DNA from: a virus
Virus record (IMG/VR): IMGVR_UViG_3300033148_004210
Span: 1 to 64,000 of that record
DNA length: 64,000 nucleotides
Strand: one strand, 5' to 3'
Part shown: positions 1 through 64,000 of the stretch, one piece after another
How positions within the stretch are numbered: the first letter of the stretch is position 1
Layout of the letters: the number at the start of each line of letters is the position of its first letter
Program-made: the position numbers and the translations under genes
Notes under the pieces: generated by a model
What the model saw: the letters and a program-made list of their open reading frames with translations, nothing else
What the model was told of the DNA's origin: nothing
Database searches by the model: none

Positions 1-549
1 AGTTCTCCTATAGGAATAATAACTCCTGAATATATAACTCAATTGTATATGGATATAATAAATAAAAAAATATATGTTTCTACTGGATTAACATCTTCAG
101 ATTGGACAATATCCGCCCCCGACGGGGGGGGGGCAGTATCTGGTGCAAGAGTAAGAGCTAGATTAACTCAATTTCAATGGATACCCAATGATATAGACAC
201 TAAGATTGAATTCAATACTAAAGATTGGGATATAAATAGTGAATTTAATAATGGCACTTTTACAGCTAAAGAAGAAGGATATTATATAATAATGTCTAAT
301 GCTGGTCTTTTAACAGGAGACCAAACATTTATAAGTTTAGCTATTTATAAAAACGAAATTTTTTTATTTAATCAATATGAAGATTCTGCTATAGGTGCAG
401 ATATAGGAACTATAAATATTTTTAATACTTTACATTTAGAGATAGGAGATACTTTAGAAGTTTATTTTCATCATAAAGCAGGAACACAAAAAGTTTTAAT
501 AGGTATTCCAGATAGTTATATGACATTAGTATCAATTAATAAAATATAA
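1..549 (+). CDS. Tail fibre tip protein, C-terminal part, C1q/TNF-like head (5' partial)
   Basis: The frame is open from base 1, so the start lies outside the window; a TTG at 43 is only an internal codon. The first visible residues, SPIGIITPEYITQLYMDI and then a TGLTSSDW motif, are the linker type common in phage fibres just before a receptor-binding head. After a glycine-rich joint (PDGGGAVSG) come about 125 residues with a C1q/TNF jelly-roll pattern: FTAKEEGYYII, LAIYKNEI, LEIGDTLEVYFHH, YMTLVSI. Such heads trimerise and bind surface glycans or proteins. The fibre role follows from this fold and from the structural genes that follow. The receptor is unknown. Confidence 0.7.
   Translation, partial: SSPIGIITPEYITQLYMDIINKKIYVSTGLTSSDWTISAPDGGGAVSGARVRARLTQFQWIPNDIDTKIEFNTKDWDINSEFNNGTFTAKEEGYYIIMSNAGLLTGDQTFISLAIYKNEIFLFNQYEDSAIGADIGTINIFNTLHLEIGDTLEVYFHHKAGTQKVLIGIPDSYMTLVSINKI
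114..123 (+). repeat. Ten-base poly-G tract inside the fibre gene
   Basis: Ten consecutive G residues, just after a C5 run (tccgcccccgac), in a genome of about 30% G+C. The tract encodes the glycine joint between the fibre linker and the C1q-like head. Gain or loss of one base would shift the frame and remove the head, so it is a candidate slippage site. Whether it varies cannot be judged from one sequence. Confidence 0.85.
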
Positions 550-626
550 GAATATAAAATTAAGAATAAATTGATAGGATAAAGAAGGAAAGAATTAGTA
601 AAATAAATCGAGGAGGAAATTATTTT

Positions 627-2528
627 ATGGAAAAAAAATTAACGAATTTGGAGGTTCAAGAGTTTTTAACTGATTTTGAAACAAATTCAGAAACAATTAT
701 TCTTGAAGAAGGTAGCAAAGAAAAAAACGAATTAGAGAAAATAGCAGGAGCAAGAGGTATAAAAGTTAAAGATTCAAGAGACTTAGCAGTATTTAAAACT
801 ATCTACGCTTTTACGGATGTTGCAAATTCTAATGGAGCTATTTTACCTAAAAAAGAATTACTTCGTGTTCTTCCTCAAATAGTAGGTAAACCTATAAATA
901 TTAACCATGAACGACGATTTGTGGTTGGACACTATATAGATTATAGGTATAAACAGAAAGATAGCCAAATAAATGCTTATGGTATTTATTATAAAAGTAA
1001 TTTCGGTAAAGAATTCGAAGAAGCTAAGAAATTGTTAAAAAAGAAAAAGCTTTCTTCTTCTTTTGAAATTTGGAGTCCTCAAGACAAAAGAATATATAGA
1101 GAAGATGGTTCATTTGAAATGCACCAAATGGAAATAGCTGGTGGAGCACTTATATATGAAGATAAAAATAACGAACCTGCTTTTAAAGATGCCAAAGTGC
1201 TTTCTATAGGTAAAGCTAAAGATTCTTCGCTTCCAGATTTAGTTTACGCTTCTAAATATAAGGAAGATGAATTAATTACTTCTGATGGAAAGACAATAGA
1301 AACAAAAATTAATCCAACTGTTTCTAAAATTAAATGTTCCAATTGTGGTGAAGAATTCGATTCTGGTATTGTAGATAAAATAAAATGTCCTAAATGTTTT
1401 GCAATTTTAGACAAAAGCGGAAATATGATTTATCCCCCTCAAATCATAGATTTTAAAATGCTTTGTCCAAGTTGCTCAATGAACAATTGGTTACTTTTAT
1501 CTAAAAAAGAAGATAAAGTTAAAGTAAGATGTTCAGGATGTAGCAAAGAATATAATTTATCTTTTGCAATAGAACAAAAGAGAGATATTGTTAATAAAAT
1601 AAATTTTGTATATTCTAGTAGGGTATTTTGTTTACAATGTCATAAACCTATTTATGTGATGGGAACATCGGGAACAAATACGAAAAATGTAAAGTGTAAG
1701 AAATGTGGGTTAGAATTCTCATATGATATAACTCATGATAGATATAAAAAGATTTCAAAAATAGAAGAAGTTATTCCTAATAAGAATAAAATAGATAATA
1801 CAAAGGAATCTTCGGAAGAAGGAGGACAAAAAATGGCAAAAGAAAAAGAAGTTAAAAAAACTTCTGAAAAGAAAGTTGAAGTTAAAAAGGAAGAAGTTAA
1901 AGTCGAAACCCCTGAGAAAGTCGAAACTAAAAAAGAGGAAAAGGTTGAAGCTAAGAAAGAAGAAGTTAAAGAAACTCCTAAAGTTGAAAAAGCAGAAAAG
2001 CCGATAATTGAAAAGAAGGTTGAAGTTAAAAAGGAAGAAAAGGTCGAGGTTAAAGAGGCAAAGAAAGAAGTTAAAGAAGCCCCTAAAACCGAAGAACCTA
2101 AAGCAGTAGAGCCTAAGATAGAAAAGAAAGAAGAAGTTAAGGTCGAAACTAAAATTGAAGCTAAGAAAGATGGCAAGTTAGATAAATATATAGCTGGTAT
2201 AAGAAAAATTGCTAAAAGAGTTAAAGAGCTAAGGAAAGAGAAAGCTTCTCTTGAAAAGAAAGTCGAACTTTATAAAAATAAAGCTAAGACAATTATTGAA
2301 AGACAGGCAGAACTTGGTGAAGGTTGTAATTTATCTGAAGAAGAGATTCTTAATGATGATAAATTTGGAAAAGCAAAAGCTGAAAAAGAACTAGCAAAAG
2401 CAAATGCTCAACTGAATAAAGGTAATGATATAGTAGGTGCGAAAACTGCTCATGACGAAAAATGGTATGCTGAAAGACGTAAAGCGATTGATGAAGAAGC
2501 GTTTAAGCATATTAACGATAAAAAATAA
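627..2528 (+). CDS. Prohead protease with zinc ribbons, fused to scaffold domain
   Basis: The 633-residue protein has three parts. Residues about 35-205 look like a herpesvirus/HK97-type prohead protease, with NHERRFVVGHY supplying a candidate His and SSSFEIW a candidate Ser. Residues about 237-365 hold three CxxC...CxxC zinc ribbons (CSNC/CPKC, CPSC/CSGC, CLQC/CKKC). Residues 403-633 are Lys/Glu/Val-rich and then coiled-coil, as in scaffolds. AGGAGG at 611-616 precedes the ATG by 10 bases. It lies just upstream of the major capsid gene, the usual place for protease and scaffold. Expected role: guide capsid assembly, then degrade the scaffold. The three ribbons inside a prohead protease are unusual. 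The protease call rests on motifs and synteny. Confidence 0.7.
   Translation: MEKKLTNLEVQEFLTDFETNSETIILEEGSKEKNELEKIAGARGIKVKDSRDLAVFKTIYAFTDVANSNGAILPKKELLRVLPQIVGKPININHERRFVVGHYIDYRYKQKDSQINAYGIYYKSNFGKEFEEAKKLLKKKKLSSSFEIWSPQDKRIYREDGSFEMHQMEIAGGALIYEDKNNEPAFKDAKVLSIGKAKDSSLPDLVYASKYKEDELITSDGKTIETKINPTVSKIKCSNCGEEFDSGIVDKIKCPKCFAILDKSGNMIYPPQIIDFKMLCPSCSMNNWLLLSKKEDKVKVRCSGCSKEYNLSFAIEQKRDIVNKINFVYSSRVFCLQCHKPIYVMGTSGTNTKNVKCKKCGLEFSYDITHDRYKKISKIEEVIPNKNKIDNTKESSEEGGQKMAKEKEVKKTSEKKVEVKKEEVKVETPEKVETKKEEKVEAKKEEVKETPKVEKAEKPIIEKKVEVKKEEKVEVKEAKKEVKEAPKTEEPKAVEPKIEKKEEVKVETKIEAKKDGKLDKYIAGIRKIAKRVKELRKEKASLEKKVELYKNKAKTIIERQAELGEGCNLSEEEILNDDKFGKAKAEKELAKANAQLNKGNDIVGAKTAHDEKWYAERRKAIDEEAFKHINDKK
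1833..2528 (+). CDS. Internally initiated scaffold protein (231 aa), same frame as the protease gene
   Basis: A perfect GGAGG at 1821-1825 lies 7 bases upstream of an in-frame ATG at 1833 (Met403 of the long protein). Translation from here gives only the Lys/Glu-rich and coiled-coil region without protease or zinc ribbons. Lambda C/Nu3 and similar pairs make a free scaffold from an internal start in the protease gene in this way. The SD and frame are seen directly; actual use of the site is inferred. The product starts MAKEKEVKK, is highly charged, and contains imperfect EVKKEE-type repeats. Confidence 0.65.
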   Translation: MAKEKEVKKTSEKKVEVKKEEVKVETPEKVETKKEEKVEAKKEEVKETPKVEKAEKPIIEKKVEVKKEEKVEVKEAKKEVKEAPKTEEPKAVEPKIEKKEEVKVETKIEAKKDGKLDKYIAGIRKIAKRVKELRKEKASLEKKVELYKNKAKTIIERQAELGEGCNLSEEEILNDDKFGKAKAEKELAKANAQLNKGNDIVGAKTAHDEKWYAERRKAIDEEAFKHINDKK

Positions 2529-2629
2529 GCTATCTATTAAGATAGAAAAGATATGTAGCAAAGATAAATGCAAACAATAGATATAAAGAAAAAGATATAA
2601 CTAGAAAAAAATTTATGAGGTAAATTAAA

Positions 2630-3589
2630 ATGACTCCTGATAAAAACATAGTATTAGAAGTTTCTAAGTTAGTAGGTGAGCCTATTAATAAGCAACTTCC
2701 AGTTCCAGTTGAAATTTCAGCTATCGCCGATACTTTTACAGCCGAACCAGGCGAAAAAGTTTGGAGATATACTACTTTTGATACTTCTCTAGATACAGTT
2801 TTAGCGGTTGATGCTAATGGTGTTATTACAGTTGTAAAGAGAACTCCCACAGGGGATGCAGAGCTTACGTTTGATGGATTAAATTCTAAGTTAGAGTATG
2901 TGTTGATAAATGATATTCTTTCTGAAACTGACAATACTTCGGTATTGGCAAGACGAAAAGAATCGATTACTCGTTCAATGGATAAGAAAGAGCTTTATGC
3001 TATCGTTACTGCTATTCTTAGCAAAACTGGAAGTTATCTTCCTGGCGTAGACCCTGAAGAGGTTACGATGACAGGTAATGACCTTTATGATGTTATTATA
3101 GCGTTGAAGCATAAGGTTGAAGATTATGGAGATGGTTTCGTGCTACTTTGCGGTAGTGCAGTAAAAGAAGCTATTGACACTTATGATAAGGATAAAGCTA
3201 GCACGTTTAATTATAGTGTTACTTTAAGTCAGAAACTTAAAGAACTTGGTATAGAGGTATTGAAGGTATTTGGTAGTGTTGAACTTACTGACGGTGGTGG
3301 AGAGACTCGAATTATGAACACCAATAAAATGGTGCTTATAGCGAAGAATTCCAGAATCGCTGAAGGTAAGCCGATTAAGTTTGTTCGAAGAAAGATTTCT
3401 GCTGAAATAGCGAAGTTGATGGGTGCAGATGTTGACAGTGCTCAAAGGGCACTTATTGTCAACCCGACTCCAGTTAATTCTGGTTCGGCTAACCTGCTTG
3501 CCTATGGGATATATGGCTACGAAAGTATGATTTTCACAATCACAAATCCGTTAGCTATTGCGTTTGCGGACTGTTCATCGATACTATAA
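2630..3589 (+). CDS. Major capsid protein (HK97-fold candidate)
   Basis: A 319-residue protein directly after the protease/scaffold gene and followed at once by a strong hairpin, the usual arrangement for the most highly expressed virion protein. The N-terminal part is beta-rich and carries VWRYTTFDTSLDTV. A helical centre (about 105-190) resembles the spine and A-domain of HK97-type shells, and the C-terminal part ends in a beta-rich segment. GAGGTAAATTAAA precedes the ATG. A small 6-bp hairpin (2530-2545) lies in the 101-base leader. Codon choice is somewhat more GC-rich than in neighbouring genes, which fits high expression. Assignment rests mainly on synteny and size. Confidence 0.75.
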   Translation: MTPDKNIVLEVSKLVGEPINKQLPVPVEISAIADTFTAEPGEKVWRYTTFDTSLDTVLAVDANGVITVVKRTPTGDAELTFDGLNSKLEYVLINDILSETDNTSVLARRKESITRSMDKKELYAIVTAILSKTGSYLPGVDPEEVTMTGNDLYDVIIALKHKVEDYGDGFVLLCGSAVKEAIDTYDKDKASTFNYSVTLSQKLKELGIEVLKVFGSVELTDGGGETRIMNTNKMVLIAKNSRIAEGKPIKFVRRKISAEIAKLMGADVDSAQRALIVNPTPVNSGSANLLAYGIYGYESMIFTITNPLAIAFADCSSIL

Positions 3590-3600
3590 TCGATAATTTT

Positions 3601-3630
3601 CTTAGGGGAAGCCTCAAAACTTCCCCTAAG
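3601..3630 (+). terminator. Hairpin downstream of the major capsid gene
   Basis: CTTAGGGGAAG at 3601-3611 pairs perfectly with CTTCCCCTAAG at 3620-3630 around an 8-base loop. This 11-bp stem starts 11 bases after the capsid stop codon. Only a weak T-rich tail follows (attct), so it may act as a partial terminator or as a 3' stability hairpin for capsid mRNA. Confidence 0.75.
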
Positions 3631-3644
3631 ATTCTAACAAAAGT

Positions 3645-4430
3645 ATGGTAAATATGAAAAAAAGAAAAATAACAAAAAAATATTTAGTAGAGCAATATAT
3701 AAAGAATAAAAAGAATTCTATTCAAATTGCTAAAAGTATAAAATGTTGCGATACTACAATAAGAAATTATCTTAAAAAATATAATATAAAAATAAGAACT
3801 TTATCAGAAGTTCATAGAGGATTAAAACATACATTTAAAACTCGACAAGAAATGAGTATTTCTCATAAGGGATTAAAACATACTGAAGCAACAAAAATCA
3901 AATTAAGTTTATTTCATAAAATATATGACAAAATTTTAACAAAACAATTTTTAATAAAAGAATATATAAAAAATAATAAATCTACTTTAAAAATAGCAAA
4001 GAAAATCGATTGTTCAGTAACAACAATTTGGAAATTTTTAAAGAAATATAATATTCCTGTAAGAAATTTTAGAGAAAGTAGTTGTTGGAAAGGGAAAAAG
4101 AATCCAGAACAGAGTAAAAGAATGAAAGGTAAGAAACATCCCAATTATATAGAAGGATTAGACAGAAAATATCCCTTAGAATTTGATAATCAATTAAAAC
4201 AACAAATTCGTAAACGAGACGATTATACTTGTCAAAACTGTAATATGACAGAAGAAGAACATATTATAGTTCATGGAAGAGTTTTAGATGTCCATCACAT
4301 TGATTATGATAAAGATAATTTAGCCCCAGAAAATTTAATAAGTTTATGTCAAAGTTGTAATATTAGAGCAAATTATAATAGAAAGTATTGGATAGAATAT
4401 TTTCAAACAAAAACAAAGGAAAAGGTATGA
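3645..4430 (+). CDS. HNH homing endonuclease with two HTH modules
   Basis: Free-standing homing endonuclease of 261 residues. Two copies of an HTH module occur (about residues 5-45 and 95-140), each with the pattern L(T/I)KQ(F/Y)L, IA(K), C, TTI and KKYNI. The C-terminal nuclease carries RDDYTCQNC, LDVHHIDYD, ENLISLCQSC and NRKYW, the HNH fold with zinc-binding cysteines. It probably cuts DNA at an intergenic site in related phages lacking it and spreads by repair. It sits between the capsid hairpin and the next gene, with which it shares an ATGA stop-start overlap. No intron or intein around it is evident. Confidence 0.9.
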   Translation: MVNMKKRKITKKYLVEQYIKNKKNSIQIAKSIKCCDTTIRNYLKKYNIKIRTLSEVHRGLKHTFKTRQEMSISHKGLKHTEATKIKLSLFHKIYDKILTKQFLIKEYIKNNKSTLKIAKKIDCSVTTIWKFLKKYNIPVRNFRESSCWKGKKNPEQSKRMKGKKHPNYIEGLDRKYPLEFDNQLKQQIRKRDDYTCQNCNMTEEEHIIVHGRVLDVHHIDYDKDNLAPENLISLCQSCNIRANYNRKYWIEYFQTKTKEKV

Positions 4431-4897
4431 TAATCTTCAAAAGCGGAAAAGTTTCAAAACAAGAAAAAGAAATTATCAATAACATTTTAATAGAATATAC
4501 TGATATTTGGAAGGATTGTTATATAACGAAAAATAATCTTCGTTTATTTCTCGCTGATAATAAAGAACTTCTTTATGAAGGATTGGTTAAGGGAGATAAA
4601 ATTGCTTTTGATGAAAATCAAGGGCTTATATTTATATGTGGATATTCAGATAAATTTCCTCGTAAGTATTTAAAAATTTTAGCTAAAAATGAAGATTCTG
4701 CAAATCGACTTTTAAAAATTTTGTCATGGAATATTAAAGATGATTTATATGCGAAAATGAAAAAATCGAATCCTATAATTAAAGTATTGGAAAGAAACGG
4801 TTTTAGATATATAAAAGATAGGGGAGCAGAAGCTCTTTTATTTAGAAAATATCTTCCGACAAGACCTATAAAACAAAAGGATAAGAATGAAGAATAA
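4427..4897 (+). CDS. Hypothetical protein, possible GNAT-like fold
   Basis: A 156-residue protein whose ATG overlaps the stop of the preceding endonuclease (ATGA), with AAGGAAAAGG just upstream; an in-frame ATG at 4388 lies inside the endonuclease and is less likely. The C-terminal third (NPIIKVLERNGFRYI then EALLFRKY) resembles the last strand-helix-strand of GNAT acetyltransferases, but no convincing acetyl-CoA P-loop is visible. It lies among head genes, so a head or connector role is possible. I do not recognise it firmly. Confidence 0.6.
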   Translation: MIIFKSGKVSKQEKEIINNILIEYTDIWKDCYITKNNLRLFLADNKELLYEGLVKGDKIAFDENQGLIFICGYSDKFPRKYLKILAKNEDSANRLLKILSWNIKDDLYAKMKKSNPIIKVLERNGFRYIKDRGAEALLFRKYLPTRPIKQKDKNEE

Positions 4898-5072
4898 TAG
4901 ACCCTGGTTTTTAAATAAAAAATGTGAATTATGTGGAAAACAGGGAACAACTTTTAGACTTATAAAAAATAGGCATTATGTCCTTTGCGATAAAAAAATA
5001 TGTGATTATAAAACAAGAATAAGGGCAGGGTTTTTTAGTGAATTAAATTTTAAGGAGAAAATAAAATGTTAA
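4887..5072 (+). CDS. Small zinc-finger protein
   Basis: A 61-residue basic protein with CELCGKQG and a second pair in CDKKIC, enough for one zinc-binding site. Its start overlaps the end of the preceding gene by 11 bases and its end overlaps the next gene by 7, so it is translationally coupled inside the head operon. No function is recognisable; one of several tiny zinc-ribbon proteins in this genome. Confidence 0.65.
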   Translation: MKNNRPWFLNKKCELCGKQGTTFRLIKNRHYVLCDKKICDYKTRIRAGFFSELNFKEKIKC

Positions 5073-5647
5073 GCACAATAGGCACTTTAAGAACAAAAAC
5101 CAGAGCACTTGTAAGTGATATTATCAAATCTGACAAAGAAACATTTACTTATTCTAATTCGGCTATTTTTATTCTTGCCGAAGAAAATATAGAAAGTATA
5201 ACTCAAATAACTAAAAACGGGACAGCTCTCGGAACTGGCGAATTTTCTTTCGATTCTACTCTTAACGAAGTAACAGTTAGTCCAGATACAGGAAATGAAT
5301 TGACAAATGGAGATGTAATAATTGTTACATATACTTTTTATAAATATAGCACAACAGAATTAGACGAATACATAAGAGCTAGTTTAGTTTGGATGAGTGT
5401 TTTTGATGCAAGCGAAAATGATTTTGAAATAGAGAATGGAGACATTTACCCAACCCCAGATAATAGGACAATGGATTTAATAGTTTTAATTGCTTCCATT
5501 TTAATAAAACCGAATCATAGTGAATATCGTCTTCCAAATCTTACTGTGAAATATCCGCGTAAATGGAGCAAAGAAGAGAAGATAGAAAAATTAATTAATA
5601 GGTTTACTTTTGGACTTGGAATCTCGGACATAATTTCTTGGGACTAG
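5066..5647 (+). CDS. Putative head-tail connector protein
   Basis: The 193-residue protein has an N-terminal helix, a beta-rich segment of fibre or adaptor type (ITQITKNGTALGTGEFSFD, VIIVTYTFYKY) and a helical C-terminal half. Its place a few genes after the capsid gene suits a head-completion or adaptor protein. AAGGAG precedes the ATG and the start overlaps the zinc-finger gene. The beta-rich part resembles the C-terminal modules of the proteins at 6026-6373 and 7342-8121, suggesting a shared structural fold. The exact role is inferred. Confidence 0.5.
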   Translation: MLSTIGTLRTKTRALVSDIIKSDKETFTYSNSAIFILAEENIESITQITKNGTALGTGEFSFDSTLNEVTVSPDTGNELTNGDVIIVTYTFYKYSTTELDEYIRASLVWMSVFDASENDFEIENGDIYPTPDNRTMDLIVLIASILIKPNHSEYRLPNLTVKYPRKWSKEEKIEKLINRFTFGLGISDIISWD

Positions 5648-5666
5648 AAATAAAGGAGTCAAAGAT

Positions 5667-6011
5667 ATGATACATAAAGAAATAGAAATTGTAAGAAAGA
5701 CCACTAAGATTTTTGAATTACATTTTACCAAAAGTGGTCAGAATGAAGACATTACAGGTTGGTCAGTATATTTTACTGCTAAATCCAATATGAACGATAT
5801 TGATGCCGATGCTAAAATTTCAAAAACTGTTACTTCTCATAGTGACCCTGTAGATGGTAAAACTTTAATAACATTAGAACCTGCCGATACAAATATTGAT
5901 GCAGGGAATTATTATTTCAGTATAGATTTTAAAGATTCTGATGACCAAATAGGAATTTTATTTCATGGAAAATTAAAGATAGTAGAGCCTGTAAGAAAAG
6001 ACAGAACTTAG
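5667..6011 (+). CDS. Structural protein, BppU N-terminal-like beta-sandwich
   Basis: A 114-residue protein with the pattern of baseplate upper-protein N-terminal domains: FELHFTKSGQNEDITGW, VYFTAKS, a DPVDGKTLITLEPADT turn, then IDAGNYYFSIDFKD and a final strand (FHGKLKIVEP). That domain is a small immunoglobulin-like sandwich used to attach fibres or decorate virions. AAAGGAG lies upstream. It is coupled with the next short beta protein, so the two may form one virion accessory. Confidence 0.6.
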   Translation: MIHKEIEIVRKTTKIFELHFTKSGQNEDITGWSVYFTAKSNMNDIDADAKISKTVTSHSDPVDGKTLITLEPADTNIDAGNYYFSIDFKDSDDQIGILFHGKLKIVEPVRKDRT

Positions 6012-6025
6012 TAGGAATTTAAAAA

Positions 6026-6373
6026 ATGCCAATAGACACTGAATTAAAAGTCGATTTAATTGAAAAAGAATTAGTAGACATAGAACTAATCGATAAAGAA
6101 TTGGTAGATATAGATTTAGTTGTAATTGATGTTTTACAATATCATGAAAAAGAAATTATTTCTAATTTTAAACAAGAAGTCCCTACTCATGTAAGTGGTT
6201 ATCAATTTAGGACTTCATTAGAATATGTATCGACTACTCTCAAAGTCTATGTAAACGGAATAAAAGAAAAAATAAATCAAATACAAATAGACTCTTTAAC
6301 CACTTTTACATTTTTAGACCCCATAGATATTAATCTAGATTATATAGAAGTAAGTTATGTAGAAGTTACTTAA
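6026..6373 (+). CDS. Small structural protein with acidic N-terminal repeat
   Basis: The 115-residue protein begins with a repeating IEKELVDIELIDKELVDI segment (about residues 11-36), probably an extended coil. It ends in a beta module (TLKVYVNGIKEKI, FTFLDPIDINLDYIEVSYVEV) of the type found in phage fibre and decoration proteins. It follows the BppU-like gene by 14 bases. A virion role is inferred from module and position; no family is named with certainty. Confidence 0.5.
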   Translation: MPIDTELKVDLIEKELVDIELIDKELVDIDLVVIDVLQYHEKEIISNFKQEVPTHVSGYQFRTSLEYVSTTLKVYVNGIKEKINQIQIDSLTTFTFLDPIDINLDYIEVSYVEVT

Positions 6374-6387
6374 ATAAAGGATAAACA

Positions 6388-6654
6388 ATGCAAATAGCTA
6401 AAGAAATATTTTTAAAAAGTCTTAATATTATGAAGAAAACACTGGACTTAGGTGAAGTTTTATTCGATATGAGAACTAAACAATTTAAATATTTTCGTGC
6501 ACAAGTTATGGAAATAACATATACAGATTTAAAAAAATTATTTAAATATTTCTCTGATGAAAAAATTCTCAAAAAATGTCCTGAAAAATGTAATTTAAGG
6601 AAGGGCTATTCTAAATGTTTATGTGGGGGGTCAGGATTTATTAATGCCAAGTAA
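6388..6654 (+). CDS. Hypothetical protein with C-terminal Cys cluster
   Basis: An 88-residue protein, helical at first, ending in CPEKC, CLCGGSGF and a few residues. The last part resembles half of a DnaJ-type CxxCxGxG zinc knuckle. AAAGGATAAACA precedes its ATG. Its end overlaps the following endonuclease by 11 bases, so that endonuclease probably inserted at its stop codon. Function unknown. Confidence 0.6.
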   Translation: MQIAKEIFLKSLNIMKKTLDLGEVLFDMRTKQFKYFRAQVMEITYTDLKKLFKYFSDEKILKKCPEKCNLRKGYSKCLCGGSGFINAK

Positions 6655-7210
6655 AGGATATAAACAAACAAAAGAACAAAAAGAAAATATTAGTAAAGCT
6701 ACTAAGAAAGCTATGGCTAGACCTGAAGTTAAAGAAAAAATGATAAAAGCTAATAAAAGAAGAAGAAAATATAATCCCTGGAATAAAGGATTAACTAAAG
6801 AGATAGATTTAAGATTGAGAAAAAGAAGTAATGATTTAAAAGGACATGATTTCAAAAATCATAAACTTAATTGTCAATGTCCGATTTGTAAACAGACAAG
6901 AGGAGAATGGATTTCTAAATTTGGCAAAGAAGCCCCAAATTGGCAAAATGGTAAATCCTTCGAACCTTATCCTTTAGGTTGGAACAAAACTTTTAAAGAA
7001 CAAATAAGATTTAGAGATGGATATAAATGCCAAATTTGTGGATGTCCAGAAGTTGAAAATAATAGAAAATTAGCAGTGCATCATATTGATTACGATAAAG
7101 AAAATTTAGCCCCTGAAAATTTGATAAGTTTATGCAATGGTTGTCATAGTAAAACTAATGGAAATCGAAAATATTGGACAGAATTTTTAAGAGATATAAT
7201 TAAAGTTTAA
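6644..7210 (+). CDS. HNH homing endonuclease
   Basis: I use the ATG at 6644 (MPSKGY); a GTG at 6623 lies deeper inside the previous gene. The 188-residue protein starts with a NUMOD3-like basic DNA-binding segment (TKEQKENISKATKKAM). A CQCPICK zinc pair follows, then the HNH domain: RFRDGYKCQICGCPEV, LAVHHIDYD, ENLISLCNGCH and NRKYW. It lacks the HTH module present in most of the other endonucleases here. Probably a free-standing intergenic homing nuclease. Confidence 0.88.
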   Translation: MPSKGYKQTKEQKENISKATKKAMARPEVKEKMIKANKRRRKYNPWNKGLTKEIDLRLRKRSNDLKGHDFKNHKLNCQCPICKQTRGEWISKFGKEAPNWQNGKSFEPYPLGWNKTFKEQIRFRDGYKCQICGCPEVENNRKLAVHHIDYDKENLAPENLISLCNGCHSKTNGNRKYWTEFLRDIIKV

Positions 7211-7230
7211 TAATTTAAAATGAAAACTGA

Positions 7231-7246
7231 GTAATTTGTGTGTTTT
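7231..7246 (+). repeat. Left arm of a 16-bp inverted repeat flanking a fibre gene
   Basis: GTAATTTGTGTGTTTT here is the exact reverse complement of 8154-8169. The pair brackets the fibre-like gene 7342-8121 and could mark a cassette boundary or site-specific inversion arms. The left arm also forms part of the leader helix. Confidence 0.7.
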
Positions 7247-7323
7247 CGCAAGGTAAAATGCGGAAAATAGCTCGAAAGAGCCTGAAAAATGAATATGACC
7301 CTTGATAATTGAAAATAAATTAC
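7231..7323 (+). promoter_or_regulatory. Structured 5' leader of the fibre gene
   Basis: The 131-base gap before the next gene can fold as follows. A closing helix GTAATTT (7231-7237) pairs with AAATTAC (7317-7323), ending one base before the AGGAGG. TTTTCGCA (7243-7250) pairs with TGCGGAAAA (7259-7267, one bulge). GCTC/GAGC (7270-7281) closes a GAAA tetraloop. CAAGG (7249-7253) could alternatively pair with CCTTG (7300-7304). This looks like a leader controlling translation of the downstream gene. I do not match it to a known riboswitch class. Confidence 0.45.
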
Positions 7324-7341
7324 AAGGAGGAAATAAAATTT

Positions 7342-8121
7342 ATGGCAAATCGTAATACAAGAATAAGAGGAATACAAATTTTAGATAAAGGTGTAGATAC
7401 TGCTCAAATAGCTGATAGTGCTGTTGAAGCTTTACAGATTAATGCTGATGCGGTTACTACTGTTAAAATTTTAGATAATAATGTTACTTTAGCTAAAATA
7501 GCAGATGGAACGGATGCTCAAATGATAATTTGTGATGCTAGCGGTTATCCTACCTATGCGGTAGTAACTGGTGGAGATGTTCATATTGATAATGCTGGTT
7601 TAGCTACTATCCAAGCTACTAAAGTTACTGATGCCATGCTTAATGATGATGTGGCTACTGGTTTAGCTGGTGTCGGTCTTTCTGATACTAGTGGTGTTAT
7701 GGCACTCGATGTTAATGAAGTTGGAGAAGTTGTGGTAGATGTTGCTAATGATTCGTTTTGTTTAACTGACAATTCCGATTCAGATGCTACTAAAAGGGAT
7801 ACCATTGCTGATTTAGTTACTGCTATAGCTGGAGCTGGATTAACAGCTACTGCTGGTGTTTTAGCAGTTGATGAACATGCTTCTGGTATAATTACTGAAG
7901 ATGATATAGTTAGAAATGAAGTTGTTGAACCCGATACTGCTTCAGATACTGATTATACTTTAGCTAATAGTCCTGTTGTTGGCACTGTGAATATCTATTT
8001 AAATGGACTTTTACAGCAACCAGGCACGGGAGAAGATTATGTTATTGATGGAGCAAGTGTAGTTTTTGCAACTGCGGTTGATGCTTCAGACCTCGTTTTA
8101 GCTGACTACATTGTGACTTAG
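7342..8121 (+). CDS. Fibre/decoration protein sharing N-terminal motif with the large fibre
   Basis: The ATG at 7342 follows AGGAGG (7325-7330); an earlier TTG at 7309 lies before the ribosome site. The 259-residue product begins MANRNTRIR, nearly the start of the large fibre at 9446 (MADRNTSIR), so both may dock at the same virion site. A middle region is rich in Ala, Val, Asp and Thr repeats (DAVTTVKILDNNVTLAKIAD), typical of phage fibre stalks. The C-terminal module (VNIYLNGLLQQPGTGEDYVI) is a beta head found in phage structural proteins. Ala/Gly/Asp codons make it more GC-rich than its neighbours. Confidence 0.65.
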   Translation: MANRNTRIRGIQILDKGVDTAQIADSAVEALQINADAVTTVKILDNNVTLAKIADGTDAQMIICDASGYPTYAVVTGGDVHIDNAGLATIQATKVTDAMLNDDVATGLAGVGLSDTSGVMALDVNEVGEVVVDVANDSFCLTDNSDSDATKRDTIADLVTAIAGAGLTATAGVLAVDEHASGIITEDDIVRNEVVEPDTASDTDYTLANSPVVGTVNIYLNGLLQQPGTGEDYVIDGASVVFATAVDASDLVLADYIVT

Positions 8122-8124
8122 AAA

Positions 8125-8146
8125 TAATTTAGAGTAATCTAAATTA
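8125..8146 (+). terminator. GNRA-capped hairpin after the fibre gene
   Basis: TAATTTAGA (8125-8133) pairs perfectly with TCTAAATTA (8138-8146) around a GTAA loop (GUAA in RNA, a GNRA tetraloop). It starts 3 bases past the stop codon. An A7 run follows, so on the plus strand it is more a 3' mRNA hairpin than a classical terminator. Confidence 0.55.
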
Positions 8147-8153
8147 GCCTAAA

Positions 8154-8169
8154 AAAACACACAAATTAC
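8154..8169 (+). repeat. Right arm of the 16-bp inverted repeat
   Basis: AAAACACACAAATTAC, exact reverse complement of 7231-7246. It lies between the fibre gene's hairpin and the start of the next homing endonuclease. Confidence 0.7.
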
Positions 8170-8187
8170 AATTTTATAAGAAAAAAT

Positions 8188-8838
8188 ATGATACATACTA
8201 AATTATCGAAAGTTTTAACAAAACAATTATTACTAAAAGAATATACAAAAAATCTAAAATCTGCAAACCAAATTGCTAAAAAACTTAGATGTTCCAGTGG
8301 AACTATTTATATTTATTTGAAGAAATATAACATAAAAACAAGAACTTATATTGAAGCTTTAAGTGGAAAAAAAGCTGGCAGGTTTAAAGATGGTAGAACA
8401 ATGAAAAAATATTATTGTAAAGATTGTGGTATAAAAATCACTTATCAATCTGGTTATTATGGTCAAGGAAAATGTAATCATTGTAATCAAATAAGTAAAC
8501 CTTTACCTTCTAAGGAAGCGATTCGAAACCAAAGTCTGGCTCATGGAGGAACTGGAATTCCTTACGAAAACGATGAATATGGTGCAGAATTTGATAATGC
8601 TTTAAAAGAACAAGTTAGATTTCGAGATAAGTATAAATGCCAAGTTTGCGGATGTCCTCAAATAGAAAATGGAAGACAATTAGACGTTCATCATATTGAT
8701 TATAATAAGAGGAATAATATTTTAAATAATTTAGTATCCTTATGTCGCAAATGCCATATGAAAACAAATTACAATAGAGAAGAATGGGAAGAATATTTCC
8801 AAGCAAAATTAAGGAGAATTCATGAAACCCAAAGGTAA
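8188..8838 (+). CDS. HNH homing endonuclease with HTH and zinc ribbon
   Basis: The 216-residue protein has an N-terminal HTH module (LTKQLLLKEY, IAKKLRCSSGTIYIYLKKYNI). A zinc ribbon follows (CKDCG...CNHC, about residues 75-95), then the HNH nuclease: EYGAEFDNALKEQVRFRDKY, CQVCGCPQ, LDVHHIDYN, LVSLCRKCH. The nuclease half is very close to that of the gene at 15284, indicating recent spread within this genome. The start ATG has only a weak ribosome site. Its end overlaps the next gene by 17 bases. Confidence 0.9.
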   Translation: MIHTKLSKVLTKQLLLKEYTKNLKSANQIAKKLRCSSGTIYIYLKKYNIKTRTYIEALSGKKAGRFKDGRTMKKYYCKDCGIKITYQSGYYGQGKCNHCNQISKPLPSKEAIRNQSLAHGGTGIPYENDEYGAEFDNALKEQVRFRDKYKCQVCGCPQIENGRQLDVHHIDYNKRNNILNNLVSLCRKCHMKTNYNREEWEEYFQAKLRRIHETQR

Positions 8839-9112
8839 AAATTATTCTCGAATGAACAAAAAACAACAAGTAAAAGTTGATAAAACTATAAAACGTATGG
8901 AAAAAACAAGAATTAAAGATGATGTTAGGCTTCGTAAATCTATAAAAGCCAAACTTGAATGGGCTAAAGAACAGAAAAAGAAAGGTTTGGAAGCTGTTGA
9001 GGATTTTAAAAAAAGAATTCAGACAAATACGAAAGAATTACTTAAACTTGAAGGTATAATATTAGTATTAAGTCAAATATTACAGGAAGAACAACCAAAG
9101 AAAGAAAAATAA
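8822..9112 (+). CDS. Small lysine-rich coiled-coil protein
   Basis: A 96-residue, very basic protein predicted to be nearly all helix (KQQVKVDKTIKRMEKTRI ... LKLEGIILVLSQIL). AAGGAG precedes the ATG by 5 bases, inside the tail of the endonuclease gene. It abuts the next small gene with no gap. No family recognised; its place between fibre genes suggests a virion or assembly role. Confidence 0.6.
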   Translation: MKPKGKNYSRMNKKQQVKVDKTIKRMEKTRIKDDVRLRKSIKAKLEWAKEQKKKGLEAVEDFKKRIQTNTKELLKLEGIILVLSQILQEEQPKKEK

Positions 9113-9292
9113 ATGCTTACAGCCCAATTAGATTTTAAATGTAATATATGCGGATGTGAAAAATTTTTTGTAATGCCTGTTGGAAAATTAACCAAAAGTG
9201 GTGATACAGTAACTACTCTTTCGGAATATTTGCTGAAATGTAAAAAATGTTTAAAGGCATATATTTTAGATTTTTCAATAAAGGCGTGTTAA
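9113..9292 (+). CDS. Small zinc-ribbon protein (59 aa)
   Basis: An ATG directly after the previous stop codon opens a 59-residue frame with CNICGC near the start and CKKC near the end, spaced as a four-Cys zinc ribbon. It ends at TAA 9290-9292. The next small gene starts 14 bases later. Function unknown. Confidence 0.6.
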   Translation: MLTAQLDFKCNICGCEKFFVMPVGKLTKSGDTVTTLSEYLLKCKKCLKAYILDFSIKAC

Positions 9293-9306
9293 AAAAGGAA
9301 TAAAAG

Positions 9307-9456
9307 ATGATAAGACGTATTAGAAACTTAAAAGAAATAGAAAAGGGAAAGCAAGAAAAGAAACATCAATCTCTTTTGGAAGATTTAATTATCCTTTTAA
9401 TTAAAAAAGGTATTATTTCAAAAGAAGATTATGAGGAATTAACAAATGGCAGATAG
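9307..9456 (+). CDS. Small basic protein (49 aa)
   Basis: An ATG after AAAAAGGAATAAAAG opens 49 codons (MIRRIRNLKEIEKGKQEKK...), ending in an amphipathic helix with acidic residues. The stop at 9454-9456 overlaps the start of the large fibre gene (ATG 9446) by 11 bases, so translation of the fibre is probably coupled to it. No homologue recognised. Confidence 0.5.
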   Translation: MIRRIRNLKEIEKGKQEKKHQSLLEDLIILLIKKGIISKEDYEELTNGR

Positions 9457-12400
9457 GAATACATCGATAAGAAGAAGCCAATTAAAACCTATTATTTGGG
9501 ATGATTTAGATGCTACCAATTCTCCTAGTGATAATTATGTCCCTTCTTATGACGATGCTACAAAAAAATTTACTTGGATTGCAGTTGTAGGAAGCCATGA
9601 TAGACAACACAGTATAGTAGCATCTGCCGACCATTCTGATAAAGCTGATTATATAGACATACCTTATTCTCCTACTATTTTAACTGGTGGAGTTCTTTCT
9701 GAAGGAACAAATCCAGGAACTTTAAAAATAAGTGCTTTAACTGCTTTACTTAGAACAACAGATTCTACTACTGGAGCATTAGCAAAAATAACTTTGACTG
9801 AACAAGATAATCAATCTATAGGTTCTGCTAATACAATATATAAAGTAGTATTAGATTATAATGACGGAAGTCCTCAAATACTTATACAAATAGCTGGTGC
9901 AGACCATAAAAGACAAATAAATATTGGGACTTGTATGAAAGAATTAGATAATACTATTCATATTACTAATGCAGGGTTTAGATTAGCCGAAAGTGCTAAA
10001 AAATCTCATCGTAGAGCTGGTAAACTTAGAAAATGGGAATTGTCTAATGAAATAACAATAACAGATGAAGGCAGTAAACAATTTTCAATATCTTCAGGAG
10101 AACTTTTTAAAGGAATTAATAATTTTATTTGGGCTGGATTTGATTCTTCTGCAACTGGAGAAACTTTTACTTATGTATATTTTGATGGAGATGTTACTGC
10201 TGGAGGAGCTTGGGTATATGTTCCTGACCAAACAGACATAGATGTAGATAATTATAACGATATAGCAATTGGATTAGATTCTTTTACTAAATATAAATGT
10301 GATTGGGTTTTCATTCATCCTGATGATGGACATGTTTATGTAGTTTATGGTCAACAGGACGGAACAATAGGGCAAATATCTGATTCAAGTGTTCCTACGC
10401 TTCCTGATTTAATAGATACTTTTGGAGCATTAGTAGGAAGAATTATAGTAGATGCTGGTGTAGCTACATTTCATAGAATAGAAGTGGTTCAAAATGTAAC
10501 TTTTAGTCCTCAAGTGGTTATAGACCATAATGATAATTCAAATATACAAGGTGGAACTACAGACCAATATTACCATTTAACTTCTGCCGATTATACAGAA
10601 CTTACTCAATGGTTAGATAATGTTACTTTGGGTAGTGATGGCAAATTGACTTTGGTAAGTGGAACAGCTATTAACGAATTTTCTACAGATGGAACTTTAT
10701 CGGACAATTCTGATGATGCAGTGCCAACAGAAAAAGCAGTAAAAACTTATGTTGATAATGCAGTTCCTAATTTGTCTACCAGTGTAGACGATTTTACAAT
10801 TAAATATGAAAACGATAAATTAAAAATCGCAGACCGTATTGAACAAAATATAGCGTTATTAGCTTTTTATAGAGCAATAGACCAATCAGAATCTATTTAT
10901 AATTTAGTGGATGGATTTATAGACGAATTTGAAGACGAAACAGGAGTAGATACTGGAAATTCTACAAATGAAGATTATGATAGTGATAACGATTTATATA
11001 GTCCTTTAACTTTAGCAAATTTAGAATTAGATTATATGGAATATTCTAGTGATGAATTGGTTAGGGCTGATTGGGTATCTTCTGACCCCACATCAGGGAG
11101 TGGCGGTATAGATGCAAATACAAAATTACTTATTCATGGCAATGATGGAGATGCCAGTGGACAAAATCATATACCTACTTATGTAGGAACAGCTAAAATA
11201 GATGCTACTACTTATAAATGGGAAAAAGGTAGTTTATCAGTAGATGGAGATTCCGATTGTCTTACTTTTTCAGACAGTGGTGATTGGGATGTGATAGGTT
11301 CAAATTCAGATAATTGGACTATAGATTTTTGGGTAAAACATACTGACCATGCTGGAAGCGAATATTATATGGCTCATCATGAAGATGGTAGTAATCGATG
11401 GTTTTTCAAACATGGAGATGGCACGGGTTTACTTTTTTATGTTCAAGGCGTTGCGAATTTCAACACAGGTTCTGGTGGAGAAATAACAGATACGGATTGG
11501 CATCATGTTGCAGTTTGTAAAATAGCAGATAAATATGCTTGTTATTTAGATGGAACTCAAGTAAATTATGTTCAAAATAGTGATGTTGATACTTTTGCAG
11601 GAAGTTTATATATAGCACAATCTGGGAGTGGTGATAGTTGGTTTGCTGGTAATATGGACAGTATTAGAATAAATCATAGTAATGTTTTAAATGCAGTAAT
11701 AGATGCTGATGGAAGTTCAGGAACTTGCGACCTTCCTACTTCAGCTTCAACAGCAGATGCAAATACTAAACTTTTACTTAATTTCGAAGACGGAGACCAA
11801 TATGGAGGACATAATGTAGAACCTCAAGGAACAGCTCAAATAGATAGAACTACTAAAAAATGGGGCAATGGTTCTTGGAAATTTGATGGAAACAGTGATT
11901 ATTTAGAATTACCAGATAGTGCAGATTGGGATATAGGTGCTTCAAATTCAGATGATTGGACTATAGATTTATGGGTAAAATGTAGAGTAGCTGATATTTC
12001 TGATGAAGCCCAAGTTATAATGAGCCAAAGAAACGGTGCTGATTATTGGCTTTTTTATAGACATCCTGCCGAAAGTCTTTACTTTTCTACTTCTTGGGGA
12101 GTATCTTCAATAAGTGCGACAGGTCTTCTTGCAGATACTGATTGGCATCATATTGCTTTAATAAAAGTAGCAGATAAATATGCTATCTATTTAGATGGAA
12201 CTCAAATATCTTATACTCAAAATGCTTCAGTTGGCAATATTACTGCTAGTCTATTAATAGGAAAACAAACTGCTGGACAATGGTGGGATGGTCACATGGA
12301 TGAAGTAAGAATACAACATAGTAATATATTTAATGCTTCTCCAAACGATACTCCAAATGATACCATAACAATTCCTACAGGAGAATATGATGTATTAGTA

Positions 12401-13147
12401 GAAGGTTCATTAAATGTATATTCAGAAGGTGGAACAGGTGCTATAGTAAATCAAGGAACTTATTCTTTAAAAGGAATAGCAGAAGCAGTAAACTCTTTAA
12501 ATGAAACTATAACCAAAACTTTAGGAACAGGCGAACATTTAGATTTAACTAATTATGATACTATAAAATTTGACGTATATGCTTCAGAAGTAGGAACTAA
12601 TTTACAATTACAAATACATGATAGTGGAGGCACAACTTCTACTAAAGATATAGTAATAGGAACTGGAGACGAAGATAGTTGGGTAACAGTTACTTGGGAT
12701 ATATCAGGAATTTCAACAGCCAATAAAGATGATATTGATTCTATAATAATAAAAGTAATAGCCAGCGATACTGGAACAAGTGATAACACTTTTTATATCG
12801 ATAATATGTATGCCGAAGGATTAACTCAAAATATGACCCTTATTAGTAATAGCCAAACTGCTGAAGCTGTGCCCTCAGACGGGCGTGTGATTATATTTCA
12901 GGAGGACGTGGATGCAGTTACACTCAATGTGGACATCAAGGCATATTTGAGTAGGGATTCTGGTTCAACTTGGGCAGAAATAACACTCGCAGATGAGGGG
13001 AATTACAGTGGAGCGAAGAGAATTTTGTCAGGATTAGCCGATTTTACAGCGACAGGAATTGGTAGTGGAACAAATATGGAGTATCGTGTCACTACACATA
13101 ATAATAAAGATATGAAAATTCACGGAATTTCCGCGAGTTGGGACTAA
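9446..13147 (+). CDS. Large tail fibre/tail spike protein with two LamG-like domains
   Basis: A 1233-residue structural protein. The N-terminus MADRNTSIRRSQL matches the fibre at 7342. Around residues 365-390 is the motif HNDNSNIQGG with YYHLTSADY, common in phage tail proteins. Two tandem LamG/concanavalin-like jelly rolls follow (about 555-750 and 770-965), each with TKLL, a SL/SWxxDGxSD strand, W(T)IDxWVK, TDWHH(V/I)A and YLDGTQ. A further beta domain (about 990-1125) resembles a carbohydrate-binding module. The last 90 residues form a separate module of clearly higher GC. LamG domains bind glycans, so this is a strong candidate for host recognition. Confidence 0.8.
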   Translation: MADRNTSIRRSQLKPIIWDDLDATNSPSDNYVPSYDDATKKFTWIAVVGSHDRQHSIVASADHSDKADYIDIPYSPTILTGGVLSEGTNPGTLKISALTALLRTTDSTTGALAKITLTEQDNQSIGSANTIYKVVLDYNDGSPQILIQIAGADHKRQINIGTCMKELDNTIHITNAGFRLAESAKKSHRRAGKLRKWELSNEITITDEGSKQFSISSGELFKGINNFIWAGFDSSATGETFTYVYFDGDVTAGGAWVYVPDQTDIDVDNYNDIAIGLDSFTKYKCDWVFIHPDDGHVYVVYGQQDGTIGQISDSSVPTLPDLIDTFGALVGRIIVDAGVATFHRIEVVQNVTFSPQVVIDHNDNSNIQGGTTDQYYHLTSADYTELTQWLDNVTLGSDGKLTLVSGTAINEFSTDGTLSDNSDDAVPTEKAVKTYVDNAVPNLSTSVDDFTIKYENDKLKIADRIEQNIALLAFYRAIDQSESIYNLVDGFIDEFEDETGVDTGNSTNEDYDSDNDLYSPLTLANLELDYMEYSSDELVRADWVSSDPTSGSGGIDANTKLLIHGNDGDASGQNHIPTYVGTAKIDATTYKWEKGSLSVDGDSDCLTFSDSGDWDVIGSNSDNWTIDFWVKHTDHAGSEYYMAHHEDGSNRWFFKHGDGTGLLFYVQGVANFNTGSGGEITDTDWHHVAVCKIADKYACYLDGTQVNYVQNSDVDTFAGSLYIAQSGSGDSWFAGNMDSIRINHSNVLNAVIDADGSSGTCDLPTSASTADANTKLLLNFEDGDQYGGHNVEPQGTAQIDRTTKKWGNGSWKFDGNSDYLELPDSADWDIGASNSDDWTIDLWVKCRVADISDEAQVIMSQRNGADYWLFYRHPAESLYFSTSWGVSSISATGLLADTDWHHIALIKVADKYAIYLDGTQISYTQNASVGNITASLLIGKQTAGQWWDGHMDEVRIQHSNIFNASPNDTPNDTITIPTGEYDVLVEGSLNVYSEGGTGAIVNQGTYSLKGIAEAVNSLNETITKTLGTGEHLDLTNYDTIKFDVYASEVGTNLQLQIHDSGGTTSTKDIVIGTGDEDSWVTVTWDISGISTANKDDIDSIIIKVIASDTGTSDNTFYIDNMYAEGLTQNMTLISNSQTAEAVPSDGRVIIFQEDVDAVTLNVDIKAYLSRDSGSTWAEITLADEGNYSGAKRILSGLADFTATGIGSGTNMEYRVTTHNNKDMKIHGISASWD

Positions 13148-13150
13148 AAT

Positions 13151-13510
13151 ATGGACGAATTATTTAACGAAAAAAGCGAATATATAAGAATTTTTATGGG
13201 GACGGAAAATATCGACGACCCCTACGAGAAGAATGTGACAGAAACTTTAATAAATTCTATTCCAATTAAAGCAATTGTAACTGATGTTTCTCCAGCTTCT
13301 TCTCAATGGAAAATGCCTGGTATTGTTAGCGAAAAGACAAAACAAATTTTAATAAAAAAGAAATATGAAGATATGCTAAAAATGTCGCGAAAAATAGAAA
13401 TAGATAATGAAGACTATTATGGATATAAGACGAATGGTAGATTGAATTATGTTATTGAGGGCGAATACATTCGTGCATATGTGTATATAAAGAAGGAATC
13501 TAATGCTTAA
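13151..13510 (+). CDS. Putative head-tail joining protein
   Basis: The 119-residue protein starts 3 bases after the large fibre's stop. The order that follows (this gene, HK97 gp10-like, tail terminator, tube) matches siphovirus neck clusters, in which this place is held by a head-closure or connector protein. The sequence is a mix of strands and helices (IRIFMGTENIDDPYEKNV, VTDVSPASSQWK, YVIEGEYIRAYVYI) and looks like a small beta-barrel. Assignment is by synteny. Confidence 0.55.
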   Translation: MDELFNEKSEYIRIFMGTENIDDPYEKNVTETLINSIPIKAIVTDVSPASSQWKMPGIVSEKTKQILIKKKYEDMLKMSRKIEIDNEDYYGYKTNGRLNYVIEGEYIRAYVYIKKESNA

Positions 13511-14021
13511 AATTACACCCAGGTTCTCTGCAAAAGAGATAATTTCAGATACTATAGAAAAAGACTGGTTTTTTTTCCAAGCGGAAGCTTTTGCTTTAGG
13601 AAGTAAGATGGCTAATTACATGTCTGCCTACATAAATAATAATAGAAAAAGACGTGGTGGCACTGGAAGACTTGCTAAAGCTATGAAATTTCAAGGATTT
13701 ACTGGTGCAGGTTTAGTTTCTTGGGGAATAGGATTTATTCCTTCCTTACCTAAATATTGGTATGTTATAAATTATGGTAAAATGGTAAGTGGCGAACCTT
13801 TTGTTCCGTTTCGAGGAGGTTTTGTGCCAGGAAGTTTTGAAGGAAATAAACCCGATTCTGCATTAAAAGGTGGAGTAGAAAGATTTAATATTGGGGACGG
13901 AAGTAAATTTGGAATGAAACCCAAATCAATTGTGAGACCTATGAATTATATACAAGCAACTAAAGCAAGATTAAATGCTAATTTGACAGCACTTCTGGCA
14001 AGAATAAGGATGGGAAAATAA
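13503..14021 (+). CDS. HK97 gp10-like neck/tail-completion protein
   Basis: The 172-residue protein has the typical pattern of the HK97-gp10 family: an N-terminal helix, GTGRLAKAM, then IGFIPSLPKYWYVINYG and PFRGGFVPG. Family members join the head connector to the tail. The start overlaps the preceding gene by 8 bases. Its TAA shares a base with the ATG of the inserted endonuclease (TAATG). Confidence 0.7.
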   Translation: MLKITPRFSAKEIISDTIEKDWFFFQAEAFALGSKMANYMSAYINNNRKRRGGTGRLAKAMKFQGFTGAGLVSWGIGFIPSLPKYWYVINYGKMVSGEPFVPFRGGFVPGSFEGNKPDSALKGGVERFNIGDGSKFGMKPKSIVRPMNYIQATKARLNANLTALLARIRMGK

Positions 14022-14818
14022 TGAGAAATAGAAATAAAATAATTAAATCAACTTTGACTAAATATTTTCTTATAACAAAATATATAAAAAACAAAAAATC
14101 TATTTTACAAATTGCTCATGAACTTGGAAATTGTAATTATGTAACAGTTTATAACTATCTGAAAAACTACAAAATTAAGATTAGACCTTTAAGCGAGAGC
14201 ACTAAAGGGAATAGAAATGGTTTCTTTGGCAAACATCATACTGAAACTCAAAAAGAAAAATGGAGTAAAACTCGTAAAGGAATAAAACTTTCTATAAAAA
14301 CTAGGGAAGCGATGTCTAAAGCTTCAAAAGGAAAAAAGAAATCTTTAGAAACGAAAAAGAAAATGAAAGTAGGGGCATTAAAAAGATGGAAGAATAATTT
14401 TATAGAAAAAAAGAGGTTAAGTAATTGGAATAAATTGAGATGGAGTAATTTAAAATATAAAGAAAAAGTTTTGAAAAAGATGTTTGAAACAAGAAAAATA
14501 AAACCAAACAAACCCGAAAAATTTTTAAATAAATTAATTGGCAAGTTATTCCCAAAAGAATATAAATTTGTTGGAGATGGTAAAATCTGGTTTGACCATT
14601 TCAATCCTGATTTTATAAATATAAATGGTCAAAAGAAAATAATTGAAATGTATGGTGATTATTGGCATAATAGAGAAGAAATGATAGAAAGAGATAATCG
14701 AAGGATTAAAACTTACAAAAAATATGGTTATAAGACCTTAATTATTTGGGACTATGAATTAAAAAATTTAAAAATACTTAAAGAAAAAATAAAGGAGTTT
14801 CACGATGGGTCAATATAG
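14021..14818 (+). CDS. Vsr-like (EDxHD type) homing endonuclease with HTH module
   Basis: The 265-residue protein begins with the shared HTH module (LTKYFLITKY, IAHELGNC, VYNYLKNYKIKIR). A NUMOD3-like basic segment follows (GFFGKHHTETQKEKWSKTRK). The C-terminal 100 residues show the Vsr/EDxHD nuclease fold: NKPEKFLNKLI, FDHFNPDFI, IIEMYGDYWH, RRIKTYKKYGYKTLIIWDYE. I-Bth0305I is the reference member. The gene is inserted between two neck genes: its start overlaps one stop (TAATG), and its end overlaps the start of the next by 14 bases. Confidence 0.88.
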   Translation: MRNRNKIIKSTLTKYFLITKYIKNKKSILQIAHELGNCNYVTVYNYLKNYKIKIRPLSESTKGNRNGFFGKHHTETQKEKWSKTRKGIKLSIKTREAMSKASKGKKKSLETKKKMKVGALKRWKNNFIEKKRLSNWNKLRWSNLKYKEKVLKKMFETRKIKPNKPEKFLNKLIGKLFPKEYKFVGDGKIWFDHFNPDFININGQKKIIEMYGDYWHNREEMIERDNRRIKTYKKYGYKTLIIWDYELKNLKILKEKIKEFHDGSI

Positions 14819-15284
14819 AACGAGTAGAGCTATCGAAGCCTCATTAATAGATTTTCTTAAACCACTATTAGAGGCGAATTGGGGTAATATTTCAGTAGAA
14901 AAAACTTTTGCAAAAATTTATGATATTTCCTTGCCTAGCGTATGTATAAGAGTAGGAGATACCTCCCATGCAAAGGCAGAAATCGGCGATGATAGCACTA
15001 TTAGAACAGTCCAAGTTTTTATCGATATTTTTGCTTCGAGTGATGGACAGAGATTAGATATAAAAGATTTTATAGTAGAAAATATAAAAAATGGTGGAAT
15101 TTTTTATGATTATGTTATTTCTGGAGGTTCTGTTCAAAGCAAAACTGCCAATGGTCGTTTGAGAGTTACTAGTATAGAAGACAGTGGTATTAATTTTGAT
15201 ACTGATAAAGAAAAACTTGATAAACATGATAGATATAGGTCACTCATTACTTTAAGTATTAGCTTAGGGAGAATAGAAAGCTAA
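14805..15284 (+). CDS. Putative tail terminator (tail completion) protein
   Basis: The 159-residue alpha/beta protein has the features of tail terminators: an N-terminal helix (AIEASLIDFLKPLLEANW), a strand with SLPSVCIRVGD, VQVFIDIFASSDGQRLDIKD, and a final strand (RYRSLITLSISL). AAAGGAG stands 8 bases before the ATG. It follows the gp10-like gene once the endonuclease is discounted and precedes the tail tube, exactly as in lambda-like gene order. Expected role: cap the tube and join it to the head. Confidence 0.65.
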   Translation: MGQYRTSRAIEASLIDFLKPLLEANWGNISVEKTFAKIYDISLPSVCIRVGDTSHAKAEIGDDSTIRTVQVFIDIFASSDGQRLDIKDFIVENIKNGGIFYDYVISGGSVQSKTANGRLRVTSIEDSGINFDTDKEKLDKHDRYRSLITLSISLGRIES

Positions 15285-15904
15285 TGTATCCTAAAAAATA
15301 TTATTTAACCAATAAATGTATTGATTGTGGCAAATTAATCCATAGACAAGCTATAAGATGTAGAGATTGTCAAGACCGCCACCGTGCTTTATTAATAAAA
15401 GGAGATAAAAACCCAAATTTTAGGCACGGAGAAACATTAAAAAAACATTATTGTTCCGATTGTGGAAAAGAAATAAGTGACTATAGACGTAAAAGATGTC
15501 AGTCTTGTGCAAATAAATTAATAAATTTAGGAAGAAAACATACTATAAAAGCAAAACAAAACATGAGCAAAGCATTAAAAGGGAAACCGAAATCTAAAAA
15601 ACATATAAAAAATTTGAGTTTAGCTCATGGTGGCACAGGTATCCCTTATGAAAATACTGAATATGGTGCAGAATTTGATAACGAACTAAAAGAGCAAGTT
15701 AGATTTAGAGATAAATATAAATGTCAAATATGTGGCTGTTCCCAATTAGAAAATGGTAAACAGTTAGATTGCCATCATATTGACTATAATAAAAAGCATA
15801 ATATTTTAAATAATTTAGTGGCTTTATGTATAGGTTGCCATAGAAAAACGAATTTTAATAGAAAGTATTGGAAAAATCTTTTCCTTAGTAGAGTGGAGGT
15901 ATAA
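15284..15904 (+). CDS. HNH homing endonuclease with two zinc ribbons
   Basis: The 206-residue protein starts with two zinc ribbons (CIDCG/CRDC and CSDCG/CQSC) and a NUMOD-like basic stretch (KHTIKAKQNMSKALKGK). The HNH nuclease follows: EYGAEFDNELKEQVRFRDKY, CQICGCSQ, LDCHHIDYN, LVALCIGCH, NRKYW. The nuclease half is almost the same as in the gene at 8188. It starts at a TAATG overlap with the tail terminator. Confidence 0.9.
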   Translation: MYPKKYYLTNKCIDCGKLIHRQAIRCRDCQDRHRALLIKGDKNPNFRHGETLKKHYCSDCGKEISDYRRKRCQSCANKLINLGRKHTIKAKQNMSKALKGKPKSKKHIKNLSLAHGGTGIPYENTEYGAEFDNELKEQVRFRDKYKCQICGCSQLENGKQLDCHHIDYNKKHNILNNLVALCIGCHRKTNFNRKYWKNLFLSRVEV

Positions 15905-15906
15905 TA

Positions 15907-16209
15907 ATGAAAGAATATATGGGATTTATATCAGATTGGAGATTTTGGTTTTTATTAGTAAGTGTTTGTTCATTTTTATTTAGCATAATTAATTTAATGA
16001 TTGGGAGACATGTTGCTAATAAAATAATGGGAAACGATTTAAAACACATCACTGCTGATATTGTTGATTTAAAAAAAGAAAATAAAGAAATTAAAATAGA
16101 TTTGAAAGCAGATTTGGGCAAGATTTTTAAACGATTAGGTCGTATTGATAAAGGTTTAGCTATCAGAAAAGCAATCTGCGACGAAAGACATTCAAAAGAT
16201 AGAAAGTAA
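15907..16209 (+). CDS. Small membrane protein with cytoplasmic coiled coil
   Basis: The 100-residue protein has one hydrophobic segment (about residues 12-36, FWFLLVSVCSFLFSIINLMI) and a charged helical tail (DIVDLKKENKEIKIDLKADL). TGGAGGTATAATA precedes the ATG, just after the endonuclease stop. A single membrane segment with a coiled coil would suit a holin-like or tail-associated membrane protein, but nothing specific identifies it. Confidence 0.6.
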   Translation: MKEYMGFISDWRFWFLLVSVCSFLFSIINLMIGRHVANKIMGNDLKHITADIVDLKKENKEIKIDLKADLGKIFKRLGRIDKGLAIRKAICDERHSKDRK

Positions 16210-16234
16210 GGAGTATCTAATAGATTAGTAAGTA

Positions 16235-16266
16235 AGTGTGAAATTTCATAGGAGGAAATTAACACT
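16235..16266 (+). promoter_or_regulatory. Hairpin displaying an extra Shine-Dalgarno, tail-tube leader
   Basis: AGTGT (16235-16239) and AATTTC (16242-16247) pair with GAAATT (16255-16260) and ACACT (16262-16266), leaving ATAGGAG in the loop. No start codon of a plausible gene follows this AGGAGG. A second AGGAGG at 16283-16288 serves the tail-tube ATG at 16296. The duplicated site in a hairpin loop could be a ribosome standby site or mRNA stabiliser for a highly expressed gene. Confidence 0.4.
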
Positions 16267-16295
16267 AAAATAAATACTACATAGGAGGTAGTAAT

Positions 16296-17540
16296 ATGAT
16301 TCATAGTAGTTACTTTAAGCCGAGAATATTTCCGATTAAAGGAGACACAGTTCCTGCGGAAATAGATAGAGCACAATCAATTGACCCTACAGTTTCTCTT
16401 AATAGAGAAAAGGTAGAAGAGATTGGAAGAGATGGTGTAGTTGGTTATCTTTCAAAGAGTCCGACGGTTGGTTATAGATTAACACAGTTAGAATATGGTT
16501 CATTGGAATTTTGGCAGAAGTTAGTTAATAGTGATGTATTGGGAAATGATGGACAAACTGAAATTGACATATCAGATTTCAAAACTCCGTATTTTGATAT
16601 ATGTGCTTATTTAACTGATGATGATGGCACTTTTCAAGGAACGATTTATTATCCTGCATTAAGAGCTTCAGGTTTTTCCTTTAGCGTGGGAGACCCCCAG
16701 GCAAGAATGGAAAGAAGTTTTGATTTTGTTGGAGAATCTGCAAAGATTCTAAAGGGGGCTAATAAATATTTGATTTATGTTAGAGATGATGTAGAAACTG
16801 CTGATTTGGTAACTGGAGACGATGTAGTTGTGGATTTAAGTGCAAGAACACCTGTAGAAGACCCTAATAATTCTGGCGTTTATATGCTTCGAGTTGTTAG
16901 AGTAAGAAGCGGAGTTAGCACTGAATTAGTAGATGGAACAGATTTTAGTTACGATAGTGTAACTGAAGAATTAAGAGTTGAAGTTTGTGTAGTTGGCGAT
17001 GTCATTAAAATTTGGCATATGTCTGCTACAGCACCTGCAACGCAGTTTACTTTAAATGATAATGATGCTTCTGCATTACTTGGAGATTCTGCTTCGATTT
17101 ATTTATATGTTCCTGCAACTGGTAAACCTTCGTCTAGCGATTATATTTATCGATTACAAAGTGTTACTCTTGATGTTAGATTTGATAGAGAAGATGTTAG
17201 AGAAATCGGTAATAAAAATGTTGTTGCTAGAGGAATTAAAAACTCAACAGTTACAGTTACATTAGGTAGAATTCTTGAAGATTTTACAGTTGAAGAAGCA
17301 TTGCATGGCTCTAGTATAGATGTCATAGATGTAGAGAATCTTTCAGATGAATGTGTTTTAATAGTGAAAATTTTTAGTGATAACACTAAAGATACTTTAA
17401 AATACGGATTTATAGCAACTGGATTAACACCTACAGAGCTTCGTGGTGGAGCTTCGGTTAATGAGTATGTTCGCAAGGACAGCACTCTTGAAGGAGAAAG
17501 TTTAAAAATATCTGCTGACACTACAGTGCTTGGTATATAA
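16296..17540 (+). CDS. Major tail tube protein, internally duplicated
   Basis: The 414-residue protein lies between the tail terminator and the chaperone/tape-measure genes, where the tube gene belongs. Its two halves are related: residues 26-60 (SLNREKVEEIGRDGVVGYL then VGYRLTQLEYG) correspond to about 285-330 (VRFDREDVREIGNKNVVARG then TVTVTLGRI). Two tube domains on one chain would form a trimeric pseudo-hexamer ring; a similar arrangement is known for T5 pb6. AGGAGG lies 7 bases upstream and codon choice is rich, fitting high expression. Confidence 0.72.
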   Translation: MIHSSYFKPRIFPIKGDTVPAEIDRAQSIDPTVSLNREKVEEIGRDGVVGYLSKSPTVGYRLTQLEYGSLEFWQKLVNSDVLGNDGQTEIDISDFKTPYFDICAYLTDDDGTFQGTIYYPALRASGFSFSVGDPQARMERSFDFVGESAKILKGANKYLIYVRDDVETADLVTGDDVVVDLSARTPVEDPNNSGVYMLRVVRVRSGVSTELVDGTDFSYDSVTEELRVEVCVVGDVIKIWHMSATAPATQFTLNDNDASALLGDSASIYLYVPATGKPSSSDYIYRLQSVTLDVRFDREDVREIGNKNVVARGIKNSTVTVTLGRILEDFTVEEALHGSSIDVIDVENLSDECVLIVKIFSDNTKDTLKYGFIATGLTPTELRGGASVNEYVRKDSTLEGESLKISADTTVLGI

Positions 17541-17546
17541 TTTTTA

Positions 17547-17615
17547 ATTAATGGGAATGGCATTGTTTTTGTGGAAGTAACCCTTCTGTGAAAACCTTGC
17601 CTATCCCTCATTAAA
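17547..17615 (+). ncRNA. Long imperfect hairpin after the tail-tube gene
   Basis: The 92-base gap folds as one rod. TTAATGGGA (17548-17556) pairs with TCCC-T-CATTAA (17604-17614). GGCA pairs with TGCC, GTTTT with AAAAC and TGTG with TGTG by G-U wobble. GAAG (17573-17576) closes a TAACC loop with CTTC. The regular stacking of short stems over about 69 bases looks selected. There is no T-run, so a processing site, attenuator or small RNA is as likely as a terminator. Confidence 0.45.
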
Positions 17616-17632
17616 GTAAGGGAAGTAAGAAA

Positions 17633-17854
17633 ATGGACGAATATAAAATAACTGAAAAATTTTTGGACGATATATTAACAAAGACTTCTAGAACTCTTGT
17701 AGGAATAGTCTGTAAGCGTTTCGAAATCTTAGAAAACAAAGAGGATATTAAGAAGTCTGTCAAAGAACTTATTTATGAAAATGCTCGAAATATTAAAGCG
17801 TTTATAAAATCTTTTAATTGTGGAGTAGAATTCAAAAACAAACCCAAAGAATAG
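17633..17854 (+). CDS. Small helical protein of the tail operon
   Basis: The 73-residue, mostly helical protein (FLDDILTKTSRTLVGIVCKR, IKKSVKELIYENARNIKAFI) lies between tail tube and chaperone genes, with GGGAAG upstream. Short proteins of this pattern, ending in SFNCG and a basic tail, occur in similar positions in other phages, but the function is unknown. Its stop codon lies inside a terminator-like hairpin. Confidence 0.6.
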   Translation: MDEYKITEKFLDDILTKTSRTLVGIVCKRFEILENKEDIKKSVKELIYENARNIKAFIKSFNCGVEFKNKPKE

Positions 17855-17882
17855 GTGGAGTTTACCTACTTTGGGATTTTTT
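17843..17882 (+). terminator. Intrinsic terminator overlapping a stop codon
   Basis: CCCAAAG (17843-17849) and TAGGT (17852-17856) pair with ACCTA (17864-17868) and CTTTGGG (17869-17875), with a 7-base loop and two unpaired A residues. A T6 run follows at 17877-17882. The structure is a textbook intrinsic terminator and includes the stop codon of the preceding gene, so terminating ribosomes could disrupt it. It would lower expression of the chaperones and tape measure relative to the tail tube. Confidence 0.8.
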
Positions 17883-17909
17883 ATTGTAAGGAAAATAAGG
17901 AGGAAAGAA

Positions 17910-18548
17910 ATGGAAAGTAAGAAAAAGAATGAGAAACATCTATTAGCGAAAGAGGGGATGAAAGCTATATCGGAATTAGAAGAAACAATAAAGATGGAAA
18001 ATGTTATTAAGGATAATAAAATAGTTTTTACTTCTGGCGGTAAGTCTTTTAGAGTAAGAAAACCGACTTTAAGTGAACAACAGGAAATAGACTCTATTCG
18101 TAGAAAAAAATATATGGGATTAGTCAGAGATGACAGTTTTATGTTTAGAAAGCAATGGGTAGAAATTTATAAGAAAAAAGGTATTGATATAAATAAAATG
18201 AGGGATGATATAAATAGAATTCAAGATGACCTTAGAAGTTTATTGTTAAGATTGGCAAAAACAGCAGAACCGAAAGCTGTTAAATTGTTAAAGGACGAAA
18301 TAATTAAGTTAAAAGACAAATCTTATAATTTATCAATTGAAATGACAGATTTGCTTGTTTATTCAATAGAAGACCAACTTACTATTCATGTAAATTCTTA
18401 TACTACTTATGTGGTATTAGAACGAAATGAAGGAGGAAAGTGGACGAAGAATTTTAAATCTTATGAAGATTTTGAGAAATCGGAGAATAATGATTTAATA
18501 GGTAAGGCGTTTTATTTTATAAACAATTTGATGTATGGACAAAAATAA
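17910..18548 (+). CDS. Putative tail assembly chaperone
   Basis: The ATG at 17910 follows AAGGAGG by 6 bases; an earlier in-frame ATG at 17871 lies inside the terminator. The 212-residue protein is helical, with FRVRKPTLSEQQEIDSIRRK and a coiled middle (DDINRIQDDLRSLLLRLAK). It sits between tube and tape measure, where siphoviruses encode the G-type chaperone that coats the tape measure. Its TAA overlaps the next ATG (TAATG), so the second chaperone-like gene is coupled by reinitiation rather than by frameshifting. Confidence 0.55.
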   Translation: MESKKKNEKHLLAKEGMKAISELEETIKMENVIKDNKIVFTSGGKSFRVRKPTLSEQQEIDSIRRKKYMGLVRDDSFMFRKQWVEIYKKKGIDINKMRDDINRIQDDLRSLLLRLAKTAEPKAVKLLKDEIIKLKDKSYNLSIEMTDLLVYSIEDQLTIHVNSYTTYVVLERNEGGKWTKNFKSYEDFEKSENNDLIGKAFYFINNLMYGQK

Positions 18549-18892
18549 TGGATTTTACGATATTAAAAAAATTAGCTAAATCTGATAAATATCAGATTTT
18601 ATACAATAGAGCAAAGGAGATAGGAACTTTAAAGTTATTTTCTAATGATTCTGATTTATCAGGTATTCAACTTTGGTTTTTATATCTTTTGCAAATGTAT
18701 AATATTTTATATCAAGATTTAGCAGAAGATAGAGATTATATAAGCGAAGAAGTTATAGCAGACGATATACGAACGGAAGCTTATTTGTTATTAAGAAAAC
18801 AAATAAAAAATAAAAAGAATAAAATAAATCCAAGTAAGAAAGAAGTAAATACTTCTGGAGAAATTCCAGGGATTATTTTTAGAGGGAAGTAA
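18548..18892 (+). CDS. Putative second tail assembly chaperone
   Basis: The 114-residue protein begins at a TAATG overlap with the previous gene. It is helical (FTILKKLAKSDKYQILYNRA, LWFLYLLQMYNILYQDLAED) with a basic, lysine-rich linker and a short beta tail (GIIFRGK). Directly before the tape measure, it takes the place of the T-type chaperone. The assignment is positional. Confidence 0.5.
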   Translation: MDFTILKKLAKSDKYQILYNRAKEIGTLKLFSNDSDLSGIQLWFLYLLQMYNILYQDLAEDRDYISEEVIADDIRTEAYLLLRKQIKNKKNKINPSKKEVNTSGEIPGIIFRGK

Positions 18893-18897
18893 AAAAC

Positions 18898-21435
18898 ATG
18901 ATAAATGCTCGCCAATATCTAATTTCATTTTTAGCGACCATATCGGGACATAGAGCTGTTACGAGTGGTTTGACTCAAATGGAACGAGGAACAAAAGGAT
19001 ATGCCACTGCTACTGGTAAATCGACAATGCGAACCCAATCCTTTAATGATATGTTAAATAAAGCCACTAAAAGGGCTTTGATTGTTGCTCCAGTATGGAT
19101 GATGTTAAGAACTATTATGATGGGATTTGTTAGAACTATAGGAGATATGGTAAGAGCTGGTTTGGATTTAGAAGAAGGTATGGCTAGAATAAAAACAGTT
19201 GTGCATGGAACTGCTTCTACAGTAAAAGCAGATTTAGTAGCTATCAGAAGTCAAATTTTAACTACTGCTACGGATTCTAGAATAAGTATAAAAGAATTAG
19301 CAGAAGCTTTTTATTTTCTTAAAACAGCAAGTTTATCTACACAAGAGTCTATGTCAGCCTTTAAAGTCGTTACAGATGCTATGGTAGGCACAGGAGTAAA
19401 AGCTAAAGAAATGGCTAGAGCTGTTGCTGGTATATATAATACGATGGGGCAATATATGAATAAAAATTTAACTATTGCCGAAAAAATGACAAAAATTGGA
19501 GATGCTTTAACATATACTTATGCGACTCAAGATGTTGAAATGAGTGAGTTAATAGCTGGTTATACCAAATTTGCTCCATATATTTCAGGATTGACTGATG
19601 ATATTACTGAAGTTATAACTGTTTTAGGATTTTTAAATACTAAAATGTTAAGAGGTTCGAGAACAGGAAGATTATTAGGTAGAGCAGTTTTACAAATAAC
19701 AAAAAATTCAAAACAATTAGCCAGTGTATTTAACATTACTTTTGACCCCGATAAGCCCGTTAAATTTTTAGATGTTATTTCTAAAGTTACTAAAGCTATG
19801 GGAGCAACCACTAAATTAACAGAAAAGCAATCAAGAGCATTACAAACTGTTTTTGCTACTAGGGGTGGAGTTCCTATTAGATTATTAATTCCTCATTTTG
19901 ATGCTTTAATACATACTTTAAAACTCGCCGAAGAAAATATGTCAGGGTTTAATGAAAGAATGAAAGAAATTAGGATGCAAACTGTAATGGCTCAAGCTGA
20001 AAGATTTGGAAATATATTAAAAGTTATGGCAATTCAGTTTGCCGAAGGCTTATTTGGGGCTGGAACAATGGCACAATCTTTAAAAGAACTTAACGATACT
20101 TTTCAAGGAGGGGTTTCAGTAGCTAAAGCATATGGAGATAGTATAGGATATATATTCACAGAATATGCTAGAGTAGCATTATTATTATCTCAATTTACTA
20201 AAGCAGGAATTACTGTTGCCGATATATTAAATCCTGGTATGTTAGGAACAAAATACAAAGAAATAGGAGAAGCTGTTGAAAATATCATAAAAATGTTTGA
20301 TGAAGGTGAGGTTGGACATCTTACTCCAGATGAATTTTTAAAGAAAAGAATAGAGCAGGAGCAAAAGGAAGCAGATATAATTAAAAAAAGAGAAGCATCA
20401 ACTAAACTTAATTTAGATAGATTAAAAGAGGAAAAAGATATATTAAAAAGTAATGTTAAGATTATGAAAACTTTTGGAGCACATGCTTTAGATATTGCTA
20501 AATATAAAAAAGAATATTATGAAACTTTAAAAAAGGAATTAGCAGAAAGAAGTGAAAATATAAATCTTGCAGAATATGATTTACAAATAGCAGATGCTCA
20601 ATTAGAAATATTAGAAGCCGAAATTAAATATAGAAAAGAAATTCAAGATTTAGTGAGAGGAACAGGAATTCAAATTTTACAATCTATAGGTGCTTCCGAA
20701 TCTCAAATTTTAGAAATAAAAATAAGACAATTAGAAGCAGATAAAGAATCAATGGGAAATACTCAATATTTGCTTAATTTCGATAAATTAAGATTACAAC
20801 AAGTGGTGGCATTACAAAAAGAGAAAGAAAAAGAACTTCAAACTGCAACTAATCTTGCAATGCAATATGAAAAAGCAGATGCAATGGAAAGGTCTCGTTT
20901 GAGAAGAATGATGGAATTGAGGGGATTATCTCCAGAAAAATTAACAAAACAATATGAAGAAGATATGTATGATAGAACTATTATAGAGGAATATTGGAGC
21001 AACTTTTCCAAAGAAGGACAACAAGCTATAGGAGAAGTTATTAGAAAGATGTATGATTTACCAGAATCTCCTACAGGAGGTCTTGGAGAAGTTCCAGATA
21101 ATTTAACAGATATTTTTGCTCCTACAGGTGCTCATCGGTATTGGGATGAATGGACAACTCGTTCTAGAGATGCTTTAAAAGAATTTGGAGATGAATGGGT
21201 AAAATTAGGAGGTTTAGGTGGGGGCTTGGGTGCAGTAGGTAAAACCACCAGAGATAGAATTGCAATTAACCAAAAAGTAGATATGAGCACAACTATAGAA
21301 AATATAGAAGTTAAATTACCAAAAAATGCGTTAGATAAAGTAGCAGAAGAAGCTTCAAAAAAATTCAAAGAATTTTTAGAAAATGACGAAGCTTTCCAAA
21401 AAAGGACTGCGAATCTTTTAAGACCGTATCTATAA
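18898..21435 (+). CDS. Tail tape measure protein (TP901 core type)
   Basis: The 845-residue protein shows the TP901 tape-measure core near residues 85-330: EEGMARIKTVVHGTAS, SIKELAEAFYFLKTASLS, VKAKEMARAVAGIYN, TYATQDVEMSELIAGY and MLRGSRTGRLLGRAV. A hydrophobic patch near residues 47-75 could be membrane-active. Residues about 470-670 are long charged helices. By the usual 0.15 nm per residue this predicts a tail of roughly 125 nm, moderate for a siphovirus. GAGGGAAG precedes the ATG. Confidence 0.88.
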   Translation: MINARQYLISFLATISGHRAVTSGLTQMERGTKGYATATGKSTMRTQSFNDMLNKATKRALIVAPVWMMLRTIMMGFVRTIGDMVRAGLDLEEGMARIKTVVHGTASTVKADLVAIRSQILTTATDSRISIKELAEAFYFLKTASLSTQESMSAFKVVTDAMVGTGVKAKEMARAVAGIYNTMGQYMNKNLTIAEKMTKIGDALTYTYATQDVEMSELIAGYTKFAPYISGLTDDITEVITVLGFLNTKMLRGSRTGRLLGRAVLQITKNSKQLASVFNITFDPDKPVKFLDVISKVTKAMGATTKLTEKQSRALQTVFATRGGVPIRLLIPHFDALIHTLKLAEENMSGFNERMKEIRMQTVMAQAERFGNILKVMAIQFAEGLFGAGTMAQSLKELNDTFQGGVSVAKAYGDSIGYIFTEYARVALLLSQFTKAGITVADILNPGMLGTKYKEIGEAVENIIKMFDEGEVGHLTPDEFLKKRIEQEQKEADIIKKREASTKLNLDRLKEEKDILKSNVKIMKTFGAHALDIAKYKKEYYETLKKELAERSENINLAEYDLQIADAQLEILEAEIKYRKEIQDLVRGTGIQILQSIGASESQILEIKIRQLEADKESMGNTQYLLNFDKLRLQQVVALQKEKEKELQTATNLAMQYEKADAMERSRLRRMMELRGLSPEKLTKQYEEDMYDRTIIEEYWSNFSKEGQQAIGEVIRKMYDLPESPTGGLGEVPDNLTDIFAPTGAHRYWDEWTTRSRDALKEFGDEWVKLGGLGGGLGAVGKTTRDRIAINQKVDMSTTIENIEVKLPKNALDKVAEEASKKFKEFLENDEAFQKRTANLLRPYL

Positions 21436-21454
21436 TATTTTAAGGAGAAAAAAA

Positions 21455-21868
21455 ATGGATTATACTGTAAAAATTACATTTCTTGAAGATAGCACAGGTT
21501 CTGTAGATTATGATTTGCCTTATGTATTTCATGTAACCGACCCTCATCCTGGTATGAAAGCTACTGTTATTCATGGGACTAGAGGAGATGGTTCTATAGT
21601 AATCGAAGGTGGTAAAAAAAGCCAAGAAATTATTGTAAGAGGAAAATTATTCGATACAGATGGATATAAAGATTTAACTACTTTAATAAACGAGATGAGA
21701 ACAAAACTTACAACGGAAGTGGCAACTTTAACTATGAAACATAATGATGGTGGATGGGTAACTGATTGGCAATACACTGTCCGACGTATTGAGGAGATTA
21801 GATTCCCAAAGAGCTATCGAACCCAAAGCCAAGATTATGAAGTCAGCTTTTTAGTGTTGGCATATTAA
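21455..21868 (+). CDS. Distal tail-like protein
   Basis: The 137-residue protein follows the tape measure by 19 bases with AAGGAG upstream. It has the compact pattern of small baseplate/distal tail proteins: GDGSIVIEGGKKSQEIIVRG, GYKDLTTLINEMR, then FPKSYRTQSQDYEVSFLV. Proteins of this shape form the ring between tube and hub. The related hub candidate is at 24188. Confidence 0.6.
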   Translation: MDYTVKITFLEDSTGSVDYDLPYVFHVTDPHPGMKATVIHGTRGDGSIVIEGGKKSQEIIVRGKLFDTDGYKDLTTLINEMRTKLTTEVATLTMKHNDGGWVTDWQYTVRRIEEIRFPKSYRTQSQDYEVSFLVLAY

Positions 21869-21886
21869 TTTTATAGGAGGAAATAA

Positions 21887-22522
21887 ATGACAAATCTAAC
21901 TTTACGGGTAAACAAAGGAGATGCTGATACTGCTTATGGAGAGACAGGAGCAGATTATATTAATGCAGACCTTACAAATGATTATATTATTTGGACTGCT
22001 GGAAGTTCTGCGGTAGCGGATGGGCAAGATGAACCTACTGAAGACGAATTAAATCAAGCTTATTCTATAATTACCGATAGCGACCTTACAGTTGCACATT
22101 GTTTATTTTTCGATTATAGTGGAGATGTGTTAGAAGATGTAGAAGGTATGGGATTAAATAAACGATACGTATTTTGTTTTTCTTTTGATGGAGCAACTGC
22201 AAGTGAACCACAATTGGAAGCTTGGGACGATTCTGACCATGATTCCATTGATAAACATGTTCTTGGTGTAGAAACTGGTGAAGATTCTTTTGTAAAGGGA
22301 GTTTGCACTACTTTAGGATTACCTGGAGCAGATTGGGTTGGAGACCCTATTGCAGGAACTGATGTATTGTTATTAAATAATACTAATGGTGCTTTAAGTG
22401 CTTTAGCTACTGGAGAAACAAGTCAAGAATTATATGCTAATTTAAAAATTGTTATTCCTGCAAACTATAGCACTCCTGCAATTGAAACTTTTGTATTAAC
22501 AGTGCGATATACTTGGATGTAA
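21887..22522 (+). CDS. Tail structural protein, unknown family
   Basis: The 211-residue acidic protein follows the distal tail gene with a strong ATAGGAGG. It is beta-rich (LTLRVNKGDADTAYGETGAD, NLKIVIPANYSTPAIETFVL ending RYTW), without helices or signals, as expected of a virion component. No family recognised. Codon choice resembles the capsid and tube genes. Confidence 0.55.
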   Translation: MTNLTLRVNKGDADTAYGETGADYINADLTNDYIIWTAGSSAVADGQDEPTEDELNQAYSIITDSDLTVAHCLFFDYSGDVLEDVEGMGLNKRYVFCFSFDGATASEPQLEAWDDSDHDSIDKHVLGVETGEDSFVKGVCTTLGLPGADWVGDPIAGTDVLLLNNTNGALSALATGETSQELYANLKIVIPANYSTPAIETFVLTVRYTWM

Positions 22523-22532
22523 TAAAGGAGAA

Positions 22533-22916
22533 ATGATGAAATCTTTATACACAGTAATATTTGAAGACGGAAGTAATTATCTCGGAGGAAATTATCAAAA
22601 TACTGGATGGATGGATATTCCTAATAAACCTATTAAAAGAATAATATATTCTTTACCAAATGGCGATAACTTGGTTTTAAATGGTTATGACGAATATTTT
22701 CATTATATTGAAGTTACACAAAACATAATGGGCAAAAACTCAGGAAAAATGAGACTTGAATCCGCTAATATTTTAGGATTGAAAAATAATATAGTAACGA
22801 GTTATAAAATAGCATTATTTCAAAATTCTGAACATAAAATTGGAGAAATAAAAAAAGAAATTTTTAATAAAAACGATAAAAAAATAAAACAATTAAATCC
22901 TTCAGGATGGAAGTAA
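22533..22916 (+). CDS. Hypothetical tail-region protein
   Basis: The 127-residue protein begins with ATGATG after AAAGGAGAA, so either Met could be used. The N-terminal half is beta-rich (SLYTVIFEDGSNYLGG, WMDIPNKPIKRIIYSLPNG), and the end is lysine-rich. An inserted endonuclease gene starts immediately after its stop codon. Function unknown; probably tail accessory by position. Confidence 0.55.
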   Translation: MMKSLYTVIFEDGSNYLGGNYQNTGWMDIPNKPIKRIIYSLPNGDNLVLNGYDEYFHYIEVTQNIMGKNSGKMRLESANILGLKNNIVTSYKIALFQNSEHKIGEIKKEIFNKNDKKIKQLNPSGWK

Positions 22917-23657
22917 ATGAAAGAATATCTTAAAAAACATTATTGTATAGAATCTAATTGCAACAACAAAATTTGTTATTCTACTTTTCTTTATGGGAGT
23001 AAAAAATGTAGAAGTTGCTCAAATAAAGGAAGAATTGTTACAGAAGAAACTAAGAAAAAAATAATTAAAATACATACGGGTTTGAAGCGTTCCAAAAAAA
23101 CTTGTAAAAATATTAGCGACTCTTTAAAAGGAAAATACAAATATAATATTTCTAAAGAATTTTTGATTAAAGAATATATAAAGAAGAATAAATCAATGAA
23201 AATAATAGCAAAAGAGATAGAATGTAGTGAAGCCACTATTTGTTATAGAATGAAAAAATACAATATTCTGCGGAGAAATAGGTATGAAGCAATGAAAGGA
23301 GTCCCTAAATCAAATAAAGGTAAAAAACATCATTGGTATGGGAAAATTATTCATGGCAAATGGGGGAAATATAAAGGGATTTATATGCGGTCTTCTTGGG
23401 AAATATTATATGCTAAATATCTTGATAAACAACATATTAATTGGCAATATGAACCTATAGCATTTGAATTGGATAATACTACTTATACACCAGATTTTTA
23501 TTTACCAGAAAAGAATAAATATATAGAAATAAAAGGTTATTGGAGAGACGATTCCAAAAAGAAATTTAATAAATTTAAGGAAAAATATCCAGATAAAGAT
23601 ATTACAGTATTAATGAAAACAGACTTAGAAGAATTGGGAATTTTAGAAAAAAAATAA
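22917..23657 (+). CDS. PD-(D/E)XK homing endonuclease with HTH module
   Basis: The 246-residue protein starts directly after the previous stop codon. It has a Cys-rich ribbon (CIESNCNNKIC, CRSC), a NUMOD-like stretch (TEETKKKIIKIHTG) and the shared HTH module (ISKEFLIKEY, IAKEIECSEATICYRMKKY). The C-terminal nuclease reads MRSSWEILYAKYLD, then YTPDFYLP and YIEIKGYW, that is the PD...(D/E)XK catalytic motif. This is the third nuclease fold in the genome to carry the same HTH module. Confidence 0.85.
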   Translation: MKEYLKKHYCIESNCNNKICYSTFLYGSKKCRSCSNKGRIVTEETKKKIIKIHTGLKRSKKTCKNISDSLKGKYKYNISKEFLIKEYIKKNKSMKIIAKEIECSEATICYRMKKYNILRRNRYEAMKGVPKSNKGKKHHWYGKIIHGKWGKYKGIYMRSSWEILYAKYLDKQHINWQYEPIAFELDNTTYTPDFYLPEKNKYIEIKGYWRDDSKKKFNKFKEKYPDKDITVLMKTDLEELGILEKK

Positions 23658-23684
23658 AACAAAAAAAACAAGGAGGAAAAAATA

Positions 23685-24140
23685 ATGAAAGATGGAATTA
23701 AATTAACAGGTGATGTCGTAATTGAACGACGAAGAAAAGATGGTTCAGTTATTGATAGGGAAGAGTTGAAAAATCTAATTGTAAATTCTGGCAAAGAAAG
23801 AGTTGCTAGACTTATTGCCGAAGGTGTCGGAACTGGTTTAACAGGATTTAGTTATATTGCTATAGGGACAGGAGTAACTGGTGCAAATGCTACCGATACT
23901 TCTCTTGAAACAGAAGTAGAGAGAGAACTTTCTACAGTAGATTATGAAGCTAGTTATAAAGCTACTTTTGAAAAGACATTTACTTTTGAAACTGGCGACA
24001 GTTATGCCATTACCGAAGCTGGAGTTGGAGATAGTGCAAGTTCAACTGGAGATACTTTATTGGATAGGTTTGTATTTACAGCAAAAAATGTAGATATAGA
24101 TACTGACCTTTATGTGAAAATTACTATAACAGTAGCCTAA
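23685..24140 (+). CDS. Tail-associated structural protein
   Basis: The 151-residue protein follows an AAGGAGG. It shows a pattern seen in phage tail accessory proteins: SYIAIGTGVTGANATDTSLE, then ETEVERELSTVDYEASYKAT, ITEAGVGDSASSTGDTLLDR, FVFTAKNVDIDTDLYVKIT. This fold is beta-rich and probably lies near the tail tip or fibre attachment site. Its exact role is not known. Confidence 0.55.
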   Translation: MKDGIKLTGDVVIERRRKDGSVIDREELKNLIVNSGKERVARLIAEGVGTGLTGFSYIAIGTGVTGANATDTSLETEVERELSTVDYEASYKATFEKTFTFETGDSYAITEAGVGDSASSTGDTLLDRFVFTAKNVDIDTDLYVKITITVA

Positions 24141-24187
24141 GATTGATTTATATTTAAATAATTCAAGTAAGGAGGAAAAGTTTTTTT

Positions 24188-26758
24188 ATGGGCTACCTTT
24201 CACAATATCCCCCTGCACATAGTGATACTTATGTAAAAGCTACAGAAACTTACAGTAGTAGTTATTACCCTTATTTTTCGACAGACCCTGCTAAATCTCT
24301 TATAGGAACAGGTGCTGATAATAAATGGTATCCTAATGTTTCAACTGTAAGTAATCAAAGATTTCATATAGATTTAGGTTCTGCAAAAATAATTAAAAGA
24401 ATATATTATGAAAATGACCATACATCAGGAAGTGCAACTGATAGAGGAGTTCAGAATTTCACTTTCTGGGGTTCGAATGAAGCTTCGGCTTTTGCAGACC
24501 TTGTGTATGGTAATGATGACGATTGGACACAATTAACTACTGGACAATCGACTTTTGATGAACACGTAGGAGCAAACCAAGCAGACCCTAAATATATTTT
24601 AGTAACTAATTCAACCGCTTATCGTTATTATGCTTTTAAATTTGTAGATAATCGTGGAGATGTTAGTTTTTTAGGTATTAGGCGTGTAGAATTACAAATA
24701 GAAGAAAGTATTCCTACCTATGAAGGCGAAGACACTCTTACTCTTTCCGATGTAATAGAGTTAAATGTTTCTTTGGAAAAAATAGAACTGTCCGATACTT
24801 TAAATTTATCCGATAATTTGAAATTTTCCGCAGAACAACAAGAAAGTTCAGATACTACTGATTTAAGTGATGAAATATCTCTTTCAATAGCAAAATCTAA
24901 TGAAGATACTTTAACTCTTTCTGATGATTTAGAAGTTTTACTTTCTAAAGATTTGGATGATACTTTAACTTTAAGTGATGAAATAACTGTAGCTACTATT
25001 GAAGAAGCTAGTTCAAATATTTACAATAAATTTGGTATGGTTAATGGAGTTTTATTGGATGTTGATAATAAAATAGGATTTATTGGTAGAAATCTTTCTG
25101 ATATAAATAATAAAGTGGGTTTTCTTAAATCTTGGCAAGTTGCTGGAGATGCTGGATTTCAATCTTTAGGAAAAACATATATAAAAGTATATATAGATAG
25201 TGTAGAACAAACAGATGTGGATATAGACAGTATAACAATATCAAAAATTCTTAATGGGTCTCATTCTGCTAATTTTATATTGGGAAGACCTTATGATAAT
25301 AATAAACCTTCTCAAGAATCTGTAGTAGAAATTAAATATCATACTTGGACTTTATATAAAGGATATATAACTCAAATAACTCCTACCAATAACCCAGATT
25401 CAATAAAAATAATATGTCAAGATGAATATTGGAAACAAAATAAAACGAAACAGTATTTTTATATTGGACATAAACCGACTGATAATCAAGAACTTTATTA
25501 TAATCATATATCGGAAGGATTATCTGTTTGTGGGGTTAATTTTGGTATAGGGGGATTTATACCACAACCTATAAATTGTTTTGGAACAGGGACTTCAGAA
25601 TGTATTAGTAATTTAGTAACAAATTCAGGCAATTATGCTTGGTATTATGATGTGGACGGTAGTAAAAAATTATGGACATCAGGACAAGGAGATATAATTA
25701 ATTTAGAAAAACAAGAGATAGGTAAAAATTTAGGTTTATATCAAGTATTACGACATTCTTTTAAAGAGTCTATAGAAAATATAGTAAATAAATTTAGAGT
25801 TCAAATGGGCGATAAAGTTATAAGGAGATTTAATAATTCTGGAGGAACTAAAGAATATACAGGTCATGAATATGAATATTTTTATGGAGGAGCTTCTTCG
25901 GCTTGGGATTCTACCTATGAAAGATTAGCCCAAAATTCAGACGATGGACATGGAGTGTTTCATCATCCTGTTTCTCAAAATGATTTATATGAAGATGTAT
26001 TTACAAAATATTATTTACCTACTTTAAATTCTACTTTGGAATCTTGGACTGATAGATTTCCTCCTTTAGTTAAATTAATGATTCCTTTTGGTTTTTGGAA
26101 ATGTTCTTTTGGAGATTTTAAATGGTATGATGGTTCAAAAAGAATAACAGAAGGATTTACTATTGATTATGAATCAGGGACATTGACATTTAACGAACCT
26201 GTTTATATTTTCCAAACTAACGAAAATGGAGAAATGACATCAATTAGAAAACCTACTATTACATTACAATTATGGAAAGAAAAATATTATTCTAATACTG
26301 AAACACCAAGTGACAATCCAGCTACAGATATATCAAATCCGTTAATGTTTTTTACTGATAAAATGGGAGATTATCCTGAAACTATTATGGAAAATTTGGA
26401 TTTAGGAGGATTAAGTATTCAAGTAGGAAGTTGGTATATAGCTGAACAAACAGATGAACAAACTACATGGAGACTTGTTCCTTCTTGGAATGATACTTTA
26501 TTTGCTACGGATTATGCTAACTGGCAATTAAGTAAAAATTGCGATAAAAAAGTTAATGGGTCTATAGATTTAACAATAGATACCATACAATTTTATGATA
26601 TAACTTTAGATAAAAGAATAATGATAGATGGTATAATAGAAAATCCTTTAAATATAATAGGAATTACTTATAATATCGGAAACTGGAGAGCAAGTGTTCA
26701 ATTAGAAAATGGTAGATATTATAATCGCACTTCAAGTATCCAATCGAGAGGAGAATAA
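24188..26758 (+). CDS. Tail hub protein with N-terminal discoidin-like domain
   Basis: The 856-residue protein starts with about 170 residues of F5/8 type C (discoidin) pattern: RFHIDLGSAKIIKRIYYEND, QNFTFWGSNEASAF, YYAFKFVDNRGDVSFLGIRR. A linker of imperfect DTLTLSD repeats follows (about 180-262). The rest resembles siphovirus hub/tail-lysin proteins: VYIDSVEQTDVDIDSITISK, TLYKGYITQITP, IKIICQDEYWK, and at the end IENPLNIIGITYNIGNWRAS. Discoidin folds bind sugars or lipids, so the hub may carry its own adhesion module. AAGGAGG lies 12 bases before the ATG. Confidence 0.7.
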   Translation: MGYLSQYPPAHSDTYVKATETYSSSYYPYFSTDPAKSLIGTGADNKWYPNVSTVSNQRFHIDLGSAKIIKRIYYENDHTSGSATDRGVQNFTFWGSNEASAFADLVYGNDDDWTQLTTGQSTFDEHVGANQADPKYILVTNSTAYRYYAFKFVDNRGDVSFLGIRRVELQIEESIPTYEGEDTLTLSDVIELNVSLEKIELSDTLNLSDNLKFSAEQQESSDTTDLSDEISLSIAKSNEDTLTLSDDLEVLLSKDLDDTLTLSDEITVATIEEASSNIYNKFGMVNGVLLDVDNKIGFIGRNLSDINNKVGFLKSWQVAGDAGFQSLGKTYIKVYIDSVEQTDVDIDSITISKILNGSHSANFILGRPYDNNKPSQESVVEIKYHTWTLYKGYITQITPTNNPDSIKIICQDEYWKQNKTKQYFYIGHKPTDNQELYYNHISEGLSVCGVNFGIGGFIPQPINCFGTGTSECISNLVTNSGNYAWYYDVDGSKKLWTSGQGDIINLEKQEIGKNLGLYQVLRHSFKESIENIVNKFRVQMGDKVIRRFNNSGGTKEYTGHEYEYFYGGASSAWDSTYERLAQNSDDGHGVFHHPVSQNDLYEDVFTKYYLPTLNSTLESWTDRFPPLVKLMIPFGFWKCSFGDFKWYDGSKRITEGFTIDYESGTLTFNEPVYIFQTNENGEMTSIRKPTITLQLWKEKYYSNTETPSDNPATDISNPLMFFTDKMGDYPETIMENLDLGGLSIQVGSWYIAEQTDEQTTWRLVPSWNDTLFATDYANWQLSKNCDKKVNGSIDLTIDTIQFYDITLDKRIMIDGIIENPLNIIGITYNIGNWRASVQLENGRYYNRTSSIQSRGE

Positions 26759-26761
26759 ATA

Positions 26762-26980
26762 ATGGGAGAAAAAACCTACAAACAAAAATTTAAAGAAATA
26801 CAACAACAATTAAAAGAAAATAGAGCTTTGCTTGATGATATACTTAATAATATTGAGGATAAAAAAGCAAAACCTCATTCTAAAGTAAAAAGTCAATCAA
26901 AACTTGGTAACATGGATATGGTTTATGATGCTAAAACTGGGTTATGGAAATCGCATGCAATATATAAGGACGATGAGTAA
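26762..26980 (+). CDS. Small coiled-coil tail protein
   Basis: The 72-residue protein starts 3 bases after the hub stop. It has an N-terminal coiled coil (KQKFKEIQQQLKENRALLDD) and a flexible lysine-rich end with MVYDAKTGLWKSH. Probably an accessory of the hub or fibre; no family recognised. Confidence 0.55.
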   Translation: MGEKTYKQKFKEIQQQLKENRALLDDILNNIEDKKAKPHSKVKSQSKLGNMDMVYDAKTGLWKSHAIYKDDE

Positions 26981-26982
26981 AA

Positions 26983-28023
26983 ATGTCAAAAGATAGATGT
27001 CCTAGATGTTTCAGTGAATTAAATGTTACAGGAGGATACACAGATGACCCGATTTTAACTCCAAAAGGTGAAGCAGGGGATGATTATAAAGGATTTACTG
27101 ATATAAAACCTATACATATACAAGAATTGCAAACTCTTAGAGCACAACAAGAAATAGATGCAGGAATTGCAGAAGAAGATAGAACTACTTTTACAGAAAT
27201 AGATACTACACATAATTTAGTTAATTTTTATAGAAAACATCTTTTAGAATTACGAGAATCAACAGAGAAATTATTAACTGCACTCGGACAAACAAAAGAT
27301 ACTTATTTTAATTACGACGAAGAAGGAACAGAATATAATATTGGAGAACATCAAACAGATTGGACAGACCCTAATTTAGAAACAAGAGTTAATAAATTTG
27401 TAAATATAAAGGCTTATCATATAGAAGATTTGAGACACTTTTTAATGGTAGTTTCTCCTTGTAAAAATTTATTAATATATAATGAAGATAGTGATAGTAA
27501 TACTATTCTTATGGGAACAGATACTACACCAGGTTTAGAACAAACAGGAGTAGGACATAGTTGGAATACAGAAGACGATTACGCATGTATATCTGGTGGT
27601 GGTTCGCATTATGTAAGTGGATATTATTATACTAAATATGTTTATCATTATGATGCTCAAGGTTGGAATCATAAAACTTATTCGTTAAATTCTACAAATA
27701 TAAGCCAGTTTTCACAATTTAATTTTACTTTGGAGTCTTCTGCACCTAGTGGAAATAATTTAATTTGTAATATTAAATCTACTAATGAAGAATATCATTG
27801 GACAAGAAGTTATAAATACGATGTCCATAGACATTGGGTAACAAATTATTATTCTAGATGTTATGATAGTGATTGGAATTTACTTTGGGAAATTACTCAT
27901 CCTGGAGAAGAATGGGGATTTATACCTGGAGCACCTTACCATTATTGGTATATAACTGATGTATCTGATGATATTAATGAGTATTATGATGATTATAGAT
28001 GGGGAGCTTGTTGGAAAACATAA
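26983..28023 (+). CDS. Tail structural protein, Tyr/Trp-rich
   Basis: The 346-residue protein starts 2 bases after the previous stop. A CPRC pair stands near the N-terminus. The motif TDIKPIHIQELQTLR recurs in altered form as VNIKAYHIEDLRHFL (about residues 37-51 and 137-151), a pattern known from phage tail proteins. The C-terminal half is very rich in Tyr, Trp and His (SGYYYTKYVYHYDAQGW), typical of carbohydrate-contacting beta domains. A receptor-binding or baseplate role is likely but not proven. Confidence 0.55.
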   Translation: MSKDRCPRCFSELNVTGGYTDDPILTPKGEAGDDYKGFTDIKPIHIQELQTLRAQQEIDAGIAEEDRTTFTEIDTTHNLVNFYRKHLLELRESTEKLLTALGQTKDTYFNYDEEGTEYNIGEHQTDWTDPNLETRVNKFVNIKAYHIEDLRHFLMVVSPCKNLLIYNEDSDSNTILMGTDTTPGLEQTGVGHSWNTEDDYACISGGGSHYVSGYYYTKYVYHYDAQGWNHKTYSLNSTNISQFSQFNFTLESSAPSGNNLICNIKSTNEEYHWTRSYKYDVHRHWVTNYYSRCYDSDWNLLWEITHPGEEWGFIPGAPYHYWYITDVSDDINEYYDDYRWGACWKT

Positions 28024-28037
28024 AAGGAGGACAAAAA

Positions 28038-28250
28038 ATGGCTTGTAAAAACTGTCCAGAGAATAAAAAATATATAAAACCAGATAAAACTGAATTAGAT
28101 ATTTTGTTACAGCAATTCGAAGAGCAGAAAATAAATAATAAACAATTAAAACAAAAAATTAAAAATTATATACAAGAAACGATAATAGTATTATGTCCTA
28201 AATATAAAAACTGCTATTTTATTGATTATTTAAACAAAAATAAATTTTAA
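28038..28250 (+). CDS. Small Cys-containing protein, last gene of the plus block
   Basis: The ATG at 28038 follows AAAGGAGG; an earlier ATG at 27999 lies inside the previous gene. The 70-residue protein has CKNCPENKKYIKP, a helical coiled middle and a CPKYKNC pair near the end, so it could hold one zinc ion. Its stop overlaps by 4 bases the stop of the first minus-strand gene, so the two transcription units meet tail to tail. Confidence 0.6.
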   Translation: MACKNCPENKKYIKPDKTELDILLQQFEEQKINNKQLKQKIKNYIQETIIVLCPKYKNCYFIDYLNKNKF

Positions 28251-28732
28251 TATAATTCTTTTACGGTAAGATTTTTAATAAGCTTGCTGTTATCAATATC
28301 GGCTGGTGTAACGAGTAAAGGATTCTTTCCTTTCTTAAAATAAAAACCTACCTTACTTAAACAATTAGCAATCATTCCTGAACAACTCATTACAGGTTTT
28401 CTTCTTGCATATCCACAACCTATCAATAATAATGTCCAGAAAAATTGAAAGTAAGACCTGTCTTTTTTATATCCTAATCCTATTTTTATAGCTTTATCGA
28501 TGTCTTTCCTTTTGATTTTTTTAAGACGTAACAATTTTACTTTACAATAAGGTCTTTTGTAATATTTATTTATAGGACGAGTTATTAGACCATAACTTCT
28601 TAATTCGAATAATTGAGTATCACTTAAACACCAACAGGCATGAGTCCATTTACTATGAGTAAACCAAGAAATTATCCAAGACAAAGGGTCTATATAATTT
28701 CGAACTAATAGTATATCTCCCTTACGAATCAT
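28247..28732 (-). CDS. Permuted NlpC/P60 (YiiX-like) amidase, lysis candidate
   Basis: The 161-residue protein matches the YiiX/YebB branch of permuted NlpC/P60 papain-like enzymes. RKGDILLVRN is followed by SWFTHSKWTHACWCL, with the catalytic His in the TH motif. Later comes MSCSGMIANCLSKVG, with the catalytic Cys, and VTPADIDNS. These enzymes cleave amide or ester bonds in cell-wall peptides or lipids. Next to two small membrane proteins it is the best endolysin candidate in the window. A lipid substrate cannot be excluded. Confidence 0.65.
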   Translation of the reverse strand: MIRKGDILLVRNYIDPLSWIISWFTHSKWTHACWCLSDTQLFELRSYGLITRPINKYYKRPYCKVKLLRLKKIKRKDIDKAIKIGLGYKKDRSYFQFFWTLLLIGCGYARRKPVMSCSGMIANCLSKVGFYFKKGKNPLLVTPADIDNSKLIKNLTVKELY

Positions 28733-29397
28733 TTTAATTTCTCCTTTATATATTGTCTTAAAAGAGTTTGGTCAAAAGTTTTTTTATTCAACATTTTATA
28801 AAAAGTCGTATAGTCTATTTTTTCGAAAGTATTTATTTTTGAGTTAGGACTTACATTATATATTTTAACTCTCTTCTCTTTAGCATAAGGAGCAAAATCT
28901 CTATCAGCTCTTCCCTTAGTGCCATAATAGTTTATTTTACCTCGTCCTTTATGCTCTATATTCTCATAATAATGAGTATTCGCCCTACCTTTATTATCTT
29001 TACCTATTCCGCAAAAATCATAACCTAAAAGAAAAATTTCCCCAACATCAAGTAAATATATTGCTAAACTTAAAGCATAGTAACCCGAAAGACTGCCTTT
29101 ATAAACTCCTTTTCTAACATCTCTATTATAAGAAGAAACTGTTTTTAATTGTATAGTATTGGGAGGTAGTTTTTTACCTGTTTTAGTAATTATTAAAGGA
29201 AATTTATTAAGAGCTTCTTTATTTCTATCGTAAAATTTATAATCTAACCATACTTGGAAAGTAGGGTTTTTTAAATGGCGATAGGAATAATTTATTCCGA
29301 TAACAAACTTATTTTCGATACTAGACCATAATTGAGGCAAAGCTTGTTTGATTGATGACCCTCCACCGACAATAACACATTGCGTTGGTCTATTCAT
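28729..29397 (-). CDS. DUF115/Maf-like Rossmann protein, putative sugar transferase
   Basis: The 222-residue protein opens with CVIVGGGSSIKQALP, a glycine-rich nucleotide-binding turn, and continues FVIGINYSYRHLKNP and VWLDYKFYDRN, with GSLSGYYALSLAIYLLDVGE in the middle. This resembles the DUF115/motility-accessory-factor group, members of which transfer or activate nonulosonate-type sugars. It starts the minus-strand glycan block from the lysis side and overlaps the amidase gene by 4 bases. The family call is moderately sure, the substrate unknown. Confidence 0.5.
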   Translation of the reverse strand: MNRPTQCVIVGGGSSIKQALPQLWSSIENKFVIGINYSYRHLKNPTFQVWLDYKFYDRNKEALNKFPLIITKTGKKLPPNTIQLKTVSSYNRDVRKGVYKGSLSGYYALSLAIYLLDVGEIFLLGYDFCGIGKDNKGRANTHYYENIEHKGRGKINYYGTKGRADRDFAPYAKEKRVKIYNVSPNSKINTFEKIDYTTFYKMLNKKTFDQTLLRQYIKEKLK

Positions 29398-29408
29398 TTT
29401 TTATCTCC

Positions 29409-29678
29409 TTAAAATATTAATAACATCGCAAAAAGAGTTAAAGTAGAATAAGGTATTATTTCACTCCAAGTCAGACTTTTTCCGAAAATTGTAACACTTC
29501 CTAATGTTCTCCAACTTAATAAAGCGAAAACCGAAGTTGTAATTATACTTCCTATAATATATACAATCCAATTTGATTTTATTATAGGTATAGTTAAAAA
29601 AGTCAAACAAGACATTAATCCTATTGTTCCTCTTGTCATACAGTTTGTTAATAATAAAATTTGTTCTTTTTTATTCAT
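29409..29678 (-). CDS. Small membrane protein (three hydrophobic segments)
   Basis: I take the ATG at 29678 (MNKKEQILL), which overlaps the end of the upstream endonuclease; a TTG at 29705 is also in frame. The 89-residue product has three hydrophobic stretches (about 15-31, 37-55, 70-88). With the amidase two genes away, holin is one possibility. Nothing in the sequence is specific. Confidence 0.55.
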   Translation of the reverse strand: MNKKEQILLLTNCMTRGTIGLMSCLTFLTIPIIKSNWIVYIIGSIITTSVFALLSWRTLGSVTIFGKSLTWSEIIPYSTLTLFAMLLIF

Positions 29679-30435
29679 AATTAAATACCAATATTTTAGA
29701 TTCAAGTTTCTCTAAATTTCCTAATTCTTTTTCCCATACTATTAAGGTTCTATATCCACATTTTTTGTAAGTTTTAATACGACGTTTATCTCTTTCCTTT
29801 ACATCTTTTCTATTATGCCAGTAATCGCCATATAATTCTATAATCTTTTTCTTATTTTTATGTATAAAATCAGGACAAAATCCTCCTATTATTAACTTTC
29901 CATCTCCTACGAATTTATATGTATTAGAAAATATTTTATTTAATAATTCGATTAATTTTAATTCTTTTTTATTAGGTGTTAATTTCAAAGCTTTCCAAGT
30001 GGCTTTGATAGTTTTTTCTCTAAATTTTAAATCCTTCCATTTCCTCTTACTTATTTCGGAAAATTTCTTTTTTTGTTTTTTAGAAAATTTTTTACCATAC
30101 ATCCCATTGTTTTTTCCTTTGGATTTTTCAGGATTAGTAATAATATCATATTTTCTTGCACAAGACCGACATCTTCCTCCTCCATAAACCCCAGAAAAAA
30201 CAGAAATTTCTTTACCACAATCTTTGCAAAAATACTGCTCAGAATATCTACCATCTATATATCTTCCATTATTTTTTCCTGAATTACTATTAGGACGAAT
30301 TTTTAATTTAAATTTTCTTAAATAATTTCCAACTGTCATTTGTGAACAGTCCATTGTTTTGACTGTTTGTGTTTGAGATTTTTTATTTTTATCGTATTCT
30401 CTTATTAAAAATTTTTTAGTTATTATTTTTTTCAT
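29671..30435 (-). CDS. Vsr-like (EDxHD type) homing endonuclease with HTH module
   Basis: The 254-residue protein starts with the HTH module (ITKKFLIREY, TMDCSQMTVGNYLRKFKL), then a zinc ribbon (CKDCG...CRSC) and a NUMOD-like stretch (GKKFSKKQKKKFSEISKRK). The C-terminal nuclease reads LIELLNKIF, GGFCPDFI, IIELYGDYWH, RRIKTYKKCGYRTLIVWEKE. It is a close relative of the gene at 14021 but on the other strand. It is inserted between two small membrane-protein genes, overlapping both. Confidence 0.87.
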   Translation of the reverse strand: MKKIITKKFLIREYDKNKKSQTQTVKTMDCSQMTVGNYLRKFKLKIRPNSNSGKNNGRYIDGRYSEQYFCKDCGKEISVFSGVYGGGRCRSCARKYDIITNPEKSKGKNNGMYGKKFSKKQKKKFSEISKRKWKDLKFREKTIKATWKALKLTPNKKELKLIELLNKIFSNTYKFVGDGKLIIGGFCPDFIHKNKKKIIELYGDYWHNRKDVKERDKRRIKTYKKCGYRTLIVWEKELGNLEKLESKILVFNYE

Positions 30436-30719
30436 TTTATTATTCTATTCCAAAAGTTATAAAAAAATTTTCCTAAAGGACTCCCTTCGTCTCCCGAATA
30501 AGAACAAGGTAAACCATAACCAATAGTTAAAACAGCATATAAGCTCATTATAGACAATACATACCATTGTTTTATTACAATAAAGGCTAATACACTAATT
30601 AATATAGGTAGTCCTAACCTTCTCCATAATTTAGAAGTATTATCTGCACCACCGAAAGCACCTAAAATACCTCCAATTAATCCTATTCCTATAGATTTAA
30701 ATATTTCTTTAATTTTCAT
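30432..30719 (-). CDS. Small membrane protein, possible holin
   Basis: The ATG at 30719 is preceded by GAGGGAAAG. The 95-residue protein has a glycine-rich hydrophobic start (IGIGLIGGILGAFGGADNTS), then KLWRRLGLPILISVLAFIVI and a third segment. Membrane proteins with a GGAD...W-RR-G-P pattern occur in other phages without known role. Together with the membrane protein at 29409 and the amidase, it could form a lysis cassette split by the endonuclease. Confidence 0.55.
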   Translation of the reverse strand: MKIKEIFKSIGIGLIGGILGAFGGADNTSKLWRRLGLPILISVLAFIVIKQWYVLSIMSLYAVLTIGYGLPCSYSGDEGSPLGKFFYNFWNRIIK

Positions 30720-30745
30720 TTTCTTTCCCTCAATAATTTTTTTTA

Positions 30746-31366
30746 TTATCTTTTCCAATTTCTTCGATTACGATATTGTCTAGATTTTTGATGATGAAAT
30801 ATTACAGGTTTTTTTATATATTTTGGAATACTTCCATCGTGCATAGCAACTGTAGTATATTCTGCTGGTAATATGTAAGATTTTATTTCTTTATTATTTT
30901 TAATAATTTCTTGTAATATCCGTTGTTCCCACTTGGTAGAAGTCTTAGTCCTTTCTACCCATTTTCTTACTAAAGATAAAACCTTTTCATTATACCTGAA
31001 CATCATCGTTCCACTTAAAAGCTCCCATTTATCTCCACCTTCTTTATTACGCCATTGTCTCATCCAATCAAGTAAGTGATAGGCTATATCGTATTCTTCA
31101 GGTATCTCCCAAAATAAAGAAGGATGTTTCTCTATAGTGCCATCTGCATCTATAAATACTATATTTTTTTTGTGTTTTAATAACATTTTTAAAATAAATT
31201 CACTTTTGTAACTTGTATTTTTTTGCCAGTTTCCCCTGTCTTCCACTTCTTCTATATCATGAATTAAATTGAACTTTTCTAAGCTAGGTCTCAAATGGGT
31301 ATTCATTACTTTTTCATAAGGAGATTTACGAGTATAAAAACTTATAAATATTATTGATGAAGGCAT
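30746..31366 (-). CDS. GT-A type glycosyltransferase
   Basis: The 206-residue protein (ATG 31366; another ATG at 31378 is possible) has the pattern of small nucleotide-sugar transferases: SSIIFISFYTRKSPYE, NIVFIDADGTIEKHP (a DxD-type metal site), ELLSGTMMFRYNEKV, and near the end MHDGS and VIFHH. Family members transfer a single hexose or galactose. It overlaps the upstream transferase gene by 16 bases and belongs to the same operon. Confidence 0.65.
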   Translation of the reverse strand: MPSSIIFISFYTRKSPYEKVMNTHLRPSLEKFNLIHDIEEVEDRGNWQKNTSYKSEFILKMLLKHKKNIVFIDADGTIEKHPSLFWEIPEEYDIAYHLLDWMRQWRNKEGGDKWELLSGTMMFRYNEKVLSLVRKWVERTKTSTKWEQRILQEIIKNNKEIKSYILPAEYTTVAMHDGSIPKYIKKPVIFHHQKSRQYRNRRNWKR

Positions 31367-32160
31367 TGTTCTATCCATTCTACTATTGCTTTAGGAGTGC
31401 AGTATTGTCGAAATAAATCTTTGGCATTGAATCCGATAGCTTGACATTCTTTTCTATGAGTTTTACACCATTCTATTCTTTCAATCAAATTAGAATAATC
31501 CCTATAACATTCTAAATAATGAATATTGGGTATTAATTTTTTATTATAAGGTAATATAGTATTTATTTTTGGTGAAATAGTGCAACAACCAAATGCCATC
31601 ATTTGTAATTGACCTCTATCTAAAATATCATTTCTATAACCTGGAACATGGACAGATACCAAACAATTATTAGCTTTCTTCCAATAAGTAATTTGGTCTG
31701 TCAATGTAAAATTTACATAATCTCCATATCTATCTTTCAATTCCTTTTGGACTTTCTTTCTCCTTTCTTTAGCGTTAGCATAAGCCCGTTGATTATTTAA
31801 AATTATATCAGTGCCACAATTATATTCGATTTGTCCTTTCAAAAGGTTATATTCCTTCCAATCAAAAAAACTCATAGCTCCCAAAGGATAAAGATTTTTA
31901 ATTCCATCATGTATATTTTTAGTGACATGATATTTAAAACAAGCGTAATAATCTTTATATTTAGGATATAATTTTGGGTCATCGGAAACATCTATTAAAA
32001 TTTGTTTACCATCGATATTAATGGAGAAATGAGTAGTATCTAATTCAGTAGAAGAACAAAGCTCAATATTCGCTCCAGCTTCTTTGAATACATTGAGAAG
32101 GAAGAAGTAATGAAATTTATAGTAATGCTGGTGCTCTTTTTTAGGAAATTTAATTTTCAT
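31351..32160 (-). CDS. GT-B type glycosyltransferase (group 1-like)
   Basis: The 269-residue protein carries the C-terminal half of a GT-B glycosyltransferase: NNCLVSVHVPGYRNDILDRG, QLQMMAFGCCTISPKI, YRDYSNLIERIEWCKTHRKE and a terminal helix. The N-terminal domain is short (FHYFFLLNVFKEAGANIELC). The E/D-containing nucleotide-sugar site is represented by DRGQLQMMAFG. Donor and acceptor are unknown; it presumably acts on the same glycan as its operon neighbours. Confidence 0.6.
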   Translation of the reverse strand: MKIKFPKKEHQHYYKFHYFFLLNVFKEAGANIELCSSTELDTTHFSINIDGKQILIDVSDDPKLYPKYKDYYACFKYHVTKNIHDGIKNLYPLGAMSFFDWKEYNLLKGQIEYNCGTDIILNNQRAYANAKERRKKVQKELKDRYGDYVNFTLTDQITYWKKANNCLVSVHVPGYRNDILDRGQLQMMAFGCCTISPKINTILPYNKKLIPNIHYLECYRDYSNLIERIEWCKTHRKECQAIGFNAKDLFRQYCTPKAIVEWIEQCLHQ

Positions 32161-32162
32161 TT

Positions 32163-32342
32163 TTACACCTTATAGAATTTGTCAACATCGTGTCCTTGAC
32201 CGTTTCTTATTTCCATCCATTCAATACATTTAAGAGCACAATCTAAACCTTTATCATGAGGTTGTTTAGCTATTTTCCTGTTCTCTATTGCATCTAAAAT
32301 CGCGTCTTTGGCTAAATCTATTATTTCTTTTTTTGTAAACAT
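32163..32342 (-). CDS. Small helical protein (59 aa)
   Basis: A 59-codon frame, MFTKKEIIDLAKDAILDAIE and on to KFYKV, fills the gap between two operon genes. Its ATG overlaps the stop of the upstream reductase (TAATG), the same coupling used elsewhere in this genome. It includes CALKCIEWMEIRNGQGHDVD. No function recognised. Confidence 0.6.
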   Translation of the reverse strand: MFTKKEIIDLAKDAILDAIENRKIAKQPHDKGLDCALKCIEWMEIRNGQGHDVDKFYKV

Positions 32343-33184
32343 TATCTTTTCCTTTCGATAAATTCTTTCATTTCTATTAATTGAGTTTTATAATTAGGTA
32401 TCTTAGGGTTATATTCTTTCTTTCGATTGTTGATTAGTGTTTTATCTTGTCTAAAGGTATCATTTTTCAATATATATACATCCCATTTTTCCCATATCCT
32501 ATCTATTAATTTCAATAAATCATATTTAGAAATTTTAAAATCAGGAGCAAGATGATAAAGTCCTATTAGTTTGGTATTTATAATCCTATCTATTTGTTTT
32601 GCAAGTTCGAACGTAGTAATCCCACTCCATATAGCCTTCGTATAGCCTTCTATATCCCCTTCTTGTCGCAGAAACCATTCAAAAAGACCACTTCCATCTC
32701 TCTTTAATTCATCTCCTATAATCGATAATCTAAGGGTCAGATGTTTATTATCTATAATTTCTCCCAGAACTTTAGTTTTTCCATAAACATTAGTTTCGTT
32801 TGGTATATCAGTCTCAGAATAATTTCCCTTCTTTCCATCAAAAACACAATCAGTGCTTATATGAATAATTTTAGTTTTCATATTTTTAGTAATATCTACT
32901 AGTGTATGAGGAAATACAGCATTAACAATCCAAGCGTTTTGAGGATATTTTTTAGAATCTTTAACTAAAATACCTACGCAGTTAATTATAATATCTGGCT
33001 GACTATTTATAATAACTCTTTCAAGAAAATTAATATCTCTAACTACATCTATAATAAGAGTATCTTTATTAAATTTTTGTCGGGCAGTATTTATTAATTC
33101 GTATTTATTAAGGGAGTCTAAATATTGGAAGATAGTATGACCAGCCATACCTCTTGAGCCGATGATGAGAACTTTCTTTTTCAT
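32342..33184 (-). CDS. RmlD-like NDP-hexulose reductase (WbvR/FnlB role)
   Basis: The 280-residue short-chain dehydrogenase has the NAD(P)-binding turn VLIIGSRGMAGHTIFQYL. The catalytic set is STDCVFDG with YGKTK (Tyr and Lys). PDIIINCVGILVKDS is typical of RmlD. With the 4,6-dehydratase at 33508 and the 2-epimerase at 34492 it forms a three-enzyme set that makes UDP-2-acetamido-2,6-dideoxy-L-sugars. Lacking the C-terminal cupin of CapF/WbjC, it is nearer WbvR-type enzymes, which favour the L-RhaNAc/L-QuiNAc branch. The product assignment is inference. Confidence 0.75.
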   Translation of the reverse strand: MKKKVLIIGSRGMAGHTIFQYLDSLNKYELINTARQKFNKDTLIIDVVRDINFLERVIINSQPDIIINCVGILVKDSKKYPQNAWIVNAVFPHTLVDITKNMKTKIIHISTDCVFDGKKGNYSETDIPNETNVYGKTKVLGEIIDNKHLTLRLSIIGDELKRDGSGLFEWFLRQEGDIEGYTKAIWSGITTFELAKQIDRIINTKLIGLYHLAPDFKISKYDLLKLIDRIWEKWDVYILKNDTFRQDKTLINNRKKEYNPKIPNYKTQLIEMKEFIERKR

Positions 33185-33196
33185 TCTTTTTTATCC

Positions 33197-33511
33197 TTAT
33201 TCGTTATATTTTTTAGCTAAATCAGGATACCAAAAACTTGAAACAGTATTTGACCCTTCTATTTTATCATCAATTTCATTTGTTCTTAATTGGGTTCTTA
33301 CCATTTCTATAGGAATTCGTTTAGTTGTTTCTATTATCGCAAACCCTCCATTATGTTCGAACCCTAAAGAATGTAACATTTTTAAAACTTTATTAAAATG
33401 CTTACTATCTTCTTTAGAATATATTCGAGTTTCAAGACAAGTATATAATCGAGGAACTACAGAATTATTATAAGAACATCTGGTTATAATTTGACCATAA
33501 TGCCATTTCAT
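33197..33511 (-). CDS. Hypothetical protein, copy 1 of a duplicated gene
   Basis: The 104-residue protein (MKWHYGQIITRCSYNNSVV ... SSFWYPDLAKKYNE) is almost identical to the product of 60295-60630, differing mainly after DLAK. It interrupts the three sugar-nucleotide genes and overlaps the dehydratase stop by 4 bases. No family is recognised; VEMVRTQLRTNEIDDK-like helical and beta segments suggest a small folded domain. Its presence in two unrelated operons suggests recent mobility. Confidence 0.7.
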   Translation of the reverse strand: MKWHYGQIITRCSYNNSVVPRLYTCLETRIYSKEDSKHFNKVLKMLHSLGFEHNGGFAIIETTKRIPIEMVRTQLRTNEIDDKIEGSNTVSSFWYPDLAKKYNE

Positions 33512-33516
33512 TTTAA
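33216..33516 (-). repeat. 301-bp dispersed duplication, copy 1
   Basis: This block matches 60335-60635 at a constant offset of 27119 with about ten substitutions and no visible gaps, roughly 97% identity. It covers most of the 104-residue gene and a few bases before its start. Similarity stops abruptly at both ends. Confidence 0.9.
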
Positions 33517-34491
33517 GTAGCCTCCTCTTTTAAGTAACTCTTTAATTTCTTCTTTTGTCATAAGCTTTTGATATGAATTATATTCTTCTAAAGTTGTTTT
33601 CTTATATCCTATATTATTTGCTGAATCCGCTTCATTGGTAATTAAATAATAATTCTTACCGTATTCATAAGCATTTGAAGTTTCATGTTTAGAGATAAGA
33701 ACTTCATCTATCTTTTCACCAGGTCTTATACCCATTATTTCTATTTTAGTATCTTTATTACCATAATATTCTTTCATAACTTCGGCTAAATCTATAAGCT
33801 TGCATGAAGGCATTTTCATAACAAACAATCCACCATTAATACCACTTCTCATAGCGACAAATAAAAGTTTAATTGCTTCTGGTAAAGTAAGGAAATATCG
33901 AGTCATTTCTTTAGAAGTTACCGAAATTTTATTAAATCGTTTAATCTGGTCTATCCAATGAGGCACTACTGAACCTGCTGTGCCTAAAACATTACCACCC
34001 CTTACAACCATAAATTTAGTTTTTTCACTTAATTTTGAGGCATTAAGCATGAGTTTTTCTCCTATAGCCTTAGTCATACCATAAGTATTGATTGGAAGAA
34101 CTGCTTTATCAGAAGAAACATCCACTACTAATTCAACCTCATTATCAATAGAAGCTCTTATTATATTTCGAGTGCCATTAATATTCGTTTTTATCGCTTC
34201 ATAAGGGAATTCTTCACAAATGGGAACGTGCTTGAGGGCTGAAAGATGAAAAACGTAATTAACCCCCTTACAGGCAAATTTAAGTTTACCATAGTCTCTG
34301 ACATTACCAATTTCTATTTTAATGCGAGGGTCATTGAATTTTCTCTTCATGGATACTTGATTGAATTCATTACGAGCAAGGATTTTAATTTGTTTTACGT
34401 CGAATTGTAGTAACTGTTTAGTTAATTCTTGACCCCAACTCCCAGTTCCTCCGCTTACCAGAATTATTTTTCCTTTAAACATATTTCCCAT
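33508..34491 (-). CDS. UDP-GlcNAc 4,6-dehydratase/5-epimerase (FnlA/WbjB/CapE family)
   Basis: The 327-residue SDR protein has ILVSGGTGSWGQELTKQLLQ (nucleotide site), IEIGNVRDYGKLKFACKGVN, FHLSALKHVPICEEFPYEAI, SSDKAVLPINTYGMTKAIGE and VVRGGNVLGTAGSVVP. These are hallmarks of CapD-like 4,6-dehydratases. The 2-epimerase gene next to it supports the FnlA/WbjB branch over PseB. Expected reaction: UDP-GlcNAc to a UDP-2-acetamido-2,6-dideoxy-hexulose with C5 inversion. Overlap with the next gene indicates one operon. Confidence 0.78.
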   Translation of the reverse strand: MGNMFKGKIILVSGGTGSWGQELTKQLLQFDVKQIKILARNEFNQVSMKRKFNDPRIKIEIGNVRDYGKLKFACKGVNYVFHLSALKHVPICEEFPYEAIKTNINGTRNIIRASIDNEVELVVDVSSDKAVLPINTYGMTKAIGEKLMLNASKLSEKTKFMVVRGGNVLGTAGSVVPHWIDQIKRFNKISVTSKEMTRYFLTLPEAIKLLFVAMRSGINGGLFVMKMPSCKLIDLAEVMKEYYGNKDTKIEIMGIRPGEKIDEVLISKHETSNAYEYGKNYYLITNEADSANNIGYKKTTLEEYNSYQKLMTKEEIKELLKRGGYLK

Positions 34492-35571
34492 TTATATTCT
34501 CCCTGTTAAATATTTAATAATTTTTTCCGACACGTTTAAATCCATATAACCTTCTGGCATATCCCAATTTCTTTTAGAAGTTACCATTAATTCTGTGCAT
34601 TTTAAAATACTTTTTCCATCTATTCCTGATAATATTGCACTACCTACTTCAATAGTTTCAGGTCTTTCCGTTGAATTACGACAAATAACTGTAGGAGTTT
34701 TTAAAATTGTCCCTTCTTCACAAACTGTTCCCGAATCACTTATAATACATAAAGCATTTTTTTCTAATTTTACGAAGTCAAAAAATGATAAAGGTTCTAA
34801 AAATTTAATATTTTTGTTAAGAGCTTTCAATCCCCATTTATCCAGCTTTTGTCTGGTTCTTGGATGGATACTTGCGATTATAGGTAAATTATATTTACTT
34901 GCAACTAATTGTAAACCGAATATTATTTCATATAATTTTGTATATTCATCAACACACTCAGCCCGATGAAACGTAGCTAAAAAATAACCTCTTGAATTTA
35001 GATTTAATTTTTTCAATATTTTACTTGCTTGTATTTTAGTTTCATAAAATTTTATTACTTCTCTAATAGGATTACCCGATATAATTATTTTCTTTCTATC
35101 TATACCTTCTTTACATAAATTTCTTCGACTTCCAGGAGTATAAGGAAAATTATAGGTAGAAACATGGTCAATTATTTTGCGGTTAATCTCTTCAGGAACT
35201 TCTTTATTATAACATCTATTACCAGCTTCCATATGGTAAACAGGTATTCCCATTCTTTCCGCTATAATTGCAGATAACCCTGAATTTGTATCGCCTAAAA
35301 CTAATACTTTATCTGGTTTTTCTCTAATAAATATCTTCTCAACTTCTCTTAAAATAATACCGATTTGTTCTCCCATACTTCCTTTAGCTCCTAAATAGTA
35401 ATCGGGTTGTCTTAATCCCAAATCTTTAAAGAATATATCACTAAGTTTAGGGTCGTAATTCTGACCCGTATGAATCATAATATGGTCACAAACTTTATCA
35501 AGTTTTGGCATAATCCGAGATAGTCTAATAGTTTCAGGTCTAGTTCCTAAAACTGTAATAATTTTATCCAT
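34492..35571 (-). CDS. UDP-N-acetyl-L-sugar 2-epimerase (FnlC/WbjD/CapG family)
   Basis: The 359-residue protein belongs to the UDP-GlcNAc 2-epimerase superfamily, with ITVLGTRPETIRLSRIMPKL, HTGQNYDPKLSDIFF, VLVLGDTNSGLSAIIAERMG, HMEAGNRCYNKEVPEEINR and IISDSGTVCEEG. The TGQNYD and RLSR variants resemble WbjD/FnlC rather than WecB. Expected role: the last step, inverting C2 to give UDP-L-FucNAc or UDP-L-QuiNAc. The gene directly abuts the dehydratase. Confidence 0.8.
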   Translation of the reverse strand: MDKIITVLGTRPETIRLSRIMPKLDKVCDHIMIHTGQNYDPKLSDIFFKDLGLRQPDYYLGAKGSMGEQIGIILREVEKIFIREKPDKVLVLGDTNSGLSAIIAERMGIPVYHMEAGNRCYNKEVPEEINRKIIDHVSTYNFPYTPGSRRNLCKEGIDRKKIIISGNPIREVIKFYETKIQASKILKKLNLNSRGYFLATFHRAECVDEYTKLYEIIFGLQLVASKYNLPIIASIHPRTRQKLDKWGLKALNKNIKFLEPLSFFDFVKLEKNALCIISDSGTVCEEGTILKTPTVICRNSTERPETIEVGSAILSGIDGKSILKCTELMVTSKRNWDMPEGYMDLNVSEKIIKYLTGRI

Positions 35572-37270
35572 TTAAATTTCTCCCATTAAAGTTATCGTTC
35601 AACGCTTTTTTCATACATAAACCTATGACTTTATCAAATTCTTGCCAATTTTCTTCACAAACTTTATTTACCATTTTACCAGCTAAAGGATGTCCAGCAT
35701 ACCAATGTAATCCTATAGTATTTTTTGTTATTCTACATAAATTAGGTTCTGTGTATATTTCATTTATTTTAGTAGCATTGTATGGATAAACTGTAGATTC
35801 GGAAATATTTTTAGGGAACAACACGGGAAATCTTTTATTTATCGATTCAATAGAAGAGAATTCTTTATTTAATAATTTAACTCCTATACTTTGATAATGA
35901 GAGGAATTAAATTTTTTACGAGCTTCTGCAAACAAATAATCGAAATATCTATTTTTAGGGGAAGATAACATAAATCCTATAGAATGACCATAGTCTTTTC
36001 CAATACAAACAACAGTATCTGTTTGATTATAATCTTCTCGATTAATTTTTATTTGATTCATAGATTCGAAATATATTATATCCATATCTGACCATAATCC
36101 TCCTTCAATAGCTAATAAATACCATCTTAAAAAATCGGATTTATGGACTTCTGAAATATTATTATTTACTCCCAAAGCTCTCATATCTACAGTAATAATT
36201 TCCACTCCCATCTTTTTTAATTTTGAAAAATAATTTGCACCTGTTAATTGATATTTTTGTTCATTAGTTGTCCATGTTTTTGTTTTGGTTGGAAACAGTG
36301 GAACATAAAATTTAATTTTCCAATCAGAATTAAATTTATGAAAAGATAATACTGTCAAATATCTAAGAAATGGTAATATTTCTTCTCCCCAATAAAAATG
36401 AGCAACTTTAGGAATTCTATTTAAATTCCATTTTATCTTTCTTTCCTTATACATGTCTATTAATTTTTTATTATCCTCACTGTCTTTCATTTGTCCCCAA
36501 ATTTTACCAACATTACTGTATATAATCCCTTCTTTATCTTTTTTTTCATATAAATTTTTATTATGATGATATAATTGCATAATACTTTTTAATCCTATTC
36601 TATGCCGAGGGTGATATAAATGAATAATAGTAGAATTTATTTTTGTATAAGTGCATCCATATCTTCTTAATCTCGCAATAAAATCTGTATCATCGTAAGC
36701 CCATCCAATAAAATCTTCATCGTATCCTCCAATAGTTAAATAATCTTTTTTATTCATTCCTAAAAAGAAAGGAAGATGAGTTTGTAAACCTTTTAAAGAA
36801 TTTACTTTAGACTTATCTATTATTTCTCCTTTAGTATTTTCAATATATTCTAAAAACAAACCTTTCCTATCATCTTTACCAAAAGTTTTAACCAATTTCT
36901 TTTTTTGGTTAATTAAATTTTTTATTACTTTTTGAATGGCTCGATTATCCATATGAAAAATTTCAGGACAAGTTAAAATAATATATTTACCTTTGGCTCG
37001 TTTAACTCCTATATTTATTGCATATCCTGGACATCTCCAGAAAATATGTTTCAAATTTCTTTGTCCTGTAAAAACATATTTAATATTTAATTTATTTTTA
37101 TATAGTTCACATATTTTTTCGGTTTCATCAGGAATTCCATCGTTTAAAACTATTATTTCAAAAGAATAAGAACATTTTTGTTGAGACAAGGAATGTAATC
37201 CCCATTTTAATAAATGTGCTCTTTTAAAAGAAGGTATTATTATCGAACATGTGGGTTTTTTAGCTTTCAT
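35564..37270 (-). CDS. Bifunctional glycosyltransferase: GT2 plus GT32-like
   Basis: In this 568-residue protein, residues 1-260 form a GT2 domain: CSIIIPSFKRAHLLKWGL, FEIIVLNDGIPDETEK, KYIILTCPE and GWAYDDTDFIARLRRYG (ED/DD motif). Residues about 280-560 form a GT32/DXD domain: VAHFYWGEEILPFLRYL, HKSDFLRWYLLAIEGGLWSD, then MDIIYF. Two linked transferases can add two successive sugars to a glycan. It overlaps the upstream gene by 11 bases and the epimerase by 8. Confidence 0.78.
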   Translation of the reverse strand: MKAKKPTCSIIIPSFKRAHLLKWGLHSLSQQKCSYSFEIIVLNDGIPDETEKICELYKNKLNIKYVFTGQRNLKHIFWRCPGYAINIGVKRAKGKYIILTCPEIFHMDNRAIQKVIKNLINQKKKLVKTFGKDDRKGLFLEYIENTKGEIIDKSKVNSLKGLQTHLPFFLGMNKKDYLTIGGYDEDFIGWAYDDTDFIARLRRYGCTYTKINSTIIHLYHPRHRIGLKSIMQLYHHNKNLYEKKDKEGIIYSNVGKIWGQMKDSEDNKKLIDMYKERKIKWNLNRIPKVAHFYWGEEILPFLRYLTVLSFHKFNSDWKIKFYVPLFPTKTKTWTTNEQKYQLTGANYFSKLKKMGVEIITVDMRALGVNNNISEVHKSDFLRWYLLAIEGGLWSDMDIIYFESMNQIKINREDYNQTDTVVCIGKDYGHSIGFMLSSPKNRYFDYLFAEARKKFNSSHYQSIGVKLLNKEFSSIESINKRFPVLFPKNISESTVYPYNATKINEIYTEPNLCRITKNTIGLHWYAGHPLAGKMVNKVCEENWQEFDKVIGLCMKKALNDNFNGRNLNG

Positions 37271-38228
37271 TTAACCAGCCTTGAATTTTATTGTCTATAA
37301 TAGAAGCTACTTTTTTCATATCTGTGCATTTTTGTATTTGACTGTCCCATTTCTTTTTATTTATTGGAGTATTTATTTCTTTTAATAATTCTATTTTATT
37401 ATTAAAAATTGGGATATTAAATCTATCAATATTATATTTAGGTATTGCTCCATTAGGACTTAATACTTTTATACCTCTTACTAACATATCAATAACACTG
37501 AAATTATAACTACCTACATGTGTAATTATAAAAGTCTCCATTGTTTGAGTTTTTTCTAAATAATCCATATAATCGGTTGCTTGTATAGGAATAATCCAAT
37601 TAGGTAATACCTTTAAATGCTCGTTTTTCGGATTTCCGCATTTCAAATCAATAGAACGAGAAATAAGACTGTATATTTTATATTCGTTTTTTATCTCCTC
37701 TAACCAATTCCAAATTCTTTTTGACCAAGCGTAATGTTTTATTTTCTCATTTTTCCAGGCATTTAAATATATATGGTCTAATAAAATAGATTTAGATTCT
37801 TTCGGAATATTAAAATAAAAATCAGAAATATAAGGAGCTGGAATTATTTCTGTTTTATTTTTATCCTGCTTAAAAGGAGCATTTTTAAACATAAAAGAAA
37901 AATCTGATAGTTCTCCTATTTCTAAAAACGATATAACTTTTTTACATTTCTTTTTTAATAACGATATGTTTTCTTGGGTAAAGAAAGGATGATAATTTAT
38001 TATTATAATAAAATCTACATTTGGTATTTTTGATAAGTCTAATTTTGGCATTGATAGTCCACTATAATTTTTATTGGTCTTTATAAAATAATCACTTTCG
38101 ATTAAAGTAATATGTTCCATTTGTTTAAAGGACTGTTCTAGTCCATAAGTAAGCATTGAAAAACATAGATTTATATGTCTCTTGTTTTTTACTGGATAAC
38201 CTAATATTAATAGTTTATATTTTTTCAT
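37260..38228 (-). CDS. Putative GT-B glycosyltransferase
   Basis: The 322-residue protein has a Rossmann-like start (YKLLILGYPVKNKRHINLCF) and a C-terminal half with ETFIITHVGSYNFSVIDMLV, then RGIKVLSPNGAIPKYN and a helix, resembling the acceptor/donor domains of GT-B enzymes. The pattern is weak and no donor can be named. Overlap with genes on both sides places it in the glycan operon. Confidence 0.5.
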   Translation of the reverse strand: MKKYKLLILGYPVKNKRHINLCFSMLTYGLEQSFKQMEHITLIESDYFIKTNKNYSGLSMPKLDLSKIPNVDFIIIINYHPFFTQENISLLKKKCKKVISFLEIGELSDFSFMFKNAPFKQDKNKTEIIPAPYISDFYFNIPKESKSILLDHIYLNAWKNEKIKHYAWSKRIWNWLEEIKNEYKIYSLISRSIDLKCGNPKNEHLKVLPNWIIPIQATDYMDYLEKTQTMETFIITHVGSYNFSVIDMLVRGIKVLSPNGAIPKYNIDRFNIPIFNNKIELLKEINTPINKKKWDSQIQKCTDMKKVASIIDNKIQGWLNES

Positions 38229-38796
38229 TTTTTAATGTTATTATATGTTCAATTACAAATCTTTTATTTAAATTATATTTTCGAGTATTGTTATCAGTAT
38301 AAAAATTCTTTTTGGGTTTTTTCCAATCATTACCATATAAAATGTTTAAATAAGATTTATAATCTAAAATTATTTTAACTTCTTTACCTAGAAACAAGTA
38401 TTCGTTTCTTTCTGATATTATTTTTCTTGGGAAATATCTGATATGTTGTTTACTTAAATCTATACAATAATAAATATCTTTTTTCTTACTTAAAAAATAT
38501 CTATCTATATCCACATGTAAAGAACTATCTTCTTCTATTTTAATCGACCAATTGCCTCTAATTAAAGGAATTTTTAATCCTCTTTTATATAAAGAACTTA
38601 AAAAAGCATTGAGTTTATTATAATCATCAAAAAAATCATTAGTTGTTCCTATATCTATATCTTTATCATATTTAATAAAATCTTTATTTCTCATAGCTCC
38701 TAATAATGTTCCAGCTTCTAAAAAATAATCTATATTATTTTCTTCTAAAGCTTCTATTACTTTGAATAACAATTCTTTTGCTTTTGTTTTATTCAT
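38215..38796 (-). CDS. LicD-family phospho(no)transferase, copy 1
   Basis: The 193-residue protein carries the LicD/fukutin core: NNIDYFLEAGTLLGAMRNKD, FIKYDKDIDIG (the D-x-D metal site), and GNDWKKPKKNFY near the end. LicD enzymes move phosphocholine from CDP-choline to glycans; relatives in phosphonate clusters are thought to move AEP from CMP-AEP. The nearby cytidylyltransferase-PEP mutase gene makes the second substrate attractive here. ATGA overlap with the next LicD gene. Confidence 0.75.
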   Translation of the reverse strand: MNKTKAKELLFKVIEALEENNIDYFLEAGTLLGAMRNKDFIKYDKDIDIGTTNDFFDDYNKLNAFLSSLYKRGLKIPLIRGNWSIKIEEDSSLHVDIDRYFLSKKKDIYYCIDLSKQHIRYFPRKIISERNEYLFLGKEVKIILDYKSYLNILYGNDWKKPKKNFYTDNNTRKYNLNKRFVIEHIITLKNEKI

Positions 38797-39368
38797 TTTA
38801 CATCCTTATATAAAGGCATAATAGATTGGTAACTTATTAAAGTATAATGTTTATAAGGTATTTTATTTGTCCTACCTTTTTTTCCATGTTGAGGTATTCT
38901 CCAATCATTGCCATATAAATAATTTAAATATTTTTCTGGATTATGAGGAACTTTAAATTTCCTTTCTAAGAAAATAAGAGTGTCTAATGAACTTATAAAT
39001 TCTTCTGGAAACTTACTTATCATATCTTTTAAATAAATGTTATAATATTTTCCTTCTTTTTTATAATGATAAACATCAAGAGGCACTTTATTAGCATTTA
39101 AAAAACATGTCGAAGCAAAATCATTCCAATTTATATGTGGATAAATATTAACTTTCTTTAAATCTGCAAGTATATTATGCCACAATTTACCATCTTTAAA
39201 ATACTTATATTTGACTCCTATATCAATATCAGCATCTCCTTTAATAAAATTATTATCTCGGATTGCTCCTAAAAGAGTCCCAGAAGATAAGAAAAATTCT
39301 ATATTATATTTTTCTAATACATCTGCCATTTTAAAAAGATAGTTTTTTAACCCTAAATTTTTACTCAT
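38793..39368 (-). CDS. LicD-family phospho(no)transferase, copy 2
   Basis: The 191-residue protein is a diverged paralogue of the preceding gene, with YNIEFFLSSGTLLGAIRDNN, FIKGDADIDIGVKY and YLNYLYGNDWRIPQHGKKG. Two adjacent LicD genes suggest two acceptor positions or two different sugars to decorate. It overlaps the fused endonuclease/decarboxylase gene by 8 bases. Confidence 0.75.
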   Translation of the reverse strand: MSKNLGLKNYLFKMADVLEKYNIEFFLSSGTLLGAIRDNNFIKGDADIDIGVKYKYFKDGKLWHNILADLKKVNIYPHINWNDFASTCFLNANKVPLDVYHYKKEGKYYNIYLKDMISKFPEEFISSLDTLIFLERKFKVPHNPEKYLNYLYGNDWRIPQHGKKGRTNKIPYKHYTLISYQSIMPLYKDVK

Positions 39369-40581
39369 TTATAGCCCTCATAAATCTTTCTTTAATTTGT
39401 TTTCCAGTTAAAGGAATTCTTGGAGCATTTCCTTTGCCTTTTTCTATTTTAATAACTATAGTATTAGGAGCTAACGATTTAAAATCACAATAATTAGAAG
39501 CTGTTTGTTGTCCTCCTGTTGAAGCATGGGTGTTGTTATCCAAAATATAATGATGTAAATTTTTAGGATTTAATTTTTTATGTGTTATTAAACTATTTAA
39601 TCCCATAAGGGTTTCTCCATCTCCTGTTATAACAACTATTTTCTTTTTGGTATTTTTTGCAATACCGATACCTATAGAAAGACAACTGCCCATTCCTCCT
39701 AAAAGATATAAATTTTTATCACTATCTAATATTTTATAAATCGTCCTTGAAGTCATGCCTAATGAAGATATTAACAAAGTATCTTTTTTTAATGTATATA
39801 AAATTAATTTAATCGCTTCCTCTCTTGTGGGATTTTTATTGTTTACTAGATACTTAAAATATTTTTTCCAAAATTTTCTGTTTATATTTGTTTTGCCATG
39901 ACATGATAAACAAAGACTTATAAGGTTATTAAAATTTAAATTATTTTTATTGTAATCTATATGATGGATACATAAAGATTTTTTTATTTCGGATTGTTTT
40001 ATACTACATAATTGGCAACTATATTTATCTCTTTTTCTAATTTCTTTTTTTAATCTTTCTGTAAATTCTATAGGATAAGGTTCAAAAGAAGAACCATTAT
40101 TCCAATGAGGACTATTTTCTCCTTTCTTTGCACATGCCCCACATCTTCCTAAACCAAAACAAGCGGAATCATAACAAATTTTATTTCCACATTCTATACA
40201 ATAATAAATTTGTTTGGTTTTTCCATCTTTATAATTATGATTTAATTTATCTTTTTTAGATTCGCTCAAACTTCTAATAGGAATTTCATGTATTTTTAAA
40301 TATTTAAAAACAGTAGTTATTGAACAATTCTTTTCCATTGCTATTTTAGAAGGAATTTTTGAATTTTTGATATATTGTTCATAAAGAAATTCTTTAGTTA
40401 AAATTTTATCCCACTTTTTTTGATGGAGGTTTCGTCTCGGAATATTATATTTTTTCATCCAATATAATATCACTTTATGAGAACAATCTAATTCAGATGC
40501 AATCCTATGTAATGATATTTTATTTTTTATATATTTCTTGATAAGCAATTTTCTTGTTATGTTGTATTTTTTCTTAGCCAT
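39361..40581 (-). CDS. HNH homing endonuclease fused to phosphonopyruvate decarboxylase C-terminal half
   Basis: In this 406-residue protein, residues 1-245 are a homing endonuclease: two HTH modules (ITRKLLIKKY and LTKEFLYEQY, each ending with K(Y/I)xIP), a ribbon (CIECG...CGAC), then HNH (RDKYSCQLC, LCIHHIDYN, LISLCLSCH). From about residue 247 (NPTREEAIKLIL) it is the TPP-binding half of phosphonopyruvate decarboxylase: SSLGMTSRTIYKI, GGMGSCLSIGIGIAK, VVITGDGETLMGLNSL, HYILDNNTHASTGGQQT. GDG and NN of the TPP motif are kept. The N-terminal half is the next gene (40574-40939). The nuclease apparently invaded the decarboxylase gene at the domain boundary and left the C-half in frame. Confidence 0.85.
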   Translation of the reverse strand: MAKKKYNITRKLLIKKYIKNKISLHRIASELDCSHKVILYWMKKYNIPRRNLHQKKWDKILTKEFLYEQYIKNSKIPSKIAMEKNCSITTVFKYLKIHEIPIRSLSESKKDKLNHNYKDGKTKQIYYCIECGNKICYDSACFGLGRCGACAKKGENSPHWNNGSSFEPYPIEFTERLKKEIRKRDKYSCQLCSIKQSEIKKSLCIHHIDYNKNNLNFNNLISLCLSCHGKTNINRKFWKKYFKYLVNNKNPTREEAIKLILYTLKKDTLLISSLGMTSRTIYKILDSDKNLYLLGGMGSCLSIGIGIAKNTKKKIVVITGDGETLMGLNSLITHKKLNPKNLHHYILDNNTHASTGGQQTASNYCDFKSLAPNTIVIKIEKGKGNAPRIPLTGKQIKERFMRAINE

Positions 40582-40939
40582 TTTGTTTTACATATTTTAT
40601 GTTTTTATAATTAAGTAAATTTAATAATTTAGGAGTTATTTTACTCATATGTCTATGATATTCAGGTTTTTTTCTTAGACTTATTAATAAATCTATTTCT
40701 ATGTCATAATATTGCATAATAGAAGTTAATAAAGTTAAACAAGAACCCAATCCACTATCTTGCATAAAAACTAAAGGATTTTTATCCATTAATTTTGCTC
40801 CTATCGCCATAGCCAAAGCTTCATCCTCTTTTGTGGCAATAATAACCTTATCATAATTTATTATTCCTTTAAATTTAGAACAAGGAACTCCCGTAATAAA
40901 ATCATGAGAATCGACCCATCGTTTTAATTTTCTATTCAT
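40574..40939 (-). CDS. Phosphonopyruvate decarboxylase N-terminal (Pyr) half
   Basis: The 121-residue protein matches the start of phosphonopyruvate/sulfopyruvate decarboxylases: FITGVPCSKFKGI, IIATKEDEALAMAIGAKLMD with the cofactor-activating Glu, LVFMQDSGLGSCLTLLTSIM and PEYHRHMSKITPKLLNLLNY. The full enzyme converts phosphonopyruvate to phosphonoacetaldehyde. Separate alpha and beta chains are normal in ComDE, so the pair could still be active. This half is shorter than usual alpha chains (about 165), so a terminal segment may be missing. It overlaps the endonuclease start by 8 bases. Confidence 0.8.
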   Translation of the reverse strand: MNRKLKRWVDSHDFITGVPCSKFKGIINYDKVIIATKEDEALAMAIGAKLMDKNPLVFMQDSGLGSCLTLLTSIMQYYDIEIDLLISLRKKPEYHRHMSKITPKLLNLLNYKNIKYVKQNG

Positions 40940-42188
40940 ATTTTAATTTTCTTCTTTTTGTTTCTTCTATAGGAGTAAGACTACGAAATTCGTCCAAAGT
41001 AGATATATACTTTTCTAATGATTTTGCGTTTTGTTTAGTTTTCAATATCTGTAATATTTTTTTAACTCCAAATATTTTTGCTCTCTGAGTTTGGTTCGCA
41101 AATATCACTATCGAATATCCAGCATCAAATAATTCTTTATTAGTAATATGTGGGAATTTTGAAGGCACAATTATTAATGGTATTTCTCTTTTCCAATATT
41201 TAGGAATCCCCAGGGCTTCTTTTCCAGTTTTGTCTTTTGAGTGCATTAAAATAAGGTCTGCACCACAATCAGCATAATAATTAGCTCTTATTAATGCTTC
41301 TTTTTTCCCGTATCCTCTAATAAGAGCCTCTGTTCTTGCTATAATACAAAAATCTTTTGTTCTTTGTATTGCTTTTCCAGCTTTAATTTTAGCACCATGT
41401 TTTTTCATATCTACTATAGGAATTTTTCCTCCCCAAAGAGAATTAGATTTTGGAAAAATATTATCTTCTATACAAATTGCAGATACTCCAATTTTTTCTA
41501 ATTCCTTAACTGCTCTTATAAATTGTTCTATATTCCCATATCCAGTATCGGCATCTACTATAACAGGAATATTAACAGATTCTACAATTGGTCTTGCAAT
41601 ATTTATCATATCCGTTAAATTTATAGTTTCATTGTCTACTAATCCTAATCGGGCACTTGTTTCAAAAGAAGAAACCCAAATACCATCGAACCCATACTGT
41701 TCTACTAATTTCGCTGTAATGGCATCATTAGCAGATACTATTACTAATTTTTCTTTAAAAGCATTTTTTAAAGTGTTTTTACTCCTAATATTTTGTAATA
41801 ATTTGGTAGTTGATAAATTAGGATAATAAGGAACTAAAACAGTTTTAATTCCCATTTCTTCAGCTTTTTTAGTATAAGGAGGTATAAAGTCATCGCCATG
41901 AACTATTATATTAACATCGTATTTTTTCAAGTTTTCATATGTTGTAGGGGATTCTTTATCTCTACAATCTTTGATTACCAAATCAATTTCTTTAATAGAT
42001 TTTAATATTTCCACTCTATCTTTATAAGGCATTATAGGTTTTCTTTTATAATCTTGAGTTATATTATCAGGATGCACTCCAATTATTAAATAATCTCCCA
42101 AAGCTTTAGCTTTACGGAAAAATTCTATATGTCCCCGATGCGGTATATCTGCCACTACATTAGCGTATACTATTACTTTATTTTTCAT
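40932..42188 (-). CDS. Cytidylyltransferase-phosphoenolpyruvate mutase fusion
   Basis: In this 418-residue protein, residues 1-130 are a nucleotidyltransferase: VYANVVADIPHRGHIEFFRK with the HxGH site, then LVPYYPNLSTTKLL. Residues about 145-400 are PEP mutase of the isocitrate lyase superfamily: IVSANDAITAKLVEQYGFDG, VSSFETSARLG, IPVIVDADTGYGN, EDNIFPKSNSLWGG. The mutase makes phosphonopyruvate from PEP; the cytidylyltransferase would charge AEP as CMP-AEP. The usual EDKX5NS signature reads EDNX5NS, while the gating-loop FPKxNS is kept. Such fusions are known in bacterial phosphonoglycan loci. Confidence 0.85.
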   Translation of the reverse strand: MKNKVIVYANVVADIPHRGHIEFFRKAKALGDYLIIGVHPDNITQDYKRKPIMPYKDRVEILKSIKEIDLVIKDCRDKESPTTYENLKKYDVNIIVHGDDFIPPYTKKAEEMGIKTVLVPYYPNLSTTKLLQNIRSKNTLKNAFKEKLVIVSANDAITAKLVEQYGFDGIWVSSFETSARLGLVDNETINLTDMINIARPIVESVNIPVIVDADTGYGNIEQFIRAVKELEKIGVSAICIEDNIFPKSNSLWGGKIPIVDMKKHGAKIKAGKAIQRTKDFCIIARTEALIRGYGKKEALIRANYYADCGADLILMHSKDKTGKEALGIPKYWKREIPLIIVPSKFPHITNKELFDAGYSIVIFANQTQRAKIFGVKKILQILKTKQNAKSLEKYISTLDEFRSLTPIEETKRRKLKYE

Positions 42189-43153
42189 AAATAAAAACTT
42201 CCTTTATAATCATTAAAAAATTGATTTCTAATTCCTTTTTTAACTGCCTTTTCATAAATTATTTTCGCTAAAGCAATATCGCAAATAGCTATCCCTATAT
42301 TATAAGCTATAATTTTTTCTTTATTATTATCTCTTGCTCTTTTTCCTAAAATAATTTCCCCTAATTCTGCATAAATGTTTGGTAATCCTCCGCTAAATTC
42401 TCCTTTTGATTTATAATATAAAGTTTGTTCTTTGTCATCGGTAATAGTTTTATCAAATTTCATAGCACAATTTTCCCATCCTCTATGATGAATAGGTAAA
42501 ACCAATACCCCTTCTTTTAACCAATTCGGATTAACAAAAGGTTTATTTACATAAGTAGTTGCTGTTAAAATAATATCCGAATCTTTTACTGTTTTTTCTA
42601 TTGATGAACAAATTTCAAAAATTAACTTTGTTGGGCGAAATCTTTTAATAAACCTAACAGCAGTGTTTTTATATCTATAAATTTTTATTTTCTTAATTTG
42701 TGGACATAATTTATATATAAATTGCAAGCAAGCTACTGATTGGACACCTGCACCTATAATTGCAAGGGTTTTTGCTTCTTGAGTAGCAAAATATTTCGCA
42801 GTCAACCCAGCCATTACTCCTGTTCTCATAGCAGTAAGCCAACTAGCTTCCATTACTGCTAAAGGATGTCCTGTAATCATGTCATTTAATAAATAAGTGC
42901 TAATTACTTTTGGAATATTTTTATTAGTATTTTTGGGAAAACGACTTACCCATTTAATTCCTGACATATTGTATTTCGGAACATAAGAAGGCATTGAGGT
43001 AAAAAATATACCATCTTCAGGAGCAATACTTACTTTGGCTGGCATAAAAACTCTTTCGTTTGCGTGTTCTTTTAAAACATCTACTATCGCATTTAAACAT
43101 TCATTAAAAGTAATCTTTAATGATAATATTTGTTTATGAGATAAAACAATCAT
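42185..43153 (-). CDS. Ornithine cyclodeaminase/mu-crystallin family dehydrogenase
   Basis: The 322-residue NAD(P)-dependent protein has FMPAKVSIAPEDGIFFTSMP, GIKWVSRFPKN with the substrate-binding Lys, AMRTGVMAGLTAKYFA, LAIIGAGVQSVACLQF (nucleotide turn) and GGLPNIYAELGEIILGKR. Family members reduce or form imines of small amino acids. It lies between AEP transaminase and PEP mutase, with overlaps on both sides, so it probably acts on a phosphonate or an amino acid linked to it. I cannot name the substrate. Confidence 0.75.
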   Translation of the reverse strand: MIVLSHKQILSLKITFNECLNAIVDVLKEHANERVFMPAKVSIAPEDGIFFTSMPSYVPKYNMSGIKWVSRFPKNTNKNIPKVISTYLLNDMITGHPLAVMEASWLTAMRTGVMAGLTAKYFATQEAKTLAIIGAGVQSVACLQFIYKLCPQIKKIKIYRYKNTAVRFIKRFRPTKLIFEICSSIEKTVKDSDIILTATTYVNKPFVNPNWLKEGVLVLPIHHRGWENCAMKFDKTITDDKEQTLYYKSKGEFSGGLPNIYAELGEIILGKRARDNNKEKIIAYNIGIAICDIALAKIIYEKAVKKGIRNQFFNDYKGSFYL

Positions 43154-44240
43154 TTTTTACCTTCTTTACTGCTTTCAAAAACTTTCTAATATCTTTCTCT
43201 GTTATATTCCCTATATTTCCTAACCTAAAGGTTTTTTCATTGGTTAATTTTCCAGGATAAATAGTGAACCCTTTTTCTTTTAATTTATCATGAAATTTAT
43301 TAAAATCAAATTTTTTAGGTTCATAAAAAGTCGAAACTATCATACTTTTTTCCTCATCTATAAATAATAAAGGTCGAAATCCTAATTGTATCATACCATA
43401 TTCCAATTCCATAGAATTGCGACAATATCTTTTATATCGATTTATTCCCCCTTCTTTAAAATATTCTTTTAAAGCTTGTTTTAAAGAATATAAACATTGC
43501 ACCGCAGGTGTAAAAGGAGTTTGATTATGTTTATCAAAATGCTTATAATTACGCCATAAATTTAGATAATAAGACCTTATAGGATAATTTCGAGTTTTCA
43601 TAAGTGCCATTTTTTTTGCAATTACAAATGAAATTCCTGGCATCCCTTGTAAACATTTATTTGCTGAACCCATAATAAAATCGGCTTGAACTTTTTGAAT
43701 ATCAATAGGTATTCCCCCAAACGAAGATATAGTATCAACAATATAAATTTTTTTATGTTCTTTAACTATCTTTCCTATAGTTTCAATATCATTTAAAATT
43801 CCTGTAGTAGTTTCGTGATGAATTACTGCTACTGCGGTTATATCAGGATAATATCTAAAACAATATTCGATAGCATCTATTCTGATAGAAGTTCCCCATT
43901 CTGTTTTTATTGAAATAGTATTAATACCATAACTTTTTGCTATTTCTTCTATTCGTGTTCCATAAGCTCCATTTTCTAAAATCAATAATTTTCCATTTTT
44001 CGGAATAACAGAATTAATAGTGGCATCCATAACAGAAGTTCCTGAACCAGTAAATAATATAGAAGTATATTTTTTATCCCCATGAACTACTTTAAGTAAA
44101 TCTTTTCTAATACCTTCCATCACTGCCCCAAACTCCTTTTCTCTTGGACAAATATCAGGAACAACTTGAGCATATTTTACAGTGTCGGTAGTTGTTGCTG
44201 GTGCTGGAGTTAATATAATATTTCGTTTAATTTTTTTCAT
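43134..44240 (-). CDS. 2-aminoethylphosphonate-pyruvate transaminase (PhnW-like)
   Basis: The 368-residue class V PLP aminotransferase has NIILTPAPATTTDTVKYAQV, DICPREKEF, SILFTGSGTSVMDATINSVI, AVIHHETTTGILNDIE, VDTISSFGGIPIDI, and MGSANKCLQGMPGISFVIAK with the PLP Lys. These match AEP transaminase. In a synthetic setting it would run towards AEP, amination of phosphonoacetaldehyde. It overlaps the sulfotransferase by one base (TAATG). Confidence 0.82.
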   Translation of the reverse strand: MKKIKRNIILTPAPATTTDTVKYAQVVPDICPREKEFGAVMEGIRKDLLKVVHGDKKYTSILFTGSGTSVMDATINSVIPKNGKLLILENGAYGTRIEEIAKSYGINTISIKTEWGTSIRIDAIEYCFRYYPDITAVAVIHHETTTGILNDIETIGKIVKEHKKIYIVDTISSFGGIPIDIQKVQADFIMGSANKCLQGMPGISFVIAKKMALMKTRNYPIRSYYLNLWRNYKHFDKHNQTPFTPAVQCLYSLKQALKEYFKEGGINRYKRYCRNSMELEYGMIQLGFRPLLFIDEEKSMIVSTFYEPKKFDFNKFHDKLKEKGFTIYPGKLTNEKTFRLGNIGNITEKDIRKFLKAVKKVKNDCFIS

Positions 44241-45220
44241 TAATATTTCCTATAAGGTTTCCCAGAATGGAATCCATTGGCATTAAGCCATTTATAATGT
44301 TCTCTAACTGCATCCACACATTCTTCTTTTTTATAATCAAGAGTATATCCAAAATACTCCATTATATCTCCAAAATAATATTCAATAACTTTTCTTTGAT
44401 ATTCTGTTAAAATTTCCTTATAAATACCAATTCTATTTTTATTAATTCCTTTATAAATTTTAGTAAAACTATTTCCTTTCCATTCTACTCCACAACAAGT
44501 TGGATTAAGATTTAAAAGGGATTCTCTAATTCCTATCCATTGACATAATTCTGTCATTGATTTTTTTGGAGATTGCACTAACTTCTCATAACAAATATTT
44601 TTATATTTTGTAATTCCGAATTTAAGCCAATTATCTTTCGCCATATTCATACATAAATAACCTCTATCAATAAAATCTCTTAATAATCTTTCTTTACTGT
44701 CATATTGATTTTTGTAATGCTTATCCCATCCAGTTAAAATAGAAGCGAAATTATCTCTTGGGTCTCTAACTATATTTATAAATTTGGCATCTGGGTAGAT
44801 TTTAAAAATTTCATTTACATATATTTCAGAATGGGTATCTTTAGTAATTACAATTTTATCTTTTATTCTTATTTCTTTATCTAAAACATTTCTTACAGCA
44901 TCTATCATAGAAACAAAAAACCCACATACATCTTTATTGTGAATCGATAAAAGTGCATCAAAATTATTTTCTAATTCTTTCTGAAAAATCTCCTTTTTAC
45001 CCCATTTTAAAACTATTTGACACAAATCTTTTAATAAAAAATTCTTTATTCTATCTTTTTGTTGTTCTAAAGTATATTTAGATTTTAAATATTCAGGATA
45101 AAAAGAATACCAAAAATGAGTTTCATAAGGATAGACCCATAAATCAGGATGTCCATCTAAAAGACTAGCGAGTAAAGTAGTCCCTGATTTTCTATGTCCT
45201 CCAACAAATAAATGTTTCAT
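44240..45220 (-). CDS. Sulfotransferase (PAPS-dependent), long form
   Basis: The 326-residue protein has the 5'-phosphosulfate loop FVGGHRKSGTTLLASLLDGH and the 3'-phosphate site FINIVRDPRDNFASILTGWD, hallmarks of the sulfotransferase superfamily. YEKLVQSPKKSMTELCQWIG is the usual third region. It probably sulfates a sugar of the glycan assembled by the operon, using host PAPS. No PAPS synthase is encoded in the window. Confidence 0.82.
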   Translation of the reverse strand: MKHLFVGGHRKSGTTLLASLLDGHPDLWVYPYETHFWYSFYPEYLKSKYTLEQQKDRIKNFLLKDLCQIVLKWGKKEIFQKELENNFDALLSIHNKDVCGFFVSMIDAVRNVLDKEIRIKDKIVITKDTHSEIYVNEIFKIYPDAKFINIVRDPRDNFASILTGWDKHYKNQYDSKERLLRDFIDRGYLCMNMAKDNWLKFGITKYKNICYEKLVQSPKKSMTELCQWIGIRESLLNLNPTCCGVEWKGNSFTKIYKGINKNRIGIYKEILTEYQRKVIEYYFGDIMEYFGYTLDYKKEECVDAVREHYKWLNANGFHSGKPYRKY

Positions 45221-45221
45221 T

Positions 45222-45398
45222 TTACCTCTTAAATATTTTATAAAAAACTATATCGTAAATAAAATAAACTATGGTAGCAACTATAGCAATCAATAATGCG
45301 GTTTTAATCCCAAATAAACAGGCATAAATTATAGTTGCTAAAATACGATAAAAAAGAGCTTTTAAAAATAATATATTAGAAGTAATCTTCGATTTCAT
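45222..45398 (-). CDS. Small two-segment membrane protein, DUF2061-like
   Basis: The 58-residue frame MKSKITSNILFLKALFYRIL, then ATIIYACLFGIKTALL and IAIVATIVYFIYDIVFYK, has two hydrophobic segments. It resembles DUF2061 (K-a-x-x-R-x-x-a-T ... YD/YY). The start overlaps the stop of the upstream gene (ATGA), and the stop lies 1 base before the sulfotransferase start codon. Confidence 0.6.
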   Translation of the reverse strand: MKSKITSNILFLKALFYRILATIIYACLFGIKTALLIAIVATIVYFIYDIVFYKIFKR

Positions 45399-45553
45399 TT
45401 CTCTAATTCCTTATGAATTAAATAATGTTCTTTTAAAGCTTCGTTTAACCAGTTTTTTAACTGTATTCCTTTAAATAACCTATCACTTCTTACTATCCAC
45501 TTATGACCACATAAATAACATTCGTAACTTGTGGTGTCATAGAATTTTTTCAT
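45395..45553 (-). CDS. Small CxxC protein (52 aa)
   Basis: The 52-residue frame starts MKKFYDTTSYECYLCGHKWI, with one CYLC pair and a helical end (NWLNEALKEHYLIHKELEK). Its ATG overlaps the stop of the second sulfotransferase (TAATG). Half of a zinc ribbon, so a homodimer could bind metal. Function unknown. Confidence 0.6.
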   Translation of the reverse strand: MKKFYDTTSYECYLCGHKWIVRSDRLFKGIQLKNWLNEALKEHYLIHKELEK

Positions 45554-46137
45554 TATTTACTCCAATTTTTAGGGGGTTTTATATACTTTTGTAATCCGTT
45601 TATAGACTTTAAATCCAATAATTTCCATACTTCTTTTAGTTCTTTATCAGGATTTTTTACTAAAAATTCATACGATACAATATTACTAATATTTAAGTTT
45701 TTTTCTTCAAAATGAAGAAAACTAGCTACCATATGGTGTCTAAATCCTATATATAAATTCTTACTACATAATCCTCTAACACTATGTTTATCTTGTCCTA
45801 CCCAAGATTTATAAGTTTGTTCAGCATCTCTAACAATAAAAATAAACTTCGCTTCAGGAAATACTAAAGCCAATCTTCGCCAAGTCATAGCTTCTATACC
45901 AGCATTTAAAGCAAATTTAGCTCCCTTATATTTCCCAGGTGCATAAGAAAATTCTTTAATAATCTTTTTAACATAAGGGTCGTTTTTATATCTTCCTAAA
46001 TGAGAAACCCTAATACTGTGCCAAAGTTCATAAGGCTCAAATTTTATTTCTTGGACTTCAGGATGTTTTAATATTAAGTCTCTTAAAATGCTAGTGCCAC
46101 TTCGTCTCATACCAATTATAAAAAATAGTTTATCCAC
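45553..46137 (-). CDS. Sulfotransferase (PAPS-dependent), short form
   Basis: The 194-residue protein keeps the PAPS-binding loop FFIIGMRRSGTSILRDLILK and the FIFIVRDAEQTYKSWVG site, plus IVSYEFLVKNPDKELKEVWK. It is shorter than the other sulfotransferase and only distantly related, so the two probably act on different positions. It is the first gene of the glycan block when read in the minus direction. Confidence 0.75.
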   Translation of the reverse strand: MDKLFFIIGMRRSGTSILRDLILKHPEVQEIKFEPYELWHSIRVSHLGRYKNDPYVKKIIKEFSYAPGKYKGAKFALNAGIEAMTWRRLALVFPEAKFIFIVRDAEQTYKSWVGQDKHSVRGLCSKNLYIGFRHHMVASFLHFEEKNLNISNIVSYEFLVKNPDKELKEVWKLLDLKSINGLQKYIKPPKNWSK

Positions 46138-46141
46138 TTTT

Positions 46142-47566
46142 TTATTCCTTATTTAAATTTATTATACCGATATTTTCTGGAATATCGTTAAAATGATGCA
46201 AACACATAATTAATTGGAAAGGCAATCCTTCAAAAACTTGTAATATATGCTGTAAATTATTAGTATCAAGATTCGCAAACCCTTCATCTGCAATTACGAC
46301 ACCAGTATCGTTATTTTGTAAAAGTAAAGCCAACTTAAATGCAATCTGAAGCATTAATTTTTGTCCACAAGAAAGTTCTTTATACTTGTAATCTATATTA
46401 TTTTTTCGTAATTTAATCCCAAATTTTCCTTTAGTATTTACATCAAAAGATACAGTGAAATTAATTTTTTGTAAAATAGAATTTATTATCGGTTCTAAAG
46501 TTTTAACCGTCTCTGTTAAATAATAAGAAGAAATATTATCCAATTCTTTAATAGCTTGTTTAACTATTTCTTCATCTTTATTAGTATATATAAATTCTTT
46601 CATTTTTAATCGAGATTCTAATTTAATTTTTAAATTTAATAAGACTTGTAATTTATTACTAATGTTTTCTATAATAGTCCTATGAGAAGCGATAAGGTCT
46701 TTCATTTCCGCTATCTCTGAAGTCTTAGTTGCTAAAGAAGTATTAATCTCCTTAACTTCTTTTTCTATATCTACAGTTAATCTTTTTTGAGTAGTTTGAG
46801 GAATAACCTGTTTACATACAAAACAAGTTCTGTCTTTAGTAACTTTATTTTGATTATACTTTATAGTCTTTTTCCTTTGTTCTAATTGTCCCATTTCTCT
46901 TTCGGTTTTACGAAAATCGTTTTCAAATTCTCTAACAGTTTTAATTAGTTCTAAATTTTGTTCATCTAATTCTACATATTTACTATTTATAAGTTGTAAT
47001 CGTTTTTCACTAGGATAATGAGTAGAAGCTTGAATCCTGTCTTTATTATAAAGTTCTCTATTTCGTTTTATCTCTAATAATTTAACCCTCATATTATTAA
47101 AAATCTCATCTGAACCTGCAAATATAATTCTCTTTAAAGCAACATTGCCTTGTTCTAATAAATTGCTTTCTTTAGCAGAATCTATAACTCTAAATTTTTG
47201 AAAATTCTCCCTAGACCCTATTAAATCAGTAATAAATCTATTGCCTTCTGCACCTGTATCAAATTTAACTGGTTTATTGTCTTTAATAATAGAAAGTTTA
47301 GTAGGAAAACTTCTTTTTACGATATAGTTAGAGTTATTATGTTTAAATTCGAGTTCTACAGAACAGGATTTGGATACTCCTTTTGTAGGTAAATCGCTTA
47401 ATAAAGGATGTGTCGTGTAGCCAAACAGGGCATAAAGCAGTGATTCTAAGGCTACAGTGGTCTTTCCTGACCCGTTAGCTCCCTGCACCAATGTCATAGG
47501 GTCAAATAGGAATTTAGCCCCTTTAAAACACTTAAAATTCGTTAAACGAACAGTCTTTATAATCAT
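46142..47566 (-). CDS. SbcC/Rad50-like (T4 gp46-like) recombination ATPase
   Basis: The 474-residue SMC-type ATPase has IIKTVRLTNFKCFKGAKFLF, Walker A QGANGSGKTTVALESLLYAL, a short coiled coil with a CFVCKQ zinc hook near residue 250, the signature LSCGQKLMLQIAFKLALLL and Walker B TGVVIADEGFANLD. With the nuclease at 48706 it forms the complex that resects DNA ends for recombination-dependent replication. The coils are much shorter than in cellular SbcC, as usual in phages. Confidence 0.85.
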   Translation of the reverse strand: MIIKTVRLTNFKCFKGAKFLFDPMTLVQGANGSGKTTVALESLLYALFGYTTHPLLSDLPTKGVSKSCSVELEFKHNNSNYIVKRSFPTKLSIIKDNKPVKFDTGAEGNRFITDLIGSRENFQKFRVIDSAKESNLLEQGNVALKRIIFAGSDEIFNNMRVKLLEIKRNRELYNKDRIQASTHYPSEKRLQLINSKYVELDEQNLELIKTVREFENDFRKTEREMGQLEQRKKTIKYNQNKVTKDRTCFVCKQVIPQTTQKRLTVDIEKEVKEINTSLATKTSEIAEMKDLIASHRTIIENISNKLQVLLNLKIKLESRLKMKEFIYTNKDEEIVKQAIKELDNISSYYLTETVKTLEPIINSILQKINFTVSFDVNTKGKFGIKLRKNNIDYKYKELSCGQKLMLQIAFKLALLLQNNDTGVVIADEGFANLDTNNLQHILQVFEGLPFQLIMCLHHFNDIPENIGIINLNKE

Positions 47567-48471
47567 TTTAAACTCCTAATAAATTCCACTAATGTTTTAA
47601 TAGGTTCACCAGTTGCTTTATTTTTCTTTTCATCGAAAGCAGATGAGGCAATATCGAGGTGAATCCAATTATTAGGGTATTTAATGAATTGTTTAAGAAA
47701 CATCCCTGCCATAATTGTGCCACACTTTTTCTTTGAAGCATTTTGTATTCTTTTCTTGTTAAAATCTTTTTGTAGATAATCCCAAAGTGGTAAACGCCAT
47801 GCTAATTCTCCAGTTTTCATACTTGCTTTTTTATATGCGTGAGTAAATTCTTTAGTTGGTGTCATAAAAGCGGTTGCCTTTTTTCCTAACGCATAAGCAC
47901 AAGCTCCAGTTAAAGTCGCTACTGTAATAATTATATCGTTTTTTGAAGCGTTTAAATTCGTAATCGCTTCAGCCAAAATTAATCGACCTTCGGCATCTGT
48001 ATTCGTTATTTCAACTTCTTTAGTTCCTATTTTAATATAATCGCCAGGAATAATTCCATTAGGAATAAAATTTGTAGCTACAGGACAATAAGCAATTATA
48101 TTATCATTATCAAAATAAGAAGAAACTCCAAAAGCTACTGCCATCCCAGCCATATCTGCTTTCATTCCTAACATTTTAGTTTTTAAATCATATCCTCCTG
48201 CATCGAAAAGAATTCCCTTACCTACAATATAAATATTTCTCTTCTTTTTATCAATAGTGTTCATTAAAACAGAAGAAATTATTTTGGCATTTTCATGTTG
48301 ATTAGACATTAATTTAATAGGAGATTTAGAAGAAGTTTCGTTAAGTCCTAAACAAAAAAGAGAATACGCTTTTAATAATTTATCTTGATAATTATCAAGA
48401 TTTAATTTATTATAAGGCATATCAATTAATTTTTTACAAGCATTAATATAATAATCGAGTTTATTCTTCAT
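47563..48471 (-). CDS. M17 leucyl aminopeptidase, catalytic domain only
   Basis: The 302-residue protein has the M17 metal and catalytic motifs: IVGKGILFDAGGYDLK (Lys, Asp), MLGMKADMAGMAVAFG (Asp), ITNTDAEGRLILAEAI (Asp, Glu, Arg). The end (GTIMAGMFLKQFI, WIHLDIAS) also fits. Cellular enzymes have about 480-500 residues with an N-terminal regulatory domain, which is missing here. It lies between SbcC-like and SbcD-like genes with 4-base overlaps. It probably trims peptides in the infected cell; its place in a recombination operon is unexplained. Confidence 0.82.
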   Translation of the reverse strand: MKNKLDYYINACKKLIDMPYNKLNLDNYQDKLLKAYSLFCLGLNETSSKSPIKLMSNQHENAKIISSVLMNTIDKKKRNIYIVGKGILFDAGGYDLKTKMLGMKADMAGMAVAFGVSSYFDNDNIIAYCPVATNFIPNGIIPGDYIKIGTKEVEITNTDAEGRLILAEAITNLNASKNDIIITVATLTGACAYALGKKATAFMTPTKEFTHAYKKASMKTGELAWRLPLWDYLQKDFNKKRIQNASKKKCGTIMAGMFLKQFIKYPNNWIHLDIASSAFDEKKNKATGEPIKTLVEFIRSLK

Positions 48472-48716
48472 TTTATATACTCCTGTATTAGTTTTTTATT
48501 TTTCTTCGCAAATTGAATATTCTTAAAATTGAGAGTTAATCTGCCATTATAAGCATGGCAATATAATTTTTGTTTTCTGCGAATTACTTTATAAACTTCA
48601 AAAGTATATATTATTTCATTTGTTTTTTTGTTTTGCAGTTTAAGAATAGCCTCTGGAAGATGTGCTCCTATTTCTTCAATTTTATTTCTGTTTAAAGTTA
48701 TGGTTTTATTTTTCAT
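48468..48716 (-). CDS. Hypothetical 82-residue protein
   Basis: A basic protein with an N-terminal helix-like segment (NRNKIEEIGAHLPEAILKLQ) and beta strands (IIYTFEVYKVIRRKQKLYCH). It overlaps the SbcD-like gene by 11 bases and the aminopeptidase by 4. No family recognised. Perhaps a small partner of one of its neighbours. Confidence 0.55.
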   Translation of the reverse strand: MKNKTITLNRNKIEEIGAHLPEAILKLQNKKTNEIIYTFEVYKVIRRKQKLYCHAYNGRLTLNFKNIQFAKKNKKLIQEYIK

Positions 48717-49575
48717 CTAAAATCTCCCTTAAAAGAATTTGAACCTCTTTATCTTTAACTTTTTTTATCCCTTCTATAAGAATTTCTTTTAATTTTTTAG
48801 ATTGTGTTATTGTTTTTTCTGGTTTAGCAATTGTATTGGTAAAATTAAGTTTAACTTTAAATACATTAAATTTATGTTTCCATTTATTTATTTCATTTAC
48901 TTCTTTCTTAAATTGGTCGAAAGAATTTATTACCAAACGAATTTGGATTTTGCCAGGGATAATGTTTGGTAACTCTTTTACACTATGAATGTCAAGCATT
49001 GGGTAAGGAGATTTTAAGGGAATAAATTTAATCTTTCCATCTTCTAATAAAATTACCCTTTTAAATTTATCGTCTACTTCATTAAAATGTTGCCATCTAA
49101 TACTTCCTGGATGATAAATTTTATCTTTTTTAAGTTCCTGAAATAAATGCTGATGCCCTAAAAACACAAAATCATATTTTGCCAAATCTTTTACTCCACA
49201 CTTACCAGTTCCATATTCAAGTTTGGAGGAATGTAACATGTAATGTCCAAATCGAATATTATCTCTTACAAAATCTCCTTTAACAGAATTAATTCCCAAC
49301 TCTTTTAAGAATTCGATAATACTTACATCATGTAAAAGGTCGTGATTCCCTGTGCCTGAAATTATAGTAACATCTTTAAATTTCTTTTTTAATTTTTTTA
49401 CAATGGAAGTAGCAAATTTTAACTCCGCAGGAGTAGGTCTATTATGCTCAAAAAAATCACCCAATTGCACAAATCTATCTGCCTTGATTTTTAATATTTC
49501 TTTAAAAATTCCTGTCAATTCAGGGATTGCTTTTTCTTCTATATGAATATCTCCGATGATTAAGGATTTGTTCAT
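48706..49575 (-). CDS. SbcD/Mre11-like (T4 gp47-like) nuclease
   Basis: I take the ATG at 49575, which gives MNKSLIIGDIHIEEKAIPEL; an upstream frame extension to 49605 lies in the remnant of an HNH gene. The 289-residue calcineurin-like phosphoesterase has GDIH, QLGDFFEHN, SGTGNHDLL, FGHYMLHS and FLGHQH, all metal ligands of Mre11-type nucleases. It pairs with the ATPase at 46142, from which it is separated by two inserted genes. Confidence 0.85.
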   Translation of the reverse strand: MNKSLIIGDIHIEEKAIPELTGIFKEILKIKADRFVQLGDFFEHNRPTPAELKFATSIVKKLKKKFKDVTIISGTGNHDLLHDVSIIEFLKELGINSVKGDFVRDNIRFGHYMLHSSKLEYGTGKCGVKDLAKYDFVFLGHQHLFQELKKDKIYHPGSIRWQHFNEVDDKFKRVILLEDGKIKFIPLKSPYPMLDIHSVKELPNIIPGKIQIRLVINSFDQFKKEVNEINKWKHKFNVFKVKLNFTNTIAKPEKTITQSKKLKEILIEGIKKVKDKEVQILLREILDEK

Positions 49576-49640
49576 TATTGTTTCCTTAAATTTTCCTCCG
49601 CCCATAAGGGTTGGAGATTTTTATAATTAAAACATTTCTT
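49575..49640 (-). pseudogene. Fossil C-terminus of an HNH endonuclease
   Basis: Immediately after the stop of the gene at 49641, the same frame reads KKCFNYKNLQPLWAEENLRK plus Gln and a stop. This matches the end of the intact HNH gene at 56758 (KKCFHYTNLQPLWAKENRQK). The rest of the nuclease is gone. The fossil's TAA overlaps the ATG of the SbcD-like gene (TAATG). Confidence 0.8.
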
Positions 49641-49877
49641 TTATTTTTTGTCTGGAGTGGGAAGAGAAGCATAAGCACCTAAATCTTTAACTTCCTTTTT
49701 TTCTTTTTTAATTTTTAATTTAAGACGAATAACTTTTTCTTTGGGTAATCTAAAGACAGAATAATTTTTTTCTAACCATTGTAAGTTCCGTTGTAATTTA
49801 GCAACACGTTCATAACGCTTGCGAACACTTCTTTCAGTAAGCCATATATTTCTTTTTAATGATGGATGTTGACTCAT
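49641..49877 (-). CDS. Small basic helical protein
   Basis: The 78-residue protein is very basic, with SVRKRYERVAKLQRNLQWLE and a lysine-rich helix, and ends SLPTPDKK. Because its stop directly adjoins the HNH fossil in the same frame, its present end may result from the loss of that gene. It could bind nucleic acid by charge. No family recognised. Confidence 0.5.
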   Translation of the reverse strand: MSQHPSLKRNIWLTERSVRKRYERVAKLQRNLQWLEKNYSVFRLPKEKVIRLKLKIKKEKKEVKDLGAYASLPTPDKK

Positions 49878-49880
49878 AAT

Positions 49881-50132
49881 TTATTCTCCTTTATTTTCAA
49901 CGACAACAAACCTGCTATCCGCATCTATAAGATTGGGCTTCTTTTTTGAAAGTTTAAGTCCCGAAAGAATTACCCCTACATCGAGAACCTTCTTCCAACG
50001 TGCAAAATTACGAAATTTAGGAGCAATATAAGAGATATAACTTTTACCTGTTAAAGATTTGAAACAAACCAGGTATACATCGCCTCCGAATTTTGACCTT
50101 TGCTTACTAATTTTAATTATCTCACAAGTCAT
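49881..50132 (-). CDS. Small beta-rich protein, possible OB fold
   Basis: The 83-residue protein has a run of strands (CEIIKISKQRSKFGGDVYLV, YISYIAPKFRNFARWKKVL, RFVVVENKGE) with many basic residues, as in small OB-fold nucleic-acid binders. It lies in the recombination operon, 3 bases after one gene and 1 base before another. The function is only a guess. Confidence 0.5.
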   Translation of the reverse strand: MTCEIIKISKQRSKFGGDVYLVCFKSLTGKSYISYIAPKFRNFARWKKVLDVGVILSGLKLSKKKPNLIDADSRFVVVENKGE

Positions 50133-50133
50133 T

Positions 50134-50355
50134 TTATTTTCCTTTTTCTGGGTTTTTATCTTTTTCTTTAGGAACTATCCCTAATTCTTTTGCTTTAGTA
50201 ATAACTTCATTTACCCCTTTTAATCTTTTAGTTAATTCTTCTAGCTGTTTCTCCAAAGCTTCTTTACCTTTAATAAGCCCAGCTAAATCTATATTAACTT
50301 TTTTTTCAGTTATTACTTGAATTGTATTTGCATCTACTTTTTTGTATTTAGCCAT
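50134..50355 (-). CDS. Small coiled-coil protein
   Basis: The 73-residue protein has a short beta start (TIQVITEKKVNIDL) and a coiled coil (LIKGKEALEKQLEELTKRLK), ending in a lysine-rich tail. No family recognised. AAAGGGGAATAAAAA stands before its start codon. Confidence 0.5.
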   Translation of the reverse strand: MAKYKKVDANTIQVITEKKVNIDLAGLIKGKEALEKQLEELTKRLKGVNEVITKAKELGIVPKEKDKNPEKGK

Positions 50356-50368
50356 TTTTTATTCCCCT

Positions 50369-50548
50369 TTAAGTTTTCTTTTTAGTTTTCTTTTGCAAAC
50401 TTATTATCCCTTCTTCTATAACACAAATTGGACAAATGTTTAACTCGCAGTATAATATCGAAGCCTTCGTCCATCCCAATATGGTTTTCTCGACCTCACA
50501 ATAATCAAAAGGACGTTTACAAATTTTACAATGTATATGTTCTTCCAT
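50369..50548 (-). CDS. Small zinc-ribbon protein (59 aa)
   Basis: The frame MEEHIHCKICKRPFDYCEVE ... LYCELNICPICVIEEG has two CxxC pairs (CKIC, CPIC) plus extra cysteines, a complete zinc ribbon, and a lysine-rich end. AAAGGAGC precedes its ATG. It fills the gap between the coiled-coil gene and the phosphoesterase. Confidence 0.65.
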   Translation of the reverse strand: MEEHIHCKICKRPFDYCEVEKTILGWTKASILYCELNICPICVIEEGIISLQKKTKKKT

Positions 50549-50574
50549 TTTTTTGCTCCTTTTTTATCTTTGTT

Positions 50575-51609
50575 TTAAATATTGCCATTATACATTTTGC
50601 CATTGTAGATAAATTTTCCTTTAACAATTCTTATATTTTGAACAAAGAAATAACCATTTGGCATGTAATATACTATTGCAAATCCATGCGACCATTTGTT
50701 CGGCTTATTTCTTAAATAGTCTGGATTTTTATCACATAAGCAACCCCCATTATAACCGATAATTGCTATTTCTTTCGCAGGAGAACTTGATGACCTTGAA
50801 CCTATTCTATGTGTATGAAAAAACAATACATTGGTTTTAAACTCGTCAATATGCTTCTTAACTGCATGCACGTTTGCATATACCCCATGAGTTGTTGATA
50901 ATCTTCCGACTTTTTCGATATAATTCAAATTCTCATAAACTTTATAACCACGCTTCTCCAAATGTAATTCTGTTGTAGGATTTAACATCCCTTCCAAAAC
51001 AGGCATCTTTTCTATGAGTTGATTATACCAATCTTCATGATTACCCCAAAAATACGCTTTATCGCAATCTTTCGGCAATCTCTTATCGTATTCATCTAAA
51101 AGAGTATTACCTATAATATAATCTTTTTTGATTCTTTGTGTTTCAAGTGTTTTTCTTTTATGTTCGTTCCAGTGACTTATAGGAGACATATCCATATAAT
51201 CGCCTACAATCCTAAACCCATCAAATTTAATATCCTCCATAAGTTTATGAATAGCCCTATTTGCAGGAATATTATGGTCTGGAACATGTTGGTCTGCTAC
51301 ATATAGCCAAATTTTAAAGGTCTCATTATCTCCTTCTTTTTTAACACCTTTAGGCACTTTCCATTGACTTACAGCAAGTTTCTTCTGCTTATCTTCATCA
51401 AGAGTAGAAAGTTTATCCAATCCCAATTTATCTGTAGTTTGAATCACTTTTCTGGATTTAATTTTGTTTTTAGCTCTCAATCTTTGAGCAAATCTGGAAA
51501 CTGTTCTTTCCCCTAAGCCCAATAATTGACTGATTTCAAAATCATTCTTACCTATTTTATACAATTCTATAAACAACTTTTCGTTTATTTTAACTTGTTT
51601 CTTTTTCAT
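50575..51609 (-). CDS. Calcineurin-like metallophosphoesterase with N-terminal HTH
   Basis: In this 344-residue protein, residues about 10-50 look like an HTH (FIELYKIGKNDFEISQLLGL, GERTVSRFAQRL). The rest has the metal motifs of the calcineurin phosphoesterase superfamily: VADQHVPDHN, RIVGDYMDMS, FWGNHEDWYN, THGVYANVH and FFHTHRIG. Such phage enzymes are thought to act on nucleic acid; the HTH would bring it to DNA. It belongs to the unit driven from the promoter at 51898-51927. Confidence 0.72.
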   Translation of the reverse strand: MKKKQVKINEKLFIELYKIGKNDFEISQLLGLGERTVSRFAQRLRAKNKIKSRKVIQTTDKLGLDKLSTLDEDKQKKLAVSQWKVPKGVKKEGDNETFKIWLYVADQHVPDHNIPANRAIHKLMEDIKFDGFRIVGDYMDMSPISHWNEHKRKTLETQRIKKDYIIGNTLLDEYDKRLPKDCDKAYFWGNHEDWYNQLIEKMPVLEGMLNPTTELHLEKRGYKVYENLNYIEKVGRLSTTHGVYANVHAVKKHIDEFKTNVLFFHTHRIGSRSSSSPAKEIAIIGYNGGCLCDKNPDYLRNKPNKWSHGFAIVYYMPNGYFFVQNIRIVKGKFIYNGKMYNGNI

Positions 51610-51610
51610 T

Positions 51611-51880
51611 TTATTTTCTCCTATTTAAAGTAATATCTAAAATCCAATCTTTTTCACCATCTTTAATTCCTACTATTAATTTCGGAAGTTTATTCGATTC
51701 CAATGCTTCGTCCCAAATTTTTTGTAATATTTTTTTTGTAATAGAAAATGATTTCTTTTCAGTATATTTACATTCAATAAGATAATCGTCTGTTTTTAAA
51801 TCTCCTTTGTCAAAAAATAAAGCCCCACTATTTATTGTTTTTTGAACTTTTTCTTCGAACTTTCGCCCTATGTTTTTCAT
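51611..51880 (-). CDS. Small PD-(D/E)XK nuclease, Holliday-junction-resolvase-like
   Basis: The 89-residue protein has GRKFEEKVQ (Glu), LKTDDYLIECKYTEKKSFSI (D...ECK) and a helix with KIWDEALESNK, the minimal core of archaeal Hjc-like and phage nucleases of the PD-(D/E)XK superfamily. GAGGTAGATA precedes its ATG. It is the first gene after a strong promoter. A junction or flap nuclease role is likely. Confidence 0.65.
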   Translation of the reverse strand: MKNIGRKFEEKVQKTINSGALFFDKGDLKTDDYLIECKYTEKKSFSITKKILQKIWDEALESNKLPKLIVGIKDGEKDWILDITLNRRK

Positions 51881-51897
51881 TATCTACCTCTACATAT

Positions 51898-51927
51898 AGT
51901 ATATCATATCAACCCTAACACTGTCAA
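51898..51927 (-). promoter_or_regulatory. Sigma70-type promoter for the recombination operon
   Basis: Read on the minus strand, TTGACA (51927-51922) and TATACT (51903-51898) are separated by 18 bases, a consensus -35 and a 5/6 -10. Transcription would begin close to the ATG at 51880. This is the clearest promoter I see in the window. It suggests use of the host RNA polymerase for these genes. Confidence 0.78.
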
Positions 51928-51968
51928 GACTATAGGACTAACTTTTGGAACTCTTAACTATAAGGTAA

Positions 51969-52003
51969 GCTGGGAGGAAAAAATATATATAAATCCCCCC
52001 AGC
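51969..52003. terminator. Hairpin between two minus-strand units
   Basis: GCTGGG (51969-51974) pairs with CCCAGC (51998-52003), with further G-C pairs inside, around a long A/T loop. It lies just past the stop codon of the gene ending at 52012 and upstream of the promoter. It could terminate the replication transcript, although no T-run follows. Confidence 0.5.
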
Positions 52004-52011
52004 AAAATTCC

Positions 52012-52233
52012 TTATTTCTTTACACCTTCGCTAGGGCTTCTATCTGTTCTCTCGTTTCGTATCTTAACTCCACTTGCCTCAGCGATTTTAACTTGGTTAG
52101 TTCTAATATCAAGCAATAGCTTTAAAATTAGACTACCAATCTTTGCAACATCAGATACAGTAGCTTTTCCTTCCTTAATCCTAGCTTCAATATCAACTAA
52201 ATCTTCTCTTGCATGTTTAGCTCTTAATGGCAT
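52012..52233 (-). CDS. Small helical protein
   Basis: The ATG at 52233 follows GGGAGGTAATGAT; an in-frame ATG at 52269 lies in the upstream gene. The 73-residue protein is helical (HAREDLVDIEARIKEGKATV, SLILKLLLDIRTNQVKIAEA) with a polar end. It is the last gene of the polymerase unit. Function unknown. Confidence 0.6.
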   Translation of the reverse strand: MPLRAKHAREDLVDIEARIKEGKATVSDVAKIGSLILKLLLDIRTNQVKIAEASGVKIRNERTDRSPSEGVKK

Positions 52234-52249
52234 ATCATTACCTCCCTTC

Positions 52250-52450
52250 TTAGTCGTTAAATTTCCCAAATTCCATTCCTGATGGCTTTTTGGGTTGTTC
52301 TTTTACTTTATAATATTTTTTTATACAATATTTAATATAAACTTCTTTTATTATTGCCAATAAAATTTGAAATAAACTCCACGCAATAATAGCACCAGTA
52401 GCAAATAAAAACCCTATTGATACAAATGACAGTGCATTAAGTAGTCCCAT
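52250..52450 (-). CDS. Small membrane protein
   Basis: The 66-residue protein has one long hydrophobic region (LNALSFVSIGFLFATGAIIA, then WSLFQILLAII) and a basic tail. Its start lies one base after the polymerase stop codon. No family recognised. Confidence 0.55.
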   Translation of the reverse strand: MGLLNALSFVSIGFLFATGAIIAWSLFQILLAIIKEVYIKYCIKKYYKVKEQPKKPSGMEFGKFND

Positions 52451-55400
52451 TTATTCCTCCTTTAAATCTTTTATTTTAGGGTAAGGTTGTTCAGGAAATT
52501 TTTTATACCAATCTCTTTTTTCTTTTTTATTACCTAGACACATTAAATAAACATGTTTTTTCAAAGCGGATTTTATCTCTAATCTATCTCCGTAAATTTG
52601 TTCTAAATTTTTCTTAGATGTGCTTCCATGTTTAGCATTTAAATTTCTTGTATGCACTTCTTTCCCATCAATAAAAATTCTTCTTTCTGGTAATAATCTC
52701 CTTTGAACACCAACATATCTCCAATTAGTTGCTTGATAAATATAACCAATATGTCCATGATTCGGGTCAGCATAAGAAATTAAATATTTAAATTCTGGTC
52801 TATTTTGTCTAATATATTTGAAAGATTGACCTATACAATAACTTTCTATATTTTTAGGTAATCCGTCTTTACTAAATAATCTGATTAATTCTACACAATT
52901 TTCTCTATCTATCTGTAACCATTCAGTAACTCTTCTTCCTATAGGGCATCCATAGACAACAGCAGTAACTAATTCTTTATTATAATAGAATCCTAAAGCC
53001 AGTTTAACAGATGAAGCAATGGTGTGGGAATAATGATTTTTTATTATGTATTTTTTAGCTTCTCGAAAATCTATTTTTTTTATTTCTAAATCTTTTAATT
53101 CAAAATCCAATTCTTTTATTTGTTTTTTCTCTTTTTGAATTCTTTGATATTCTTGATTTACAATGTCTATATTTGGAGCGAGGTTAGAGACTTGCACTCT
53201 ACTCTCCGAACTGGAAGTTCGGCATGTCTTTTTCGACACTTCCCTCGCAAACTGTTTTTCGTTTTTAAGTTTATTAATATATTCTGCCACTTCGTCTTTA
53301 GTTTCTATTCCTATAATTTCCTTAATATTCCACCCCATTGCCTCAAATATAGTTTGGAGTTTCATTAAAATATTACGATTCTTCATAGTTTCCCAATCTA
53401 CTTTGTTTTTATCCACATGTCCGTATGTTTCTTCATCAAATGCCATCACATTTTTTAATTTGCCTTTAGTTGTAATAGAATGTGTAGTTACTTTCCCTTT
53501 GGTAATTAAATGTTCGATTAATTCTTCTTGTTTAATTTTATCCATATTTTTTACTAAAACTTTTTGTCCAAAATGTAATTCCCATTCTTTCTTTAATTTA
53601 GAAGAAGTTAATTTACCTCCATCATACCAAAGAATATTCTTTTTATTCTGCTCATATTCATCTGAATTTACATAAATATAATAAAATAATTCTCCTACTT
53701 TTTTCTTAAAAGAAGGAACTAATTCTTGAGCATATTTTGAAGCCCGAACAAAGATTGGCATGTTTTTATATTCATCTATAGGTTTGCCAATTTTACAGGG
53801 AAAAGCGATATTTTGCAGTGGTTGATTTCTTATTTCTTTAATTTGATTTTTAATCCATACAAAAATAGATTCTTTGGATTCTTTATCGAGTATTTTATCT
53901 ATAAGAGTTCGTTGGAATTTTTTCATAAATACAGTGCTATCTTTTCTTTTTGCTTCTACTCCTTTAACTTCTTCTTCTAATCCTTTGTCTGTTCGAACAT
54001 AACCAAGATACCTACACTTTGTTAATATCAAAATTTTCTCATAATATCCTTTATATTCGAATTCGTTGACAATATTTTCTTTACCATATTTATCCTTAGC
54101 CCATTTTTTTACTAAACTATTCAAAAGATTGGAAATATCATCAGTATTGTTGTTTATCATAACCCCATCGGTGTCCACATATATAACTTCGTAACCCTTT
54201 GATTTTAAAGCAGTTATGACATAATGTAAAAGGTCTCGAACTAAAAAAGTAGTCGCAGATGCAACTTGTTTATTATAAAGTCTAAAAAATCTATTCCCAA
54301 ATACTCCATATGCACTATTCACAACTGTTTTAACTGCATCATATCTTTTTTTTATATCTTTATAATGTCCACTATTTATTGGACATTTTGATAAAGCGGA
54401 CTTAATTTGATTTTTCAAAGTTATCAACTTCTTGACAACTGTTGGAAGTAACGCATTTGAATTTTGTGCGAAATGGCTATTTTCTATAGGAAGTATGTCA
54501 AAACCATCTGCTATCAATCCTTGTTTATCAGATTTTCTTATATTAGCAGGGTCTAAACAAAAATCTATAATCATTGAGGGGTAGCAAGAACTAAGGTCAT
54601 AGATTCCAGTTCCTTCAGTAAACGCTCCAGTTTTAAACGCTTCTCTAAATGCTCCAGCAAAATCTTCTTTTTCTGATAATGTTCCTCTCATTTCGTCAGG
54701 TTTCATTGGTAAAGCTACTTTTTGATTTTTAGCTTCTTGTAATAAAAGCATATCCAATACTCTACTATTCCACAAAAGGTCTTCCCATTCTATTTTCGAC
54801 ATTCTTCTAATTTCATCAAAATAAGAAATAATTTTATGTTTCTTTTCTAACTCAACTAATATCTTAACATCGTCTATATTTCTTTCTTTTGTTTCAGGAG
54901 AAAGTTTAGAAAAATCTAACTTCATATGCTTCTTGCCACGACCTAAATGTTTTTTAGCAATATAATCTAGAGAATAGGCTTGCTCTCTATTTAAAGTTAC
55001 CTTTTTAAACCAAGAAAGATAATCTATAATACTTATACCAGCAGGGTAATAAATTTCTCCGTCTCCATAACGAGTTTGTCCAATAGGACTAATTGATTCG
55101 GCAAAATCTGGATAACGATTACATAAATACGGAAAATCGAATCTTGTAAAATTCCAACCCAATAATATATCAAATTTCTCTTGTTTAAGATACTCTATAA
55201 AAGAATCTATCATTTTGTATTCTGTTTCATAATCTTCGAGATAAAATGTTTTAATTTTCTCACTAAAAGAATTCGAAACACTAATACAACTAACAGGTTT
55301 ATTTGCTTTTTTTACATCAGGCAATTCATCCGATAATATTTCTATATCTATAAAGGAATATTTAATAGGACATTTATCTAATTTATCAATAGCATCAATC

Positions 55401-55651
55401 ATATATCTTTGACAAAATCTTATATCTCCTTCATACGATTTATCACTTCTTTGTTTACGAATGTCGGAAGGCTTGCATATAAATATTTTTCTTAAAGGAG
55501 TTCCATCGAATCCTTTAAATTTACCGTTAATATCGTGTTCGTATAGATAATGAAAGAAATTATTAACTTTTTTAATTTCCTGTTGTCCTTCTTTATTACG
55601 AAGGAAAAGATATATTTCACGATATTTATTATAAATATTAACTAACTTCAT
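52451..55651 (-). CDS. Family B DNA polymerase fused to a Mom-like GNAT domain
   Basis: In this 1066-residue protein, residues about 1-800 are a family B polymerase. The exonuclease has FIDIEIL, GWNFTRFDFPY and NIDDVKILVELE; the polymerase has GIYDLSSCYPSMI (motif A), KTVVNSAYGVFGN (motif B) and IYVDTDGVM (motif C). Residues about 855-1050 resemble the Mom family of DNA-modifying GNAT proteins: IKNHYSHTI, EWLQIDRENCVELIRLF, ISYADPNHGHIGYIYQATNW. Mu Mom modifies adenine. Between them (802-826) the reading frame passes through a tRNA-like sequence. A Mom-type domain on the replicative polymerase is unexpected. Confidence 0.82.
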   Translation of the reverse strand: MKLVNIYNKYREIYLFLRNKEGQQEIKKVNNFFHYLYEHDINGKFKGFDGTPLRKIFICKPSDIRKQRSDKSYEGDIRFCQRYMIDAIDKLDKCPIKYSFIDIEILSDELPDVKKANKPVSCISVSNSFSEKIKTFYLEDYETEYKMIDSFIEYLKQEKFDILLGWNFTRFDFPYLCNRYPDFAESISPIGQTRYGDGEIYYPAGISIIDYLSWFKKVTLNREQAYSLDYIAKKHLGRGKKHMKLDFSKLSPETKERNIDDVKILVELEKKHKIISYFDEIRRMSKIEWEDLLWNSRVLDMLLLQEAKNQKVALPMKPDEMRGTLSEKEDFAGAFREAFKTGAFTEGTGIYDLSSCYPSMIIDFCLDPANIRKSDKQGLIADGFDILPIENSHFAQNSNALLPTVVKKLITLKNQIKSALSKCPINSGHYKDIKKRYDAVKTVVNSAYGVFGNRFFRLYNKQVASATTFLVRDLLHYVITALKSKGYEVIYVDTDGVMINNNTDDISNLLNSLVKKWAKDKYGKENIVNEFEYKGYYEKILILTKCRYLGYVRTDKGLEEEVKGVEAKRKDSTVFMKKFQRTLIDKILDKESKESIFVWIKNQIKEIRNQPLQNIAFPCKIGKPIDEYKNMPIFVRASKYAQELVPSFKKKVGELFYYIYVNSDEYEQNKKNILWYDGGKLTSSKLKKEWELHFGQKVLVKNMDKIKQEELIEHLITKGKVTTHSITTKGKLKNVMAFDEETYGHVDKNKVDWETMKNRNILMKLQTIFEAMGWNIKEIIGIETKDEVAEYINKLKNEKQFAREVSKKTCRTSSSESRVQVSNLAPNIDIVNQEYQRIQKEKKQIKELDFELKDLEIKKIDFREAKKYIIKNHYSHTIASSVKLALGFYYNKELVTAVVYGCPIGRRVTEWLQIDRENCVELIRLFSKDGLPKNIESYCIGQSFKYIRQNRPEFKYLISYADPNHGHIGYIYQATNWRYVGVQRRLLPERRIFIDGKEVHTRNLNAKHGSTSKKNLEQIYGDRLEIKSALKKHVYLMCLGNKKEKRDWYKKFPEQPYPKIKDLKEE
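53174..53248 (-). tRNA. tRNA-Gly(UCC)-like cloverleaf inside the polymerase ORF (degenerate)
   Basis: On the minus strand, GCGAGGG (53248-53242) pairs over 6 bp with ACCTCGC near 53184-53178, followed by T and CCA (53177-53174). Inside are a D-like stem GTGT/ACAT, a perfect anticodon arm CCGAA-CTTCCAG-TTCGG (U33, anticodon TCC, A37), a 4-base variable region and a perfect T stem TAGAG/CTCTA with loop TGCAAGT. U73 and CCA are usual for tRNA-Gly. The D loop lacks GG and T55 is G. Local GC is high. It could be a relic, a mimic or a minimal tRNA. Confidence 0.55.
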
Positions 55652-55937
55652 TATGTAATTCCTTCCAAATTTTAACTATAACATCTCCATGACAAGCTTT
55701 CGGTTTACAATAGCATCCAAGTATTATATTTTTTGGCATATCGTCCAATAATTTTCTCCATACACTATAAGGTTCTAAAATGCCAGGTTCAGATATTTTT
55801 TTCCTTAACCAATTCTCATATTTTGCAATTACTTCTTCTCTTGTTCCATCTTTTCCTATTACAAAAGGATTTCCAAAAGGACTACCTCTTCCTATATAAA
55901 AGTCATATTTTTCTTTTCTTAAATTAACGACTCTCAT
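55638..55937 (-). CDS. DUF4326 family protein
   Basis: The 99-residue protein matches DUF4326: VVNLRKEKYDFYIGRGSPFG, NPFVIGKDGTREEVIAKYE, and IILGCYCKPKACHGDVIVK. The conserved Cys and His suggest a metal site. The family is common in phages and has no proven function. It overlaps the polymerase start by 14 bases, so the two are probably co-translated. Confidence 0.78.
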   Translation of the reverse strand: MRVVNLRKEKYDFYIGRGSPFGNPFVIGKDGTREEVIAKYENWLRKKISEPGILEPYSVWRKLLDDMPKNIILGCYCKPKACHGDVIVKIWKELHNEVS

Positions 55938-56167
55938 TTCTCTAACTCCTGACCAAAAATTAAACGCATAGTTCTATCAACATTACCGATACCAACATAT
56001 TCATTATCACCCATAAAAAACTCAATCCCTTTTATACCTATTTTTTTTGTTATCTTTTTTTCTAATCCATATACAGCAGTCCTATATAAATCGTCCATTG
56101 CTTTTAAACTTTCCCAATAAGGTTTTAATTTTTTTATTAATGCTTTTGTAACTTTTATATTTTTCAT
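55934..56167 (-). CDS. Hypothetical 77-residue protein
   Basis: Helical N-terminal half (VTKALIKKLKPYWESLKAMD) and a beta part (GIKGIEFFMGDNEYVGIGNV). It overlaps the DUF4326 gene by 4 bases. No family recognised. Confidence 0.5.
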   Translation of the reverse strand: MKNIKVTKALIKKLKPYWESLKAMDDLYRTAVYGLEKKITKKIGIKGIEFFMGDNEYVGIGNVDRTMRLIFGQELEK

Positions 56168-56177
56168 ATTATAACTC

Positions 56178-56369
56178 TCATTTTAATAAATATATCTCTC
56201 TTTTATAGTTGTTTATTCTAAGCAAATAGGGTTTTTGGAATTCATCACTTTGCCATAAATGTAAATTTAATTCTTCATGCCAAATTTTATCTTTTAATTC
56301 TTCGATTTTAATCTTAATTTTTAATTTTTCTATTTTGTTTTTGAGTTTAGCTATTTTTAAATTTATCAT
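56178..56369 (-). CDS. Small coiled-coil protein
   Basis: The 63-residue protein is one heptad-rich helix (LKIAKLKNKIEKLKIKIKIE) followed by LNLHLWQSDEF and a basic end. It overlaps the cupin gene by 4 bases. Function unknown. Confidence 0.5.
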   Translation of the reverse strand: MINLKIAKLKNKIEKLKIKIKIEELKDKIWHEELNLHLWQSDEFQKPYLLRINNYKREIYLLK

Positions 56370-56761
56370 AAATCTAACAACCCTTTCTTCCTCATTTTAT
56401 CTTCTGTCATTTCTTTACCCTTAACTACACGACCACCTTGTTTCTTTCTTTTAATATCTTTAGGTTGAATAAAACCACTATCTACATATGCCAATTCAAT
56501 CATCACCGAATCTTCTACAGCAATAAATCTATGGCGTAAAGGAGGTTTTACTTCGAAGCTTTGATTTTTAGTCAATGTCTTCTGACCAAATTCAGTTTCA
56601 ATTCTGACCTTGCCTTCAATGACAACGAACTTATTTATTTTAGTAAGATGAGAATGAGTTGAGCAAAAGGTGTCTTTTTTAACGTAAAGGAGGTCTATCT
56701 CAGTTTGGTCAGTTAATAATATTCGCCGACGTTCGCCCCAAATTTTAAAAATGGAACTCAT
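56366..56761 (-). CDS. Cupin-fold protein
   Basis: The 131-residue protein has the small cupin pattern: STHSHLTKINKFVVIEGKVR (metal-binding His and Glu), then LTKNQSFEVKPPLRHRFIAV. This resembles the mannose-6-phosphate isomerase/sugar-epimerase cupins. It might be a sugar-nucleotide enzyme related to the glycan operon, perhaps acting like the cupin part missing from the reductase at 32342. That link is speculative. It is preceded by an endonuclease gene. Confidence 0.68.
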   Translation of the reverse strand: MSSIFKIWGERRRILLTDQTEIDLLYVKKDTFCSTHSHLTKINKFVVIEGKVRIETEFGQKTLTKNQSFEVKPPLRHRFIAVEDSVMIELAYVDSGFIQPKDIKRKKQGGRVVKGKEMTEDKMRKKGLLDL

Positions 56762-57171
56762 AATTTTACTCCTTTTTGTCTATTTTCTTTTGCCCATAAG
56801 GGCTGTAAATTAGTATAATGAAAGCATTTCTTTTGTTCTTCAGGTTTACTTAAATCAAAACTACAACAAGGTTTTATATGGTCTACACACCATTTTCTTT
56901 TCCCTTTTCCATAATTTTTCCAAGTCATACCTTTTTTGAATTGATTTTGTAAATATTCTTTTCGTTGTTTTTTTATCTTCGCTTTATTTTTACATTGGTA
57001 TTTTTTGCTGTATTTTAAACTTTTTTCTTTGTTATCATTATACCATTTTGCATCATACTCTTTTCTACAATGTCTACAATAATTACTATATCCATCCTTT
57101 CTTATTTTATTTTTGTAAAATTTATTTATACTTTTTATTCTATAACATCTACTACAAATCTTAGTTTTCAT
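56758..57171 (-). CDS. HNH endonuclease, second type
   Basis: The 137-residue protein starts with a zinc ribbon (CSRCYRIKSINKFY, YCRHCRKEY) and a basic linker. It ends in an HNH domain with KWCVDHIKPCCSFDLSKPEE and HYTNLQPLWAKENRQKG. Its nuclease belongs to a different HNH subgroup from the other endonucleases in the window. The fossil at 49575 comes from the same subgroup. It lacks the HTH module. Confidence 0.82.
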   Translation of the reverse strand: MKTKICSRCYRIKSINKFYKNKIRKDGYSNYCRHCRKEYDAKWYNDNKEKSLKYSKKYQCKNKAKIKKQRKEYLQNQFKKGMTWKNYGKGKRKWCVDHIKPCCSFDLSKPEEQKKCFHYTNLQPLWAKENRQKGVKL

Positions 57172-57175
57172 AGTT

Positions 57176-57619
57176 TTATTGATTTTGATTATATTCTACT
57201 GCCATATATCTTAAAATAGACTGTAAACTAGAAATCGCTTTTTCAGCAGATTCTTTATAACCTAAAATTAAATTTTTAATTCTTCTGTATGCACTAACTT
57301 CCCCACTTGCTTGTTTTTCTGAAGAGGCAGAAATAAACTTTTTACCAGCATTTTCGACATCAATTCTGATTTGATTATATGCTCGTATTTCACGATTTTT
57401 CTTTTCTGTTTCTGCAATAGCTAATGCTGTGCGAAGATTGGAAAAAGTGCCTGTTAATTCTGTAAGGGCTGATTTTACTTCTTCTGGATTATTTACAATA
57501 TTAGTTTGCATAAGATTTGCATAATAATCCGTTTTATCAAAATCGGCTTTTAATTCTTCCAATACTTTATCAAGAGTTTCTTCTTTTTTAAATAAATTTT
57601 CTAATTCTAATATTCTCAT
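57176..57619 (-). CDS. Helical protein of the replication block
   Basis: The 147-residue, almost fully helical protein (ETLDKVLEELKADFDKTDYY, EVKSALTELTGTFSNLRTAL, SAEKAISSLQSILRYMAVEY) has probable coiled coils. It may bind DNA or another replication protein. It overlaps the next gene by 4 bases. No family recognised. Confidence 0.55.
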   Translation of the reverse strand: MRILELENLFKKEETLDKVLEELKADFDKTDYYANLMQTNIVNNPEEVKSALTELTGTFSNLRTALAIAETEKKNREIRAYNQIRIDVENAGKKFISASSEKQASGEVSAYRRIKNLILGYKESAEKAISSLQSILRYMAVEYNQNQ

Positions 57620-57870
57620 GTTTTCTCCTTTTTTATTTTTTCGGTTAATTTTTCTCTTATAATTTCTCTAACTTTTTCTGGTTGTTTCTTTAGTAAAATC
57701 GAACTAAAATAATCTATTGATGTTGCTTTATGAGTTTTTTGGTTATAAGCGTAATATCCTAACATTAATGAACCTGCACTACTTTTAACTGAATTAGGGT
57801 CTATTATTATAATATATTTTTGTCCATTTACTTGAAATCGTTTCCCTTTAAAATGTTTATCTATTCTCAT
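57616..57870 (-). CDS. Hypothetical 84-residue protein
   Basis: A small protein with a beta-rich start (FQVNGQKYIIIIDPNSV, LMLGYYAYNQKTHKATSIDY) and a helical lysine-rich end (VREIIREKLTEKIKKEK). It begins at a TAATG overlap with the zinc-ribbon gene. No family recognised. Confidence 0.5.
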   Translation of the reverse strand: MRIDKHFKGKRFQVNGQKYIIIIDPNSVKSSAGSLMLGYYAYNQKTHKATSIDYFSSILLKKQPEKVREIIREKLTEKIKKEKT

Positions 57871-57995
57871 TATTTTTTCTCCTTTTTATTTATACTTTTC
57901 TTTTTTTTAAAACTTAAACATCTATTACAACCATAATAATATTCATGTGCTCTTTTGTTATGACCACAAATACAAGTTTTTCTTTTATAACTCAT
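57870..57995 (-). CDS. Tiny zinc-ribbon protein (41 aa)
   Basis: The frame MSYKRKTCICGHNKRAHEYY then YGCNRCLSFKKKKS has the C-x-C-G-H...H...C-x-x-C pattern of small zinc-binding proteins. GGGAGATATATT precedes its ATG. Its stop overlaps the next start (TAATG). Function unknown. Confidence 0.6.
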   Translation of the reverse strand: MSYKRKTCICGHNKRAHEYYYGCNRCLSFKKKKSINKKEKK

Positions 57996-58028
57996 AATAT
58001 ATCTCCCAATTTAGTTATACCTAAATTA

Positions 58029-58352
58029 CTATTCATAATTGATTTCAAGTATTTTACGTCCATGTTCAGTTGTTATCACGATAGATTTCTTTAACTCAAG
58101 AATTACTAATGAATAAAGATTATAAAGGTCTTTTGTAAGGTCTAAGTCTCCATAAAAAATTTCATGGTCTTGTCCTTTAAAAAAATCTTTAATATCTTCC
58201 AATCGGGCTTTGTAAGTCGTTTTAGTATAAATTCTGGCATTAAAGACTGTTAGATTATTAGGATTTCTGTCATGATAACCAGATTTACTTCCAAGTAATC
58301 TTCCAAAATTAAATCCGTATTTTTGAAAAACGTCTAAATATTCTTTATTCAT
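58029..58352 (-). CDS. Hypothetical 107-residue protein
   Basis: An alpha/beta protein starting EYLDVFQKYGFNFGRLLGSK, with YTKTTYKARLEDIKDFFKGQ and LYSLVILELKKSIVITTEHG. It overlaps the upstream small gene by 8 bases. No family recognised. It lies in the RecA/RNA ligase operon. Confidence 0.5.
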   Translation of the reverse strand: MNKEYLDVFQKYGFNFGRLLGSKSGYHDRNPNNLTVFNARIYTKTTYKARLEDIKDFFKGQDHEIFYGDLDLTKDLYNLYSLVILELKKSIVITTEHGRKILEINYE

Positions 58353-58527
58353 TATCTGCCTCCTGAATAGAATCTCCGTCTCCTAATTCAAATCTGATTT
58401 TTCCTTCATCTCCATAAACTTCATAGCCAACCAACACTAATGCTGATATTAAATCTTTCCAAGCTTCCCTAGAAACTTCTTCCGCACCTGACCACCTATC
58501 AATATTTATCATTGTTTTTTTATTCAT
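58345..58527 (-). CDS. Small acidic protein
   Basis: The 60-residue acidic protein (NIDRWSGAEEVSREAWKDLI, YEVYGDEGKIRFELGDGDSI) starts at a TAATG overlap with the RNA ligase gene, preceded by AAGGAG. No family recognised. Confidence 0.5.
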   Translation of the reverse strand: MNKKTMINIDRWSGAEEVSREAWKDLISALVLVGYEVYGDEGKIRFELGDGDSIQEADNE

Positions 58528-59198
58528 TATTTTATTTCTCCTTTAAAGTCTTTTGTTTTTATTTTAGTTATTATTCTATATCCTCTTCTGTCTCTTAATT
58601 CGTATTTTAGTTTGCCTACTACTCCTTCGGCTATAAAGTCTCCAAATGTTGAATACACTCCTTTTTTAATACTGCTAATTGCACAATCAATGGTAGTTTC
58701 TCCTATAATAGGAACAATCCCTATTCCTAATTGGTCGGCTATTTTTTCCAGGTCTTCCCTTTTTAGCCAATAATTACCTATCTTAATATCGAATAAAATA
58801 AATTCTACTCGCTTTTCTCCATTAACATATTTGCCACCAGTTTGTATTTTATATCCGTATCCTTCTCCGTAGAGACAAACATCAGGCAGTTCATCTCCCA
58901 TTCCAAATATTTCTTTCATTTTTTCTAAAGGAAATAATTGCTGTAATTTTTCTAATAAATGTTTAGGCACATCTGCTTTATCTGTCTTCCCTTTGAATTC
59001 TATTTCAGGATAACATAAAGGACAAGTATAATAACAAACTCTAATATTAGTTCCATCTATTTTTTCTGTCCAGACCCATTGTAAGTCTTTTAAGAATTCA
59101 AATTCAGGTTTACTGTATTCTCCGATAATAAATTTACCTTTCTTCGCTCCTTCTAAATATCTTTTATACAATCCGTTGATTTTTGGGTATTGATTCAT
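58527..59198 (-). CDS. RNA ligase (T4 Rnl2-like)
   Basis: The 223-residue protein, starting at the ATG of the TAATG overlap with the RecA-like gene, has the nucleotidyltransferase motifs: WTEKIDGTNIRVCYY (motif I, catalytic Lys), LYGEGYGYKIQTGG (III), EFILFDIKIGNYWL (IIIa) and AEGVVGKLKYELRDRR (IV) ending IITKIKTKD (V). It may repair nicks in host or phage RNA such as cleaved tRNA. No polynucleotide kinase is visible in the window. Confidence 0.82.
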   Translation of the reverse strand: MNQYPKINGLYKRYLEGAKKGKFIIGEYSKPEFEFLKDLQWVWTEKIDGTNIRVCYYTCPLCYPEIEFKGKTDKADVPKHLLEKLQQLFPLEKMKEIFGMGDELPDVCLYGEGYGYKIQTGGKYVNGEKRVEFILFDIKIGNYWLKREDLEKIADQLGIGIVPIIGETTIDCAISSIKKGVYSTFGDFIAEGVVGKLKYELRDRRGYRIITKIKTKDFKGEIK

Positions 59199-60160
59199 TA
59201 TTTCATTACCTTCCATATTTGTTTTTCTATATGTTCCCAATCTTTATCTGTTAGCAATTTTATGAAGTTATCTTTCCCTACCGCTTTCTTTTTACCGTAA
59301 GTATATGTCTTTCCTGATAATTCAATTATTAAATATTTTAATGCACTAAAGAATACGCATTTTTTATTGTTAATTTTGCCAGTTATAAAAAAGTCAATAA
59401 CGCCTCTACGATATGCTCTGCCTTTTTTATTCTTCTTTGCAAAAATATTAATCTCCATCCCTATTCTTTCCTTCTTATCTCCACTACCTACATCTATAGG
59501 TTTACCAGCTCTGAATTGGATTCGTGAATCGTATAAATGTTTTAAAGCCCTACCCCCAGCAGTATGTTCTGGATTACCATACATAACCCCGACTTTTTCT
59601 CTTAGTTGATTAATAAAAATTACTGTAGTTTTATATTTATTTCTTATCCTATTAATTTTCCTACACATTGGAGAATTAACACTTGCTTGAGATGCCATTG
59701 TTTTTTCTGTTAAATCTCGTTCTATTTCAGCCTCTGGAACTAACGCTACAATACTATCAATAACTATTAAATCTACTTGGGGAATTAATTCTAAAAGACA
59801 TTCCCCAGCTTCTTCTAAAGTATCAGGAGTAATAAGCAATATATTGTCATTATCTACTCCATTTATTTTAGCCCATTGAGGGTCATAAGAAGCTTCAGCA
59901 TTAATGAAAGCACAAGTCTTACCTAATTTTTGATATTTAGCAATAATCTTTAAAGCAAAAGTAGTTTTACCAGAAGATTCTCCACCATAAAATTCTATCA
60001 TATGTCCACCAGAATATTGGGAGATACCGCCATCAAGACAATAATCAAGAGGATAAACCCCTGTCCTAATCTTAGGCTCTACAATAATATCAGAACCTTT
60101 TTGAACTTTGTAATTTTTTTCCAATGAGTTTAAAAGTTTATTTAGTTTTTCATTTTTCAT
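59198..60160 (-). CDS. RecA/UvsX-like recombinase
   Basis: The 320-residue protein has Walker A FYGGESSGKTTFALKII, Walker B LIVIDSIVALVPEAEI, TEKTMASQASVNSPMCRKI, VIFINQLREKVGVMYGNPE and GGRALKHLYDSRIQF, the core of bacterial RecA. The C-terminal domain is short. Expected roles are strand exchange and recombination-dependent replication together with SbcCD-like, RuvC-like and primase proteins here. It overlaps the small HTH gene upstream by 11 bases. Confidence 0.88.
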   Translation of the reverse strand: MKNEKLNKLLNSLEKNYKVQKGSDIIVEPKIRTGVYPLDYCLDGGISQYSGGHMIEFYGGESSGKTTFALKIIAKYQKLGKTCAFINAEASYDPQWAKINGVDNDNILLITPDTLEEAGECLLELIPQVDLIVIDSIVALVPEAEIERDLTEKTMASQASVNSPMCRKINRIRNKYKTTVIFINQLREKVGVMYGNPEHTAGGRALKHLYDSRIQFRAGKPIDVGSGDKKERIGMEINIFAKKNKKGRAYRRGVIDFFITGKINNKKCVFFSALKYLIIELSGKTYTYGKKKAVGKDNFIKLLTDKDWEHIEKQIWKVMK

Positions 60161-60320
60161 TTTCTTCCCATCTTTCTTCAGGAATGTCTCCTCGTTTTAA
60201 TCCTTCTTTAACTCTCTCTATATTTCCAGGTCTTCCCATAAGTTTGGCAATTCTTTCTAAAGTTTTGCCTTTTTGAAACTCGGCTATTATTTTTTTATCT
60301 GTTCCGTTTAAATGACCCAT
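60150..60320 (-). CDS. Small HTH-like protein (56 aa)
   Basis: The frame MGHLNGTDKKIIAEFQKGKT then LERIAKLMGRPGNIERVKEG has a helix-turn-helix look (IIAEFQKGKTLERIAKLMGR), as in resolvase-type HTH regions. It overlaps the gene on each side. It might regulate the recombination genes. Not confirmed by family recognition. Confidence 0.55.
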   Translation of the reverse strand: MGHLNGTDKKIIAEFQKGKTLERIAKLMGRPGNIERVKEGLKRGDIPEERWEENEK

Positions 60321-60630
60321 TATTGTATTCCTTTGCTAAATCAGGATACCAAAAACTTGAAACAGTATTTGACCCTTCTATTTTATCGTCTATTTCATTT
60401 ATTCTCAATTGGGTTCTTACCATTTCTATAGGAATTCGTTTAGTTGTTTCTATTATCGCAAACCCCCCATTATGTTCGAATCCTAAAGAATGTAAAATTT
60501 TTAAAACCTTATTAAAATGCTTGCTATCTTCTTTAGAATATATTCGAGTTTCAAGACAAGTATATAATCGAGGAACTACAGAATTATTATAAGAACATCT
60601 GGTTATAATTTGACCATAATGCCATTTCAT
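60295..60630 (-). CDS. Hypothetical protein, copy 2 of a duplicated gene
   Basis: The 111-residue protein is nearly the same as the product of 33197-33511; the last residues differ (DLAKEYNNGSFKRNR). Here it lies between a small HTH gene and a RuvC-like gene, where the longer C-terminus is generated by reading on into local sequence. Function unknown. As it survives intact in both places, selection on both copies or a recent duplication is indicated. Confidence 0.7.
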   Translation of the reverse strand: MKWHYGQIITRCSYNNSVVPRLYTCLETRIYSKEDSKHFNKVLKILHSLGFEHNGGFAIIETTKRIPIEMVRTQLRINEIDDKIEGSNTVSSFWYPDLAKEYNNGSFKRNR

Positions 60631-60635
60631 TTTAT
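60335..60635 (-). repeat. 301-bp dispersed duplication, copy 2
   Basis: This block matches 33216-33516 at about 97% identity (about ten substitutions). The copies are 27 kb apart, in the same orientation. Direct repeats of this length could recombine, deleting the glycan and half of the replication block. Confidence 0.9.
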
Positions 60636-61201
60636 TCCTCCACCAATCCTGCTAAAGCTAATACACACGCATCTGCAATATCTTGGTCTTTTATTTTTAA
60701 TTTCAAATCCAACGCATTATTGATATATTCTACGATTTCTTTTTTGAGTGCATGTCCCTTTATTTTTTTAGAAGATTTTTTAAAATTTACTTTATTTCTT
60801 GCCGAAGTTGGTAATAGAAATTTCTGCTTACGAGCCAATCCTTTAAATTTATCATAAACAAGCACCGAATGACGAGCCAATGCTTTAAGCGTATTGACAT
60901 TAGACCCAAAATAACAATCTTCAATAATATTAATATCTATTTTATAAGTTTTACTTATTTCCATAGCAAATTCATTTAATTGATTAATGAATAAATCAAG
61001 AGCATCTATTTGAACTACATTTTTAGGAATAGTTATTTTTCGGGTTTTATCTATAATAAGATAACTATCAGTAGTTCTAATAACAGCTACCCCTGTGCTT
61101 CGAACACTAACATCCCAACCTATAGAAATCATATTAGGTTTCAAGTGGATTCCTAAAAAAGCTTCTACTCTGGATTTATTAATCTTTTTTATTGGTTTCA
61201 T
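60632..61201 (-). CDS. RuvC-like Holliday junction resolvase
   Basis: The 189-residue RNase H-fold protein has MISIGWDVSVRSTGVAVIRT (first Asp), INIIEDCYFGSNVNTLKALA (Glu) and IKDQDIADACVLALAGL (final Asp pair), the catalytic pattern of RuvC-type resolvases found in phages. LPTSARNK also fits. It would resolve recombination intermediates before packaging. It overlaps the primase gene by 23 bases. Confidence 0.78.
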   Translation of the reverse strand: MKPIKKINKSRVEAFLGIHLKPNMISIGWDVSVRSTGVAVIRTTDSYLIIDKTRKITIPKNVVQIDALDLFINQLNEFAMEISKTYKIDINIIEDCYFGSNVNTLKALARHSVLVYDKFKGLARKQKFLLPTSARNKVNFKKSSKKIKGHALKKEIVEYINNALDLKLKIKDQDIADACVLALAGLVEE

Positions 61202-63086
61202 TTTGTTTTATTTTTTCCTGTTCAATTTCTTCTACTGTTTTTACTAAATGATTTTCCCAATCATATAAACAAGGTATAGGAAATCTTTTACGTCTTATTT
61301 TTGCATCTCTTACGTTTTCTACTAAAAATTGAGTATCCGTTCCTTCTTCGTTATTATAAACATATTTTGCTAATAAAGCAGGGAATTGTCCTATTTGGTC
61401 TTTTGCAAAAAAGTTATCGTCATTTCTTAATTGCACGAAACAAATTAAAAATCCATTTGTCTTTTTAACTTTTTCTATAAGTTCTGCAAATACATTATCA
61501 GTTCTCGCAAAATCATCTGGTTTAACCCAATCGAATATAGTTACTTTTCCTTCTCTTAAAATTACTTTGGAAGGACTACTTACCCACGCACTAGAAAAAT
61601 CGCCACCCTTCATACCTAATTTTAAAGCCACTTTAGCAAATCTTCCACCAGTTTCATTGTAAATATAATCTGGCTTTATTCCTTGATTAACTAATTTTTT
61701 TACAAAGTTCATCGAAAGGGTCGTCTTCCCGTATTTATTTTGACTTCCTATTATTATTAAATCTTGTTGATTAAAATAAGCCCAATTATGAAAATAAGGC
61801 ACTTTAAATTTTATAGGAACTCCGATTTGAAGTAATTCTTCTGACCAATCTAATTGTTTAATTATTGAATACTTAGCACCTCGTTTACATAAATATTCTT
61901 CTCTAACTAAATATTCCAATACTTTATCTACTCTCTTTTTTTCTTCCCCTCTATTAGTTCCTGCAATAGTCATTGCCATTTCTGTTCTACTCATTTCGCC
62001 AGTTTCTTTTAAATGTTCAAGCACTTTATGAGCTAATTCTTTTTCATCAAATACATTATATTTATCCAATTCTCTAATCATAGCTCTTATTGCTTGTTGT
62101 TGCATAGGTTTTTCTAACATGTGCTTATTTAAAACATTTAATACATATTTTGTTTGGTCAATATTTAATTGTTTTCTTAAAATACCCCCTAATTTTATAA
62201 ATTCGGTATTACAACTTCCATCTAAATTATTATTTTTTAAAAGAAATTTTTTCGGGTCTATTTTAAAATCTTCAGTTATAATATCTTCTCTTAATTTTTC
62301 GCTATTCGTTTTTCTTGGCACTGTTATTTTAGAAAGTAAAAGTTTTTTTAATTCCTTTGGCATTTCTATAATTGGGCGTATTTGTATTATTCGTGAAATA
62401 TCTTTAACTTTAGAAGGATAAATAACAACTTGACCGCCCTCATTTTCAATATCTATTTTAAGAGAATCTATTCTTGTTTTTGGAAAGTTTTTATCATATT
62501 TATAGAAAAGGTGAAACCCATTAGTAGATTCTTGTGTTAAAGTTTTACCCATTAACTTTTTTATTTCTTCAGGAATAGGTTTTTGGTCTATATCTATAAT
62601 AATAATATTACTTTTACTACCAGTTTTAACTCCTAAATTTAATCCATTAACTAACCACCCCTGCCATTCGTCTTTTTCCTTGTGGTTTTTATTTGTCCAA
62701 TCTTTTTCGATAGGTTTTTTTTGGTTATTAGCAATAGGAACTAAATCGAATCCGTTTTCTACATAAAAATCTAAAACTTTTTCTATATTTATTTCGTCTG
62801 TTTTTGTCATTACTTTTACTTTTAATAATTCTTTAAGATAATGATATTGTTCTTCTTCATCGACAGGAAAATTTTTCTCTATTTTTTTAGCTATATCTAA
62901 AACGGTATATTTCTTTTTACAAACAAAACAATTCACAATATTTGTATTGGGAATGATATTTGCTACCATCTTATCTTGATTACAAAAAGGACATTTTACC
63001 ATTATCACCTTGCCAGATTTTTTATAAGGAATTTTTCTTAATTTTAAATATTGAAGTAAATAAGTCTCTATAATTTTTTTATACAT
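61179..63086 (-). CDS. Primase-polymerase with zinc finger and C-terminal RecA-type ATPase
   Basis: In this 635-residue protein, residues 32-60 form a zinc ribbon (CPFC, CFVC). Residues about 110-245 form an archaeo-eukaryotic prim-pol: FDLVPIANNQKKPIEKDW, SKSNIIIIDID, STNGFHLFYKY, IENEGGQVVIYPS. A winged-helix-like region lies at about 345-415. Residues about 440-600 are a RecA-fold ATPase with Walker A IIGSQNKYGKTTLSMNF. It combines primer synthesis with a helicase- or loader-like motor, as in other phage primases. It probably starts DNA replication. Confidence 0.8.
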   Translation of the reverse strand: MYKKIIETYLLQYLKLRKIPYKKSGKVIMVKCPFCNQDKMVANIIPNTNIVNCFVCKKKYTVLDIAKKIEKNFPVDEEEQYHYLKELLKVKVMTKTDEINIEKVLDFYVENGFDLVPIANNQKKPIEKDWTNKNHKEKDEWQGWLVNGLNLGVKTGSKSNIIIIDIDQKPIPEEIKKLMGKTLTQESTNGFHLFYKYDKNFPKTRIDSLKIDIENEGGQVVIYPSKVKDISRIIQIRPIIEMPKELKKLLLSKITVPRKTNSEKLREDIITEDFKIDPKKFLLKNNNLDGSCNTEFIKLGGILRKQLNIDQTKYVLNVLNKHMLEKPMQQQAIRAMIRELDKYNVFDEKELAHKVLEHLKETGEMSRTEMAMTIAGTNRGEEKKRVDKVLEYLVREEYLCKRGAKYSIIKQLDWSEELLQIGVPIKFKVPYFHNWAYFNQQDLIIIGSQNKYGKTTLSMNFVKKLVNQGIKPDYIYNETGGRFAKVALKLGMKGGDFSSAWVSSPSKVILREGKVTIFDWVKPDDFARTDNVFAELIEKVKKTNGFLICFVQLRNDDNFFAKDQIGQFPALLAKYVYNNEEGTDTQFLVENVRDAKIRRKRFPIPCLYDWENHLVKTVEEIEQEKIKQNETNKKD

Positions 63087-63597
63087 TTATCCAGTCCTCT
63101 CCATTCCATATTTTATTGAATTTTTCTTTCATCACGAACGCAAGCCAGAGCTGTTCCATAGAATTTATCTTTTCATTATCTTGGATAAAACTTGAAAAAT
63201 CCCATATCAAGTCATGGGGGAATTTTTTCGACCAAGCATATTTGTCTTTCAACATCTCCTGCAACTGGTCTTGACGAGGACAAAATATTACATTATTAAT
63301 AAGAGTTACCACCCCTGCTCCATCTGTCATTCCTTGAGCTATCTTCACTAACTTTTCCTTTACTCCAATTTTACAACTACCACCGAAACCATTAAGACTC
63401 GAAATATATCCGTATCGTTCAAAAGGAAGACTATAATATGCCCATTTATTCTTGCCAAATAAATAAGTTTCCCAATTATAACTCCTGCCTTCAACCATTC
63501 CTTTTGTGGAAACGAAATCTCCTATTAATGGTTTCCACTTTTTCTGTATCTCCTTTGCCTTCTCACACATTTTTATATATTCTTTTAAATTGTCCAT
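63079..63597 (-). CDS. Conserved phage hypothetical protein
   Basis: The 172-residue protein has a helical start (KMCEKAKEIQKKWKPLIGDF), then VTLINNVIFCPRQDQLQEML and a C-terminal helix ending in W. The PRQDQLQEML pattern occurs in hypothetical proteins of other phages, usually near replication genes. It overlaps the primase gene by 8 bases. Function unknown. Confidence 0.6.
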   Translation of the reverse strand: MDNLKEYIKMCEKAKEIQKKWKPLIGDFVSTKGMVEGRSYNWETYLFGKNKWAYYSLPFERYGYISSLNGFGGSCKIGVKEKLVKIAQGMTDGAGVVTLINNVIFCPRQDQLQEMLKDKYAWSKKFPHDLIWDFSSFIQDNEKINSMEQLWLAFVMKEKFNKIWNGEDWINV

Positions 63598-63605
63598 ATT
63601 ATTCC

Positions 63606-63782
63606 TTATTTGATACTATCTACGAACCAGCCCGTTTTACCATTAATTATCATATAATATCCATCACAATATTTGCCTGTATTATTACAATTTTTACAAA
63701 TACCTTTCTCATCAGGATGATGATAAGTGCATTTTTGATATAAAGGAATAAACTCTACCTTTGGTTTCTTTTCCTTCGACAT
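63606..63782 (-). CDS. Small zinc-binding protein (58 aa)
   Basis: The frame MSKEKKPKVEFIPLYQKCTY continues with CKNCNNTGKYCDGYYMIIN, so it has C-x(13)-C-x-x-C-x(7)-C and a glycine turn as in DnaJ-type knuckles. AAAGGAG precedes its ATG. The upstream MgtC-like frame overlaps its start by 28 bases. Confidence 0.62.
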   Translation of the reverse strand: MSKEKKPKVEFIPLYQKCTYHHPDEKGICKNCNNTGKYCDGYYMIINGKTGWFVDSIK

Positions 63783-64000
63783 CGCTTTCTCCTTTTTGCT
63801 ATTGTAATTTTAATGTATTTTAATTTAAGAATTGCATAAATAAAAAATGCCGAAATAATTGCTAATGTATATTGACCCATACCGCATAAAATTCCAACTC
63901 CTACAATAGACCAAATACAAGCAGAAGTAGTTATTCCCCGAACTTTACGCTTGTCTCCTACTATTACTATACCTGCTAAAAACCCGACCCCTGCGACAAC
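63755..64000 (-). CDS. MgtC/SapB-like membrane protein, C-terminal part (5' partial)
   Basis: The frame is open to the right edge. The visible 81 residues read VAGVGFLAGIVIVGDKRKVR, GITTSACIWSIVGVGILCGM, GQYTLAIISAFFIYAILK, the GVGFLGAG...VRGLTTAA pattern of the MgtC/SapB family, with at least three membrane segments. In bacteria MgtC modulates ATP synthase and Mg2+ stress responses. A phage copy could act on host energy or membrane state. The N-terminus is outside the window. Confidence 0.7.
   Translation of the reverse strand, partial: VVAGVGFLAGIVIVGDKRKVRGITTSACIWSIVGVGILCGMGQYTLAIISAFFIYAILKLKYIKITIAKRRKRCRRKRNQR

Follow-up and report, generated by a model that had tools for sequence, protein, structure and literature searches.

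An operon in a bacteriophage genome appears to be a phage-owned phosphonyl-tailoring cassette whose products would synthesize 2-aminoethylphosphonate (AEP), charge it with CMP and transfer it to a glycan, a reading to which we assign a probability of about 0.7. In AEP, a small molecule, carbon is bonded directly to phosphorus. The analyzed window is a stretch of 64,000 nt contained in a 101,595-bp viral genome (IMG/VR record), which includes a 99-bp direct terminal repeat as well as tape-measure, baseplate-like, DNA polymerase and UvsX genes. The record is a complete bacteriophage genome; g179 and g181 fit TerL and portal by position but matched no TerL or portal family. The tightly packed operon (32342-45220, minus strand) encodes a fusion of a cytidylyltransferase (CTase) and a PEP mutase (PepM), a split phosphonopyruvate decarboxylase (Ppd), an AEP transaminase (PhnW), two LicD-family proteins, glycosyltransferases, UDP-sugar enzymes and a sulfotransferase (Table 1). 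As adjacent genes from 33508 to 45220 abut or overlap by 1-28 nt, the single operon proposed in an earlier sequence-only reading is well supported. A sibling phage (L004) exhibits an identical gene order across the cassette.

That earlier reading had also proposed that every step of an AEP tag is encoded here, and by sequence they are indeed all present, with PepM, both Ppd subunits (PpdAB) and PhnW for synthesis, the fused CTase for CMP activation and LicD proteins for transfer; profile searches for PepM, Ppd, PhnW and LicD yielded matches far above chance. Each reaction of the following route, the alanine loop among them, is inferred from the computed family assignments and gene order, and so are what the CTase uses as substrate and which acceptor receives AEP. 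PEP mutase would convert PEP to phosphonopyruvate, from which a RhiEF-type PpdAB would form phosphonoacetaldehyde, and PhnW would then yield AEP with L-alanine as amino donor, while the alanine-dehydrogenase-like enzyme encoded at 42185 would regenerate alanine from pyruvate. The CTase domain would turn AEP into CMP-AEP, from which either or both of the LicD enzymes would pass AEP to a sugar of a glycan. This acceptor glycan would be built by the glycosyltransferases of the cassette, with UDP-sugars from an FnlABC-like route, and sulfate would be added by the sulfotransferases.

Table 1. Features of the cassette and its flanks, with the evidence for each assignment
Feature	Position	Strand	Evidence
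Nucleotide-diphospho-sugar transferase	30746..31378	-	PF03407 E 9e-8
Possible GT90-like glycosyltransferase	31351..32160	-	PF05686 E 0.004, under cut-off
RmlD-like sugar reductase	32342..33184	-	TIGR01214 97 bits, under cut-off
UDP-GlcNAc 4,6-dehydratase (PseB/FnlA type)	33508..34491	-	TIGR03589 285 bits, TIGR04130 258 bits; both under cut-off
UDP-GlcNAc 2-epimerase (WecB/FnlC type)	34492..35571	-	TIGR00236 258 bits, over cut-off
Two-domain glycosyltransferase (GT2 + DXD sugar-binding)	35564..37270	-	PF00535 E 1e-12; PF04488 E 1.5e-6
Conserved protein, probable GT-B glycosyltransferase	37260..38228	-	By eye only; dN/dS 0.14
LicD-family transferase 2	38215..38796	-	PF04991 E 2e-13
LicD-family transferase 1	38793..39368	-	PF04991 E 5e-13
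Ppd beta subunit (TPP-binding half)	39361..39836	-	C-terminal ~158 residues of ORF 39361-40581; TIGR03846 E 2e-35
HTH + HNH endonuclease (about 245 residues)	39837..40581	-	In-frame fusion to beta N-terminus; junction sequence, alignment with stand-alone paralogues
Ppd alpha subunit (PYR half, 121 aa)	40574..40939	-	TIGR03297 E 3e-19
CTP_transf_like cytidylyltransferase + PEP mutase fusion	40932..42188	-	PF13714 E 6e-50; PF01467 E 3e-18
Ornithine cyclodeaminase/mu-crystallin (OCD) family protein	42185..43153	-	PF02423 E 5e-56
AEP transaminase (PhnW/AepZ type)	43134..44240	-	TIGR03301 429 bits, cut-off 361
Sulfotransferase 1	44240..45220	-	PF13469 E 4e-24
Sulfotransferase 2	45553..46137	-	PF13469 E 2e-13

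The proposed fusion of PepM with a CTase was confirmed, the CTase being the N-terminal part. Its PepM domain scored over the cut-off of PF13714 (171 bits) and matched the Mytilus PEP mutase (PDB 1m1b, E 8e-55), with TIGR02320 as top NCBIfam match (245 bits, below the equivalog cut-off of 320). The N-terminal domain matches PDB entry 5x3d, reaches 67 bits against PF01467 and contains the motifs HRGH and STTK (HxGH and STT type). Loss of catalytic residues had been named beforehand as a result that would speak against the pathway. The catalytic positions are kept (E114, D115, K120, N122, S123, D58, D85, D87, R159 and H190 in Mytilus numbering), but the signature EDNIFPKSNS departs from EDKXXXXXNS by an exchange of K116 to N. 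The EDN variant also occurs in a further virus (L013), and EDN-bearing PepM homologues adjoin Ppd and PhnW in the bacteria L051, L052, L054, L063 and L074. A published EDK-based filter would have excluded the PepM of this phage. In comparison with the sibling, PepM-CTase showed the strongest constraint among the genes measured (dN/dS 0.07-0.12). The sibling pepM carries a 25-bp deletion which breaks the frame, either as a real lesion or as an assembly error, and which suggests that the route may be dispensable. The fusion protein is predicted to make phosphonopyruvate and probably CMP-AEP; its CTase domain could favor another phosphonate than AEP.

For Ppd, two pieces at 40574 and 39361 had been described. 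Both halves were found, but the second ORF also carries the HTH-HNH part. The alpha subunit matches PDB entry 9iz3, annotated as "phosphonopyruvate decarboxylase alpha subunit" (E 1.5e-10), and the structure model of the beta subunit retrieved the RhiEF chain 9iz4_B as top Foldseek match (E 7e-10); the model of the entire HNH-PpdB fusion reached a pLDDT of 74 and a pTM of 0.52, with the beta half alone being usable. TIGR03297, which is built on a one-chain enzyme, is split across the two adjacent ORFs (111 and 69 bits vs a cut-off of 312; beta subunit E 7e-32). The motifs are likewise distributed, with Glu in alpha and Gly-Asp...Asn in beta; these beta residues belong to the TPP/Mg motif and are kept in 27 of 27 aligned viral beta rows. 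Mutation of a Ppd gene into two fragments was rejected, as 34 of 36 viral records contain Ppd matches and nearly all of them are split. An RNA element such as a group I intron was likewise rejected as cause of the split, because Rfam gave nothing at the gathering threshold and, with relaxed E-values, weak unrelated matches. Judged from these comparisons, the alpha/beta split is a regular RhiEF-type architecture and not a broken gene. Among the genes measured the Ppd subunits were under the weakest constraint (dN/dS 0.4-0.5).

The HTH-HNH part is homologous to nine further ORFs of the same genome, and its HNH portion matches PF01844 with an E-value of 6e-4, slightly below the cut-off; it is a mobile-type endonuclease fused onto Ppd beta. 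The ATG present in the sibling phage is missing at the junction, and an internal start 3' of the HNH part was rejected because none of the 25 codons preceding the junction is an in-frame ATG, GTG or TTG. Such an insertion at ppd beta, the odd PepM motif and the broken sibling pepM might be taken as signs of a decaying, non-functional pathway. This appears improbable, however, as all reading frames of the cassette are open in this phage, the TPP, PLP and DxD motifs of its enzymes are retained, PepM-CTase is under the constraint given above and viruses regularly have a split Ppd.

The AEP transaminase predicted at 43134 was recovered above the equivalog cut-off. Its top PDB match is 6pd1 (E 2e-82), a fusion of a nucleotidyltransferase and an AEP transaminase, with which the context of the catalytic Lys (SANKCLQGMPG) could be aligned. 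PhnW is reversible and also known from AEP degradation, so that the phage could in principle use it to scavenge phosphorus from AEP. Such a catabolic role is highly improbable given that the committed biosynthetic pair of PepM and Ppd is present, that no phosphonatase (PhnX) was recognized among the operon genes and that the closest solved relative of PhnW is the fusion 6pd1. The OCD-family gene at 42185, which the sequence-only reading had overlooked, sits within the operon. Its product matches pyrroline-2-carboxylate reductase (6t3e) and alanine dehydrogenase (1omo) with E-values of about 1e-39, and stays under the cut-offs of TIGR02371 (ala_DH, 165 bits) and TIGR03944 (SbnB, 174 bits). We propose that it may act as an alanine dehydrogenase regenerating the amino donor. 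In a Bacteroides MAG (L058) an OCD homologue is located two genes from PhnW.

Both proteins that had been read as LicD-type transferases scored above the PF04991 cut-off, and the GTLLG...DxD motif and an NTase fold were recovered as well. Among 11 viral LicD rows, G29, D44, D46, D48 and D98 are invariant, which includes the DxD motif and a third Asp. The AlphaFold model of the protein encoded at 38215 (pLDDT 86) has FKRP with Mg and CMP (6kal) as top Foldseek match (E 6e-9). Human FKRP uses CDP-ribitol. Sequence and model thus support LicD as the predicted AEP-transfer enzyme. With regard to the FnlABC equivalogs, the WecB/FnlC type lies above its cut-off, the FnlA/PseB assignment is ambiguous and below, and the reductase matches only the RmlD type; the product of 37260-38228 had no Pfam match. 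A small phosphonate, free or nucleotide-bound, serving as antimetabolite or in phosphorus management would be a very unlikely product of the operon. PepM, Ppd, Fe-alcohol dehydrogenase and CTase steps are common to phosphonate antibiotic pathways such as that of fosfomycin (Fom1; PMC6697681), and 12 related contigs contain a B12 radical SAM gene. Yet the module is flanked by LicD, glycosyltransferase, nucleotide-sugar and sulfotransferase genes in this phage and its sibling, and no oxidative tailoring gene of the antibiotic type was seen in this operon.

As target of the tag we favor, at roughly even odds, a glycan on virion proteins that would be made in the cytoplasm. This preference is based on the lack of any match to a flippase, priming transferase or lipid phosphotransferase and on the position of the module beside head genes in some relatives; searches of the phage genome gave no match to a CDP-alcohol phosphotransferase, priming transferase, flippase or MobA-like CTase. 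The host surface is the alternative target and the less probable of the two. In its strict form, in which capsule, O-antigen or teichoic acid would receive AEP and sulfate on lipid-linked glycans during infection or lysogeny, as in serotype conversion, and the virion would stay unmodified, it is rather unlikely. It would agree with AEP cassettes composed in the same way in bacterial surface-polysaccharide loci (Rice 2019, PMC6697681; Acker 2022, PMC8931226), among them the locus of L058 with its flippase-like gene, and with the cassette sharing its strand with the replication genes rather than with the head and tail genes. However, the host's own enzymes would be needed in place of the unmatched priming transferase and flippase, and in the relatives L020, L013 and L017 the module is located in or beside head genes, with terminase, portal or capsid genes adjoining it in some relatives. 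Counted against the tailoring reading as a whole were the EDN motif, the sibling pepM deletion, the weakly constrained Ppd subunits, the HNH extension, the chance that the CTase favors a phosphonate other than AEP and the location of the cassette on the replication strand.

The cassette resembles bacterial AEP loci of the Pnt/AepXYZ type, in which PepM-CTase fusions are common (Rice 2019, PMC6697681), in its PepM with fused nucleotidyltransferase, Ppd, PhnW and LicD-like or glycosyltransferase neighbors. The Bacteroides locus L058 combines PepM-CTase, Ppd, PhnW and an NTP transferase with an OCD gene, as in the phage, beside the flippase-like gene. Unlike these loci, the present one resides in a phage without flippase or priming enzyme, has a compact split Ppd, EDN instead of EDK, an HNH-Ppd beta fusion and sulfotransferases. 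The two-subunit Ppd is shared with RhiEF of Bacillus subtilis ATCC6633 (9iz3/9iz4), the top match for alpha by sequence and for beta by structure, although the viral subunits are shorter and this phage bears the endonuclease extension. The domain order CTase-PepM is that of Fom1, whose CTase uses hydroxyethylphosphonate (PMC6697681), whereas the AEP transaminase in the phage operon predicts AEP as CTase substrate. In the open-access literature searched, phosphonate biosynthesis modules in phages were not reported. The nearest case is the Borg report, on a virus-like mobile element with a predicted PEP mutase-cytidylyltransferase fusion within a surface-decoration gene region; unlike the phage this is an archaeal giant extrachromosomal element, and the accessible part of that report does not describe a complete AEP route. 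The isolated Vibrio phage Va2 (MW073017) has PEP mutase-like and Ppd-like genes as well, but its PepM is highly divergent with an additional C-terminal region, its Ppd is single-chain and neither PhnW nor LicD is annotated within 1-116 kb.

The AEP module had been called unusual for a phage. It is not unique as a PepM module, since PepM was found in 36 IMG/VR contigs, yet a clear AEP transaminase was found by a PhnW alignment scan in this phage and its sibling only. A phosphonate-type Fe-alcohol dehydrogenase is present in 31 of the 36 contigs, from which most are predicted to produce hydroxyethylphosphonate and not AEP. Viral alpha subunits mostly comprise 102-129 aa and beta subunits 151-169 aa, and in the PepM tree the viral sequences form virus-only clades. 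Several candidates were set aside as phage evidence: MT837901 and MT836947 ("Bacteriophage sp.", human feces), which cluster with gut bacteria in the tree, and the drafts named "Listeria phage" or "Acinetobacter phage MD-2021a" are unverified, short or draft records. A sulfatase/alkaline-phosphatase identity of an alternative transferase protein, plausible by eye, found no support in Pfam or PDB and was rejected. Tentatively, and at somewhat less than even odds, tailed phages might hold an independent, long-diverged phosphonate-tailoring system for C-P tags on their own virion glycans, with virus-only PepM lineages, a compact two-subunit Ppd, end enzymes that can be swapped (an Fe-alcohol dehydrogenase where hydroxyethylphosphonate is the product, PhnW with the alanine-dehydrogenase-like enzyme where it is AEP) and equally exchangeable transferases (LicD, or the other protein, which can be fused to CTase-PepM, as in L024).

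Phosphonoglycans are known as bacterial surface chemistry. With related gene sets in dozens of viral contigs, phages seem to own phosphonate-tagging chemistry too. Phage predation has been proposed as one cause of bacterial phosphonoglycan production (PMC8931226). If phages encode recurrent dedicated modules of this kind, they are able to equip glycans with C-P bonds that resist hydrolysis, and environmental phosphonates may be partly viral.

The cassette is encoded on the minus strand of a phage whose IMG/VR record (101,595 bp, GC content 29%, of which the window covers bases 1–64000) probably represents a complete genome, as its ends carry an exact 99-bp repeat. PHROGs matches include a tape measure, a baseplate-like protein, a DNA polymerase and UvsX; the ORFs at 96255 and 98616, candidates for terminase and portal, matched no family of either kind, and no tRNA gene was found within the 64-kb window. 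A single 1066-aa ORF (52451–55651, minus strand) encodes both a DNA polymerase (phrog_262) and, at the C-terminus, a Mom-like DNA modification domain (phrog_1384, residues 839–1063), and the catalytic half of a leucyl aminopeptidase (M17; 47563–48471, minus strand) is also kept in the sibling phage L004. As neighbouring genes from 45220 to 33508 overlap by 1–28 nt or abut, they appear to form a single transcription unit.

Order of genes in the predicted phosphonate/sugar cassette
Feature	Position	Strand	Remark
Sulfotransferase	1st, upstream end at 45220	-	
AEP transaminase (PhnW)	2nd	-	
Ornithine cyclodeaminase/alanine dehydrogenase family enzyme	3rd	-	
CTP_transf_like-PEP mutase	4th	-	
Phosphonopyruvate decarboxylase (Ppd) alpha	5th	-	
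HNH-Ppd beta	6th	-	
LicD, two genes in tandem	7th and 8th	-	
GT-B-like protein	9th	-	resemblance judged by eye
Two-domain glycosyltransferase	10th	-	
WecB-type epimerase	11th	-	
PseB/FnlA-type dehydratase	12th, to 33508	-	
Small repeated ORF, then RmlD-like reductase	downstream of dehydratase	-	

As the gene families imply each step, the cassette would convert PEP via phosphonopyruvate and phosphonoacetaldehyde to 2-aminoethylphosphonate (AEP), which would be activated to CMP-AEP and transferred to a glycan. An alignment with Mytilus PEP mutase shows W44, S46, D58, D85, D87, E114, D115, K120, N122, S123, R159 and H190 to be kept and K116 to be replaced by Asn, all of which we take to be active-site positions. 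Due to this Asn the phage PEP mutase (PepM) departs from the EDKXXXXXNS motif of the published filter (PMC6697681). The departure is softened by bacterial EDN homologs adjoining both Ppd and PhnW (L051, L052, L054, L063, L074) and by the related phages, of which L004/L014 and L013 likewise have Asn at this position. The dN/dS of the cytidylyltransferase-PepM fusion between the phage and L004 (0.07–0.12) is the lowest measured in the region. A 25-bp deletion breaks the frame of L004 pepM, which may be a real lesion or an assembly error. In the near relatives L015, L018, L019 and L021 the signature loop is more altered (VQDD..., IEDVEP...) with K.NSLW retained, and PepM activity there is doubtful.

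Both Ppd subunits match best to RhiEF, a solved enzyme that likewise consists of two subunits. Ppd matches occur in 34 of 36 related viral records, nearly all as two adjacent pieces; a split Ppd is thus the rule among these viruses. In L004 alpha overlaps directly with beta, which begins with MTRKEAI. At the corresponding position the window phage reads ...NKNPTREEAI; a complete HTH-HNH protein lies in frame ahead of it, and stand-alone paralogs of that protein end near the junction. The 25 codons upstream of the junction showed no usable start codon, so that beta is probably made as an HNH fusion. dN/dS values are 0.41 (alpha) and 0.50 (beta). Nine other ORFs match the HNH part; the ten lie at 3645, 6623, 8188, 14021, 15284, 22917, 29671 and 39361 and, beyond the window, at 92747 and 97895.

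PhnW (dN/dS 0.31) might be supplied with alanine by the ornithine cyclodeaminase-like enzyme (0.18), whose best solved relatives are pyrroline-2-carboxylate reductase and alanine dehydrogenase; in a Bacteroides MAG (L058) such a gene lies two genes away from PhnW. The LicD proteins (0.20 and 0.32) belong to viral sequences in which, besides the DxD motif, a third Asp is kept in the alignment, and the predicted model of LicD 2 (pLDDT 86) has human FKRP with Mg and CMP as top structural match (E 6e-9). FKRP transfers ribitol phosphate from CDP-ribitol onto a sugar with release of CMP, which is the chemistry required of the phage LicD in its predicted role. The sulfotransferases of the phage, together with an APS kinase in L004, suggest additional sulfation of this glycan. 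In L004 (5038–6250) the APS kinase and an NMN-adenylyltransferase-like ORF adjoin the sulfotransferases and possibly supply PAPS; the window phage has neither at the matching place. Near-identical ORFs of 104 and 111 aa (33197–33511 and 60295–60630, minus strand), which matched no family, belong to a 312-bp repeat (96% identity, copies 27 kb apart), of which the former copy sits amid the sugar genes.

A whole-genome search gave no match to a CDP-alcohol phosphotransferase, undecaprenyl priming transferase, polysaccharide flippase or MobA-like cytidylyltransferase, which counts against a lipid product and self-sufficient capsule export. Among related contigs, L020 has terminase-portal-head morphogenesis genes on one side of the module and a possible capsid gene on the other; in L013 the module directly follows protease and head genes, and in L017 it directly precedes terminase and portal. 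Both observations favor glycans on virion proteins as target, to which we assign a probability of roughly 0.5. Its main rival is modification of the host surface; in the window phage itself the cassette shares its strand with the replication genes, which does not favor late expression.

The phosphonate chemistry itself is known from bacteria, and a PepM-cytidylyltransferase fusion is reported for Borg elements (PMC12660748). PepM-like and Ppd-like genes were already present in the GenBank record of Vibrio phage Va2 (L007), where the PepM-like protein has EDKX6NS and an extra C-terminal region, its gene adjoining ribonucleotide reductase genes and the Ppd-like gene. Neither a complete AEP route in a phage genome nor a recurrent viral phosphonate module was found in the open-access papers searched.

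A PepM profile search yielded the 36 viral contigs, several being near-duplicates. Besides L004, the closest viral PepMs share 60, 56, 52 and 47% identity, cellular ones at most 42% among the best 80 matches from 85,462 bacterial and archaeal genomes. In the PepM tree the phage falls within a virus-only clade of seven, a second such clade comprises 18 other contigs (support 100/100 each), and well-supported branches force at least two virus/cell changes. Among the loci, window phage included, LicD occurs in 10 and a 268–408-aa protein in 15, never together; they may be alternative transferases, an argument weakened by the relatedness of the loci. This protein type forms the N-terminal domain of an 801-aa fusion with cytidylyltransferase-PepM in L024 (6882–9287); in further viral contigs it stands as a gene of its own beside PepM. 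L037 (3941–5191) and 11 other viral contigs carry B12-binding radical SAM genes in the vicinity of their PepM modules, possibly linked to phosphonate methylation. A phosphonate-type Fe-alcohol dehydrogenase (TIGR03405 as best NCBIfam match, under its cut-off) is present in 31 of the 36 records and absent from the window phage and L004, which alone have a PhnW above cut-off. From this distribution, hydroxyethylphosphonate is the predicted product of most related phages and AEP that of the window phage's lineage.

Follow-up and report, generated by a model that had tools for sequence, protein, structure and literature searches.

A tRNA-Gly-like element nested in phage mom genes as a candidate glycine donor for Mom DNA modification

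Why would a phage carry a tRNA-like cloverleaf that is translated as part of a protein? The question is raised by the window, i.e., the whole stretch of 64,000 nucleotides of viral DNA analysed here (IMG/VR record IMGVR_UViG_3300033148_004210, positions 1 to 64,000), in which a tRNA-Gly(UCC)-like element lies in frame within a single open reading frame (ORF) that also encodes a B-family DNA polymerase and a Mom domain. The best explanation, with a probability of about 0.7, is that the element acts as a dedicated, non-decoding tRNA-Gly for the Mom protein of the same transcript.

The element and its reading frame

The features of the locus are as follows:

52451–55651, minus strand: single ORF of 1066 amino acids, comprising B-family DNA polymerase, tRNA-like element and Mom
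53636–55348, minus strand: B-family polymerase domains PF03104 and PF00136 (Pfam, residues 102–672)
52475–53092, minus strand: Mom domain PF25680 (Pfam, residues 854–1059), predicted GNAT fold, best solved match Mu Mom (8BV8)
53174–53248, minus strand: tRNA-Gly(UCC)-like element, 75 nt, CCA encoded, equal to ORF residues 802–826
53243–53248, minus strand: acceptor stem, 5' strand GCGAGG, 6 bp, with G1-C72, C2-G71 and G3-C70 present; position 7-66 is G-A
53224–53239, minus strand: D arm GTGTC-GAAAAA-GACAT, loop without GG
53206–53222, minus strand: anticodon arm CCGAA-CTTCCAG-TTCGG, TCC at 53215–53213, U33 present
53185–53201, minus strand: T arm TAGAG-TGCAAGT-CTCTA, G replacing U55 in the loop
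53174–53183, minus strand: acceptor 3' strand CCTCGC, discriminator U73 and CCA (from sequence and fold)

Read on the minus strand from 53248 to 53174, the element is GCGAGGGAAGTGTCGAAAAAGACATGCCGAACTTCCAGTTCGGAGAGTAGAGTGCAAGTCTCTAACCTCGCTCCA, and its arms are laid out as GCGAGGG AA GTGTC-GAAAAA-GACAT G CCGAA-CTTCCAG-TTCGG AGAG TAGAG-TGCAAGT-CTCTA A CCTCGC T CCA. The 6-bp acceptor, anticodon and T stems, U33, UCC anticodon, U73 and encoded CCA described by an earlier sequence-only reading are all present in the sequence. The cloverleaf is the minimum-energy fold, at −28.2 kcal/mol compared with −17.5 ± 3.2 kcal/mol for shuffled sequences (z −3.3; 1 of 200 shuffles as good), and its four arms persist when the element is folded within 161 bases of context. 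Scoring with tRNA finders, which the same reading had proposed, agrees less well with this fold: ARAGORN misses the element, and so does Rfam at its gathering score of 29, the tRNA model giving just below that, 28.7 bits (E 2.6e-4, 221 bases searched). The family covariance model gives 82 bits, the window itself being one of the model's 11 training sequences, and has its sole match here in the 101.6-kb record; no other tRNA was found in that record beside the element. Among the features of a decoding tRNA-Gly, the acceptor, anticodon and T stems and the 3' CCA are present, while the elbow bases G18, G19 and U55 are lacking (D loop GAAAAA, T loop TGCAAGT) and the tRNA finders do not accept the element at their cut-offs.

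The Mom domain matches family PF25680, whose prototype is Mu Mom (8BV8), by both sequence and fold. It covers profile positions 1–202 of 202 with 153 bits against a curated cut-off of 27.1 (8.6e-45), and it matches Mu Mom by sequence with an E-value of 7e-39. The predicted structure of the domain has a pLDDT of 90, and a fold search with this model gave 8BV8 with Z 20.2, rmsd 3.7 and 184 aligned residues, the next entry having Z 12.5. Ordinary CoA-dependent GNATs rank after Mu Mom. Among the GNATs listed in this search, neither a FemX-like enzyme nor a Gly-tRNA-acetylating toxin was conspicuous, a result that has no excluding force.

A relative found by a Mom-alignment search, L009, is 56% identical and again has an in-frame cloverleaf preceding Mom, in two tandem tRNA-Mom units behind a B-family polymerase ORF. 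Three further relatives (L096, L097 and L098) have the same gene order, with one tRNA-Mom unit seen. In all four, the polymerase ORF is closed by a stop of its own, and another ORF (MDLSKL...) begins just upstream of the tRNA-like element, whereas the window lacks both this stop and the spacer that precedes MDLSKL in the relatives, leaving one polymerase–tRNA–Mom ORF. By this comparison, the polymerase gene is fused upstream of the tRNA-mom gene in the window phage. It had been proposed that polymerase, tRNA and mom were once separate genes joined by lost stop codons; this holds for the polymerase but not for the tRNA and mom, between which no stop was lost in this phage alone, because the relatives and most other phages also have the tRNA-like element inside the mom ORF. 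Similarly, the element lies between the polymerase and Mom domains, as had been stated, but not exactly at a domain border.

In Enterococcus phage PMBT2 (L436, 1–1734), a B-family polymerase is directly followed by mom as a separate gene, in the same order as in the window. The tandem units of L009 (1687–3675, same as L089) have identical cloverleaf segments, strongly diverged Mom domains and repeated shared tails, a pattern that suggests either duplication with homogenised ends or cassette exchange. The window also encodes, on the minus strand, a DUF4326 protein overlapping the start of the polymerase–Mom ORF (55638–55937) and a virus-encoded cytosol aminopeptidase (Peptidase_M17, 47563–48471), which is unusual for a phage.

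Selection on the RNA and association with mom

In the relatives with the same gene order, the loops are conserved (GAAAAA, CTTCCAG and TGCAAGT) and the stems change jointly. Between the window and L009, 17 of the 75 bases differ, of which 14 lie in stems and all 14 retain pairing, with six pairs changed on both sides; the encoded residues differ at 10 of 25 positions. Pairing is likewise retained at 8/8 stem changes in the comparison with L097 and at 7/8 with L096. The covariation does not arise from a search for stems, because L096–L098 came from a loops-only pattern, CTTCCAG-N13-GTGCAAGTC, which fixes no stem beyond one pair and is nearly stem-blind. The group A comparison is thus the clean test of pairing, whereas a search by model or by acceptor complementarity favours elements that pair. 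The RNA is under selection, with no visible sign of it in the encoded peptide.

It is unlikely that the translated tRNA segment has a conserved function as a peptide, as its residues change freely where the stems covary. It is scarcely credible that the element is a product of chance or the decaying relic of a tRNA gene. The silence of ARAGORN and the Rfam score just below gathering would fit such an origin, and the D loop without GG had been taken as a sign of a relic, but the absence of GG is common to most of the family, compensatory stem changes with conserved loops, seen in elements found nearly stem-blind, rule out this origin, and over 180 distinct relatives of the element occur in the corresponding place. 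With scores above background and pairing conserved in relatives, the element stands. In other searches, a single-sequence pattern scan with the whole tRNA-Mom stretch found no close relatives, an exact T-arm pattern gave no matches, and near DNA matches in phages were chance matches only, mostly in A-rich flanks.

On the evidence of the loci collected, this RNA family is linked to mom. Counted as distinct sequences, which are not phylogenetically independent, and with a Mom profile built from loci of this analysis (Pfam confirmed PF25680 on examples), 17 of the 22 contigs found by the loop pattern have the cloverleaf and 16 of these 17 have a Mom gene, compared with 0 of 5 contigs without the cloverleaf; with a T-arm/acceptor pattern, 99 of 103 distinct elements in IMG/VR have mom on the same strand, usually touching, and in a search of one genome per bacterial or archaeal species, Mom is present in the examined stretch at 25 of 35 loci, several of the others being at the edge of the stretch or in ParB-terminase neighbourhoods. 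Neither pattern contains a Mom criterion. Conversely, when 80 loci collected by the Mom protein alone were searched with a covariance model built from 11 examples, the element was found at E < 0.01 in 56 and in 64 counting weaker matches, in which the T arm and the place are the same. In these loci, the element invariably shares the strand of mom and lies at the 3' end of the gene, and the matches elsewhere all have E ≥ 2.9. No element was found near many other mom genes, namely 79 close, mostly marine relatives and those of several isolates, among them Mu, JD024 and PAN70. When 132 Mom domains were placed in a tree, the genes that bear the element formed several separated groups, two of which contain the 3'-side elements.

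The exception among the 17 contigs is L107, in which a phage protein with DAM-like and GNAT domains, resembling a DNA modification enzyme, takes the place of Mom. Its element (4756–4830, minus strand) lies beside this DAM-like-phage1 and GNAT-phage-like protein (3069–4859, minus strand) and a ParB-like gene. The protein may be a second glycine-using DNA modifier; a search for relatives of its GNAT domain returned L107 alone, so one locus underlies any association of the element with another class of enzyme. In Enterococcus phage phiEf11 (L006, 2113–2260), Mom belongs to a clade bearing 3'-side elements, yet none is detectable, an apparent loss. In a Moranbacteria genome (L206, 1195–1269) and a viral contig (L239), the same type of element lies before a small-terminase-like ORF, with Mom not adjacent.

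Glycine identity and loss of decoding features

It has been reported that the identity set of the bacterial glycyl-tRNA synthetase consists of U73, G1-C72, C2-G71, G3-C70, C35 and C36 (PMC9976931), and the window element carries this set completely. U73 is found in 64/64 elements parsed from the protein-found and loop-found sets, on which this count and that of the T-stem bulge described below are based, the T-arm pattern scans fixing both by design. Among 98 distinct elements, G1-C72 is present in all 98, C2-G71 in 97 and G3-C70 in 83, position 3-70 not being G-C in three members of group A. The anticodon is NCC across the family, nearly always UCC or ACC, where the reading script forces CC into the loop and an unforced parse gave NCC in most elements, the rest being read by eye. 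ARAGORN calls tRNA-Gly (tcc or acc) at several family elements and a tRNA with a 6-base anticodon loop at others, and the Rfam tRNA gathering score is reached by 10 family elements.

Meanwhile, features needed for decoding have been lost. The GG of the D loop is missing in most of the family, and its loss goes with the loss of U55 (Fisher p 1e-4). Outside group A, L094 and L107, the T stem of every element carries a bulged A, placed between pairs 51-63 and 50-64, and the pairs around it covary. The D arm is essentially gone in L190, L147 and L176, and some elements have 6-nt anticodon loops. EF-Tu binding has been reported to depend on pairs of the T stem, among them 49-65 and 51-63; the staphylococcal cell-wall tRNA-Gly species are likewise reported to be without GG18-19 and to contain features of weak EF-Tu binding (PMC4052509). 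Judged by these features, the elements look unfit for translation. In the cultured Psychrobacter phage vB_PmaS_Y8A (L190, 2150–2290), two tandem D-arm-poor elements occupy the gap that the annotation leaves between mom and the small terminase gene.

The element shares the cloverleaf, the encoded CCA and the glycine identity with phage decoding tRNAs, but unlike these it lies outside tRNA clusters, inside mom, and its decoding features are lost. That it is an ordinary decoding tRNA-Gly whose gene overlaps mom by happenstance is very unlikely: phages often carry tRNAs, and L178/L179 have two canonical tRNA-Gly(UCC) in a row just after mom, but most copies are without the D-loop GG and U55, have the T-stem bulge or are without the D arm, many have the anticodon ACC or a 6-nt loop, and no tRNA accompanies the element in the window's record. 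A decoy or spare tRNA-Gly directed against host defence, such as anticodon nucleases or Gly-tRNA-acetylating GNAT toxins, would make Mom and the tRNA co-travelling counter-defence genes. Both are counter-defence in a wide sense, and a Gly-tRNA-acetylating toxin reads U73 and G71 (PMC9976931), which are kept here; however, the nesting in mom, the near-exclusive link with mom (99/103) and the absence of other partners are left unexplained, and we consider this role quite improbable.

Nesting in mom and the proposed donor role

The element sits inside the mom coding region, just within the start or stop codon. Among 36 elements on the 5' side, 35 leave the mom frame open over their whole length (5 and 5 for the other frames), and a start codon lies at most 27 nt upstream in 32. 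Among 61 elements on the 3' side, the mom frame is open through 50 (28 and 20 for the other frames), and where it is open, the stop codon follows within 45 nt beyond the element in 96%. In the protein-found set, the element is read through in 56 of 68 cases, and free-standing or tandem copies after the mom stop are seen in L178 and L190. With the element at the edge of the coding region, excision would remove the start or stop codon. The stretches read from the window and L096–L098 show no in-frame ATG downstream of the element and before the Mom domain, so translation of uncut RNA is the simplest source of Mom.

The nesting is compatible with a cis-acting role as well, in which glycyl-tRNA synthetase would bind, or RNase P would cut, a tRNA mimic in the mom mRNA. 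The mimic would thereby set the amount of Mom and would never be a donor. Mom expression is under tight control in Mu, a tRNA-like operator controls the expression of thrS in E. coli, and such control would suit an element that lies at either end of the mom coding region and, in most phages, is translated with it. This role is nevertheless unlikely, because the position varies between the 5' and 3' ends, free-standing and tandem copies occur after the mom stop (L178 and L190), the encoded CCA and U73 are kept although a protein-binding hairpin would not need them, and the joint loss of U55 and GG is a pattern known from non-decoding donors. Like thrS-type mRNA operators and viral tRNA-like structures, the element is a tRNA mimic within a longer RNA, but unlike them it has a full CCA cloverleaf with an identity set, an unfixed position and free tandem copies.

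Which molecule serves as the donor for Mom has been uncertain for decades. The Mom base, N6-carbamoylmethyl-adenine, is adenine plus C2H3NO, which has the composition and mass of one glycyl unit, and this base would result if glycyl were transferred to N6 and a Smiles-type rearrangement then took place. A review describes the Mom transfer as proceeding from an acyl-CoA and names glycyl-CoA as a possible donor (PMC7824862). For a dedicated tRNA-Gly serving Mom, excision from the mRNA, which the sequence-only reading had offered as one explanation, is the reading we favour. Host nucleases would cut the element from some transcripts, RNase P acting at the 5' end and 3' processing at the encoded CCA, and the released element would be charged by the host glycyl-tRNA synthetase, the altered elbow and T stem keeping it off EF-Tu and the ribosome. 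Mom would then move the glycyl group to the adenine N6 of the phage DNA, where the N6-glycyl adenine would rearrange to N6-carbamoylmethyl-adenine. With the tRNA in the coding region beside its start or stop codon, any one transcript would yield either Mom or the tRNA, which may provide a built-in balance. Since many mom genes, including that of Mu, are without the element, Mom would need host Gly-tRNA there; Mu-type Mom enzymes would thus use host Gly-tRNA, while phages with the element would supply their own, EF-Tu-free. We regard as probable the wider proposal of an aminoacyl-tRNA-dependent DNA modification, in which a translation-incompetent glycyl-tRNA lies inside the gene of the enzyme that consumes it, release of the tRNA and synthesis of the enzyme are mutually exclusive for each transcript, and Mu-type Moms in general use Gly-tRNA.

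Against a donor role of the element, GNAT enzymes usually take acyl-CoA, ordinary CoA-dependent GNATs come after Mu Mom in the fold search, many mom genes are without the element, and some identity positions vary within the family. Unlike the window, Mu mom has no tRNA-like element nearby, and the Mom donor has been taken to be an acyl-CoA. The closest known counterparts of the proposed donor are the non-proteinogenic tRNA-Gly species of Staphylococcus, which serve FemXAB as cell-wall donors; these are likewise tRNA-Gly with the D-loop GG replaced, and the element would, like them, be expected to escape EF-Tu and give its glycine to a non-ribosomal transferase. Unlike them, the element is phage-borne and nested in frame in the gene of its presumed user, its T stem is bulged (outside group A), and its target would be DNA. 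No published link between Mom and glycyl-tRNA was found in the open-access literature; bioRxiv and most subscription journals were outside this search, so an earlier report is possible.

To our knowledge, no tRNA-dependent DNA base modification was known before. If the donor role is true, this would be the first, and DNA would join peptidoglycan, lipids and proteins as targets of aminoacyl-tRNA transferases. The question of the Mom donor becomes directly testable, the prediction being glycyl-tRNA. Whether or not the donor role holds, the in-frame nesting of a large tRNA family within protein-coding sequence is an unusual way to arrange a genome, and one that escapes standard tRNA finders and gene callers; the pairing of element and Mom, which is beyond the reading of a single sequence, emerges only by comparison across many phages. 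Its recurrence in well over a hundred other phages suggests that these phages may decorate their DNA with glycine from a dedicated tRNA.
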